A stretch of 41,726 nt of DNA from IMG/VR virus record IMGVR_UViG_3300043395_002142, positions 1 to 41,726 of that record, one strand, 5' to 3'. Both the position numbers and the translations under genes were made by a program. Positions 1 to 41,726 of this stretch are shown one piece after another (the first letter of the stretch is position 1; the number at the start of each line of letters is the position of its first letter). This stretch comes from a virus. Below the pieces are notes generated by a model that did no database searches, had not been told where the DNA came from, and saw nothing but the letters and a program-made list of their open reading frames with translations.

Positions 1-127
1 TGTTGCTATCAAAGTTAAGGCCGTTGGGCAGTGTGACAGCTGTACCGTTAATAGTCAGCACGTCCGAGGAGGCATCGCCAAGGGCCGTGTTGCCGGAAGC
101 GTTCAAGGCTCCAGCGTTGACCGTTGC
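1..127. repeat. 127-base exact direct repeat, first copy
   Basis: This stretch is identical to 37239-37365, and the two copies differ at the very next base (128 C against 37366 G). It begins at the first base of the window. The repeat lies inside the large fibre gene and is in the same reading frame in both places. Its length equals a common assembler k-mer size, so it probably marks the overlap at which a circular genome was closed. A real fibre-module repeat is the alternative. Confidence 0.95.
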
Positions 128-934
128 CGCTGCCACAGTCGTGGCATTGACGGTGCCCACGACGTCCAGGGCTTGGCTTGGAGAGGCCGTACCGATACCC
201 ACTCGGTTAAGAGTTGCGTCAATAACGAGGGTATTGGAGTCGAAATTGAGGCCATTGGGGATACTTGCCGCGCTACTATTGATCGTCAGTGCGTCGGCTG
301 CCTGATCGCCAAGAGTGACACCGCCGTTGAGAGCCGCTGTACCTGCCACGCTCAAAGCGCCGCTACCTGTCAGCGTCACGCTGCCAGAGCTATTCAGCGA
401 AGTAGAACCAGCGATAGTGCCGCTAGTGATGGCGCTACCAGATACCTTGCCAGCCGTTGAGATGACCCCAGAGATATCGGAATCAGTCACCTGTCCTGGG
501 GGAATAGCGTAGTTAATTACTTTCCAATCGCTGTCGCCGCTGTTGTATTGCAGCATGACAACTTGGCGGTTTTTATTCAGCACGAGCGAGGTTTGACCGA
601 TGATAGTGTCAGACCCCGAACGATTGATTGTGATGTTGTTCGTCGCGGCATCAGCTTTGCCATCGACGATTACAAAAATCTGGCCGGGAGATCCTCCGGG
701 CAAGTTGACAGTGACAGGACCAGCTACCGTCAAGTCAGTCACGATTGCGTAATCAGATGCAGCCGAGACAGTGACTGGGCTTGTTGTGGCCTTCCTAATC
801 TCTTGCTTCATTTCGCCAGCAACGGCGGCTTTGTTTCCCAACGCAACCAGGAAGTTGGTCAAGCTTGACCAGTTGAACTCCCCAGATTGCGGGATACTGT
901 ATGTAGTTCCGTCCCAGGTTACGTTAATAGCCAT
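1..934 (-). CDS. large tail fibre protein, N-terminal part (copy A)
   Basis: The reading frame is open from ATG at 934 to the window edge, giving 311 codons. An AAAAGGA ribosome site lies nine bases before the start. The protein opens with MAINVTWDGTTYSIPQSG, nearly the same as the start of the fibre at 38148, and continues with beta-rich repeats of the type NRVGIGTASP..LDVVG that are common in trimeric phage fibres. If base 1 is joined to base 37238 the frame continues without a break into the C-terminal part ending at 35698, giving a protein of about 824 residues. It probably sits at the virion tail and contacts the host surface. It follows the capsid gene, separated by a terminator. The protein lacks a recognisable enzymatic domain. 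Confidence 0.8.
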   Translation of the reverse strand, partial: MAINVTWDGTTYSIPQSGEFNWSSLTNFLVALGNKAAVAGEMKQEIRKATTSPVTVSAASDYAIVTDLTVAGPVTVNLPGGSPGQIFVIVDGKADAATNNITINRSGSDTIIGQTSLVLNKNRQVVMLQYNSGDSDWKVINYAIPPGQVTDSDISGVISTAGKVSGSAITSGTIAGSTSLNSSGSVTLTGSGALSVAGTAALNGGVTLGDQAADALTINSSAASIPNGLNFDSNTLVIDATLNRVGIGTASPSQALDVVGTVNATTVAAATVNAGALNASGNTALGDASSDVLTINGTAVTLPNGLNFDSN

Positions 935-953
935 GAATTAAATTCCTTTTAAG

Positions 954-987
954 AAAAAAGGGCCAGCCCCAACGCATGGGGCCAGCC
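954..987 (-). terminator. intrinsic terminator between capsid and fibre (copy A)
   Basis: Read on the minus strand, GGCTGGCCCCA pairs with TGGGGCTGGCC (two wobble pairs) around a TGCGT loop, followed by C and six T. It lies 16 bases after the capsid stop codon and just before the fibre ribosome site. A hairpin of different sequence but the same design stands at the same place in copy B, which supports a selected function. It probably lowers fibre expression relative to capsid. Confidence 0.8.
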
Positions 988-1003
988 GCAATCAGAAGGT
1001 CAA

Positions 1004-2347
1004 TTAGGATGCGGATTCGTCATTGATACCAGTGATGAGCAAGTTTTGATTGGGCTCTGGAGTGAAAACGTACTCGTCAGCGTAGGATTTGAATTGGTAG
1101 CCAGCTTGGTTTTCCAAGGGACGAATGAGATCGCCGTTGTCATCCATGCCGGGCACTTTAAAGCCTACTTGAGCAGAACCGGAACGCTTCCACGTGTCGG
1201 TGCGGAGAGCGAAGGCATAACCTTCTTTCATGCAGCGATGAGCCTTAATGGTGAGCTTGCCGGTCTGAGTGTAATACTCAATGTCACGGAAACCGTTTTG
1301 CGCTTGGCTAGGCGAATAGGACTTATCATACACGCGAAGACCAGCTTCGGTGTTGGACAAGGTGGACCAGCTACGTGGGTTGACGTACACGTTCACGTCG
1401 CCTTCCAGACCACCACCGTTGACTGCATCGGCCAGGGCTTCTTGTAGGCGGGAAAGCGTGAGCTTAACGCCAGTAGAAGCACCGTTGCTGATATCAGCCA
1501 CGTTACCTTTGAATAGAGGGAATTGCGCGGTATTGACGCCGAACAACGTCCCGCTGTTGGCAAGGATTGCGTGAATGCCGACCATTTCGCCAGCGCCTTC
1601 TTGACCGTCGAAGCAAAGACGGACAGAGCCAGAGCCAGAAACGGCAGAAGGAGCGACAGGCACAAAGTCCACGGTGATGTAACCGTATTTGCTTTGGTAG
1701 CCAGTCAGCTTACCGGAAGCAAGGATGTTGCCGTTTTGGTCAACTTGCTTGACTTTCACGCCGATCATACCAACCCAGAAGCCAGCTGCAAATTCGCCTG
1801 GAGCCAACAAAATTGCTTTAGAAGCAGCGTTGACGCCGTTTACAAAAGCTAAACCGTTTAGCGTTCCAGATCCGTTTGTAAACGAAGCTCCGCGATAGGT
1901 GCCAGAGTAGTATGAAACGTACCCAAGAAGGCTAGGAGACTGGCCCCACATTCTGAAGATTTCTAGGAATTTGTTGTGTGATTTTAGGTTGTTACGCGTG
2001 ATGAACTTCGTGGCTCTAAAGAAAGCTTGTTCATCCCCTAGTGAACGAGAAATTGTTGCGAATGGGAGGATGGAGGGGAGGATGGACACGTACGGAGTAA
2101 CCAAGGTTTGCTTTACAGCCCCCGCAATAGCCGGGTTTATTTCGAAAGCTTCCTGTCCACTTCCTCCTAGCGTGATCCCTGTCTCGGCACTAAGCACAAC
2201 ATCTTCAACGAACTGTGCGCCCACTCGTGCGCCTTCGGCCCAACCAATGTCCATTCCCAAAAGCTGATCTTCCGGGACGAGGTCGTACATATCACCGTAT
2301 ACGTTTTTGAATAGCTCAATGACCTGATTGTTCGAAACGGAAGCCAT
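1004..2347 (-). CDS. probable major capsid protein (copy A)
   Basis: The protein has 447 residues and no signal peptide. The start at 2347 is chosen because GAGAGGTG lies six bases upstream and because the copy B protein begins at the same MASVSNNQ. A longer GTG start at 2356 would overlap that ribosome site. It follows a scaffold-like gene and a small head gene, the classical position for the capsid subunit, and a strong terminator follows it. It is the best conserved protein between copies A and B (about 22 differences in 447 residues by eye), as expected of a shell protein. I do not recognise a named capsid family from motifs alone, so the assignment rests mainly on order, length and conservation. 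It would form the icosahedral head shell. Confidence 0.72.
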   Translation of the reverse strand: MASVSNNQVIELFKNVYGDMYDLVPEDQLLGMDIGWAEGARVGAQFVEDVVLSAETGITLGGSGQEAFEINPAIAGAVKQTLVTPYVSILPSILPFATISRSLGDEQAFFRATKFITRNNLKSHNKFLEIFRMWGQSPSLLGYVSYYSGTYRGASFTNGSGTLNGLAFVNGVNAASKAILLAPGEFAAGFWVGMIGVKVKQVDQNGNILASGKLTGYQSKYGYITVDFVPVAPSAVSGSGSVRLCFDGQEGAGEMVGIHAILANSGTLFGVNTAQFPLFKGNVADISNGASTGVKLTLSRLQEALADAVNGGGLEGDVNVYVNPRSWSTLSNTEAGLRVYDKSYSPSQAQNGFRDIEYYTQTGKLTIKAHRCMKEGYAFALRTDTWKRSGSAQVGFKVPGMDDNGDLIRPLENQAGYQFKSYADEYVFTPEPNQNLLITGINDESAS

Positions 2348-2374
2348 ATGATTCACCTCTCAGTGTTTTAATGA

Positions 2375-2863
2375 TTACTTTGCGATCCAGCAGAAACGCA
2401 CTTCGATCATGCCGCTAGTAAGAGCGTCCAGACCAGCCAGGACGAAACGACCAGCCAAGTTACCAGCTGCGCCTAGTGCGCCTTCGCAAGCCAGAGTAGA
2501 AGCGGTCAAGCCTTCGGCAACGTCAGCACACTCGGCGACGGTTGCACCGTTCGAGCCGCTGTACAGCTTCGCAGACACGCTTAGGAGCTTTTTGGCTTGG
2601 CCGTTCATGTTGACGATGACTGCAAGGGCATCGGTGCCCATAGCAGTTGCGTCAAATGCAGCAACGGCAAACTCAGAAGACGTCCCGAGGAACGAATCAA
2701 TCACGCTTTGGGAAGCGATTGCATCGTACGACTTCAACAGCGCAGTATTCGCGACGATGGGGCTCGAAGCCTTTGCGCCGGTAATCTTGAATTGTAGTAC
2801 AAGCTCATTAGGTACCACTTTTCCAAGTTGGTCGTTGTAATAAAACAAGCTAGAGACTGCCAT
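2375..2863 (-). CDS. small head protein, possible decoration protein (copy A)
   Basis: This 162-residue protein begins MAVSSLFYYNDQLGK and lies between the scaffold-like gene and the probable capsid gene. It is rich in Ala, Gly, Val and Ser and has no transmembrane helix, consistent with a compact beta-rich virion protein. GGAG stands upstream of the ATG at 2863. The copy B homologue has the same length with scattered substitutions. Its place next to the capsid gene suggests a head decoration or stabilising subunit made in large amounts. That role is inferred from position; no diagnostic motif was seen. Confidence 0.6.
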   Translation of the reverse strand: MAVSSLFYYNDQLGKVVPNELVLQFKITGAKASSPIVANTALLKSYDAIASQSVIDSFLGTSSEFAVAAFDATAMGTDALAVIVNMNGQAKKLLSVSAKLYSGSNGATVAECADVAEGLTASTLACEGALGAAGNLAGRFVLAGLDALTSGMIEVRFCWIAK

Positions 2864-2868
2864 GATCT

Positions 2869-3726
2869 TTATCTCCGTTTAAATCGTTTTTCCATTTCTT
2901 GAAATTTCTTTTCAATCGTCATTGGTTCGTCAGCCTTGCCGACTTCTTTCGCGCTCGGTTTGTTTTTCATGACGGTTTTGCTATCCAAAACTCTATCAAC
3001 TTTAGCTTTCATAAGCGAGTCGATTAGAGACTTGGGCAAAATCGACATGGCTTCCTCTGGCGAAAGATCGCTTAGGTATGCGCCAATGTCCTCGGTCATG
3101 CTCCTTTGAGCGTATTGCAAAGCTTGCTTCGCGGGGATTCGTTCTCCCTTGGCTTTAATGCTCGCTTCAATCTGCTCAATGATACGAAGGGCTAGCCTTG
3201 GATTGGCTTTCTTCCCGGCTTCTGCCAATGCTTCCGAGATTTCAGCGTCCAATTCGGCCACGGCTCTTTGCGCCAATTCTTCTTGACGCGCCTTCTTTGA
3301 GCCCTCTTCCAACTCTTGCATCTTACGTTCAAGCTCTTCCCGCCTTTTCCGCTCGGACAAAAGTTCTTTGCGCTCTTGTGGTAACTCCTCGTACTCATAC
3401 TGCTCGATCAGGTAGTTCTCAAACATCTGTCGCGCTTTTTGAGGTCCGAGCTTGTCCACCAAATAGTTAATGTCCCCTTTCTCTAGGGCTTGATTAACTC
3501 TTTGCGCTTCGGTCGAGAGCTTGGCCGCTTCTTGATAACGGCGTGTGCTCTCTTTGGCGTTTTGATAGTCGCGGATTAGCTCGTCATACGAGACTTCGCG
3601 TACCTCGCCGCCAAACTTAACTTTGTGCTTTGCGTTGCGCCAAGGCTCGGCCTCTTGTTTGGCCTGAGTTGCTTGCGCTTCGGTCGGTTGTGCAGGAGCT
3701 TGGACTCCTGCGCTTGCGGTTTCCAT
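2869..3726 (-). CDS. scaffolding-like protein (copy A)
   Basis: The 285-residue protein is very highly charged, mostly helical and coiled-coil-like. A Gln/Ala/Pro-rich N-terminus is followed by long Glu/Lys/Arg stretches around residues 45-185. A basic C-terminal tail ends KKFQEMEKRFKRR. A basic C-terminal helix that binds the coat protein is a known feature of phage scaffolds such as that of P22. AGGAG lies five bases before the ATG. It sits directly upstream of the head genes and downstream of the conserved promoter and leader at 3738-3797. It would guide procapsid assembly and leave the head before DNA packaging. No protease gene was recognised beside it, so it may be released intact. Confidence 0.75.
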   Translation of the reverse strand: METASAGVQAPAQPTEAQATQAKQEAEPWRNAKHKVKFGGEVREVSYDELIRDYQNAKESTRRYQEAAKLSTEAQRVNQALEKGDINYLVDKLGPQKARQMFENYLIEQYEYEELPQERKELLSERKRREELERKMQELEEGSKKARQEELAQRAVAELDAEISEALAEAGKKANPRLALRIIEQIEASIKAKGERIPAKQALQYAQRSMTEDIGAYLSDLSPEEAMSILPKSLIDSLMKAKVDRVLDSKTVMKNKPSAKEVGKADEPMTIEKKFQEMEKRFKRR

Positions 3727-3737
3727 TCTATCTCCTG

Positions 3738-3762
3738 TGGTAGTCTTTCGACGCCGATTTTA
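3738..3762 (-). promoter_or_regulatory. conserved 25-base leader before the scaffold gene
   Basis: These 25 bases are identical to 40962-40986 in copy B although the flanking noncoding DNA differs. The block lies between the -10 element and the scaffold ribosome site and is not coding. It may be an early transcribed region, a translation enhancer or a regulator target. Its function is unknown. Confidence 0.6.
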
Positions 3763-3768
3763 ATCCGC

Positions 3769-3797
3769 ATTATCACATGCTTAATATAATAACACAA
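3769..3797 (-). promoter_or_regulatory. sigma70-like promoter for scaffold and capsid genes (copy A)
   Basis: On the minus strand, -35 TTGTGT (3797-3792) is followed by a 17-base spacer and -10 GATAAT (3774-3769), with TG one base before the -10 (extended -10). The same arrangement occurs in copy B. The -35 lies in the last codons of the 131-aa gene. It would give the head genes their own strong transcription inside the late block. Confidence 0.65.
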
Positions 3798-4176
3798 GAT
3801 CTAGGGGGGCTAGATCATCGGTCGGGGCACTTGTCCCATCTGGGTTACAGAGCCTTGCTACAATCGTTAAACGATTATTCCTGTCGTAATACCATCCAAA
3901 TGATTGCAAGAGATACAGTGAGCTTTGCACCCTCACCGGAATGATGCCTGTCACCGTCTTGCTGGCGGTGATGACTTGAGCCGTTCCGCTCTTGACGTTG
4001 ACGGTCTTCACTTCACTCGCAAAGTTGTCCCCAAACGTCAAACCGCTCCTAAGATTCCTTACAGTCTGCTCGATGAATTGGGCAAGGTACTCAAAAAACT
4101 CGGGGATCTCTTTGCCGGTGTTGGTCTTGCTTATGCGAGTCGTGTCGAGAAGTCGCGTGATTGTAAACTTTGCCAT
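3781..4176 (-). CDS. conserved protein of unknown function between terminase and scaffold (copy A)
   Basis: The protein has 131 residues from the second Met, MAKFTITRLLD, the start shared with copy B. An ATG one codon earlier (4179) is also possible. It begins within the terminase stop. The sequence has a helical N-terminal half (FFEYLAQFIEQTVRNLRSG) and a beta-rich C-terminal half ending LDLVLLY. There is no membrane segment or catalytic motif. Its steady place between the large terminase and the scaffold in both copies suggests a virion or packaging role, perhaps at the head vertex. I do not recognise the family. Confidence 0.6.
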   Translation of the reverse strand: MAKFTITRLLDTTRISKTNTGKEIPEFFEYLAQFIEQTVRNLRSGLTFGDNFASEVKTVNVKSGTAQVITASKTVTGIIPVRVQSSLYLLQSFGWYYDRNNRLTIVARLCNPDGTSAPTDDLAPLDLVLLY

Positions 4177-5582
4177 CACTTCGCTCCAAATCGTTTGGCT
4201 GTTGCGCCAAATTTGTTGGCACTTGGCAGGATATTTATGGGCTTGTCGCTAGGAGGCGTCCAGAAACGGTCCTTGCTTGCGATCTCGCTTGGGTACGGAT
4301 TGCTACGGTTAAGCCCTCTAACAGCATACATTAGGGCCGCGATTGCATCACAGTGTCCTGTCGAGAGTGTTCGCTCGAAGTCTGTATGGTTTTTGTTGAA
4401 CATACCAGACTGACAGGTTGTGATAGTCAGTTTGCAGTGTGACGCTATCTTGATCTTGTTTTGAGTGAAGCGATTAGCAAGCCCGTTTATGCTCGCTTCC
4501 CAGTCGCTTTTCTGTGGCAAGGCAACGCTCATTTTGAAGGTACGTCCGAGATCAACGGCAAGTTGTCCTGGCACGTCGGCATAGTAAACATGCTCCTTAC
4601 GATTGGGCTGTAAATATTTGCCGGTCCATTTGGACCGTATGTCATTAACGATGACTTCCGTTGGCGTGTTCGGCCCCCACCATAGTTCGTCGAATACGAA
4701 GTCGGTTGCTTCCAGGTATCCGTATCCAACCACAACGGCCACGGTAAAATCGCGCACTCCGCCCCAGTCGATATAGATCTCGTAATTGCAGTATTCTGGG
4801 AGATCAAATTCTCCAATGTGACGAGCAGGATCAAAATCAGGGATAACGACAACACTCTTGTCACGGATAATTTGATTAAGATATTCGCGCTTAAAATCAT
4901 CGGTGTGCCTCCCACCTGCTCGTCTTACACATGCCTCATACTGCGACTGACTTAGAGCCTTGTTATCGTCGATTGTGAACGAATAGAAAGAATTGTTGAT
5001 TTGCGCCCTCGCCATCGTTTCGGTAATGAAAGGATGATCGGGCACTTTGGGCAAGGTGGTGAGAAATATGATTTTCCCTGCATCGGAATGAGTCAAAGCA
5101 GGGCCGATATCAGAGCGCAATGACTCAAGGTAATCATCTGGGTTGGCGTCGACGATCTCTTCGACAAATACGCCTTGCAGCGTCTTCCCTCGCTGACTGT
5201 TTGTATTCAAATCGAATCCGCCCATCACGAGTTCGGACGTACCAATATACCACTTGCCCTCTGACTTGGACGGTCGAATCAGACCAGGAGGCGCATCGGC
5301 AATGATATGCCTAAGCCTTGGCGTCACGATCTCTCTTGTCTGCTTGAGTGTTGGGCCAATGATAAGAAAGCACCGATCATGCCAGCGTAGGCACTGCTCT
5401 ATGGCAATCAAGACGCCCAGGTGACTCTTGCCAAACTGTCTGGCGCAAAGGACAACCGCCTCATCAATATCGGGAGGCAGGTTGTATATGGCGTCATATA
5501 TGCTTTGTTGTTGGGGCCATAGTTTATACTTCAAATTTCCGCGTGACCATAACTCCGCTGTTAGCTTGTTCAAACTCGTCAT
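4176..5582 (-). CDS. terL: terminase large subunit
   Basis: This 468-residue packaging motor cuts concatemeric DNA and pumps it into the procapsid. The N-terminal ATPase has a Walker A-like CARQFGKS at about residues 46-53, Walker B GVFVEE at 137-142 and the coupling motif TTLP at 175-178. The C-terminal RNase H-like nuclease has candidate metal ligands D272 (YIDWGG), D336 and D412 (GHCDAIAALMYA). The length is normal for the family. The start overlaps the preceding small gene by 59 bases and has only a weak ribosome site, so translation is probably coupled. The end touches the 131-aa gene. Copy B holds the C-terminal 107 residues of a relative at 41403-41726. Confidence 0.93.
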   Translation of the reverse strand: MTSLNKLTAELWSRGNLKYKLWPQQQSIYDAIYNLPPDIDEAVVLCARQFGKSHLGVLIAIEQCLRWHDRCFLIIGPTLKQTREIVTPRLRHIIADAPPGLIRPSKSEGKWYIGTSELVMGGFDLNTNSQRGKTLQGVFVEEIVDANPDDYLESLRSDIGPALTHSDAGKIIFLTTLPKVPDHPFITETMARAQINNSFYSFTIDDNKALSQSQYEACVRRAGGRHTDDFKREYLNQIIRDKSVVVIPDFDPARHIGEFDLPEYCNYEIYIDWGGVRDFTVAVVVGYGYLEATDFVFDELWWGPNTPTEVIVNDIRSKWTGKYLQPNRKEHVYYADVPGQLAVDLGRTFKMSVALPQKSDWEASINGLANRFTQNKIKIASHCKLTITTCQSGMFNKNHTDFERTLSTGHCDAIAALMYAVRGLNRSNPYPSEIASKDRFWTPPSDKPINILPSANKFGATAKRFGAK

Positions 5583-5745
5583 CTGTCAACTCATGCAATT
5601 CGCCGTTTTGCGTGACATACGCCACAATCTCGCTATCACTGTTTATGATGATAGAGCCATGCTTTGAGCCATGGACTATGTAAAGCTCGTGCTCAGTTTC
5701 TGCGTCACAGATCCGCTCCCAGAACTTGCTCACCTGACTTTTCAT
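5524..5745 (-). CDS. small protein of unknown function upstream of the large terminase
   Basis: This 73-residue acidic protein (MKSQVSKFWERICDAETEHE) overlaps the preceding gene by 41 bases and runs 59 bases into the terminase gene in another frame. It has a short beta-rich centre (IIINSDSEIVAYVT) and no membrane segment. The strong overlaps at both ends fit a translationally coupled late operon. No function is recognised. It could be an accessory packaging factor or simply a small gene carried between terS and terL. Confidence 0.5.
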   Translation of the reverse strand: MKSQVSKFWERICDAETEHELYIVHGSKHGSIIINSDSEIVAYVTQNGELHELTDDEFEQANSGVMVTRKFEV

Positions 5746-5935
5746 TGGCCTCTATCCAATCTGCCGCCGCTAAGAGCCATGCAGCAAAAGCGCGGCACTC
5801 CCGCGCTGAGATCCATTCGGCTTTAACTGAAACACGGTAAGGGCCTTGGGGCCATCCTTTTGATAGAACCATATGCGTTGTATCCATGACGTTGCCTTTG
5901 TTGCTCGGTCGATGCACCCGCGCTAGTGGTCCCAT
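5705..5935 (-). CDS. small protein of unknown function
   Basis: The protein has 76 residues from ATG at 5935, which overlaps the small terminase stop (TGATG). AAAGGA stands five bases before it. An internal ATG at 5887 with its own AAAGG is an alternative and would give 60 residues, MDTTHMVLSKGW onwards. The C-terminal part (ECRAFAAWLLAAADWIEANE) is an amphipathic helix rather than a clear membrane span. The function is unknown. It lies between the two terminase genes. Confidence 0.5.
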   Translation of the reverse strand: MGPLARVHRPSNKGNVMDTTHMVLSKGWPQGPYRVSVKAEWISARECRAFAAWLLAAADWIEANEKSGEQVLGADL

Positions 5936-6348
5936 CACGTTCCTTTCGGTTTTTTGCCGTACCTCTTAATAAGCGCCTCGATCTCATGATCGGGCACGTC
6001 GGATAGATTGATCTCGGTCACTTTCTGTTCGACCTTCTCAGATTGGCCTAGGTACTGCTTGCCTAGCCAGATCATCATCACGCGGTCGCCGTTTTGAGCC
6101 CGTCTAAACTGGCGACGACGAAGCGAACATTTGCCGCCAGCCGAGTATTTTTTATACACTTCCGAAAAACTCTTGTTATAATGCTCGGTTACGCGCCTAA
6201 CAAGAGTCTCTTCGTCGATCTCAAACCATCCCGCGATCTCTTCCTGTGTACATTGCATCTGGCAACATTTTTCAAAATCGCGAAAATCTATGTCCTTGAT
6301 TTTGGCACCTGTCTCGCCTTCGGCCTTGGGCCGTTTTGTGACGCCCAT
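5935..6348 (-). CDS. terS: terminase small subunit-like protein
   Basis: The protein has 137 residues. A helix-turn-helix region spans about residues 33-58 (QCTQEEIAGWFEIDEETLVRR), followed by a basic stretch (KCSLRRRQFRRAQNGD) and MMIWLGKQYLGQ. This combination is known from phage small terminase and terminase-associated DNA-binding proteins. It would recognise packaging sites and load the large subunit. AAAGGAG lies seven bases before the ATG. It is the first gene of the leftward late block and faces a rightward gene across 81 bases, so the late promoter should be just upstream. Confidence 0.8.
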   Translation of the reverse strand: MGVTKRPKAEGETGAKIKDIDFRDFEKCCQMQCTQEEIAGWFEIDEETLVRRVTEHYNKSFSEVYKKYSAGGKCSLRRRQFRRAQNGDRVMMIWLGKQYLGQSEKVEQKVTEINLSDVPDHEIEALIKRYGKKPKGT

Positions 6349-6429
6349 TTGGGTAGTCTCCTTTGATTGATGTTTTAAATTTTACCACGATTCATTAAAT
6401 TAAATGCAATCATTTTACAAGGTAACAGT
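6349..6429. promoter_or_regulatory. divergent control region between terS and rightward genes
   Basis: These 81 AT-rich bases separate the first leftward late gene from the first rightward gene, so promoters for both should be here. On the minus strand, TTGTAA, 17 bases and TAATGA form a plausible pair (about 6416-6388). No strong match was seen for the rightward promoter. Element positions are tentative. Confidence 0.35.
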
Positions 6430-6657
6430 ATGTACTATGGATTTGAGTTCTCAAGTAGCAACCCACGTACTAAAAGGCCGATGGATGAATACGGCCAGCG
6501 AGTGGGCTATTATCATCGTTTCAACCACAAGGTTGACGTCCATGCGTGGGTCAAGAAGAGCAAATACCGAATCTATGTGCCTAGTACAGATCCAGAATTG
6601 AGGAGCTTAAAGCACCGAGGCATTATCGGCGCGTTCACTATCGACGGAGATAAATAA
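6430..6657 (+). CDS. small basic protein of unknown function
   Basis: The 75-residue protein is rich in Tyr, Arg and Lys (MYYGFEFSSSNPRTKRPMDE). Its central part resembles a short beta-sheet domain (VDVHAWVKKSKYRIYVPS). AAGG lies eight bases before the ATG. Its last base overlaps the first base of the Dps-like gene (TAATG), so the two are probably made together. No family was recognised. It may bind nucleic acid, but that is only a guess from its charge. Confidence 0.55.
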   Translation: MYYGFEFSSSNPRTKRPMDEYGQRVGYYHRFNHKVDVHAWVKKSKYRIYVPSTDPELRSLKHRGIIGAFTIDGDK

Positions 6658-7067
6658 TGGCTAGTTTAATCAATTTAGCAACGGTTCTGAGGGCTGGTCA
6701 AGTTTATGCACACCATGCCCACAATGTTTGCTCTGGCCCCCAGTTCTTCGAGGACCACGCTTTTTTTGGTTCTGTGTATGCGAAATATGAGTCTGACTAT
6801 GATGACGTTATTGAGCGTCATATTGGATCAACTGGCGACAAGCCCAATACCATTGAGTTACTTGGCCGGGCTTTAGATTTAGTACAGGGCCTTGGGGATG
6901 ATTATTTCCAGGGGATCTTGATTGTGGACAAAAGCATTTGCTCGATCTGCAAGACCATGTGCGATTCTGGGGAGCTATCGGAAGGCACCAAGCAGCTAAT
7001 CGGCGAGATCTGCAATCAAGCCGAGATGCGAAAGTACAAGATTGTACAAAGAACATCGCGGGATTAA
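6657..7067 (+). CDS. Dps-like ferritin-fold protein
   Basis: The protein has 136 residues. The N-terminal half reads AHHAHNVCSGPQFFEDHAFFG followed by SDYDDVIERHIG. His22, His34, Asp49 and Glu53 have spacings of 12, 15 and 4, exactly those of the E. coli Dps ferroxidase ligands His51, His63, Asp78 and Glu82. Only the fifth ligand (Asp67) is replaced, by Gly38. Dps proteins form 12-subunit cages that oxidise and store iron and shield DNA from peroxide. This one is shorter than usual and lacks the Lys-rich N-terminal DNA-binding tail, so iron and peroxide handling seems likelier than DNA coating. It is cotranscribed with the small gene before it. A phage could use it to protect DNA during infection. 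Confidence 0.8.
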   Translation: MASLINLATVLRAGQVYAHHAHNVCSGPQFFEDHAFFGSVYAKYESDYDDVIERHIGSTGDKPNTIELLGRALDLVQGLGDDYFQGILIVDKSICSICKTMCDSGELSEGTKQLIGEICNQAEMRKYKIVQRTSRD

Positions 7068-7087
7068 AAATAATCTAAAATTAGTTG

Positions 7088-7116
7088 TTGCCAATCGTTA
7101 AATGATTGGATAATAA
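7088..7116 (+). promoter_or_regulatory. promoter with an operator-like palindrome in its spacer
   Basis: A -35 TTGCCA (7088-7093), 17-base spacer and -10 TAATAA (7111-7116) precede the gene at 7156. The spacer holds a near-perfect 19-base palindrome at 7091-7109 (CCAATCGTT, A, AATGATTGG). A repressor bound there would block RNA polymerase. The regulator is unknown; the ribbon-helix-helix protein at 12448 is one candidate. Confidence 0.55.
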
Positions 7117-7155
7117 ATGGGCACGTCGGCAATGTCGCCATGCAGGAGGTGTCCC

Positions 7156-7326
7156 GTGTTTAAAATTTCTAAGGAATTTTGCGAAGAGTTAAATTGTCAA
7201 GTATGGTCGGTGAGTCGACGTGATGGTTTTATAATTAAAGACGGTGTGACTGCTTATAATTTTTTGCTCGATGATTGGGATAAAGCCATAGATTGCGCAA
7301 AAAAGTTAGAACTTCAATGTTCATAA
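7156..7326 (+). CDS. small protein of unknown function
   Basis: The protein has 56 residues from GTG at 7156, chosen because a perfect AGGAGGT ribosome site lies just upstream. An ATG at 7117 would place the ribosome site inside the gene. The product (MFKISKEFCEELN...) is acidic, has three Cys and no membrane segment. It has its own promoter at 7088 and terminator at 7331, so it is a single-gene unit that is probably made strongly and early. The function is unknown. Small phage proteins of this kind are often host-takeover factors, but nothing in the sequence proves that. Confidence 0.6.
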   Translation: MFKISKEFCEELNCQVWSVSRRDGFIIKDGVTAYNFLLDDWDKAIDCAKKLELQCS

Positions 7327-7330
7327 CAGA

Positions 7331-7352
7331 AGCCCCGAAAGGGGCTTTTTTT
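7331..7352 (+). terminator. intrinsic terminator
   Basis: AGCCCC (7331-7336), a GAAA tetraloop and GGGGCT (7341-7346) are followed by a run of T to 7352. It closes the single-gene unit ending at 7326. Confidence 0.9.
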
Positions 7353-7430
7353 GTTGCATTTCGCTTTTTGATGGGATTAAGTACCTACCTCGTTAGGATA
7401 GATCCTCAAGAGATAGTGACAACGACGGGA

Positions 7431-7454
7431 AAAGGGGCCTCAAGCCCCTTTTTT
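7431..7454. terminator. bidirectional intrinsic terminator
   Basis: GGGGC (7434-7438) pairs with GCCCC (7444-7448). Six T follow on the plus strand, and AAA precede it as T on the minus strand. On the minus strand it stands immediately after the stop codon at 7454 and ends the leftward replication block. Confidence 0.8.
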
Positions 7455-7699
7455 CATGTCAATTCAGAAAAATAATTATACTTAATTTTAAAAGTTAAGC
7501 TACTGGTCAAAATTTTAACCTCAACCGGGCATTTTTCCGCTATCGATACCTCAAAGGGATCATCTGTCATTTCCATTACGAGCCTTATAAAATGATCTTT
7601 CGGTAAAATGATCTCTATTGAATCGTTTAGGCCAGTAATTTGATAAATACTTCGCGCAAAATTTTCGTAAACTTGAAGCAAAGTTTTTTCTTTTTTCAT
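7454..7699 (-). CDS. small protein of unknown function, last gene of the leftward block
   Basis: The protein has 81 residues from ATG at 7699, which overlaps the stop of the gene before it (ATGA). A GTG 17 codons upstream is possible but has no ribosome site and would overlap that gene entirely. The sequence begins MKKEKTLLQVYENFARSIYQ and is mixed helix and strand, with no membrane span. A terminator follows the stop directly. No family was recognised. Confidence 0.5.
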   Translation of the reverse strand: MKKEKTLLQVYENFARSIYQITGLNDSIEIILPKDHFIRLVMEMTDDPFEVSIAEKCPVEVKILTSSLTFKIKYNYFSELT

Positions 7700-7791
7700 T
7701 TCAGTTTCTTCAGTAACCAAGCATTTACCACAAAAGCAATGAAAATGCACACGTTGACGCCGAAAACGGCCTCTAAGAGCAATTCTTGCAT
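7696..7791 (-). CDS. 31-residue single-span membrane protein
   Basis: The ATG at 7791 overlaps the preceding stop (TAATG) and the TGA at 7696 overlaps the next start (ATGA), so the frame is bracketed by coupled neighbours. The product (MQELLLEAVFGVNVCIFIAF...) has one hydrophobic stretch at about residues 9-27 and a Lys-rich end, LLKKLK. It is below usual gene-finder limits. A holin-like or regulatory membrane peptide is possible; the function is unknown. Confidence 0.5.
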   Translation of the reverse strand: MQELLLEAVFGVNVCIFIAFVVNAWLLKKLK

Positions 7792-7949
7792 TAGTTCATT
7801 CTCTCAAATTCGTACGAGATGGCTTCCTCTGTGGTCAACGTATAGTGTTGCCCATTCCTGGTCGCTTTGTCGTGATACCACATATCATCCCCAAGGTTGG
7901 TCCATCCCATTTCTTTCAGGAATTTTTCTGCATTTTGAATTTCTAGCAC
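7791..7949 (-). CDS. 52-residue protein of unknown function
   Basis: A GTG start at 7949, preceded by GAGGAAGAAG, overlaps the end of the previous gene by seven bases. The stop TAA overlaps the next ATG. The product (EIQNAEKFLKEMGWTNLGDD then MWYHDKATRNGQHYTLTTEEA) has an alpha-beta pattern with a short Trp/Tyr/His-rich hairpin, as in many small single-domain phage proteins. The ends are fixed by overlaps on both sides. No function is recognised. Confidence 0.55.
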   Translation of the reverse strand: MLEIQNAEKFLKEMGWTNLGDDMWYHDKATRNGQHYTLTTEEAISYEFERMN

Positions 7950-8140
7950 TTTTCTTCTTCCTCAAAATCTAGTTTTAACCGCACTTGGTTGAGTTTCATG
8001 GTTTTGGCTAATGTTCTCACACCGTCCTCGTAACCCTCTCGCTCACCGATCTTGTGCCCTGCAAGAAATGATATCAACCCGACCAAGCCCATGACCGTGA
8101 GCAAGAATTGGTTGTGTATATCCATAAGCCACTCAGTCAT
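7943..8140 (-). CDS. small membrane protein, one span
   Basis: The protein has 65 residues with one clear transmembrane stretch at about residues 12-28 (FLLTVMGLVGLISFLAG) and a charged C-terminal tail ending DFEEEEKC. Its ATG overlaps the stop of the gene before it (ATGA). The short N-terminus, single span and charged tail fit a small holin or antiholin, or the inner-membrane half of a spanin, but no specific family signature was seen. It sits in a row of small genes behind the replication genes, two of which also have hydrophobic segments. Confidence 0.55.
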   Translation of the reverse strand: MTEWLMDIHNQFLLTVMGLVGLISFLAGHKIGEREGYEDGVRTLAKTMKLNQVRLKLDFEEEEKC

Positions 8141-8364
8141 TTGCGGAACGCTCCAAGGTCAAATGCCGCGATTCTGTCTGTCAATTTTCTGACTGTCTCC
8201 GTAATCTGATTGTGGGCCTCGTTCACTGTACTTAAAAGCCTACGAGTGGCCTCTAATTCATCCAGTAGCTGCTTTCTGATCGCTTGGCGGTTTGCGAGAT
8301 CTTGAAAGTAGAGCCCTACCATGACACCTGTGATTGCCGCGTTCACGGCTGCAAAAGCTTCCAT
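8137..8364 (-). CDS. small protein with hydrophobic N-terminus and coiled coil
   Basis: The protein has 75 residues from ATG at 8364, which shares its A with the preceding TGA. Residues 3-20 are hydrophobic (AFAAVNAAITGVMVGLYF), and residues 28-66 form an amphipathic coiled coil (QLLDELEATRRLL...). A membrane anchor followed by a coiled coil fits a membrane-associated accessory protein, possibly part of a lysis or exclusion function. No family is recognised. Both ends are locked by four-base-type overlaps, so the gene is probably real. Confidence 0.5.
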   Translation of the reverse strand: MEAFAAVNAAITGVMVGLYFQDLANRQAIRKQLLDELEATRRLLSTVNEAHNQITETVRKLTDRIAAFDLGAFRK

Positions 8365-8597
8365 CAAAACACCTGTTTCCCTGTTTCTGGTAAATATGAA
8401 ACCATCTCACATGCTGCGTGGCGATACGTTGAAACACTCGCCCAGAACGCGCTTTCTATATGCGCGCTGGTCGGTACATGCAACATAATTGCTTCCTGTC
8501 TCCAACCGCCAAACTTATATTTTAGGAATTTATACGATACGAGTACCTTGGTATCTCGGATCTCCCCACGACTGCTATCTGTTTGCACTTCCGACAC
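8364..8597 (-). CDS. small protein of unknown function
   Basis: The protein has 77 residues from a GTG start at 8597, supported by GAGGAG seven bases upstream, and begins MSEVQTDSSRGEIRD. It overlaps the zinc-ribbon-like gene by 76 bases in another frame, a large overlap even for this compact region. It has no membrane span or clear motif; a central His/Trp/Tyr-rich part (FWASVSTYRHAACEM) is notable. The function is unknown. Confidence 0.5.
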   Translation of the reverse strand: MSEVQTDSSRGEIRDTKVLVSYKFLKYKFGGWRQEAIMLHVPTSAHIESAFWASVSTYRHAACEMVSYLPETGKQVF

Positions 8598-8698
8598 TGA
8601 TATACTCCTCTGCCCTCGATGGTTTTAAGAAATCCCGGAGTAAACCACCAAACATGGTCACAAAAAAGGGACTTCAGAAAAACCATGAGGTAATTCAT
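8522..8698 (-). CDS. 58-residue zinc-ribbon-like protein
   Basis: The ATG at 8698 overlaps the stop of the RuvC-like gene (ATGA). Residues 13-15 are Cys-Asp-His and residues 35-38 are Cys-Arg-Lys-Cys, giving a C-x-H ... C-x-x-C arrangement that would bind one zinc ion. The stretch between contains WWFTPGF. A small zinc-ribbon protein just behind a resolvase could bind nucleic acid or a protein partner. It is shorter than usual gene-calling limits and overlaps the next gene by 76 bases. Confidence 0.65.
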   Translation of the reverse strand: MNYLMVFLKSLFCDHVWWFTPGFLKTIEGRGVYQCRKCKQIAVVGRSEIPRYSYRINS

Positions 8699-9150
8699 AA
8701 ATGTTTAAGTCCGTATAAACCTATGAGCGCGGCATCAACAACGCCCTCGTGTAAACGCCCTGCTCTGTTTAAAAGCCCCTTACATTCTGCCCAGTCGGGA
8801 AACAGTCTTTTAAAAGCTTGAGATGATCGGTATTTCGTCGCATCAAAGCTATTTGTGCCGATCAGCATTTTGCTCGTCCATCGTCGTGGAGACACTAAAT
8901 AATAACGCACTTCGCAAATATTTACCGCTGCGATCAACTCGCCGTAACCTGCGCCGTAGTTGAAAGCAGAGACGATGCCTTGCTTGGGCATAGTTTGCGA
9001 TTTCTCAATTATTACAGTGTCGGGATTCAACTCTTTTATGACTTCGTACAATAGTTTTCCACTCGGCTTTTCAAAAAAGGCTGTCATGTTGCCTTTTACG
9101 TCGATGGCCGTTATCGCCCCATTCTGTCCCGGATCTATCCCTAGATACAT
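8695..9150 (-). CDS. RuvC-like Holliday junction resolvase
   Basis: The 151-residue protein has the RNase H-like fold signature of RuvC: GIDPG with Asp6 on the first strand, VIIEK with Glu49 on a later strand, and HEGVVDAALIG with His134 and Asp139 in the C-terminal helix. These supply the metal-binding acids. RuvC-family enzymes cut four-way junctions made during recombination and replication, so this could resolve branched phage DNA before packaging. The size matches small phage resolvases. AGGAG lies upstream of the ATG, inside the preceding gene. It works with RecT, encoded at 13099, in the inferred recombination route. Confidence 0.85.
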   Translation of the reverse strand: MYLGIDPGQNGAITAIDVKGNMTAFFEKPSGKLLYEVIKELNPDTVIIEKSQTMPKQGIVSAFNYGAGYGELIAAVNICEVRYYLVSPRRWTSKMLIGTNSFDATKYRSSQAFKRLFPDWAECKGLLNRAGRLHEGVVDAALIGLYGLKHL

Positions 9151-9280
9151 TGTCTCTCTCCTGTTCTTGAATATAACTTAAAACTTGTTTGACTGGCAGG
9201 TTAAGCAGGTTTGCTATCGCTTCGGCTGTTAGGTCGTACTTTCTCAGAAAGTCGATGGCTTCCTTTTGGCTATGTTTCAT
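9071..9280 (-). CDS. small helix-turn-helix-like protein
   Basis: The protein has 69 residues. The N-terminal 40 residues (QKEAIDFLRKYDLTAEAIAN then LLNLPVKQVLSYIQ) look like a helix-turn-helix, and the rest is a charged tail. The C-terminal third overlaps the resolvase gene by 80 bases in another frame and may be functionally unimportant. GGAG stands nine bases before the ATG. It may regulate the replication genes or bind DNA at replication forks. This is based only on the fold pattern. Confidence 0.5.
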   Translation of the reverse strand: MKHSQKEAIDFLRKYDLTAEAIANLLNLPVKQVLSYIQEQERDNVSRDRSGTEWGDNGHRRKRQHDSLF

Positions 9281-9365
9281 CGTTTTCCGCTCCCATATAT
9301 AGTATGATCTCCTGTCTAGTTTTTGTGCATCTTGCCAGAGTGACGGAAACGGCCCTATTTTTCAT
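9270..9365 (-). CDS. possible 31-residue basic peptide
   Basis: An ATG at 9365 with a good AGAGGTGAAA ribosome site opens a 31-codon frame (MKNRAVSVTLARCTKTRQEI...) that ends eleven bases into the next gene. It fills most of the only gap in this leftward block. No family is recognised. The overlap with the next start fits translational coupling, but the frame is short and could be chance. Confidence 0.4.
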   Translation of the reverse strand: MKNRAVSVTLARCTKTRQEIILYMGAENDET

Positions 9366-9440
9366 TTTCACCTCTGGTTATAGTCTGACTCTACCTAGCG
9401 GCCTTGCTCTTATCATTGCGCCGATTGGCTTAGTTCCTGG

Positions 9441-10028
9441 TCACGTCACTTTCTTGGTGTCAATACTGCCCACGATTTCTAGGATGCTCCTGATTGAGCG
9501 ATCATTGGATGATCCGGACGGTAGGGCTTCCCATTCGGGAGGCGAGTCGAGCCCTAGGCGGTCGCGTTGGGCTTTCACTTCTGCCACGTCCATGATGGCC
9601 TTTGCGCTTTCTCGCCACTGCGCTTTCATCTGGCCCACGTTGTCATACGAGGCGATATCGCAAACGACGCGCCAACCGCCCATGTTCTCGACTACCTGCC
9701 AGCCGACTTCACCGATAGACTGGCGCACTAAATCTTGTTTCGATTTCATGGAGCCGAATCGTTCGATACCTGCCCAAATCTTGTCGGCGATAATTCTCGC
9801 TTCTGCGTCTTTATCGGCTTTCGGTTCCAGCATTTCGAGAAGCTGTTTGATTGACGGGAAGCGGTCGCAGTGTTTCGGCACCTCTTTTAAAATGCCAAAC
9901 ATCTGCAACACGGAAAACTTGTCGAAGAAGCCATACCACGCGTTGAGCATAGCGCCGTCAAACTGAGGCGATTGCGGAAACAAACCTTTCAGCACGTCGA
10001 TGAACGTAGAAAATTCAGCCGGTGTCAT
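9441..10028 (-). CDS. replication protein, helicase-loader-like
   Basis: The protein has 195 residues from ATG at 10028, which overlaps the stop of the replication initiator (ATGA) and follows GAGGAG. A longer start at 10067 would lie inside the upstream gene. The N-terminal helical region (MTPAEFSTFIDVLKGLFPQS followed by WYGFFDKFSVLQMFGILKEV) resembles the N-terminal part of phage helicase loaders and G39P-type proteins. Its place behind an O-like initiator matches lambda P. It would bring the host replicative helicase to the phage origin. Clear sequence signatures are lacking, so the call leans on context. Confidence 0.55.
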   Translation of the reverse strand: MTPAEFSTFIDVLKGLFPQSPQFDGAMLNAWYGFFDKFSVLQMFGILKEVPKHCDRFPSIKQLLEMLEPKADKDAEARIIADKIWAGIERFGSMKSKQDLVRQSIGEVGWQVVENMGGWRVVCDIASYDNVGQMKAQWRESAKAIMDVAEVKAQRDRLGLDSPPEWEALPSGSSNDRSIRSILEIVGSIDTKKVT

Positions 10029-10906
10029 TTCACTTCTCCTCTCATGACTCGCATGGCTAGTTCCCAACTCGCTTTTTTCTCTGGGTTCTCATCCCAGTCA
10101 GCTTTGATTTGGTCGTTTCTGATCTGCGCTTTGCTTTTGCTAGATGCGAGAGCGTTCTCGATCTTGCGTAGGCCATTGGTGGACTTCTTGAGTAGGCCGT
10201 ATGGGGAGGCGACTTTGTTGCACCAAAAGGTGTCAGCTTTTACCCAGGCCAAGAGGTCGAGCATTTGAGCAATCGAGAGCCCAACTGTGTTGGCGACCTT
10301 CCGTAGCTCGAAGGCGAACTGGTCCGGGGTCCATTTGGGGTCGGTCGCTTTGTGGGGGAAGTGAGTCACTGCCAGCTTGAGCCATTGGGTGCCTAGGTCC
10401 ATCTCCTGGTCCGAGAGGTCCATTACCTGGACCTTGGGCTTAGGGGTCCGTCTGGGGGGGGTCGAAGGGGTCAACGCAGTTTGACCCAAATGTAATTTTA
10501 ACTCTTCCGTTCCCTTCCGTTCCGTTACGTTACGTTCCGTTACGTTAGACACGGATCCGATCGGATTCGACACGGATTCGTCACGCGTCCGTAACGGATC
10601 CGTAACGGGTTCGTACCGGCAAGATAAAATACCTCGTGATTCCAGGAAGTTAATCGCGGCAAAAATTTCGTCTTCGGTGCAAGCGGAGAAGTCGCGAACG
10701 TAATCGAGCGTTAAATCTAGTTTACCATCCTCGTTCTGCCGGGCCGCTTCACAGATGAGGTAAATGTATAGCCATCTCGTGGCCGGTACGGATCCGTGTA
10801 AAATCCGTACGGATCCGATCGTACTCGTAACGCGTACCCACGGTATACTTTTCAGATCCGTACGGGTCACGTACTGCCGCCAGTCGTGAATCTTGATTCG
10901 CAACAT
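10025..10906 (-). CDS. replication initiation protein, lambda O-like
   Basis: The protein has 293 residues from ATG at 10906; a TTG nine codons upstream would include the apparent AAAAGGA site. The N-terminal part (IHDWRQY ... WLYIYLICEAARQNEDGKLD, with TEDEIFAAINFLESRGIL) looks like a winged helix that binds origin DNA. The middle is repetitive (NVTERNVTERKG), and the C-terminal part is helical and could bind the loader encoded next. The middle is encoded by the iteron-like DNA at 10505-10865, as in lambda where the origin lies inside gene O. It is the first gene of the leftward replication block. Confidence 0.7.
   Translation of the reverse strand: MLRIKIHDWRQYVTRTDLKSIPWVRVTSTIGSVRILHGSVPATRWLYIYLICEAARQNEDGKLDLTLDYVRDFSACTEDEIFAAINFLESRGILSCRYEPVTDPLRTRDESVSNPIGSVSNVTERNVTERKGTEELKLHLGQTALTPSTPPRRTPKPKVQVMDLSDQEMDLGTQWLKLAVTHFPHKATDPKWTPDQFAFELRKVANTVGLSIAQMLDLLAWVKADTFWCNKVASPYGLLKKSTNGLRKIENALASSKSKAQIRNDQIKADWDENPEKKASWELAMRVMRGEVK
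10505..10865. repeat. iteron-like repeats inside the replication gene, candidate origin
   Basis: ACGGATCCG occurs at 10551-10559, 10594-10602, 10788-10796 and 10809-10817, with a variant ACGGATTCG at 10572-10580 and a related GATCCGTACGG at 10855-10865. Beside the first cluster, eight tandem pentamers of the TTCCG/TTACG type fill 10505-10544. Two clusters of palindromic repeats within an initiator gene fit binding sites for that initiator. The exact origin position is an inference. Confidence 0.65.
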
Positions 10907-11198
10907 AAGGAATATGATCCTTTTTTCAAACAAAAAGATGGTGCTGTAAACTGTTGATTGTATTGGATTTTAATGAATTGGCTTGTTTTTGTATGGCTGG
11001 CAAGATATCTAGCGGTTCTCGTTGTCCGACGAGTTCCTTATGTACCTGCCTTAGTATCCCCCTGTTTCTAGTAGTTGGTTTTGGTGATTTGGTGCCCAGA
11101 CTGTAAAGGCAAGTCTGGGTGCCAGCAACTCTTTTTTGAAACAATTAAAAGGGTTGCGTGATTGAACGCATTAGTTCAGATTTAAAGGCTTGCCTTAT
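10907..11198. other. control region without a convincing gene, contains a hairpin
   Basis: This AT-rich stretch separates the leftward replication block from the rightward tRNA block, so promoters for both should be here, but no clear -35/-10 pair stands out. A stem of 12 pairs with two wobble pairs lies at 11091-11123 (CCCAGACT with AGTCTGGG at its core) without a T run. A second, shorter inverted repeat (CTCGT/ACGAG) lies near 11017-11035. Operator or RNA roles are possible. Confidence 0.45.
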
Positions 11199-11274
11199 TG
11201 CCAAGTAGCTCAGTCGGTAGAGCAAGGCACTGTTAATGCCTGGGTCACAGGTTCGAGTCCTGTCTTGGCAGCCA
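11199..11274 (+). tRNA. tRNA-Asn (GTT)
   Basis: The gene folds as a full cloverleaf: acceptor TGCCAAG with CTTGGCA, D arm GCTC/GAGC, anticodon arm AGGCA-CTGTTAA-TGCCT with anticodon GTT at 11232-11234, T arm ACAGG-TTCGAGT-CCTGT, and an encoded GCCA end. It reads AAC and AAU codons. It stands alone, just before the CAP gene and facing away from the replication block. It may support translation of the Asn-rich fibre proteins. No integrase or att repeat is present to suggest it as an attachment site. Confidence 0.96.
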
Positions 11275-11347
11275 CCCCAAAACTAACACTCCCGCATAAT
11301 TCCATGGCACCATGACTATATAACTTTTAGTTTATATGGGGGTCGCC

Positions 11348-11830
11348 ATGTTCAAACGTGCCCTACTATTTATTGCGTTTTTGCAAAGCTCCATGGCCTT
11401 GGCTAATGACTGCTACAAGGCCGACATAGGAACGTGCGCCGTTGAAAGGAGTATGCTCGCAGCAACCAACAATTTTCGCGCACAAAACGGCCTCCCGCCG
11501 TTGCAATACAAGCGGGAGTTGCAATGGTCGGCGCGTAAATGGTCGGAAAGTATGGCGGCGACGGGCCGGATCAGCCACGATGGTTTCCCAACAACGCGAA
11601 ATCAAACTATTGTCCTTGAATTCCCTGCGTCAAATCTCCAGGTCCAAGGTGAAAATGTTGCATGGTTCTCAGGATACAAACCAGGAGATTTCGGACAATT
11701 CTTTGTGGGGCTTTGGATTGGTAGCGCCGGACATAGGGCCAATATGCTCCGAAACTGGCGCTATGTTGGGATGGGATACGCCCGAGATAGCAAAGGTGGA
11801 CATTACGCTACACAAAACTTTAGTTGGTAA
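11348..11830 (+). CDS. secreted CAP-domain protein (first of two)
   Basis: The protein has 160 residues from ATG at 11348, which follows a GGGGG ribosome site; the ATG at 11336 has none. Residues 1-19 form a signal peptide (MFKRALLFIAFLQSSMALA), so the product is exported to the periplasm. The rest is a CAP (SCP/PR-1) domain: ATNNFRAQNGLPPLQY at 39-54, His77 (SHDG), Glu102 (GENVAW) and His129 (AGHRANML), the usual cavity residues, and a C-terminal YATQNFS. CAP proteins bind lipids or peptides, and bacterial members act in the envelope, but their roles are poorly known. It lies next to the endolysin gene, suggesting an envelope or lysis role. Confidence 0.85.
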   Translation: MFKRALLFIAFLQSSMALANDCYKADIGTCAVERSMLAATNNFRAQNGLPPLQYKRELQWSARKWSESMAATGRISHDGFPTTRNQTIVLEFPASNLQVQGENVAWFSGYKPGDFGQFFVGLWIGSAGHRANMLRNWRYVGMGYARDSKGGHYATQNFSW

Positions 11831-11918
11831 AAAGGTTGTCTCTCTCGGTTTGGCCGAGCCCCTGTGGGTAAATTGTGTATTAGACGACCTTGATATGATT
11901 GTACCAGAAATAGAAAAA

Positions 11919-11957
11919 CCCCGCTTGAGCGGGGAAAACGGCGTCCGTTTTTTTTTC
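11919..11957 (+). terminator. tandem hairpins with a T run before the endolysin
   Basis: CCCCGC/GCGGGG (11919-11934) is preceded by A residues and would terminate minus-strand transcripts. Directly after it, AAAACGG (11935-11941), CGT and CCGTTTT (11945-11951) with nine T form a plus-strand terminator. Both lie between the CAP gene and the endolysin ribosome site. Reaching the endolysin would need readthrough or antitermination, so this may delay lysis. Confidence 0.65.
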
Positions 11958-11987
11958 AATTACATCGACATTGAGGAGATATTGCAA

Positions 11988-12377
11988 ATGTTTTCTACAC
12001 GCTCAAAATCCAAGCTAATGGCTTGTCATGCTGATTTACAAAGGCTTTTCGAGGAAGTTTGTAAAACACACGATTGCACCATATTAGAAGGGCATCGGGA
12101 TAAAAAGCGCCAGGATGAGGCGTATAAATCCGGGCTATCTAAGCTCAAGTTTCCTCAATCAAAGCACAACCGATATCCTTCTCATGCGGTAGACGTTATC
12201 CCTTACCCTATCGACTTTTCAGATGTGAAGCGCATCTATGCGTTTGGCTGGTTTGTCCTAGAGACTGCCAAAAAAATGGGCATCAAGATAAGGTGGGGAG
12301 GCGACTGGGACGGAGACGGTGATACCAAAGACCAGAAATTTAATGATCTGGTCCATTTTGAGTTGGTGCAATCGTAA
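11988..12377 (+). CDS. M15-family peptidase, probable endolysin
   Basis: The protein has 129 residues from ATG at 11988, which follows GAGGAG. Longer starts would run through the CAP gene and the terminators. It carries the VanY/L-Ala-D-Glu peptidase signature: ILEGHRDKKRQDEAY at 32-46, then SHAVDV with zinc ligands His66 and Asp69, and LVHFEL with His123. There is a WGGDWDGDGD stretch before the last His. Such single-domain enzymes cut the peptide part of peptidoglycan, as the T5 endolysin does. There is no signal peptide, so a holin must let it out; several small membrane proteins of the phage could do this. A strong terminator follows. Confidence 0.88.
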   Translation: MFSTRSKSKLMACHADLQRLFEEVCKTHDCTILEGHRDKKRQDEAYKSGLSKLKFPQSKHNRYPSHAVDVIPYPIDFSDVKRIYAFGWFVLETAKKMGIKIRWGGDWDGDGDTKDQKFNDLVHFELVQS

Positions 12378-12397
12378 AATAAAACTTTACACCATTT

Positions 12398-12447
12398 CTT
12401 CGGTTTGCTAGGACATTTGCACGTCTTAGCAAATCGGAGTTTTTTTT
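12398..12447 (+). terminator. long terminator hairpin that also contains the next ribosome site
   Basis: A stem of 17 pairs, some of them wobble (12398-12414 with 12423-12439), has an eight-base loop and is followed by eight T ending directly at the ATG at 12448. The only ribosome site for that gene, GGAG at 12436-12439, is the foot of the stem. The element can thus stop endolysin transcription and, in readthrough RNA, hide the site. Confidence 0.8.
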
Positions 12448-12645
12448 ATGCGCCCTAGATTGTCGCAGCGCGACACTGCCAGTCGTATAGGTGTTTGTCT
12501 CGATCCCGACGTCCGAGACGCATTAGAGGATTTATCCGATGAAACAGGACGAAAGTTGTCGGATCTTGTCAGAGAATTTATCCAAAGAGGTTTAGATGAG
12601 TATCAAGACATTAAGCGAGCTATCGAGCGCATTGATTGCCCTTGA
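12448..12645 (+). CDS. ribbon-helix-helix regulator
   Basis: The 65-residue protein has the pattern of Arc/CopG-type DNA-binding proteins: a short strand at about 12-18 (SRIGVCL), helix A at 19-32 (DPDVRDALEDLSDE) and helix B at 36-52 (LSDLVREFIQRGL). Dimers insert the paired strands into the major groove of short palindromes. The start is fixed by the stem-embedded GGAG. It overlaps the Gp157-like gene by 50 bases. It may repress its own block or the promoter with the 19-base palindrome at 7091-7109; neither is shown. Confidence 0.8.
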   Translation: MRPRLSQRDTASRIGVCLDPDVRDALEDLSDETGRKLSDLVREFIQRGLDEYQDIKRAIERIDCP

Positions 12646-13102
12646 TGAAGAGATGGACCCAGAAGCATTTGATCCCGCCGCCCTGGTCGGTGAGCTTCGG
12701 GACAAAGTTGACGGCATCAAGTTTAAGATTGATGAGTGGGAAGCCCAAGCCAAGAACCTCAAAGAGAATTGGCTGGAGCCTCTTACATCTAGGCATAACG
12801 CTCTGCTCAAAAAAGCCGACAAATTGCGCGAATACTGCGCTTATGTCATGAAACGCGATGAACTAGAAATGCTACCCGGCAAAGCGTTTGCTCTCAAGCT
12901 CCGTAAGTCGCAAGCGGTTGAAGTCGACGCCAATCCTAGCCCTACCGAAGCGTTGCAGTATGGCGAATTGGTCAATACCAAGATTACCTATGCTTGGGAT
13001 AAGAAGAAACTGGCCGAGAAACTCAAGGCCAATGAAGATGTTAAATTTGCTCGTCTTGTGACTAATTACTCTGCTCAATTTGTGGTGAAAAAAGAAGCAT
13101 GA
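12596..13102 (+). CDS. Gp157-like protein
   Basis: The protein has 168 residues and begins MSIKTLSELSSALIALDEEM. The acidic start, the central helical coiled-coil part (KIDEWEAQAKNLKENWLEPL then KKADKLREYCAYVMK) and the beta-rich end match the siphovirus Gp157 family, which is typically found beside recT/erf-type recombinases. Some members were linked to resistance against host nucleases or phage defence, but the biochemical role is unclear. AAAGAGG precedes the ATG. The start lies inside the regulator gene, and the stop overlaps the recT start (ATGA), so all three are coupled. Confidence 0.75.
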   Translation: MSIKTLSELSSALIALDEEMDPEAFDPAALVGELRDKVDGIKFKIDEWEAQAKNLKENWLEPLTSRHNALLKKADKLREYCAYVMKRDELEMLPGKAFALKLRKSQAVEVDANPSPTEALQYGELVNTKITYAWDKKKLAEKLKANEDVKFARLVTNYSAQFVVKKEA

Positions 13103-14019
13103 ATCAGCCAGTAAAACAACAAAGCCAAGCGTTGTCTCCTGTCTCTAAGATGAATCACCTTATGCAGCAATATAAGGGCCAGATTGAAGCCGCGTTGCCT
13201 AAGCATGTTACTCCCGAACGGCTTATGCGGATCTGCCTCACTGAGTACCGCCGTAATCCTAGACTTCAGCAATGCGACCCGGTGAGCTTTCTTGGGGCCG
13301 TTGTTACGGCTGCCTCGTTGGGCCTAGAGCCTGGGAGCGCATTAGGTCAATGCTATCTAGTACCGTACAAAAATGAGTGTGAATTTCAGATTGGCTACCG
13401 AGGCATGGTCGATATTGCTCGCCGGTCCGGAAATATCATTTCTCTGCAAGCTCGCGCCGTATACAAAGGCGACCATTTCAAAGTCATTTTAGGTACTGAA
13501 GATCAGATCGAGCACGAGCCCAAATACGAATCGTCAGAACTTACTCATGTCTATGCTGTCGCGAAACTTGTTGGTGGTGGAGTACAATTCGATGTCATGT
13601 CCGTCGCGGAGATTGATTCGATTAGAGCGCGCTATAGTAAGGCTGCCCAAGGAAAAGCCTGGACAGACAGCTATGACGAGATGGCTAAAAAAACCGTTGT
13701 ACGTCGTCTTTTCAAAATGCTACCGGCTAGTGTTGAGTTGGCCCAAGCCCTAGATGCAGAAGAAGACAAAACTACGGCTATTCTTGACGCTGATTATGTA
13801 GTGCCAGATTTCAAGCCAATTACTGAAAAGCTGAAAGCGGCATACGATGAGGAGCGTGAAGATTTTCTTGCTTCAGAACGCGCCGAATACTGCGAGGAGT
13901 TTTTAAAAAGACTCGATGCAGGTAAAAAAGCACCGGAAGTCTGTGGACAAAATCCGAGGGACTGGGCAAAATCGGCGACCAGAGAACAACTAGCGACTGC
14001 GCTTAGTTTGTTGGGCTGA
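13099..14019 (+). CDS. recT: RecT-family single-strand annealing protein
   Basis: The protein has 306 residues. The core signature runs from about residue 39: PERLMRICLTEYRRNP, then FLGAVVTAASLGLEPGS at 64-80, QCYLVPYKN at 84-92 and EFQIGYRGMVDIARRSG at 95-111, followed by MAKKTVVRRLFKMLP. RecT binds single strands and anneals them or promotes strand exchange, allowing phage recombination and concatemer formation. It normally has an exonuclease partner such as RecE; none was found here. The start overlaps the Gp157-like stop. A strong terminator follows at 14054. Its last 30 bases overlap a convergent minus-strand gene. Confidence 0.95.
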   Translation: MNQPVKQQSQALSPVSKMNHLMQQYKGQIEAALPKHVTPERLMRICLTEYRRNPRLQQCDPVSFLGAVVTAASLGLEPGSALGQCYLVPYKNECEFQIGYRGMVDIARRSGNIISLQARAVYKGDHFKVILGTEDQIEHEPKYESSELTHVYAVAKLVGGGVQFDVMSVAEIDSIRARYSKAAQGKAWTDSYDEMAKKTVVRRLFKMLPASVELAQALDAEEDKTTAILDADYVVPDFKPITEKLKAAYDEEREDFLASERAEYCEEFLKRLDAGKKAPEVCGQNPRDWAKSATREQLATALSLLG

Positions 14020-14169
14020 TTTGCGCTTTGATTTAGTGTTAGTTTCGATGCATGGGGGAGCCTTTTCCGAAGGCTCTCCCGTTTTTTCTGCCCAATCTTT
14101 AACAGTTTTCATTAAAACGGTAGCAACAACCGTTGCCACTGCCTCAAGAATTGGCACTAGCCAAATCAT
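13990..14169 (-). CDS. 59-residue membrane protein, last gene of the late block
   Basis: The ATG at 14169 overlaps the stop of the preceding gene (ATGA). The product has one hydrophobic span at about residues 2-20 (IWLVPILEAVATVVATVLM) and a very basic C-terminal tail (KSKRKSAQQTKRSR). The shape, a span followed by a charged soluble tail, fits a holin or other lysis-time membrane protein. It runs across the recT terminator and 30 bases into recT on the other strand. It is shorter than usual gene-calling limits. Confidence 0.6.
   Translation of the reverse strand: MIWLVPILEAVATVVATVLMKTVKDWAEKTGEPSEKAPPCIETNTKSKRKSAQQTKRSR
14054..14087 (+). terminator. intrinsic terminator after recT
   Basis: GGGGGAGCCTT (14054-14064) pairs with AAGGCTCTCCC (14070-14080) with one wobble pair and is followed by G and six T. 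It ends the rightward recombination block. It is embedded in the coding sequence of the convergent minus-strand gene at 13990-14169. Confidence 0.9.
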
Positions 14170-14432
14170 TTTAACACCGCATCAAGCAGCTTTAGACTTG
14201 CGTTCATTAACTGATTTAAGAGCAAGTTTGCTAATTGTGGGTTTTCGTAGGCGTCTTTGAGTTCGATAGCGATTTGATCGGCACCGCTTACGGCAGTTTT
14301 AAGAGCTACGACGACGGGCACAATTTTAGGCGCGTCTCGCCAGGATATTGCACCGTCCTCTTTGGCCGAAGCAATAGCGTTAGCCAGAACATCGAGCAAT
14401 TCTATGAATTCTTGAGTTTCTTTCAACGCCAT
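14166..14432 (-). CDS. small helical protein of unknown function
   Basis: The 88-residue protein (MALKETQEFIELLDVLANAI) is almost wholly helical and has two amphipathic stretches, one around VPVVVALKTAVSGA. Ala/Leu-rich helices suggest a small structural or oligomeric protein rather than an enzyme. It overlaps the preceding gene by ten bases and the following one by four. It lies between two genes with membrane spans at the end of the late block, so a lysis-related role is possible. No family is recognised. Confidence 0.55.
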   Translation of the reverse strand: MALKETQEFIELLDVLANAIASAKEDGAISWRDAPKIVPVVVALKTAVSGADQIAIELKDAYENPQLANLLLNQLMNASLKLLDAVLK

Positions 14433-14830
14433 GCCGCAACTCCGATCGCTATAGATTGTAAAAGGAGGATACCCACAATTATAGCAGTTACTTTGGAGCT
14501 AAACAAATTTACCGACACCTGTACTTGTGGAGCCGGAAGGTCCAGAGGAGGCATGTTTGCATGGAGCACTGGAGCTTGCATCTCTACCCTGTCGGGCATG
14601 GCGATTTCTGGCGTTGTCACGTTTACCACTGGCGCAGGTATTGGTCTTTCTAATAGTTCTGCCAAAATCGCATTAAAAGCCTGATCTCTGATAGAGATCT
14701 CTTCAAAAAACTTATGAAATAGGTCATTCACAGCGTCAATTTGATTTTCGGGCATTTGCACCGAATCAATTTTAATATTTGCCGGGCTTCTATGGTCAAC
14801 AAATTTCATGGTCGGCGTTACATCTGACAT
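14423..14830 (-). CDS. Pro-rich protein with C-terminal membrane anchor
   Basis: The protein has 135 residues. The N-terminal half is soluble and helical (QIDAVNDLFHKFFEEISIRD). A Pro/Val-rich linker follows (RPIPAPVVNVTTPEIAMP and further), and the last 24 residues form a transmembrane helix (KVTAIIVGILLLQSIAIGVA). A C-terminal anchor with an extended Pro-rich segment is unusual for virion proteins and could place the protein on the inner membrane during lysis or assembly. It overlaps both neighbours. The function is unknown. Confidence 0.55.
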   Translation of the reverse strand: MSDVTPTMKFVDHRSPANIKIDSVQMPENQIDAVNDLFHKFFEEISIRDQAFNAILAELLERPIPAPVVNVTTPEIAMPDRVEMQAPVLHANMPPLDLPAPQVQVSVNLFSSKVTAIIVGILLLQSIAIGVAAWR

Positions 14831-15081
14831 TTAAAAAACTCTTCTATTGTGGGTTTGGCATGATCTTTGCGATACCGCACCCACTGGACAGTTTCAATAA
14901 TTATCAGAAGTACCCAATTAACCACTAAAGGCCAGAGTCGATAATGATATGTGTAGACGAGCTTGATAATACAACCGACGAGCCCTAGCAAATGAAGAAG
15001 GGCCCGGTCTTTGACCAAAAAGCTCGCTACAAATATAGCTGTACCGGCCCACCCAATTATGGACCAGTGCATCTCCTCCAT
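14818..15081 (-). CDS. small multi-span membrane protein
   Basis: The protein has 87 residues from ATG at 15081, which shares its A with the fibre stop (TAATG). GGGGAT lies upstream. A longer start at 15111 lies inside the fibre gene. About three transmembrane helices are visible (IIGWAGTAIFVASFL, LLHLLGLVGCIIKLVYTY, LVVNWVLLIIIETVQWV), followed by a charged tail. It could be a class I holin; the weak resemblance to small YgjV-like inner-membrane proteins is an alternative. It starts a set of four small genes after the fibres. Confidence 0.6.
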   Translation of the reverse strand: MEEMHWSIIGWAGTAIFVASFLVKDRALLHLLGLVGCIIKLVYTYHYRLWPLVVNWVLLIIIETVQWVRYRKDHAKPTIEEFFKCQM

Positions 15082-16964
15082 TAGTATCCCCATCCGTGTA
15101 GAGGCGTCCAAGCTCCGGCAACATAGCCCTCAAAACGGTCTGTACTGCTATTATAAATGACCATGCCGTTGACGCCTGTTAGTGCGTCTCTTTGTGCTGT
15201 ACTCATGCGAGGCATAAGCAGAGCGCCGGTCGTGCTCGATATCTCAAGGGCCGCGCTACCTGCTGGCGTGGCGTTTTGACCCACCATCAATTTGGATTCA
15301 GCAATCAGCGTTGCCACATTTACATTTGCGGAGGCGTCCCGCTTCATAATACGGCTGGCAGTCGCTGCGCTCGTCGCGTTCAAAGTGTCGTCAACTGAAG
15401 TTGACACCTGCGCCGCTGTCTTGCCGCCTACGTTGGCGACCGTTGCCGCTGCGCTGCCAGGGCCGCTAGCTGTAACGTCCCCAGTCAGGGCCGTGACGTA
15501 GTTCCCAGTCGGTTGTTTGCCGTCGATCTGGGTTTGGATGGCGCTTGTGACGCCAGAGACATACCCAAGCTCTGTGGCTGTCACTGAGGATGCAGCCACG
15601 ACTCCGGAAGCGTTGGAAACCAAGGCTTTGCTTGCAGTCAGAGCCGCAAGTTTGCTAAGGCTGATCGCTGCCGCTCCAGCAATCTGGGTATCACTAACTC
15701 CGCCATCTGAGATTTTTAGCCCTGTCCCGCTTTTGGCGAGTGTTGCGCCATCAAGCTCTAGTTTGAAGACATTACCGTCAAGCTCAAGACCTTGCCCATC
15801 TGCCGCATATTGACCAGCGCCAGAGAATTGCGTCCAGGTAATAGCTGTGATGCCAAGCGTTCCGCCCTCATCAGACGTACAAACCCACCCGGTATCTTTT
15901 TGCGTGTTGCCTTGTTCAACAAAGGTGAACGCTGAGGGTACTTCTGCCCACGAATTCATGTCGGAGCTTCTGGCCCATGGCCCGGAGCTTGCCACATAAA
16001 TACCGTTATCGGCTGGCGTGTCCTGATTTTTAACTAGCACCCTTTGCTGATCTTGCAAAAGATGACCGTCAATGGTCAAAAGACCAGACAGACTAGGAAT
16101 ATTGGCAGTAGACGCAGCATGTACCGCATCTTTGAGGTTCAAACCTTGCGCCACACCGTCAACATACTGCTTTGTCGCCGCTTCCAGAGCTTGAGTCGGA
16201 TCATGATCAAGAATGAGATTCCCGGTCATCGTCCCGCCAGCCAAAGGAAGCTTATTCGCTGTATTGGTGTCAACATACTGCTTTGTTGCAGCGTGAAGGT
16301 TTAAGGTGGGATTGGCGTTCAAGGTGAGAGCGCCGGTCATTGTATCCCCGGCCTTTGCCACTTTGCCGTTGATGACCGTATCTTGTGCAGTATTGGCGCT
16401 GTCAACATACTGCTTGGTTGCTGCGCCAAGGGCTGCGCTTGGATCTGCGCTAAGTACAAGGAGGCCGGTCATAGTGTCGCCAGCCTTGGAAACTTTGCCG
16501 CTTATCGCAGTGTTAAGCGTTCCATCGGCTGCATCAACATACTGCTTGGAGGCTGCATGTAAAGCGTTGGTCGGATCAGCATTGAGCGTGAGATATCCGC
16601 TCATGGTATCGCCAGCTTTTGCTACGCGTCCGTTAATTTGACCTTGAATTGGTGCGAGCGTACCAACAAGATTAGCGAGTTGGGCCGATGTAACCGCGCT
16701 TTCGGTTATGCCGCCAGCCGTTGATACTAAGGCTTGTCCACCCGCAAGTGAGCCAAGGTAATTATCAACCTTAGCCCATTGCGAAAGACCACCGTTCCAT
16801 CGGTAGGTGCTGTTCGTATCAAGAACTAGCTTAACTTCACCGTCAACGGCACCCACACCAAGCAAAGAAAATGTGGGTACTGCATCACCCCAGTAGGCCG
16901 ATCCTCCACCACCGCCTCCACCGCCGCCGCCATTTTCAACTGGTAATTGAATAAAAGTAGTCAT
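15081..16964 (-). CDS. tail fibre protein with a polyglycine linker and repeats
   Basis: The protein has 627 residues. Ten consecutive Gly at about residues 12-21 form a flexible linker near the N-terminus. Four repeats with the pattern GDTMTG.L.L..DPT..L.AATKQYVD follow in the first half, a known repeat of phage fibres. A central beta-rich region has a sequence beginning DAVHAASTANIPSL, seen in many tail fibres. The C-terminus (LLMPRMSTAQRDALTGVNGM) is a typical trimeric tip or foldon-like end. AAGAGG lies upstream. It probably binds the host surface and follows the collagen-like fibre gene by 12 bases. Confidence 0.85.
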   Translation of the reverse strand: MTTFIQLPVENGGGGGGGGGGSAYWGDAVPTFSLLGVGAVDGEVKLVLDTNSTYRWNGGLSQWAKVDNYLGSLAGGQALVSTAGGITESAVTSAQLANLVGTLAPIQGQINGRVAKAGDTMSGYLTLNADPTNALHAASKQYVDAADGTLNTAISGKVSKAGDTMTGLLVLSADPSAALGAATKQYVDSANTAQDTVINGKVAKAGDTMTGALTLNANPTLNLHAATKQYVDTNTANKLPLAGGTMTGNLILDHDPTQALEAATKQYVDGVAQGLNLKDAVHAASTANIPSLSGLLTIDGHLLQDQQRVLVKNQDTPADNGIYVASSGPWARSSDMNSWAEVPSAFTFVEQGNTQKDTGWVCTSDEGGTLGITAITWTQFSGAGQYAADGQGLELDGNVFKLELDGATLAKSGTGLKISDGGVSDTQIAGAAAISLSKLAALTASKALVSNASGVVAASSVTATELGYVSGVTSAIQTQIDGKQPTGNYVTALTGDVTASGPGSAAATVANVGGKTAAQVSTSVDDTLNATSAATASRIMKRDASANVNVATLIAESKLMVGQNATPAGSAALEISSTTGALLMPRMSTAQRDALTGVNGMVIYNSSTDRFEGYVAGAWTPLHGWGY

Positions 16965-16976
16965 TATTCATTCCTC

Positions 16977-18632
16977 TTAGGCTGAAGGCGTTAGAGCCGA
17001 AGTGTAAGTCAGAAGCGAAACAGTATTTTTGATTTTTACGTTTCGGGTAACAACTCCGGCAATGTGTGCATAGTTGTTTCCAACTTGTAAAAATGCCGAA
17101 CCGCTTGGACCAGTAACAACGTACGTTGAAGCGTCATTCAAAACAGAGAAAGTACAGTTGTTGGCTCCCATGCTTGCATTGGCTCCAAGCAAATTAACGC
17201 CGTTTCCAACTGTTGCGTTGTTCGTGAAAGAACTATATCCGGCAAATACCAAACCAGAGGCCGCAATTCTAATAATGTCGGAACCATTGACGTTCACATA
17301 TGTGTTGACGATTTGGGCATATGTGGCTGTCGTCATGTCAAGAAACCGAGTACCACCATCAACCGTCAGATAGCTGTAGGTGTAGAAGTTGCCGCCTGAT
17401 AAAACGACATGAGTACCGCCAGTACCAGCAGCCGAAGCCATGGCGACTCTGCTCAATCCCACGTAAAGCGTACCGTTGCTTCCAACGTTGAAAATTTTTG
17501 AAGTCGTTGCGCTGTTTACGTTTTGCAGGTAGCAACCGCTAATTTGTACCTCTGTCGCGGTCGTCCCACTAATAGAAAGCAGAGCGGTTGTTGCATCGGC
17601 GCTAGTCATTAGCAAGTTTGAAATGCTTACCCTGTTATTGAGAGCGTTTACGTTAGTTCCGGTGATCGTATGCTGCCCAGTCAAACGTGTGGACACGTTA
17701 TCCATAGGGTTACACATCCCCTGTAAATGAACAGCACCGGGGATTGTGAGGTTTTCGGTGTAAACACCTGGAGGAATACGAATGATATAGCTGTTGCTAA
17801 TGCTTGGATTTGTACAAAGCGCAATACATCCAGCGATAGTGCTGGCATCGATGCCAACGGTCAAAACGCGAATGTTCGACATGGATAGGCCAGGAGGCGC
17901 AGCCCATTGCAAGTCGCCGCGCAAGAATTGCGATACTAGACCGCCCGTAATAGACACGGTTTGAGATGGGCCGTCATATGCTAATGGTGCTGTTGCTGCG
18001 ACGACGCCGCTAGAACCTGTATCCCCTTTTGGTCCTTGGGGGCCTGTTGGACCAGTTTCGCCTTGGATACCTTGAATTCCTTGCGGCCCTTGATCGCCTT
18101 GAATCCCCTGTGGCCCCTGGTCGCCCTGGTCCCCTTTAGGCCCTTGATCGCCTTGCGAACCTTGTGGACCTTGTGCCCCTGCCGGGCCAGCTTCTCCTTG
18201 CGGCCCTGCCGGACCAGCTACTCCTTGGATACCTTGGGGGCCAGCCGCGCCCGGCTCACCTTGCGGCCCTGCCGGGCCAGCGTCTCCCTGTGGGCCTTGC
18301 GGTCCAGCCGGTCCAGCGACACCTTGCAACCCTTGAGGGCCAGCCGGTCCAGGTTCACCTTGGGGACCAGCCGGACCAGCCGGGCCAGCGTCTCCCTGAA
18401 TACCCTGTGGGCCTTGTGGTCCCGGATCGCCCTGAGGCCCCTGTGGTCCAGGCTCTCCCTGTGGGCCTTGTGGTCCTGGTTCACCGCTACCCGTTCCATA
18501 ATGGACAACTGTTCCATCGTCGTCTTTGGATACTAATTTTTTGGAAACAGAATCGACGTATAAAACCGATGTACCAGCCGAAGGAGTTGGGACACCTGCA
18601 CCCGCTTCTGTTGCGATTTTTATCAAAGCCAT
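16977..18632 (-). CDS. collagen-like tail fibre protein
   Basis: The protein has 551 residues. After an N-terminal head that shares the lYVD..s..l..kdDdG motif with its upstream neighbour, residues 50-208 contain about 53 unbroken Gly-X-Y triplets, mostly GPQ, GPA and GEP, which should form a trimeric collagen helix. The remaining part, with repeating short strands such as [20 protein letters not shown], looks like a right-handed beta-helix of the kind found in phage spikes. The protein is thus a long stalk with a binding or enzymatic spike. No catalytic residues were identified. Its ATG overlaps the preceding stop. Confidence 0.88.
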
Positions 18633-19051
18633 TAGATGAACCTCAAAATAGCAGTGCCCTGCAAGTCTATAACTACGCCAGGAGCAAAATAGGTCGTTTC
18701 ACGTAACCACGTCGTTTGTGTTGGTACTGTTACATCTGAATTGACTGAATGAAATTGCCAACCTTGTGAATATTGCAATTTGGAAAGAGCCACGGACAGA
18801 GAGTCGCCATCCAAAATGTATCCGTATTTTACCCCTGGAACGACATAATTCAAATCATCGCTGGTAAGGTCAACAACCCCTGTTTGTCCGTTGACGCTAT
18901 CGACTGCGCCGCCTCCTCCACCCGAACCAAAAACGACGATGGAGCCGTCGTCTCGCTTCATTTTAAAATTGCTGTCTGAAACGTCACAATAAAGCATGAC
19001 GCGATCAGCAGGAGGCGTTGCCGGTTCTGAGTTTTTGTAAATGCGGATCAT
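18632..19051 (-). CDS. small fibre-associated protein
   Basis: The 139-residue protein begins [20 protein letters not shown] and has the segment [20 protein letters not shown], the same plan as the N-terminus of the collagen fibre that follows. A run of five Gly and [19 protein letters not shown], a common fibre motif, come next. It may be an adaptor or a short fibre at the tail. Starts and stops overlap both neighbours. The shared N-terminal motif suggests that both proteins attach to the same virion site. Confidence 0.65.
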
Positions 19052-19221
19052 TATGGCTCCAAAATTAACTGTCCATCGACGTACAAAGTACCGTCAATAG
19101 TTATTGGACCAAAGCAAGTCATTTGTTTATTTAAGGCAACAAGAACAAAAGCAAACAAAGGAATATTGTACCAGCCACTATGCCAATCTGTTCCGCTTAC
19201 TGTTGCCGCGATTATGGTCAT
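19051..19221 (-). CDS. 56-residue fibre-module protein
   Basis: Start and stop share bases with both neighbours (TAATG at 19221 and 19051). The product (MTIIAATVSGTDWHSGWYNI...) ends with ITIDGTLYVDGQLILEP, a short beta-hairpin pattern frequent in small phage fibre or tail-tip proteins. It is below the usual length for gene calling, but its ends leave little doubt. Its function, probably in the fibre complex, is inferred from the neighbours. Confidence 0.65.
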   Translation of the reverse strand: MTIIAATVSGTDWHSGWYNIPLFAFVLVALNKQMTCFGPITIDGTLYVDGQLILEP

Positions 19222-19559
19222 TAGCTAATTTCCTCAACCGCAACGGTTGGCGTACCTGCCTGACTCTTTGCATACAAGATAATTTGATCTGTAATATCGT
19301 AAAAGCGTTCTCCGCCAGCTGCGACAATCATTCCCACATAACCAGATGGCAAGGGACCTGCCAGATCGTAATTAGTTTTTATCTCGATGTTGCTCTGGTT
19401 CTGCACACACAAAGCGTTGCGCTGAGATAAAGGATTTAAGGGCAAAGGCGTCCAGGTGGTAGAATTTAAAACTACCTCCGTGACTTTTCCGCCCCTATTC
19501 AAACCTTTAGGGGATAATTCGCCCTGCGCGATTGTTGGCTGTGTTACACATTCCGTCAT
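19221..19559 (-). CDS. small virion protein, beta-rich
   Basis: The protein has 112 residues and no signal peptide or membrane span. The sequence (VVLNSTTWTPLPLNPLSQRN ... IEIKTNYDLAGPLPSGYVGM) alternates short strands and turns like a small jelly-roll or immunoglobulin-like domain found in tail accessory proteins. It is one of several small beta proteins between the ejection proteins and the fibres, linked by four-base overlaps. It may help attach the fibres; no family is recognised. Confidence 0.55.
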   Translation of the reverse strand: MTECVTQPTIAQGELSPKGLNRGGKVTEVVLNSTTWTPLPLNPLSQRNALCVQNQSNIEIKTNYDLAGPLPSGYVGMIVAAGGERFYDITDQIILYAKSQAGTPTVAVEEIS

Positions 19560-19936
19560 GGATTATTTGCCCTCCTGCGTTTCATATAACTCAGGATAGA
19601 CATTTTACCGCCGGACCCAGATCGAGACTCAAATTGTATCCTGAGATACTTAAATTCTACGTTCTGAAGTGTGTACATAATACAACCGTCAGTTTCGGAG
19701 ATCTTTTTCGTATATGAATCAGGATACACACGACACCAATGAACTTTATCTAGGGAGGCTTCGACGTTTACTCGGCTTGGGCTCAAGACGCTCGGTGAAT
19801 GTCCCGACCACCACGCCTGTATTGTGCCCATATCAAAGACACCGACGAAAACGACTGGAGTATAGAAGTCTCCTGCCATACTCGCGTCATCTGCCAGCAA
19901 CAATTCTTCGGTGCCGTCGTTTATTGCCACAATCAA
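19556..19936 (-). CDS. small virion protein with a discoidin-like sandwich
   Basis: The protein has 126 residues. The segment VNVEASLDKVHWCRVYPDSY and the end FKYLRIQFESRSGSGGKMSI have the pattern of galactose-binding/F5-8 type C sandwich domains, in which a Y-x-R-I/V-x-F strand lies near the end. Such domains in virions usually bind sugars or other proteins. It overlaps both neighbours by four bases. The following gene in transcription is another small beta protein. The role is likely in the tail or fibre base, inferred from place and fold pattern. Confidence 0.55.
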   Translation of the reverse strand: MIVAINDGTEELLLADDASMAGDFYTPVVFVGVFDMGTIQAWWSGHSPSVLSPSRVNVEASLDKVHWCRVYPDSYTKKISETDGCIMYTLQNVEFKYLRIQFESRSGSGGKMSILSYMKRRRANNP

Positions 19937-20250
19937 CCCTTAAGATAAATGACTGCTTTGATATTACCAGTACCGGAAGTATAGACCCATTTGACTCGGA
20001 TGTATCTATATCCAGCTCCAGTGACGTTCCAGATATGACCAGCCGATGAGGTCACAGATTGGTCGGAATCCAGCACTTTTACCCACCCTAGGGACGGATC
20101 AACCGAAGCCTCTAGGGTAAGAACACCCGCGAGGTCGGTGCCAGTGAAAAACACTTGAATAGCAAAGTCGATTTTACCGCCTAAATCAAAGTAGGCGCTG
20201 GTCGCGTTTGCTGCACCGGATTGCAATGGGATCAATTCAACTGAATTCAT
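19933..20250 (-). CDS. small virion protein, jelly-roll-like
   Basis: The protein has 105 residues. LTLEASVDPSLGWVKVLDSD and AGYRYIRVKWVYTSGTGNIK give the same plan as the next protein: a strand with an ASVD or ASLD motif, then a Tyr-x-Arg-Ile/Val strand and a Gly-rich turn. The two are probably distant duplicates. It is placed just after the 679-aa ejection-type protein with an ATGA overlap. The function is unknown beyond a likely virion role. Confidence 0.55.
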   Translation of the reverse strand: MNSVELIPLQSGAANATSAYFDLGGKIDFAIQVFFTGTDLAGVLTLEASVDPSLGWVKVLDSDQSVTSSAGHIWNVTGAGYRYIRVKWVYTSGTGNIKAVIYLKG

Positions 20251-22286
20251 TGTGCGCCCTCTTCAAAATATTTGCGGTATTCGGGATCATTGTTCATCAA
20301 AAGGTGGTGAGTAGCTAAAGATAGCCCCATTCCACCTCGGCCAGCAGTCTTTGCAAAAAGACGACCGTACTTTGCAAGAAAACCAGGATCGTTTGATAGA
20401 TAGTTTATCAGACGATCCGTAACATTTTTAGCCCCAACCCCAGTCTTTATTGCTCCCCGAGTCCAACTACCACCGTATCTGTCTGCCGCAAAACCTCCAA
20501 GAGCAGCAAGCAACGCTGCCGCATCGTTCCCCAACATGCTACCAGCAGTCAAACCGAATAGTGTATTTCGTGAACCAGCCGTTGCGTCCTTGTTGAAAGC
20601 GTCAAAAGTCGCTCTATCTTGCATGATTTGCGGCAAGTCCAAACCGGCGGATTTTCCAGCTGCTTCAATAGCTCTGGCGTCTTCAATAGAAGCCGTTGGA
20701 TTACCATAGCGACGAACGACGCTTTGCGTTTTGTCCGTTCCTGGTCGCAAACGAGCCATAGGATTATAAATGTCTTCCGCCATTTTTTGCTTAGCTTCTA
20801 TGTCTCGCAAATTGGCAACATCCTCGGGGAATAACTCTTTGCTTAAATCTTCACCACGTTGAAACCTATTGAGTAAAGCCGCATCTCTTTGATATTGGCC
20901 AAGCGTACCACTCAACATTTGATTTTTTGTCAATTCAGCGTTTCGGCGGATCGCTTCCACAACGTCAGGACGCGCACCTTTGCGAATACTTTGCAATGTT
21001 CCATAAGCTTTGCCGGGAAATTTTTCACTCCCAAAAAGCCTACTCATTTGCTCAAGACTGCCAGACAATTCTGACATTTGAGCCATGTAACCGGAATATT
21101 CTGGGACTTGATTTTTTAGGGCTTGGCTAATTCGGGATGAAAAAGCCTTACGCATATTATTCAGGTCGGTATTAAATTCTCCAGCGTTCAAATCAAAATC
21201 AATGTCGGCCCTGATTTGTTGCAAAACATCTCGTAAATCATCGGCAGGAATTAGATCTGGCATAGAATCGGATATGCGTTGTTTTGTCGCAGCCAATTTA
21301 TTTACCGCCGACGTGCGAGCATCTCCGATAATATATTTTCCAGCGCTTTTACCCACATCGTCAATGAGTTGTAACAAACCTTTTTTTGTAAATTGAACGC
21401 CGCTTTTTGCTAATGCTTCATCGGCTTTTGTGCTCAATTCACCTAGTACGGCTTTTTGATTTTCTAATGATCCCTGAATCTGTTTTACAACGTCAGAAGG
21501 AATAGTTTGCCTTTGCAAATCACTACGTTTTTGTCTGATTTTTTGTTTTAAATCAGCGCGTCTTTTTTCTGCCTCAGCCGTTGATTCAATTACGTTGCTT
21601 TTCGCTTCTCCAACTGTCTCATCAAGAATATTTTTAATATCCTCAGCCGAGTATTTTGCTGCAGTTTCTTCAATTCTCGCAGGATTTGCCATATATGCCC
21701 TTGTTGCCTCTTCCGGCACACGAGCAACCAATTTTCCAATTTTTGGAGCAAGCTTTCGTCCTGCAAAACCAGCCGATGCCGACAAACCTTTGCCCATCAT
21801 AGTCGCGGCGCGACCTACGCTAGAAGCCGGGACATACGTTGTTGGATCTAATCCAAGATCTAATAAACCTCCGGCAATACCTGCCGGTGATACCCGCAAA
21901 GTACCTTCTCTGCCGGTATATGGATTCATGATAATAGGCGTTCTAATATATGGCTCTTTAGATAACCCGGCCTCGTAAGCAATGTCTTTGCCAGATGGGG
22001 CTTTTGTCGGATCTTCCCCAAATTGCTGAATTGCTGCGCCAAAGGATTCCTCTGGTTTGCCTTGCATAGCGCGATAGACACCGGCACGTATAGGAGCCCC
22101 AGTAACTTTATCGAGAGCTTGTGCTACCTTGCCGAATCCATGAGTAATTCCAGCGCCAACCGATTGCAAAGCCGGTATACCGTATTCTTGAATCAAATTA
22201 TCCCATTCATCTGGCTTTTCCGAATCCAGTGGCGCTTTTTCCCAATTTTCTACCGGGACTCTTTCCCAATTTTCATCGGATGCCAT
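20247..22286 (-). CDS. large internal virion (DNA ejection) protein
   Basis: The protein has 679 residues. The N-terminal part holds two WE repeats (ENWERVPVENWEKAPLD). Long helices with hydrophobic stretches follow (GIAGGLLDLGLDPTTYVPAS), then a charged coiled coil around 220-330 and a Gly/Ala-rich hydrophobic segment near the end (AALLAALGGFAADRYGG). These are traits of podovirus ejection proteins that leave the head with the DNA and form a channel through the envelope. It is the last of four large proteins of this type. It overlaps its neighbours at both ends. No lytic transglycosylase motif was seen. Confidence 0.65.
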   Translation of the reverse strand: MASDENWERVPVENWEKAPLDSEKPDEWDNLIQEYGIPALQSVGAGITHGFGKVAQALDKVTGAPIRAGVYRAMQGKPEESFGAAIQQFGEDPTKAPSGKDIAYEAGLSKEPYIRTPIIMNPYTGREGTLRVSPAGIAGGLLDLGLDPTTYVPASSVGRAATMMGKGLSASAGFAGRKLAPKIGKLVARVPEEATRAYMANPARIEETAAKYSAEDIKNILDETVGEAKSNVIESTAEAEKRRADLKQKIRQKRSDLQRQTIPSDVVKQIQGSLENQKAVLGELSTKADEALAKSGVQFTKKGLLQLIDDVGKSAGKYIIGDARTSAVNKLAATKQRISDSMPDLIPADDLRDVLQQIRADIDFDLNAGEFNTDLNNMRKAFSSRISQALKNQVPEYSGYMAQMSELSGSLEQMSRLFGSEKFPGKAYGTLQSIRKGARPDVVEAIRRNAELTKNQMLSGTLGQYQRDAALLNRFQRGEDLSKELFPEDVANLRDIEAKQKMAEDIYNPMARLRPGTDKTQSVVRRYGNPTASIEDARAIEAAGKSAGLDLPQIMQDRATFDAFNKDATAGSRNTLFGLTAGSMLGNDAAALLAALGGFAADRYGGSWTRGAIKTGVGAKNVTDRLINYLSNDPGFLAKYGRLFAKTAGRGGMGLSLATHHLLMNNDPEYRKYFEEGAQ

Positions 22287-24177
22287 CTACCACCTCACTT
22301 GTCCCATCGTCATAGACGAACTTAGTTTTATTGGCTTTTTTGTCGTGGTATTTATCGACAACTTTTTTACCCTGCCCAACGGGTTTAGGTGGTAATTCTT
22401 TTCCCGCTCCTGCCCTACCAGCTGCGCCAATCATCTGATCAATATAGGCACGTCGGAGTTTATTCTTTACCTTTACGTTTGCTGGAGTGTCCCCAGGTTG
22501 TACCGCGTACGTTTGCAAGGTGTTATAAATTTCTTGGAATGTTGCCGCTGCACCTGTACTAGAACGTAGTATTTGATCTGCCAAAGCTCTCATATTTGTG
22601 GCATAGATTTGGTCGTCACTTGAAAGAGTATAATTTCCAAGTCTTCCCATTTTTTCCGCTAAAATATTTGACACTCCAGGTCTGTATCCTCTGGCTTCCA
22701 TGGATTCAATATCAGGCAAAGCAGCCAAAGCAACACCCGCTTGCAAACCAGCTTTCCTCTCACCTTCTGTCAAGCTTCCGGCGCCCTTTCCAGATCCAGC
22801 AGCACCACCGACTTTTTCTCTTTGTATCTTTTCCCGCTCTCTGTTTCTTCTTTCGACTTCTGCTTGCGCCTGTATTTTTAGTTGCAGTTCTTTGTCTCGA
22901 ATATCGCCCATTCTAGCGGATAGCCTTGCCGCTTCACGTCGCAACTGATTGCGTTGTTCTTCGCTTGCTACCTTCATGTCCATGTCGATTTTTTTAAGTT
23001 GAGCCGCTGTCTCGTCTTTAATCTGGCTCAATAGTTTCAAATCGTTTGGAAGGTCTAATTTCCTGGTTTCGCCTGTCACTGGGTTTTGCGAAATAAAGAC
23101 AGGTTCACCCTTTGAATTGATAAAAGGTGGTAACGTAGTCCATGGATTATTAGGCTCATACCCTGGCGGTAATTGTTGCGGCATCAAATTACCGGCTTGG
23201 TCATACATGAGAATCTCGCCCGGCTGGTCTTTGGTTGCCGGACGGTAATACGGCAAGACTTTAGGAGCGGTTGGGCCTTTTTGCGTCTTTGCGAGCTTGC
23301 TTGCAATCTCGGCTTGCATTAAAAGGCGTTTATCCTGTTTATCTCTGAGAGACATTTCGTCCATCATTGGCCCCATCTCTCTTTCAGACAGTGACTTGAT
23401 GAACGGTTGCATACTTTCGCCAAGATCAGATCGTTTTCCTTGCAAAGTACCCATTTGGCTTGCGGAATCTAATAGAATTGGCGCAAGTTGATACAAAGCA
23501 CTCATGTCCCTTGCTTTACCCATGCGCTGCAAGGTGTCCTGGTCCTGCATTTCTCGGTTACGCGCCCTATCAAGTAGGCGAGCGTACAACATGGCCCTTG
23601 GATCTTCGGACTCTTGTTGCTGCCGAGGCACAACGCCAATTTGCTGCCCTTGTTGTTGCGGCATGGAAGGACTAGAGCCGACAGGGGGAAGATAATTAGG
23701 CACTCCCGCTGATACGTTCGGCGCTTCTGGCAGGTTTAAACTTGGTTCGTTTGGACCTTGTACATAAAAAGGATTAGGCTTCGCTCCTACAGTCGGCGAA
23801 ACCGACGAAGCACCCACACCGTCATCTTTAATCTTTGAATCACGGCCAGGACGAGAGCCTTGTACCGGCACTTTGGTTTGAGTTGGTAAAGTTGTGGCTG
23901 CTCCATCTTTATCCCCTTTGCTGATAAATTTCTTCGGCAAAGCTTCGTTTAAGGCTGGATTGTTGCGTTTCTTCTCAAGGAGCTTTTGACGGAGCTTTTC
24001 ACGTTCATCTAACACTTGTGGCGAAAGAGGCGCATCCATTTGAGAAAAATCGGCGTCAAATGGAGCAGCAATATTGTTTGCTTGTTGCTCCTCTTGCAGC
24101 CGTTTCATGGCTTCTTGTTCATCCATGTAACGAGGAGAAAAAGGCGTTACAGGGAACGTACTTTTATAGGCTGGCAT
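22273..24177 (-). CDS. large internal virion protein, coiled-coil-rich
   Basis: The protein has 634 residues. The first 230 residues are Gln/Pro/charge-rich and probably disordered (MPAYKSTFPVTPFSPRYMDE). Residues around 390-470 form a long charged coiled coil (EEQRNQLRREAARLSARMGD). A globular C-terminal part has LAEKMGRLGNYTLSSDDQIY and a helical RRAYIDQMIGAAGRAG. That last region resembles the C-terminal part of phage injection proteins. It begins at the stop of the preceding gene and overlaps the following one by 14 bases. It probably belongs to the internal ejection complex. Confidence 0.6.
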   Translation of the reverse strand: MPAYKSTFPVTPFSPRYMDEQEAMKRLQEEQQANNIAAPFDADFSQMDAPLSPQVLDEREKLRQKLLEKKRNNPALNEALPKKFISKGDKDGAATTLPTQTKVPVQGSRPGRDSKIKDDGVGASSVSPTVGAKPNPFYVQGPNEPSLNLPEAPNVSAGVPNYLPPVGSSPSMPQQQGQQIGVVPRQQQESEDPRAMLYARLLDRARNREMQDQDTLQRMGKARDMSALYQLAPILLDSASQMGTLQGKRSDLGESMQPFIKSLSEREMGPMMDEMSLRDKQDKRLLMQAEIASKLAKTQKGPTAPKVLPYYRPATKDQPGEILMYDQAGNLMPQQLPPGYEPNNPWTTLPPFINSKGEPVFISQNPVTGETRKLDLPNDLKLLSQIKDETAAQLKKIDMDMKVASEEQRNQLRREAARLSARMGDIRDKELQLKIQAQAEVERRNREREKIQREKVGGAAGSGKGAGSLTEGERKAGLQAGVALAALPDIESMEARGYRPGVSNILAEKMGRLGNYTLSSDDQIYATNMRALADQILRSSTGAAATFQEIYNTLQTYAVQPGDTPANVKVKNKLRRAYIDQMIGAAGRAGAGKELPPKPVGQGKKVVDKYHDKKANKTKFVYDDGTSEVVDGIR

Positions 24178-25466
24178 TAGTAGCCCCTCCGCCGCTGATA
24201 TTCGTCAAATGTGAGATCAGTATTATAAGGCTCGTACCCAGTCGTTTCATACGACTGATTGACGCCTAAACCGCTTGGTACGTTCCGACTATATGCAGCT
24301 TGTGACGTAACTTTGGGAGTTGGATAATTTGGCATTTGGTGTTGTACTTCAGGAGCACTTTCATAACTAGGGGCTCCATACATCCAACCCGACATACCAG
24401 CCTTTGTAATTCCCTGAATAGCTTGATTTCGGTCGCGTGTTGCTTGATTCATGTAATTGATAGTGTTGTATTGCAAACCAGCACGATCAGCTGCGTTTTG
24501 ACGCTGATTTTCGTAATTTTGCTGCATCAAACCTTCTTTGTACCTTTGCACCGCCATTTTGTCCTCGCGTTGCTGCCTTTCCATGTTGTAACGCTGAGAC
24601 ATAAGGTCATTGTAGCGGTTCAAATTGTCTACTTGCGCCTTATTCCGGCTAAGTACATTTGCATCGGCTATAGCTTGCTCGCGGTCCAAATTGTACCGTT
24701 GTGCCTGGTTCTGCATCGCAGCGCGCTGATCGAGATAATTTTGGTAATTACGGCTAGTGCGCTGGTTAAAGTCGTTAATGATTCCGACGTTGCGAGCCGC
24801 TTCGCTCATCTCAGAGCCGCGAATGTTTCCGCCTAGCTCGGCGCTACGGTCTAGGGCCATCAGTTGGTTGCGGTAGGCTTCCGCTGCCGCTGCCTGGGAA
24901 GCCAACGCGCCCCTTGTCATGGAGTCACTTGCGCCCTGCATTTGGGCCGCTAGTTGGACGCCAGAATCCAAAGCACCTCGCCTTTGGGCATCCTGCAAGA
25001 TCGCCGCTTGCCGACCTTGAGCCTCAATCCTCGCCCGGTCGCTCGCTTCCTGCATCTTTTGTTGAAAGAGCGGATCAGTCTGTCCGGCTGCAATATCTTT
25101 GTATCGGCGCAGAGCGTCCAGTTGTGCCGCTCGCCCCTCTTGGGCTGCCCCAGATGCCTGTACAATCTCGGGCCGTTGCTCTTGGACGAATTGCGCGACT
25201 TCTGGGACATACTGGCCGACAGAGGCATATGACTCAGGAGTGATCCTGGACATATCAAAGGCCGCTGGCGGGATAGTTTTGACAAGTTCCGGGTTATCCC
25301 AAACCTTGATATCGTATTGAGGCGGGACGATTTCATTGAACATCTTTTCAATTTGCTTAAGACGTTCCTTTGTCGCGCCCCGTTCTCGTTCCGAGTTGTA
25401 TAGCTGAATCAAACCGCTTGCTGCGCCGATTGCAGCCATGCCAATCCCGACTGTGACTGGATCCAT
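24177..25466 (-). CDS. internal virion protein with N-terminal membrane segment
   Basis: The protein has 429 residues. Residues 5-22 are hydrophobic and Gly/Ala-rich (TVGIGMAAIGAASGLIQL), and the rest is a long, Gln/Arg/Asn-rich helical rod (residues 110-370) with many QRR, NYQNYLDQR and NMERQQRED motifs. The C-terminus is Tyr-rich (YDDxx-like EYQRRRGY end). A membrane-inserting start and a long coiled rod match small podovirus ejection proteins that line the DNA channel. It shares one base with each neighbour. Confidence 0.6.
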   Translation of the reverse strand: MDPVTVGIGMAAIGAASGLIQLYNSERERGATKERLKQIEKMFNEIVPPQYDIKVWDNPELVKTIPPAAFDMSRITPESYASVGQYVPEVAQFVQEQRPEIVQASGAAQEGRAAQLDALRRYKDIAAGQTDPLFQQKMQEASDRARIEAQGRQAAILQDAQRRGALDSGVQLAAQMQGASDSMTRGALASQAAAAEAYRNQLMALDRSAELGGNIRGSEMSEAARNVGIINDFNQRTSRNYQNYLDQRAAMQNQAQRYNLDREQAIADANVLSRNKAQVDNLNRYNDLMSQRYNMERQQREDKMAVQRYKEGLMQQNYENQRQNAADRAGLQYNTINYMNQATRDRNQAIQGITKAGMSGWMYGAPSYESAPEVQHQMPNYPTPKVTSQAAYSRNVPSGLGVNQSYETTGYEPYNTDLTFDEYQRRRGY

Positions 25467-27112
25467 TATTTGTACCCTTTCATTTTTGGCATGACTTTAC
25501 CGCCGCAAGCGTAATTGTCTCGCACCTTGCCACCACACATATACTTGTTTTTTAGAAGGTCGCGGGTTTTGCCAAAAGGCATATTGTCTATAAATTCCTT
25601 GGCGCTTTCTTTGTCTTGAGCCGCAGACCTGGGAATCACAATCTCGCCGGGGCTGGCCTTGATATCCACAAAGTCGTTCATCTCTGAATCACCGGGAACC
25701 ATAGGCTCACCCGGAACGCGCCCACCGTCGCTGAATCGCAAACCACCGCCAGGGCCTCCCCAACTCGGCAAACGCACGTCAGGATTAAAGGTTCCCATGT
25801 TGCTGAAAAAATCACCAACTTGCTGCCAGCTTTGGCCTAGGCGGTCTTCAGGGCTATATCCTACTCCGCCCCCGCCAGATGTTGGCGCCGAAGGAGTTGT
25901 TGGCGCAGTAGTTGGGAAAGTCGCCCCACCTGCATCATAGGCCCCAGTGTTCGCAAAAGGGCTTGCCTTCGCCCGGTCGTATTCCGTCCTGGCTCGATTG
26001 AGTAGCGCATTACGATAGGCTCCCTCATCAAACCTGAGGGCCTCACGTCCTGGACCAGTCGCGCCAGCCAGTCGGCCTTTCGTCGGCATAGGACCACCAC
26101 GTCCAAGAATCCCCATGATGCGGTTGAAGTCACCGGCTTGGTCTTCGGTGATGAAATCTTCCGGGTTGGTGCTCGCTGCATCAAGCGGATTGAAGAAGGC
26201 ATTGAGATCTTCGCCCTCTAATCCCCTCACGTAACCACGAATATCCTCAGGAGCCTCGCCAGCGATCTTTGCCGCTGCCTCACGAGCTATTTGAGCCCTC
26301 ATCCCTGGCAGGTTTGCAAATTGTGCGTCATATGCTGCCTCTGCCGCTTTTGCCGCATTTTGGATCGCGTCGGCCTCTCCAGTCAGTGTGCCAGAGATGT
26401 TTGCCTTGTACTGATCGAAAGCCGCTTGTTGCGCCGCCCTTGCTGCCGCTGGCGTTTCGGCCTCGACGCCCTGTCTGAATTTCAGAAGGTCGCTGTAGTC
26501 TCTGAGAACGCCCTCCCGTTGAAGGTTAAAATTGGGATCAGCGTTCAAAAGGCTAAAATCAATCGCTTGCTCTCCCGACCGACTTTCTGGATCGGCGGGA
26601 TTGCGAAGGTATGACCTGACACCCGCATTTGTCTGCATGGCGTTGACAGGTGCAAAGTTAGTATTTGTCTGAGCAGAAAAAGCACCCAAAGCCTGTGGCG
26701 TTCCTTGCTGATACTTTTTTAACCACTCAGGAGTCGCTCCGCCCTCTCTGGCGTATTGCTGGACCTGCCCTGTGAGTTGTTGGCCGGTTTGATAGGGAGC
26801 CACGGCGTTAGCCATGTATTGATCTTTTTCGGTCTGAATCCCTTGCCGCGCACCGCTTAGAGCTTGTCGAGTTTGCTCGAATTGGAAGGGATTTGCAGCC
26901 TTGCCCTGGTTACGAGCCAAAACTTGGCTTGCTGCCCTCTGAGGCTGTCGCGCCTCGTCTCTTGGTCGATCACTTGCGCCGCTGGCAGGTGCATTGCTGG
27001 CCTCTGCGCCAAGCTCGCCAGCCGTACTCGTTAAGATTGCATTATCTTGCTTTTGCTCGTCGTTTTGAGCGTTCAAAAGTTGATTTTGCTTCTCGTCATA
27101 AGCATAGGCCAT
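25466..27112 (-). CDS. internal virion protein with DGGRVPG...SPGEIVIP tail
   Basis: The protein has 548 residues. The first 350 residues are Ala/Gln-rich helices, low in Cys. The C-terminal part, from about 461, has SDGGRVPGEPMVPGDSEMND and then SPGEIVIPRSAA at 487-498, a motif known from many phage head or tail-associated proteins. Two CGGKV repeats (526-530 and 536-540) close the protein. The small conserved motif probably marks a domain that binds another virion part or is cleaved. It follows the portal by two bases and precedes two other rod proteins, so it is likely part of the ejection apparatus. Confidence 0.6.
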   Translation of the reverse strand: MAYAYDEKQNQLLNAQNDEQKQDNAILTSTAGELGAEASNAPASGASDRPRDEARQPQRAASQVLARNQGKAANPFQFEQTRQALSGARQGIQTEKDQYMANAVAPYQTGQQLTGQVQQYAREGGATPEWLKKYQQGTPQALGAFSAQTNTNFAPVNAMQTNAGVRSYLRNPADPESRSGEQAIDFSLLNADPNFNLQREGVLRDYSDLLKFRQGVEAETPAAARAAQQAAFDQYKANISGTLTGEADAIQNAAKAAEAAYDAQFANLPGMRAQIAREAAAKIAGEAPEDIRGYVRGLEGEDLNAFFNPLDAASTNPEDFITEDQAGDFNRIMGILGRGGPMPTKGRLAGATGPGREALRFDEGAYRNALLNRARTEYDRAKASPFANTGAYDAGGATFPTTAPTTPSAPTSGGGGVGYSPEDRLGQSWQQVGDFFSNMGTFNPDVRLPSWGGPGGGLRFSDGGRVPGEPMVPGDSEMNDFVDIKASPGEIVIPRSAAQDKESAKEFIDNMPFGKTRDLLKNKYMCGGKVRDNYACGGKVMPKMKGYK

Positions 27113-27114
27113 GG

Positions 27115-29109
27115 TTAGCGCCTCCCTAGTAAGTCTTCGGCTGGTTTTGCTGTCTCAGGATTTGGAAGCGCCACAACTTTCCCGCTTCCATCGCCTTCGC
27201 CTTCAGGTGGGGCACCTTCTGGCGACATTCCCCCAGGTCCAGGACCCATCATCTCAGGTGGGGCCATGCCAGGAGGAGGCATCGGAGGCATTTGGCCGGT
27301 CTGCACCATTGCCATCAGTACCGGATCGGTGTTCTTAGCAAGCTCAAGGTGTTGCAAAATGTGGTTCAAGATCATATTCACACGCTGCCCGTCAGCGCGC
27401 ACGATAGGATCATTAAGTAACGTCGCGTGCATCATGATGTGCCGAGGATGATTATCTGTACTAAGGACAATCGCCTCTTTACCGTCCATCATCGCATCGT
27501 TTTCAGCTGTGATTAAATCGTTCTGGCTGGCTTGAGGCTGGAATAGCTTGTTGAGCGGTTCGCCATCCAAGATAGAAACGTATTCTTGCATGTTCTGCAC
27601 TAGGCCGCGCTCAATGGCCTTGTCTGCGATCTCAACACGTCCGGCCATGGTCTGCATAAGCGGGTTGATGTTCTGAATCTTGACGCCCACGATTGGATCG
27701 AGATCTGAGGCATTGAACTTGCGGGAGAAAGCCTGGAAGTTCTTGCCGGTCATCCTTACTAGGCGTTCCGTTGTGGCGAATACCCGGTAAGCAGTGACGG
27801 CATGATACATGGTCGATTCAAGAGCATTGATAAGGCTCTTGCTGTATGAGGTCAAAAACTCAAGAGCGTTAGTCGTCAGGGTAGCGATTGCCACGCCTGA
27901 AGACGATTGCGGGACTTCGCCCCTTACCGCTGCATTGATGTTAGAGATTTGCTGCATATTTGTTAGCAGGGCTTCCGCAAATTTCAAGCTATTAGGAGAG
28001 TCTTGCAGCAAGTTGAGCGGTTCGGGCTTACCACCGCCAGGGATATCTTGAGGCGTGTAAAAGATGTAATTCATGCCGCCCACGGCTTCCACGTTCACAT
28101 CAGAACCACGTGCCGCCGTGACGTTCTGTACTCCCATAGCCCCATGGTTGGTCGCCACACTGCTATATTCGTGGTCGTACATTTCTTGCGCTGGCAGAAG
28201 GTTTGACAGCATAGGATAGCCAAAGTTTAGACCCTTGATGGGCTCCGGCTTGTATTGCTGAATGGGGATACAACCGTATTTGTTCACATCGTCGTAAAGG
28301 ACGCAATTTTTGTCACCGTACACAAGCATACGGCCACGAGGTAGGCTAGGCGTCGGTTTGTGGTACATCTCATAGATGTACACGGTGTCATTATCATCAA
28401 AACCCATATACGACCGGCTTCTAAGCTCAGTCGATACAGCTGGAAGCTTCATCAACTGCTCGGCAAGGTCTGGATGTTGCGCGATGAGCGTCCAACGGTT
28501 GCGCCTTACCCTCACCTGTACCCAATCCAAGTCTTCCCATCTTGGGATTTGGAAGTTGTAAAGCATGTCCATAATGTGAGGGACGGTAATTTCAATATCG
28601 CCCTCGTATACAACCCGCTCGTCTTCTGTGACGCCGATGGGCTGGCCTACGTCGGTTCTCCAGGTGGTTTTGATAAACCCAGTGCCGACCACCAAACCGT
28701 CCTCAACCAAGTTTTCGGCCAAAAGGTCCAGCTTGGTCTTTTCAACAACTTCCTCACAGACAGCGTTACAGATTCGGACGTTTTCCGTGACTTCCGATCC
28801 CTCTGTTTTGGCTAGTCCGTGGAAAGCTAGTTTCTGCTTTGTAATCAGCGTAACTAGCTGCCGAATTAAGGAACGCGCCTGAGGAACGCTCATCTTGACT
28901 AGTTCGCCCTGCTCCCCCACAAATTGAAGCGCAGTAAACCAGCTTTGAGCGTCCAACACTGTCGAATAGTAGGCATAGACGTTCCGCTGCCACATTTGCC
29001 AAATGGGGTTGAACGAAGCGCCGTAAAATCTCTGATTCATGCCGATGAGCTTCGCCGCAAGCTCCTGGGGTTCCCAAGTCATGAAGTAATCGCGGGTATT
29101 CATCGTCAT
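27115..29109 (-). CDS. portal protein
   Basis: The protein has 664 residues and forms the twelve-subunit ring through which DNA enters and leaves the head. It shows the portal plan: helical N-terminus (FNPIWQMWQRNVYAYYSTVL), then VEDGLVVGTGFIKTTWRTDV, a beta-rich wing (VYIYEMYHKPTPSLPRGRML), a long helical stem and crown (VAIATLTTNALEFLTSYSKS), and a Pro/Gly/Met-rich tail after about 608. The length is close to P22-type portals. It overlaps the hub-like gene by four bases. The gene lies far downstream of the terminase, after tail genes, which is not the common order. Confidence 0.85.
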   Translation of the reverse strand: MTMNTRDYFMTWEPQELAAKLIGMNQRFYGASFNPIWQMWQRNVYAYYSTVLDAQSWFTALQFVGEQGELVKMSVPQARSLIRQLVTLITKQKLAFHGLAKTEGSEVTENVRICNAVCEEVVEKTKLDLLAENLVEDGLVVGTGFIKTTWRTDVGQPIGVTEDERVVYEGDIEITVPHIMDMLYNFQIPRWEDLDWVQVRVRRNRWTLIAQHPDLAEQLMKLPAVSTELRSRSYMGFDDNDTVYIYEMYHKPTPSLPRGRMLVYGDKNCVLYDDVNKYGCIPIQQYKPEPIKGLNFGYPMLSNLLPAQEMYDHEYSSVATNHGAMGVQNVTAARGSDVNVEAVGGMNYIFYTPQDIPGGGKPEPLNLLQDSPNSLKFAEALLTNMQQISNINAAVRGEVPQSSSGVAIATLTTNALEFLTSYSKSLINALESTMYHAVTAYRVFATTERLVRMTGKNFQAFSRKFNASDLDPIVGVKIQNINPLMQTMAGRVEIADKAIERGLVQNMQEYVSILDGEPLNKLFQPQASQNDLITAENDAMMDGKEAIVLSTDNHPRHIMMHATLLNDPIVRADGQRVNMILNHILQHLELAKNTDPVLMAMVQTGQMPPMPPPGMAPPEMMGPGPGGMSPEGAPPEGEGDGSGKVVALPNPETAKPAEDLLGRR

Positions 29110-32100
29110 TTGGATACTCTCTCTTTGTATTGCCGAATGGACCAGCTGATAGACTGGATATCCATAGATTCACCGGCTTCTGTATGGTTCAAAACGGTTT
29201 GGATGAATGTATTGCGTTGCTGGAAAAGAGGCACGTACAAACGCACAACTGGCGCGGGTTCCGTGACCACTTTGGCCTCAAGTGTCTCTGCTTGTCCCCA
29301 GGGAAAAAAGCCCCAGGGAGCAAAGCCCCAACCGCCTACGGTGCCCAACACGTTGGCGTCGGACCAAATCGCCTCCTCCGACCCACCGAACGACGCGCCT
29401 TGGAATGTAACCCTGAGGCGCGTGATGTTCTGGCTTCTCGTATGAAATTGGATCTGAGCAAATTGTTTGCCCAGACCCACCGTCCCGCCATGATACGGAG
29501 CCATTACCACGTTACTCTCTATATTAGCATAGAGTTGCGTGGACAGACCTGTGAAGAGGTTACTTGCCTTAGCGAACGTGACTAAATATTGACCAGCCGC
29601 AAGGTTCTCAACCGCACGAATGCGGTTAATGATATTGGCGTATACGATAATGTCGCCAATCTGTGGAGTCCTGCCCACGATTGTTATGACTGCCCTACGA
29701 TTGCCAACATATACAGAGTCAATACTGCAAGCGTAATTCTGGCCGGTAAATTCAAGCCGGTTGCCGTATTTGCGCTCTTTGTAAATGCTGTTATTCGATA
29801 CGATGAAAAGCTTATTTTGCGGCCCAACAATGCCAGCCGTAAAAAGGTAGTCGGATGAGGTCCACGTATCGTTCAGCGAGTTATAGATGTACGTGATGTT
29901 CTTAACTGGCGAATTGTATCCAAGGGTACTGATTCGGTAGGTACGGTCTGACTCATACGATACCGCCGCTGTTTGCTCGTTCAAGTTTGACGCGCCGAGA
30001 ATGGGCTCAATAAAGTTCTCAATACGACGCGACAAGATCTCGACACTAGAATCAGTCGCGGAGCAAATGCCCTGCGTACCCAGGAAGTACACCTTGTTAT
30101 TGAGCAAAGCGCCGCTATTTGCTGCGAGAACAATGACGGTTGTATCGAGAGGCGTAACACCGAAATTAGCAATATTGTTGCCAGTAATTTTAAATATTCC
30201 ATCTTCTTTCAAAAGAATAACGCTGTCGCGAAGGGCAAAGATGCGCTTGATCGCTTTGTTCTTTGACCCAACGAGGAGATAGTTGACGACCGGCACCGCC
30301 TCTGGTTCGCCTACTTTTGAGATAAAAACCGCGTTTTTTTGGATGTTGTTCTTACTGCTTACCTGTCCGTTGCTAGTAAAGTTTGCAGGAAGGACTTGGC
30401 TAAATGCGTTCCGCAAACCTGCGCTTGAGGCTGCCAAGTATATAGTTCCGGTAAAATCTTCGGCGCTAATCCTGATCTTGCCCGGAGTATCGTCGATCCC
30501 AGAGACATAATTGCCGTATACTAGAGAAAGCAAATCCCTATTGATGGCTTTGATGATCCCTTGGGCCGTACGCCTTAATTGCGTCCCTACGCTTCCGCTT
30601 GTCTTGTCGAATTGGAATATGGGGTAAGTACCATTCGAGACACCTTCAAAAAACAAATATGTAACGGCACTGTGAGCCACGCCGATCTCAAAAGTATTCA
30701 GCGCAGCATTGCTGACAGTGTACTCGCCAACCGCTAAGGAGCCCCCAACAACGTATGAGATGAAAACCTTGTCACCGTTGGAGAAGCCATGGGCCGCGTA
30801 TGTTATGCTGAGATTACCGCTAGCGTTGGTGATAGCCTCGCTTTGGACAGCCTGATTTCCGACGCCGCTGCGAGCAACATATCTTCTGGTCGTAGCGTCA
30901 ACCTTTACCTCAAGATAGTCATTGTTGGCGATCCCAGAAGTGTCAATAACGTCTATGTTCAAAATATGGCGCGTTGTGCAATCAGCATAGAACACGTAAT
31001 TTTGAAACAAGGCCATGTCGGTACAGTAAGGCGGTCGCAAATTAGCCTGAAGCTCGCCTTCTCGCGAGTTGGGGTTCGTATAGAGTTCAGTGGCGTTCGT
31101 CAAGAGGACGCTATCGGTGTTATCTTCATAGGTGAAAACGCGGTTACTGAGACTGACACTATCCAGCGTGATTTGTTCAACTAGTTTAAAGTCTGCGCTT
31201 GGGCTTGCTGTATCGCTATTGCTCTCAGTCGTGCGATAGATCTGGATGAAATAGTTTTGCGATACGAGGTTAATGTCATCGGGGATGGAAGCCGTGATCA
31301 GCGCAGCGCGGGATACTTTGTAAGATAAAACATGACCAGTTTCTGTGCCAGAAACACTTGTAAAGGTGAATGTATTACTTGTAACGACTGTTATGGTATA
31401 GCTGCCAACGGCAACAGGGTTTCCCCCAGTCGATGCAGTAACCGTGATTTGCATACCACTAGTCAAATTATGCGGTACTGTGGTCGTCACTGTCACAATG
31501 TTAGACGAATTCCTCGACCAAGACTGATCCCGAACAATCGCATTGGTAAGTGGCAGGATATCGCTAGGAGCACCGAGCAAAAGGTTTCCGTTCGCGTCTT
31601 CCCTGCCAAAGCACACACGATAAGCGATCTGGCTGTCACCTGGGATTGGACCGTTCTTGGGCAGGAACGCCCCACGACAGTCTAGGCCGCCAGGAGTACC
31701 CGCTTGCCATACGTCGCCGTTGTATGCGTCAAGCTTAAGGACGCCGCTGTCACTCGTAAAGTAGAGGTTTCCGTTTTGCTCAATGCTGCGACTAATCATG
31801 GGGGACGTGACAGAGACAGGATGACCACCTCTTACCGACAGCGTTCCAGTGACGTTGGGCTCTGCGCCAGCGTCGGCAAAGTAGCCCACCTTGTTGGCAA
31901 ACACACCGATGAGTTTTTGCTGATAGAGAAAGGTCGCGTTTACCGTGTCTAGGCCAGCGTCGTAATACTCATAGAAGCCCCGAATCTTTTGCAGAATGTT
32001 ATCGTCATTGATGACGACGTTGCGAGCCTCTTCCATGGCGCCATCTGGGAGCGTGAAAGTGTTGGGCTGCGCGAATAAGCCGCGAAATGTCTTAATTTCG

Positions 32101-32117
32101 GGGTAGGCATAGCTCAC
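29106..32117 (-). CDS. large tail hub or nozzle protein
   Basis: The protein has 1003 residues. The N-terminal part (KTFRGLFAQPNTFTLPDGAM followed by EEARNVVINDDN) and the later blades (YIYNSLNDTWTSSDYLFTAG, and KQFAQIQFHTRSQNITRLRV near the end) suggest a mostly beta protein, with beta-propeller-like repeats. This start pattern is found in podovirus tail proteins of the gp10/gp12 nozzle or stabilisation type that close the head and form the tail tip. The gene sits between the adaptor and portal genes with four-base overlaps. It is the largest gene here. The exact family assignment was not possible by eye. Confidence 0.65.
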   Translation of the reverse strand: MSYAYPEIKTFRGLFAQPNTFTLPDGAMEEARNVVINDDNILQKIRGFYEYYDAGLDTVNATFLYQQKLIGVFANKVGYFADAGAEPNVTGTLSVRGGHPVSVTSPMISRSIEQNGNLYFTSDSGVLKLDAYNGDVWQAGTPGGLDCRGAFLPKNGPIPGDSQIAYRVCFGREDANGNLLLGAPSDILPLTNAIVRDQSWSRNSSNIVTVTTTVPHNLTSGMQITVTASTGGNPVAVGSYTITVVTSNTFTFTSVSGTETGHVLSYKVSRAALITASIPDDINLVSQNYFIQIYRTTESNSDTASPSADFKLVEQITLDSVSLSNRVFTYEDNTDSVLLTNATELYTNPNSREGELQANLRPPYCTDMALFQNYVFYADCTTRHILNIDVIDTSGIANNDYLEVKVDATTRRYVARSGVGNQAVQSEAITNASGNLSITYAAHGFSNGDKVFISYVVGGSLAVGEYTVSNAALNTFEIGVAHSAVTYLFFEGVSNGTYPIFQFDKTSGSVGTQLRRTAQGIIKAINRDLLSLVYGNYVSGIDDTPGKIRISAEDFTGTIYLAASSAGLRNAFSQVLPANFTSNGQVSSKNNIQKNAVFISKVGEPEAVPVVNYLLVGSKNKAIKRIFALRDSVILLKEDGIFKITGNNIANFGVTPLDTTVIVLAANSGALLNNKVYFLGTQGICSATDSSVEILSRRIENFIEPILGASNLNEQTAAVSYESDRTYRISTLGYNSPVKNITYIYNSLNDTWTSSDYLFTAGIVGPQNKLFIVSNNSIYKERKYGNRLEFTGQNYACSIDSVYVGNRRAVITIVGRTPQIGDIIVYANIINRIRAVENLAAGQYLVTFAKASNLFTGLSTQLYANIESNVVMAPYHGGTVGLGKQFAQIQFHTRSQNITRLRVTFQGASFGGSEEAIWSDANVLGTVGGWGFAPWGFFPWGQAETLEAKVVTEPAPVVRLYVPLFQQRNTFIQTVLNHTEAGESMDIQSISWSIRQYKERVSK

Positions 32118-33052
32118 CAGTAATATCCCCCGCGAACACGCCAGTAATTGTACCCTCGACCACGCAATAGGCCGTTGCGGTTAATTATCTTCGTCTGTTC
32201 GCCTTCAATTCGCGGTTGAATGATCTTGAGCAAGTTCATTTCTTGCAGTTTGGCGTCTTTTTGCATCGCCGCGCTGCCTTCATAGTCGCCAATCGCATAC
32301 AAAACGCGGTCGGCGGTCGCAGTCTCTAATAATTGCTGCGCCTCGTCCGGTAGCTGCATCACTGGCGATTCTTGGGCCAGAGCCACATAGTCACCAACCT
32401 CGACGCCAGCAAGGTCGGAGGCACTAGCAAAGGTCAACTGGTTACTTGCTGCGCCTTGTAACGTCACATCGTAGCTAATCGTTGAACAACCAGCCTTGCC
32501 TTGGATGAAATCGACCTTGAGAGGCGGTAAAAATGCGGCAGGGATGGCATCAACCGTCAGCACGTTACCAGCAATCGCCACAACCTTGGCCGCTTGGTCC
32601 ATTGTCACCATGCGGTTTGGCTGCAAGTTGAAAAACTGGCGCATAATGTACGTGGAGGAGTTGGGCTCTGGCACAACCATGATACTGTCGCCGCTGAAAT
32701 AGAATCCAGTCGGCAAAGTCTGGTTGATAAACAGGTGCTCGTCCTCTAATGCGATCAACCTCATATCAACCATTCTAATGTTGTCGAGATTGTATTTAAG
32801 TTTTAAATCCCGCAACGCCCGGCCTATCGCCCGATAGTGAATCGGGTACTTCTTGACGCCTTGAGTCATCGGGAAATCGACGTAAGTTACAAAATAATTC
32901 TGATTGGTCGAAAGAAACAAGGGGACCATACGGTCACGAATCACATCGTTCGCCAAATCGAGAAAATTTTGGTCAGTCATCAAGGGTTGATTGGCCGGTA
33001 TTGTAATCCGACGCTTCAACCCTTGTAAAAATCGGTCGGATGTTACCGTCAT
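32114..33052 (-). CDS. head-to-tail adaptor protein
   Basis: The protein has 312 residues. A helical N-terminus (QNFLDLANDVIRDRMVPLFL) is followed by a beta-rich middle (YPIHYRAIGRALRDLKLKYN, GFYFSGDSIMVVPEPNSSTY) and a C-terminal helix and tail with RNGLLRGRGYNYWRVRGGYY. This resembles podovirus adaptors of the gp4 or gp11 type that sit below the portal and bind the tail. It is placed just before the hub-like and portal genes with overlaps of four bases on both sides. The strongly Gly/Arg/Tyr-rich C-terminus may thread into a neighbour. The family match is by pattern. Confidence 0.6.
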   Translation of the reverse strand: MTVTSDRFLQGLKRRITIPANQPLMTDQNFLDLANDVIRDRMVPLFLSTNQNYFVTYVDFPMTQGVKKYPIHYRAIGRALRDLKLKYNLDNIRMVDMRLIALEDEHLFINQTLPTGFYFSGDSIMVVPEPNSSTYIMRQFFNLQPNRMVTMDQAAKVVAIAGNVLTVDAIPAAFLPPLKVDFIQGKAGCSTISYDVTLQGAASNQLTFASASDLAGVEVGDYVALAQESPVMQLPDEAQQLLETATADRVLYAIGDYEGSAAMQKDAKLQEMNLLKIIQPRIEGEQTKIINRNGLLRGRGYNYWRVRGGYYW

Positions 33053-33423
33053 TTCATTTTACCCATTTTTCCGGGTTTGCTTGCCATGTCTTCCATCTTC
33101 TTTGGCGCTTGCTTCTGGCTCATCGCTGCGATAAAAACCCCGGTACCGTTTCTAGAAGCCGCTGGCTTGGGCTTAAAGTAGTCTCTTTTTAATTTCATCA
33201 ATGGATCTTCTTCACCTTCATCCATCCCACTATCACCTGCCATCATTTCCGCTTTTTCTTCGCCCATTGATGAAGGCTCGCCAGCCACAGCTTCCTGAAC
33301 TTCTTCCATCACTTCTTTATCGCTGTATCCATCTGCCAAAAGATCGTAAATTAGCTCTTTCAAGTCGTTTAGTTTTGAAAGTTTGACGTCCATGTCTTCT
33401 TGGTCGTTCATCTCAGCGCGCAT
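33049..33423 (-). CDS. acidic protein of unknown function
   Basis: The protein has 124 residues. The first 80 residues are rich in Glu and Asp (KLNDLKELIYDLLADGYSDK, VMEEVQEAVAG), and the last 45 are basic and rich in Met and Lys (PKKMEDMASKPGKMGKMK). GAGGAT lies before the ATG at 33423. This charge split is common in small chaperone-like or core proteins of phage heads and tails. It overlaps the adaptor gene by four bases. The function is unknown; an assembly factor or a minor virion protein are options. Confidence 0.55.
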   Translation of the reverse strand: MRAEMNDQEDMDVKLSKLNDLKELIYDLLADGYSDKEVMEEVQEAVAGEPSSMGEEKAEMMAGDSGMDEGEEDPLMKLKRDYFKPKPAASRNGTGVFIAAMSQKQAPKKMEDMASKPGKMGKMK

Positions 33424-33450
33424 GATTATCCTCTTTTGCTGTTAATTCTA

Positions 33451-33909
33451 TCATTTTGCCATAGTTCTAAAAACAACTACCCAGGTCGTACCGTGTTTTG
33501 CTGACCCGATCGCCACGTTGTCATCGCTCGTAATGATATTTCGTGAACGAAGATCCCGCATCCAGCGACCTACGGCCATTTGCGCCTCAAGAAAACCGCA
33601 AGCAATCAACTCAGCTTGAGCTTCAGTCCCGCAATCCCGGGCCCGTGTCTGAAAAGTCGAGTTGTCAGTGCCTTGATGCTGACACATTCGAGATTCATGC
33701 ATATCTAGCGCGTGTTTTTCCGCCGCGCAATTCAATGCAATCGTCGATACAAGCAAAGGTAGCTTGTACAACTCGCGCATGTCATTGACAGCAATTTGCA
33801 TCGTATCAAAGCCAGGATAAGGCGTTGGTGTTGGATCGGCTGGCGGTACTGGCTGCCATTGGCCGAACGCAAGAGATGACGAAAAAATGAGGGGGAATAT
33901 GATTTTCAT
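33451..33909 (-). CDS. secreted CAP-domain protein (second of two)
   Basis: The protein has 152 residues. Residues 1-16 form a signal peptide (MKIIFPLIFSSSLAFG). A Pro-rich linker follows (PVPPADPTPTPYPG). The domain then shows the CAP pattern: MQIAVNDMRELYKLPLLV, a His at 78 (CQHQG), a Glu near 97 (GTEAQAE), VGRWMRDLRSRNIITSDDN and a C-terminal TTWVVVF strand. The second cavity His of the H-R-x-N motif is replaced, so the metal-binding site seems altered. It is encoded inside the late virion block, unlike the first CAP gene. It could act in the periplasm or be carried on the virion. Confidence 0.7.
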   Translation of the reverse strand: MKIIFPLIFSSSLAFGQWQPVPPADPTPTPYPGFDTMQIAVNDMRELYKLPLLVSTIALNCAAEKHALDMHESRMCQHQGTDNSTFQTRARDCGTEAQAELIACGFLEAQMAVGRWMRDLRSRNIITSDDNVAIGSAKHGTTWVVVFRTMAK

Positions 33910-33918
33910 GTCAATTTC

Positions 33919-34608
33919 CTAGTATGTGAGCATCATTTTTAGCAAAGTTATTCCTGTTGCAGTGCTTGAAGCCGATATTGAGGCCGAAGAATTGTTTGTA
34001 TTGAATGCAAGAGTGTACGTTCTTGCATCACCACCTACAACAATATTGAATGTACCCTCGCTTGGCTCTGTTATCGTACAATTTCCAGCCGAAAATGAAT
34101 GAAATCTCCAGGCAACTCCAGATTGTAGTGCAAGATATACTGTAAATGATGCTGTACACCCGTTGGTTACGCTTAAAACACAATCTAATCTACCGGATGT
34201 TAATGCTAAACCATTTGCAACTGAAAAAAATGTTGTTGAAAGGTCAGTGAAACTATCAACAAAAACTGATTGGCCCATGAATAAATCTGGAGTCGTTGAA
34301 AGCGTCCTTGTTGCGCCTCCTGAATACTGACGGAAAATTTGCTTAATTTCTCCGTTCAATTTATGAGATTGATTCGCTGCCACACGTCCAAATGTCCAGC
34401 TTCCAGTATCGTCCACTGTTGCGATAGCTGAACCATCGTTTTCGTTTATAGTTATACCCGATGATGTTGCCGCTGTTATTGTGTTAGAAACCAATCCATT
34501 TTGAAATGTCTTCGCCCCCGCAAACGTCTGCGCCCCCGTTCCTACTAAACCAGGGCTTGTGGTTGTGGCTAATCCCGACGTGTTGAATGAAATCGCGCTA
34601 TTTGGCAT
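33919..34608 (-). CDS. tail fibre-like protein
   Basis: The protein has 229 residues. The N-terminal part (SFNTSGLATTTSPGLVGTGA, TFAGAKTFQNGLVSNTIT) carries the linker motif AQTFAGAKTF common in phage fibres. The remainder is a Ser/Thr-rich beta domain with FTVYLALQSGVAWRFHSFSA. It lies between two other fibre-like genes and the CAP gene. It may be a fibre tip or a chaperone-like partner of the larger fibres. It has no enzymatic motif. Confidence 0.65.
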   Translation of the reverse strand: MPNSAISFNTSGLATTTSPGLVGTGAQTFAGAKTFQNGLVSNTITAATSSGITINENDGSAIATVDDTGSWTFGRVAANQSHKLNGEIKQIFRQYSGGATRTLSTTPDLFMGQSVFVDSFTDLSTTFFSVANGLALTSGRLDCVLSVTNGCTASFTVYLALQSGVAWRFHSFSAGNCTITEPSEGTFNIVVGGDARTYTLAFNTNNSSASISASSTATGITLLKMMLTY

Positions 34609-34620
34609 GGGTTTGTCCTC

Positions 34621-35682
34621 TTAGAGTTCGGCGGAAAAAGTGATACCGGAGTTTGCTGTATTGGAATATAGAACCATACCTCCACCAACATAACCGCCGG
34701 AAAAACTTATATACAAAGATGCTTGAGTTGGAGACGTTCTGTTCTGTTGAATGGCGGTATTTAAAGATAAGTCAGATGCACTATTAGCACCATTTGCACC
34801 AAACACTTTGAAAGTTCCAACCAAAGCAGCCGCAGGAGCTATTCTCATCCTCACTGGAAATTGACCTAAAAACACCGTCCCAACTGTTGCGCTATCAATA
34901 CAGCCACTACCAAAAATATTAGTAGAGTTTTGCGAAGCATCGTATGACATGACATGATAATAACGCTGGCACAAAGCAAACTCTGTTCCAATCGGCCTTT
35001 GCTCAAACGGCGTTGCTTGTGGTCCGGCTTCGAGTTGGACGTTGGCAATGTCGAAGGTGCCGGATTGCTCTCCTAATGAATCAGTTGAGGCATTAGAACC
35101 ACTTCCTGCACTCAACCAAATTCTTAACCTTAGATAATCATCTCCGTTGGTACCTAACGTTTTCCCTGAAATACTCGGCAAAGTTACGGTTGCAGAATAT
35201 CTTGCCCATGAAGATGTTATGGCAATTTTATTTATGCCTAGATTTTGAACGATTGCAGAAGGCGAACCACCAGTGCCAAAAAATTGGGAAAACTCTATTG
35301 AAACAGATCTTGATGTGTCAGCTTTTGCCCAAAAAGAAATGGTACAAGTTTGACCAGATAATGTGGCTACACCTTCAATAAGTTGTTGCTTAATAACAAA
35401 GTTTGAAGCGTTAGCAACGCCAGCGGTTACAACCGTTCTAGAAAAATATTTTGGGTTTCCAGGAACGTCGGTTTGTCCAACCGTAAATGTTTGCTGGCTT
35501 GCTGTCTTAGTAGAGTTTCCGCCGTGTACGTTACTCCATCTATCATCACTGCCATACCCACTAGAAGTTTGGCTAGTACCCCTCTGCCAAATATCAAACC
35601 CGCCGTTAATCAGCTTATTCCTAAACATCAAGCCGCTGCCTGATATATCTCCATACGAACCTAGAAAGGGGACCGTTGGCAT
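34621..35682 (-). CDS. tail protein with a carbohydrate-binding-like domain
   Basis: The protein has 353 residues. LINGGFDIWQRGTSQTSSGY followed by ADRW-like YGSDDRWSNV is a strongly recurring phage tail motif. FDIANVQLEAGPQATPFEQR and FALCQRYYHVM follow, forming a jelly-roll like those of carbohydrate-binding modules. Such proteins are receptor-binding parts of tail fibres. AAGGAG lies six bases before the ATG. It follows the large fibre gene by 15 bases and probably works with it at the tail tip. Confidence 0.8.
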   Translation of the reverse strand: MPTVPFLGSYGDISGSGLMFRNKLINGGFDIWQRGTSQTSSGYGSDDRWSNVHGGNSTKTASQQTFTVGQTDVPGNPKYFSRTVVTAGVANASNFVIKQQLIEGVATLSGQTCTISFWAKADTSRSVSIEFSQFFGTGGSPSAIVQNLGINKIAITSSWARYSATVTLPSISGKTLGTNGDDYLRLRIWLSAGSGSNASTDSLGEQSGTFDIANVQLEAGPQATPFEQRPIGTEFALCQRYYHVMSYDASQNSTNIFGSGCIDSATVGTVFLGQFPVRMRIAPAAALVGTFKVFGANGANSASDLSLNTAIQQNRTSPTQASLYISFSGGYVGGGMVLYSNTANSGITFSAEL

Positions 35683-35697
35683 ATTTGCTCCTTAGTT

Positions 35698-38148
35698 TTA
35701 AGCGATTCGTGTAGCAACAATCTTGCCTCTGGCTGCTGCTGTACCAGAGGATAAGGTAATAGCTTGCCTTAGGGTTACGGACTTGGTTCCGTCTGTAGCT
35801 AAAACCAGACCGGGAATACTGCTGGCAGACCCTCCCCTAATTGCCGCGCCTTGTGTGACAAAAGCAACAACGCCCGAATTATCCCCGTTCGTTGCAATAG
35901 TTGGCGTAAATGTACTATCGTTATATTTTGCGTTTGCCATAAATATAGCGCCAGCATTTACCCCGGCTGCTTCGATATTCCAAACATAAAAATCAACTCG
36001 CCACAAACCTGCACTTGTTATTGGTAATGTCGCAAGCGTAAGGGTTACACCCCCAGTTGTGCTTGTGGTAAGTTCAGAGCCCGTAACACTTAATTGTTCT
36101 CCAACATAACCGCTAGGTATCACAACTCCACTTGTTCGGCCCTGGATTTGGACACCGTTTCCGCTTGTGTTGGCATTGATGGTGTCAACCGTCGGCGTCC
36201 CACCAATCACGCTGCTACCGCTAACAGATAGCGGAAAGTTTGTCCCCACCGCCGGAGCGTTAAGCGCATAGTTAATGCTTGCCGAAGTGAACACACCGGG
36301 AATGTTTGGCATGGTGATTTGAATGACACCGGCGTTGGTGATCGACATTAGAAATCCGGCTGGAGGCGTGTCGCCACTCACCTGATACGAAATGTCATAG
36401 ATATTGTCACCGCCTCGTACGAATTGGGCTTGGACATAGAAACGGAGATCTGTCGTCGCGTCAATGTATACCCAACCAGCAAGCCCGCCAGCGTCATAGG
36501 AGGATACGTCCTGGACGGTCTGGTTTGGTGTGTTGTTGAGAAGAGAGATTTGCGTCCTAGCATTGGCGCCGCCGACGACAACACCGCGCTTGGGAGCGAC
36601 ATAAAAGGTAGTCGTGCTAGAAGCCACACCAACCGGGACAGATACATATCCGATAGTGCTAGGCTCAGTCAGCGAGTAGGTTCCAGCAACACTATCGCTC
36701 AAGAAATAGACAGAGCCAGCCGTCAATCCGGTCAAACCCGAGATTTCGCCGCTAAGTGTCAACTCAAAGTTGTTCGCGTCAACCACACGCGATACGACGC
36801 CGACGACTTCCGCAGCTGCCGCAGAGGTTGCAATCGCTTTGGTGTATGTAGCGCCGTTCAAATAAAGCACGTTGCCGACAACAAAACCGTGTGACGCCTG
36901 ATTGATCTTATCAACCGATCCGCCTCCGCCAATCCCCGACCATGCCCCGGCTGCGTACCCTTCAAATGCCGTCAAATCGGAGTTGTACCGAATCATTCCG
37001 TTGACTGGCGTTCCTGGTCGTTCCGCCGTAGTGCCAGAAGCAACTTTGAACGAACCAGTGCCGTTCTGTGTTGCATTACCCGCAATCGTCAGCGTGTCGC
37101 TGGTCGCATCACCTAGGACAGTGTTGCCGTTGACAGTTAGATCAGTGCTGACTTTTGCTGCGCCTACTACGTCAAGAGCTACGGTTGGGGCTGCGATACC
37201 GACGCCCACTCGGTTGTTGGCTGCGTCGATGACAAGCGTGTTGCTATCAAAGTTAAGGCCGTTGGGCAGTGTGACAGCTGTACCGTTAATAGTCAGCACG
37301 TCCGAGGAGGCATCGCCAAGGGCCGTGTTGCCGGAAGCGTTCAAGGCTCCAGCGTTGACCGTTGCGCCTTGTACTGTCGTACCTTTGACCGTTCCGGCAA
37401 CGTCGAGTTCTACTGTCGGCGATCCGCTGCCAACACCAACTCTATTATTAGCGGCATCAATATACAGTGTGCCGAAGTCAAAACTTAAATTATTGGGAAT
37501 ATCGACGGAACCCGAGTTGATGACGAGCCCATCTGCGCTTTCATTTCCAAGTGTCACCCCACCCGTGAGAATTGCTTGCCCGCTTGTGACGATGTTGCCG
37601 CTAGTGTTGATTGCGGTGGTGCCGCCAATTGTACCGCTAGTAATAGCGCTTCCGCTTACTTTGCCCGCTGTCGAGATAGTGCCGCTGATGTCAGCGTCTC
37701 TAACTTGGCCGGGAGGAATCATGTAATTGATGAGTTTCCAATCACTGTCCCCAGCGTTGTATTGAAGCCAGACCACTTGTCTGTCTTTATTCATCACGAG
37801 CGTTGCTTGGCCCTTAATTGTTTCAGAGCCAACGGAGCTAATGGTGATGTTATTAGTCGCTGCATCAGCTTTACCGTCAACAATCGCAAAAATGCGACCA
37901 TTTACACCAAGCGGCAAAGTAACAGATACAGGTCCGGGAACAGTTAAATCTGTAACAACGGCAAAATCAGCCGTATCGGAAATGGTAACAGGGCTTACTG
38001 TCGCCTTGCGGATCGACTGCTTCATCTCATCAGCAACCGCCGCTTTGTTGCCCAGCGCCACAAGGAAATTGGTGAGGCTAGGCCAGTTAATTTCCCCAGA
38101 TTGCGGGATTGAATATGTTGTGCCGTCCCATGTGACGCTGATTGCCAT
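35698..38148 (-). CDS. large tail fibre protein (junction copy A/B)
   Basis: The protein has 816 residues from ATG at 38148, after GGAG; the ATG at 38172 lacks a site. MAISVTWDGTTYSIPQSGEI begins the N-terminus. Blocks of about 68 residues with GLNFDSNTLVIDAANNRVGV and LDVVG repeat, followed by TPVNGMIRYNSDLTAFEGYA and a C-terminal beta domain. The start (37366-38148) belongs to copy B, while the part below 37239 would also be the C-terminal part of the copy A fibre. The protein as written may therefore be a hybrid. It is the first of the attachment genes and follows the capsid terminator. Confidence 0.85.
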   Translation of the reverse strand: MAISVTWDGTTYSIPQSGEINWPSLTNFLVALGNKAAVADEMKQSIRKATVSPVTISDTADFAVVTDLTVPGPVSVTLPLGVNGRIFAIVDGKADAATNNITISSVGSETIKGQATLVMNKDRQVVWLQYNAGDSDWKLINYMIPPGQVRDADISGTISTAGKVSGSAITSGTIGGTTAINTSGNIVTSGQAILTGGVTLGNESADGLVINSGSVDIPNNLSFDFGTLYIDAANNRVGVGSGSPTVELDVAGTVKGTTVQGATVNAGALNASGNTALGDASSDVLTINGTAVTLPNGLNFDSNTLVIDAANNRVGVGIAAPTVALDVVGAAKVSTDLTVNGNTVLGDATSDTLTIAGNATQNGTGSFKVASGTTAERPGTPVNGMIRYNSDLTAFEGYAAGAWSGIGGGGSVDKINQASHGFVVGNVLYLNGATYTKAIATSAAAAEVVGVVSRVVDANNFELTLSGEISGLTGLTAGSVYFLSDSVAGTYSLTEPSTIGYVSVPVGVASSTTTFYVAPKRGVVVGGANARTQISLLNNTPNQTVQDVSSYDAGGLAGWVYIDATTDLRFYVQAQFVRGGDNIYDISYQVSGDTPPAGFLMSITNAGVIQITMPNIPGVFTSASINYALNAPAVGTNFPLSVSGSSVIGGTPTVDTINANTSGNGVQIQGRTSGVVIPSGYVGEQLSVTGSELTTSTTGGVTLTLATLPITSAGLWRVDFYVWNIEAAGVNAGAIFMANAKYNDSTFTPTIATNGDNSGVVAFVTQGAAIRGGSASSIPGLVLATDGTKSVTLRQAITLSSGTAAARGKIVATRIA
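37239..37365. repeat. 127-base exact direct repeat, second copy
   Basis: It matches window bases 1-127 exactly. Bases 37239 and 1 fall at the same codon position of the fibre frame. Bases further up (37366 onwards) diverge sharply from 128 onwards, while everything below 37239 has no second copy in the window. This marks the branch between two related sequences. Confidence 0.95.
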
Positions 38149-38160
38149 AATAGCTCCAAG

Positions 38161-38194
38161 TAAAAGAGGCAAGCCCCCACATTGGAGGCTTGCC
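38161..38194 (-). terminator. intrinsic terminator between capsid and fibre (copy B)
   Basis: On the minus strand, GGCAAGCCTCC (38194-38184) pairs with GGGGGCTTGCC (38178-38168) around a five-base loop and is followed by TCTTTTA. It stands at the same place as the copy A hairpin, with different but complementary arms. Confidence 0.75.
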
Positions 38195-38210
38195 GGATTC
38201 AGAAGGTGAC

Positions 38211-39554
38211 TCAGGAGGCCGATTCGTCGTTAATGCCAGTGATGAGCAAGTTTTGGTTCGGTTCCGGGGTGAAGATGTACTCATCGGCGTAGGATTTGAA
38301 TTGGTAACCTGCTTGATTTTCAAGCGGTCTTATCAAATCGCCGTTATCGTCCATCCCTGGTACTTGAAACCCAACTTGAGCCGACCCCGATCTTTTCCAA
38401 GTATCAGTCCGAAGCGCAAATGCGTAGCCCTCTTTCATGCAACGGTGCGCTTTAATTGTGAGTTTTCCGGTTTGGGTATAATACTCAATGTCCCGGAAAC
38501 CATTTTGCGCTTGACTTGGGCTGTAAGACTTGTCGTACACGCGAAGACCTGCTTCGGTGTTCGACAGCGTAGACCAGCTGCGCGGGTTAACGTATACATT
38601 AACGTCCCCTTCAAGTCCACCGCCATTTACTGCATCGGCAAGAGCGTCTTGGAGGCGAGGCAAGGTCAGCTTAACGCCAGTGGAGGCACCATTGCTGATA
38701 TCGGCCACGTTACCCTTAAATAGCGGGAATTGCTGGCTGTTGACGCCGAACAAGGTACCGCTGTTTGCCAAGATTGCATGAATGCCGATCATCTCGCCAG
38801 CGCCTTCCTGGCCGTCAAAGCACAGACGGACAGAGCCAGAGCCAGACACGGCGCTAGGAGCGACAGGCACAAAGTCGACAGTAATATAGCCGTAGCGAGA
38901 GTTGTAACCAGTTAGCTTACCAGAGGCCAAGATTGCGCCAGTGGAGCTAACTTGTTTCACTTTCACGCCGATCATACCAACCCAGAAGCCAGCGGCAAAT
39001 TCGCCGGGAGCCATCAAGATTGCTTTAGAGGCAGAGCTCACGCCGTTGGTGAAAGCGATACCGTTGAGCGTACCAGATCCGTTAGTGAAAGAAGCGCCGC
39101 GATAGGTGCCGCTGTAGTAGGAAACATAGCCGAGAAGGCTCGGAGATTGTCCCCACATTCTAAAGATTTCTAGGAATTTGTTGTGTGATTTCAGGTTGTT
39201 ACGGGTTATGAACTTGGTAGCGCGAAAGAACGCTTGTTCATCACCAAGCGACCTGGAAATGGTTGCGAAAGGAAGAATGGAGGGAAGGATTGACACGTAA
39301 GGAATGACAAGAGTTTGCTTAACCGCGCCAGCGATAGCGGGGTTAATCTCGAAAGCCTCTTGCCCAGAGCCGCCTAGGGTAATCCCGACCTCTGCGCCAA
39401 GCACAACGTCCTCGACGAATTGAGCACCGACTCTCTGGCCTTCTGCCCAACCGATGTCCATCCCCAAAAGTTGATCTTCGGGAACGAGGTCATACATATC
39501 GCCGTATACGTTTTTGAATAGCTCGATTACCTGATTATTAGAAACGGAAGCCAT
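38211..39554 (-). CDS. probable major capsid protein (copy B)
   Basis: This is a 447-residue homologue of the capsid at 1004-2347, with the same length and only about 22 replacements by eye, for instance in the loops around residues 180-215 (FTNGVSSASKAIL, KQVSSTGAILAS). Codons differ far more than residues, showing long separation under purifying selection. AGGAG lies eight bases before the ATG at 39554, which confirms the start chosen in copy A. Neighbours and order match copy A. It is followed by a hairpin terminator. Confidence 0.72.
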   Translation of the reverse strand: MASVSNNQVIELFKNVYGDMYDLVPEDQLLGMDIGWAEGQRVGAQFVEDVVLGAEVGITLGGSGQEAFEINPAIAGAVKQTLVIPYVSILPSILPFATISRSLGDEQAFFRATKFITRNNLKSHNKFLEIFRMWGQSPSLLGYVSYYSGTYRGASFTNGSGTLNGIAFTNGVSSASKAILMAPGEFAAGFWVGMIGVKVKQVSSTGAILASGKLTGYNSRYGYITVDFVPVAPSAVSGSGSVRLCFDGQEGAGEMIGIHAILANSGTLFGVNSQQFPLFKGNVADISNGASTGVKLTLPRLQDALADAVNGGGLEGDVNVYVNPRSWSTLSNTEAGLRVYDKSYSPSQAQNGFRDIEYYTQTGKLTIKAHRCMKEGYAFALRTDTWKRSGSAQVGFQVPGMDDNGDLIRPLENQAGYQFKSYADEYIFTPEPNQNLLITGINDESAS

Positions 39555-39581
39555 ATAAAAATCTCCTAGTGTTTAATCAAA

Positions 39582-40070
39582 TTACTTTGCGATCCAGCAA
39601 AAGCGAACTTCGAGGAGGCCGCTGGTAAGAGCGTCAAGGCCGCTAAGGACAAAACGTCCAGCCAAGTTGCCTTGAGCGCCGAGAGCGCCTTCACAAGCCA
39701 AGGTGGAAGCAGTCAAACCTTCTGCAACGTCAGCACACTCGGCAACGGTTGCGCCGTTAGAGCCGCTGTAAACTTTTGCAGAGACAGAAAGAAGTTTTTT
39801 CGCTTGGCCGTTCATGTTGACGATAACAGCGTAGGCATCGGTGCCCATCGCGGTTGCGTCAAATGCAGCGACGAGAAATTCACTGGACGTGCCGAGAAAG
39901 CTATCGATAACGGCTTGGGAAGCGACGGCATCGAAGCTTGTCAGGTGTGCAGTGTTGGCAACCACTGGCGATACGGCTTTCGCGCCAGTGATTTTCCATT
40001 GTAGTACCAACTCATTTGGTACGACTTTTCCCAACTGATCGTTGTAATAAAACAGACTAGAAACGGCCAT
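39582..40070 (-). CDS. small head protein, possible decoration protein (copy B)
   Basis: This 162-residue homologue of the copy A protein at 2375-2863 has scattered substitutions (for example LQWKITGAKAVSPVV against LQFKITGAKASSPIV). Equal length and conserved place between scaffold and capsid support a real virion gene. No diagnostic domain was recognised, so the decoration role is inferred from context. Confidence 0.6.
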   Translation of the reverse strand: MAVSSLFYYNDQLGKVVPNELVLQWKITGAKAVSPVVANTAHLTSFDAVASQAVIDSFLGTSSEFLVAAFDATAMGTDAYAVIVNMNGQAKKLLSVSAKVYSGSNGATVAECADVAEGLTASTLACEGALGAQGNLAGRFVLSGLDALTSGLLEVRFCWIAK

Positions 40071-40072
40071 GA

Positions 40073-40951
40073 TTAACCTCGACGTTTAAATTTATTTTCC
40101 ATTTCAGCAAATTTCTTTTCGATTGTCATCGGCGCGTCATCCTTGCGAGCCACAGACTGCGCGGGTTTAGACCTTGCCGATGTCCTGGTATCTAGCACCC
40201 TGTCTACTTTTGCTTTCATCAGACTATCGACGAGAGACTTGGGCAAAATGGACATAGCCTCCTCTGGCGAGAGGTCTGCTAGGTATGCGCCAATGTCTTC
40301 AGTGACCGACTTAGTAGCGTACTTGAGCGCTTCCTTAGCGGGGATTCTTTCGCCCTTAGCCTTTAAGTTCGCTTCAATCTGCTCAATAATGCGTAGCGCT
40401 AGTCTGGGATTGGCTTTCTTTCCTGCCTCTTTCAAAGCGTCAGAAATCTCAGCGTCCAATTCGGCCACGGCTTGAGCCGCCAACTGTTCTTGTCGCGTCC
40501 TGGTTTCTCGTTCCTCGATGTCCTTCATCTTGCGCTCTAGCTCCTCACGGCGTTTCCGCTCGCTTAGTAGCTCCTTGCGCTCTTCAGGTAGCTCGTCGTA
40601 CTCCATTTGTTCGATGAGATAATTCTCAAACATCTGGCGAGCCTTTTGCGGCCCTAACTTATCGACCAAAAACTTAACGTCCCCTTTCTCAAGGGCTTGG
40701 TTAACGCTTTGGGCTTCATTTGCTAGTCGAGCTGCTTCCTGATACCGCCGTGTACTTTCTTTCGCATTTTGGTAGTCCCTTATGAGCTCGTCATAGGACA
40801 CCTCCCGCTCTTGCCCGCCAAACTTAACTTTGTGTTTGGCTTGCTTCCACGGCTCTTGTTGCTCCGCTGGAACGGTCGCCTTTTGCTCTGGCGCTTGGTT
40901 TTGCGGAGTTGTCGGTTGCGGGGATTGGCCCCCGCTTACACTGGTTTCCAT
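40073..40951 (-). CDS. scaffolding-like protein (copy B)
   Basis: This 292-residue homologue of the copy A scaffold is seven residues longer. The difference is mainly in the Gln/Pro-rich N-terminus (QSPQPTTPQNQAPEQKATVP), as expected of a disordered segment. The charged helical body and the basic end KFAEMENKFKRRG are kept. Its ribosome site follows the conserved leader at 40962-40986. The role is to shape the procapsid, as for copy A. Confidence 0.75.
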   Translation of the reverse strand: METSVSGGQSPQPTTPQNQAPEQKATVPAEQQEPWKQAKHKVKFGGQEREVSYDELIRDYQNAKESTRRYQEAARLANEAQSVNQALEKGDVKFLVDKLGPQKARQMFENYLIEQMEYDELPEERKELLSERKRREELERKMKDIEERETRTRQEQLAAQAVAELDAEISDALKEAGKKANPRLALRIIEQIEANLKAKGERIPAKEALKYATKSVTEDIGAYLADLSPEEAMSILPKSLVDSLMKAKVDRVLDTRTSARSKPAQSVARKDDAPMTIEKKFAEMENKFKRRG

Positions 40952-40961
40952 CGTATCCCCT

Positions 40962-41022
40962 TGGTAGTCTTTCGACGCCGATTTTATGTCCGAATTATCG
41001 CACCGTTAAAATAATAAAACAA
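40962..41022 (-). promoter_or_regulatory. promoter and conserved leader before the scaffold gene (copy B)
   Basis: On the minus strand, -35 TTGTTT (41022-41017), a 17-base spacer and -10 GATAAT (40999-40994) with an upstream TG correspond base for base in spacing to copy A. The 25-base block 40962-40986 is identical in both. Spacer and flanks differ, so the retained elements are likely functional. Confidence 0.7.
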
Positions 41023-41401
41023 GATCGACAGGCAGGAGCTCCGAAGATGATGGAGGATTGCCAGCCGCATCACAGAATCTAAGTTGAATCGTCAAACGAT
41101 TGTTGCGATCATAGTACCATGACGTACATGAGACACCATAGACTTGTGATTGTACACGTGTGACGAGGATACCCACCACTGTTTTGGCCGAGACAATCAC
41201 CTGTGGCGTGGCGTGTTTCAGTGTCACTGTCCTAGCTTCGCCTGCAAAGTTGTCGGCAAACGTGAGGCCGCTTCTCAAATTTCTCACAGTTTGCTCTACG
41301 AATTGCGCCATGTACTCAAAAAACTCGGGTATCTGTTTGCCGGTGTCAGTCTTGTTGATCCGCGCCGTATCTAACAAGCGCGTAATTGTAAACTTTGCCA
41401 T
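41006..41401 (-). CDS. conserved protein of unknown function between terminase and scaffold (copy B)
   Basis: The protein has 131 residues from ATG at 41401, one base after the terminase stop; the longer frame to 41461 would lie inside the terminase gene. It matches the copy A protein, with MAKFTITRLLDTARI at the start, FVEQTVRNLRSGLTF in the middle and LLPVDLVLLF at the end. The conserved ends and centre with a variable loop (PSSSE against PTDDL region) mark a folded domain. The function remains unknown. Confidence 0.6.
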   Translation of the reverse strand: MAKFTITRLLDTARINKTDTGKQIPEFFEYMAQFVEQTVRNLRSGLTFADNFAGEARTVTLKHATPQVIVSAKTVVGILVTRVQSQVYGVSCTSWYYDRNNRLTIQLRFCDAAGNPPSSSELLPVDLVLLF

Positions 41402-41402
41402 T

Positions 41403-41726
41403 TTATCCCCCAAATTTTTTAGGGCCGCTTCCGAATTGCTTAGGCACCACGTTGAGCTCACTCTTGGCTGGCGTATGCCAGTATCTGTCTTTGCTGATTA
41501 ACTGTGGTGGGTATGGATTGCTGCGATTAAGCCCTCTGACAGCATACATGAGAGCCGCTATGGCATCACAGTGTCCAAGTGTACTGGTCCTTTCAAAGTC
41601 TGTGTGCTGTTTATTAAAAGTACCCGACTGGCACGTCGTAATGGTTAGCTTGCAATGTGGAAGGATGCGAATCTTGTCTTGTGTGAATCTGTTTGCGAGC
41701 CCATTTATGCTTGCTTCCCAATCGCT
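41403..41726 (-). CDS. terL: terminase large subunit, C-terminal part (copy B)
   Basis: The frame is open from the window edge and covers the last 107 residues of a homologue of the large terminase at 4176-5582. It begins SDWEASINGLANR, contains the nuclease-end helix GHCDAIAALMYAVRGLNR with its metal-binding Asp, and ends PKKFGG. The last 30 residues differ most from copy A. The gene is cut by the window edge, not broken. Confidence 0.85.
   Translation of the reverse strand, partial: SDWEASINGLANRFTQDKIRILPHCKLTITTCQSGTFNKQHTDFERTSTLGHCDAIAALMYAVRGLNRSNPYPPQLISKDRYWHTPAKSELNVVPKQFGSGPKKFGG

Follow-up and report, generated by a model that had tools for sequence, protein, structure and literature searches.

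Is the Dps of a phage simply a cellular Dps carried in a viral genome? The question is raised by a gene at 6657..7067 (+) of a 41,726-base stretch of DNA, called the window here, which is one complete IMG/VR virus record. A first reading made from the letters alone (the sequence-only reading) took its product for a Dps-like ferritin encoded by a phage. Dps in phages is itself already known and common; one bacterial Dps query alone matches at least 168 cultured-phage records. For the Dps and Mn-catalase of Gratiaviridae and other phages of the gut, a role against oxidative stress has been proposed (PMC8008677); these are likewise ferritin-like enzymes of phages, likened to the present protein by description. 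A Dps-like protein of Lactobacillus phages has been read in a similar sense (PMC6669764). What seems to be new here is a separate branch of phage Dps with an altered metal site, and the open-access text that we searched holds no published description of it.

The phage and its three-gene unit

The window is a tailed phage from an environmental metagenome. It has a P22-like portal (Pfam 3.2e-10; phrog_156 4.8e-17), RecT (7e-51), a terminase large subunit at 4176..5582 (-) (phrog_2, E=1.6e-27) and a terminase small subunit-like gene at 5935..6348 (-) (phrog_309, E=2.2e-4). It also has an SU10-like capsid protein, whose Pfam match (1.5e-4) is just under the curated cut-off. The claim that the gene is phage-encoded is borne out, with TerL, portal, capsid and RecT in the same virus record. 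The sequenced phage nearest by TerL is CP017838, whose host is Silvanigrella aquatica (capsid 43%, portal 36%, TerL 31%); the Dps branch described below is not represented in it.

The Dps-like gene has an ATG start and encodes 136 aa. A Shine-Dalgarno-like GGAG, read directly at 6646..6649 (+), lies 7 nt 5' of the ATG. Upstream is a 75-aa ORF at 6430..6657 (+), and its stop overlaps the Dps start (TAATG). Downstream a 69-aa ORF at 7117..7326 (+), with an alternative shorter GTG start at 7156, is probably on the same transcript and is followed by an intrinsic terminator at 7328..7349 (+). Because of the TAATG overlap and the terminator after the third small ORF, we read the Dps gene as one of three genes in a small unit that diverges from terS-terL. 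A sigma-70 scan found no + strand promoter 5' of the unit, and Rfam gave no match above threshold near the Dps gene. The 75-aa and 69-aa ORFs belong to no known family and their homologues were found only in a contig that matches the window at 98-100%, so conserved operon partners offer no clue to function.

Several other features of the window deserve mention. Positions 1-4508 and 37239-41726 hold two head modules that are 73.8% identical (capsid, 162-aa, scaffold-like and 132/151-aa genes). In the record IMGVR_UViG_3300047546_001570, window 37238 is followed directly by window 1 (99.8-100%). The genome unit is therefore probably about 37.2 kb long, and the last 4.5 kb would be a variant module that arose either as a true tandem duplication or from chimeric assembly with a relative. 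Proteins with CAP/SCP domains (PF00188) are encoded at 11336-11830 (+) and 33451-33909 (-), with E of 2.4e-14 and 1.1e-6. Both have N-terminal signal-like stretches; one gene has an endolysin-like ORF as its neighbor, and the other belongs to the tail region. That ORF, 311 aa at 11442-12377 (+), overlaps the CAP gene in another frame and has an endolysin-like C-terminal stretch (VanY-like by eye); it has no Pfam match, so the real start codon probably lies further downstream. In the tail-region protein at 16977-18632 (-) there is a long GPQ/GPA repeat of the collagen kind (Pfam Collagen, 2.7e-26). The capsid protein at 1004-2356 (-) is similar to SU10_MCP. Phage SU10 has an entry in BFVD for a Dps-like DNA-binding protein, and E. 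coli podophages commonly encode Dps; phages with this type of capsid may therefore be unusually frequent carriers of Dps.

Homology and fold

The window sequence alone gives only distant matches. Its E against Pfam Ferritin is 0.23 (11.8 bits, below the cut-off of 24.5), against Listeria Dps 0.01 and against phrog_3636 8e-6. A profile built from 23 branch members does much better against solved structures, reaching MrgA at E = 7.7e-11 and Deinococcus Dps2 at 4.6e-10. PF00210 is matched at E<=0.1 by 20 of the 23 relatives (best 1.5e-9), and the member at L040 exceeds the PF00210 cut-off. All 23 aligned members also match phrog_3636, annotated 'DNA binding protein' (best 1.2e-15), which means that databases hold relatives under a vague name. 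The scores are only moderate, 27 bits over residues 3-67 for the window, so phrog_3636 is either a family broader than the branch or one that merely adjoins it.

The predicted structure points the same way. AlphaFold2, run as a monomer on the 23-member alignment, gave pLDDT 96.2 and pTM 0.90, with helices at 4-24, 30-59, 65-77, 83-104 and 109-134. These correspond to A, B, BC, C and D, so the predicted fold is the four-helix bundle that the sequence-only reading required, with the BC helix of Dps. Foldseek against the PDB ranks nothing but Dps proteins at the top (for MrgA, TMq reaches 0.84 and rmsd is 2.2-2.5) at modest E-values, the best being 1.7e-3. In BFVD the top match is a protein of an uncultured phage that already bears the name Dps. 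We conclude from profiles and model that the ORF is a member of the Dps-type mini-ferritin family (PF00210). Its fold with the BC helix and its His/His/Asp/Glu spacing are those of bacterial Dps such as MrgA (2chp), Listeria Dps (2iy4) and E. coli Dps, at about 18% identity to MrgA. BFVD also holds four uncultured-phage ORFs with structural Dps-like domains (A0A6J7WPK9, A0A6J7XDU5, A0A6J7WIS1 and A0A6J5LAB8_2), named prohead protease or ParB/sulfiredoxin; these models may possibly represent fusions that tie Dps to head assembly.

A separate branch of phage Dps

The first relative of the window gene, at locus L003, opened the family, and a two-row profile search of viral contigs then returned 37 related loci. 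These and the window make up the set of 38 sequences used below. A scan of 84,980 bacterial and archaeal genomes returned two loci, L040 and L041; each comes from a Bacteroidota MAG and lies there within a cluster of phage head and tail genes. The branch is apparently phage-only. No cultured-phage member was found with the window, L003, L019 or L031 as queries, L003 giving only a match at E = 0.5. One member, L019 (5983-6726), has a C-terminal extension of about 110 aa and no cultured-phage match.

Against the branch profile the members score 143-192 bits, bacterial Dps at most 47 and cultured-phage Dps at most 44. In a quick tree with 29 Bacteroidota Dps proteins aligned to the profile, a branch with support 99 splits the phage rows from the bacterial rows; this tree has long branches and a short protein, and samples cellular Dps from Bacteroidota only. 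Recent acquisition from a host is not supported, because all Dps in 396 Bacteroidota genomes, apart from the phage-like L040, proved distant (at most 47 bits) and because of the 99-supported phage side of the tree. The closely related members fall in four groups with dN/dS of at most 0.17 wherever it is measurable, so these relatives are under strong purifying selection. The window gene has no close yet non-identical relative that we could find, so selection is measured in other members of the family.

The Dps proteins of cultured phages are of another kind. We compared seven: E. coli ECBP2 (Suseptimavirus), Privateer and 7-11 (Grimontviridae), Lactobacillus Semele (Harbinvirus), Streptomyces Gilson, Synechococcus S-SRM01 and Bacteroides BS162P1. 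They share the four metal ligands of the branch, but all seven keep the HW motif and six have Asp or Glu at position 67, the exception being the Gly of cyanophage S-SRM01. We therefore regard them as the cellular type. Several of their genes adjoin nucleotide-metabolism genes, as ordinary-type Dps does in the Proteus, E. coli and Salmonella phages that we looked at.

Residues of the metal site

The four core ferroxidase ligands are His22 (codon 6720..6722, +), His34 (6756..6758, +), Asp49 (6801..6803, +) and Glu53 (6813..6815, +), at the positions of E. coli Dps His51, His63, Asp78 and Glu82. Their 12/15/4 spacing and numbering, as first proposed, are correct in the 136-aa translation. None of the four varies among the 38 phage sequences or among the 29 Bacteroidota proteins. 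The motif H-x11-H-x14-D-x3-E occurs once among all six-frame ORFs of the window, and with shuffled residues 0.04 occurrences are expected. The full list of residues invariant in the 38 is R12, H19, H22, F30, D33, H34, F36, Y41, D49 and E53.

Around these ligands the branch differs from bacterial Dps. Asn23 (6723..6725, +) replaces the Trp52 of cellular Dps; the branch has Asn in 33 of 38 members, His or Leu in the other five and Trp in none, whereas Trp is found in 29/29 bacteria. Gly38 (6768..6770, +) stands at the position of E. coli Asp67, a substitution that the sequence-only reading had already seen. The branch has Gly there in 36 members and Ala in two, and the bacteria have Glu in 25, Gln in three and Gly in one. 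Asp33 (6753..6755, +) is invariant in the branch and mostly Leu or Lys in bacterial Dps. The acid at 67 and the Trp after the first His are common in Dps, not strictly required, and with Gln or Gly in 4/29 bacterial proteins we do not count the loss of Asp67 as excluding Dps membership. It does mean that calling the site intact was too strong: the four ligands are strictly conserved, but the acid and the neighboring Trp are gone from the whole branch. Glu45 was considered as a ligand that compensates for the lost Asp67, but we make no such claim; an acid is there in 15/29 bacterial Dps and is absent in three phage members.

The absence of the Lys-rich N-terminal tail was correctly seen. Helix A opens the protein at residue 4 and just two residues follow helix D; neither terminus has a Lys/Arg-rich tail, and the pI is 5.3.

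The proposed role and its alternatives

We believe that this phage mini-ferritin is probably an oligomeric ferroxidase that detoxifies iron and peroxide in the cytosol during infection. Dps proteins bind Fe(II) at the dimer interface, using two His of one subunit and the Asp and Glu of its mate. The analysis shows the gene, its homology, its fold, the invariant ligands and the purifying selection in relatives; the oligomer, its chemistry, its timing and its benefit to the phage we infer. A Dps-like oligomer, by homology a dodecamer, would assemble with ferroxidase sites across the two-fold interface, where one subunit would bind Fe(II) through H22 and H34 and its mate through D49' and E53'. 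The iron would be oxidized with H2O2 or O2 and the ferric product stored in the internal cavity. Free Fe(II) and peroxide would then drop in the infected cell, and Fenton chemistry would do less harm to the DNA and proteins of the phage. Since it is acidic and lacks a basic tail, the protein is probably a soluble sink for iron and peroxide and not a nucleoid protein. Iron sequestration and peroxide removal are plausible roles, and both were earlier proposed for gut-phage Dps (PMC8008677).

The changes around the site could be taken further, to mean that the Dps fold now serves as a scaffold or for binding a metal (Zn, Mn or Fe), with efficient ferroxidase chemistry lost. The branch-wide loss of Asp/Glu67 and of Trp agrees with this, as do the invariant Asp33 and His19. 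However, strict conservation of four core ligands would be unexpected if the chemistry were gone, and position 67 varies in bacterial Dps too and is Gly in S-SRM01. We consider such a loss rather unlikely. The changed second-shell residues might make the reaction slower or give it another course; since Asp67->Gly and Trp->Asn run throughout the branch, the rate, the oxidant or the metal may differ.

Gene neighborhoods bear on a second alternative, a ferritin on or with the tail or capsid that carries iron to the next cell (the ferrojan-horse idea) or protects packaged DNA. The kin nearest to the window in the tree, grouped with weak support (84), are L003, L005, L006, L010, L011, L033, L034 and L040. 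In these eight and in L041 the Dps gene lies among tail-fiber, minor-tail, lysozyme or capsid genes. Two virion proteins of the window, of 312 aa and 1003 aa, are common to L033 and L041, and its capsid protein to L041 and L003; in these three the Dps gene is in the tail-fiber region, so it has moved within one virion lineage. One outside precedent is the ferritin-like gp217 of the Vi01-like phage Sajous1, detected by mass spectrometry of the phage (PMC10892097); it too is a phage ferritin-like protein in the phage proteome, identified by Phyre2 only and likened here by description. The Dps-like domains in BFVD ORFs named prohead protease also fit. Against this, the window gene is in its own divergent unit outside the structural operon, and other members are in replication modules (the L018 group with exonuclease and DNA polymerase, L031 with DnaB); many further neighbors have no known family. 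A late-operon position is no proof of incorporation, and mutants in the iron-uptake genes tonB and feoB did not block infection (PMC10892097). We find incorporation into the virion improbable.

The two ideas can be combined. A phage-only clade might have rebuilt the ferroxidase center (Trp->Asn, Asp67->Gly, new Asp33 and His19) for a task specific to the virus, such as loading iron into the virion or protecting it. The gene's surroundings in the nearest kin, which are genes for tail, lysis and head, are consistent with this, and we give it little credence.

A role like that of E. coli Dps, in which the protein would bind the DNA of the phage so as to condense or shield it, is very unlikely. 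The label of phrog_3636 and the position next to terS suggest it, but the label is probably inherited from the naming of Dps, and the protein has no basic tail and a pI of 5.3. A chance ORF or misread frame, which the sub-threshold Pfam matches of single sequences might suggest, is refuted by the rarity of the motif, the 38-member family under purifying selection and the confident fold, and its probability is negligible.

Conclusions

The usual view of Dps in phages is that its genes were borrowed from hosts. The branch described here is deeply separated, with about 40 environmental phage loci and, among the scanned bacterial genomes, only two phage-like MAG loci. Its consistently altered site, kept under purifying selection, offers a concrete set of proteins with which to ask whether phages need iron and peroxide control of their own. 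The same proteins also serve the question of whether ferritins can be part of virions.
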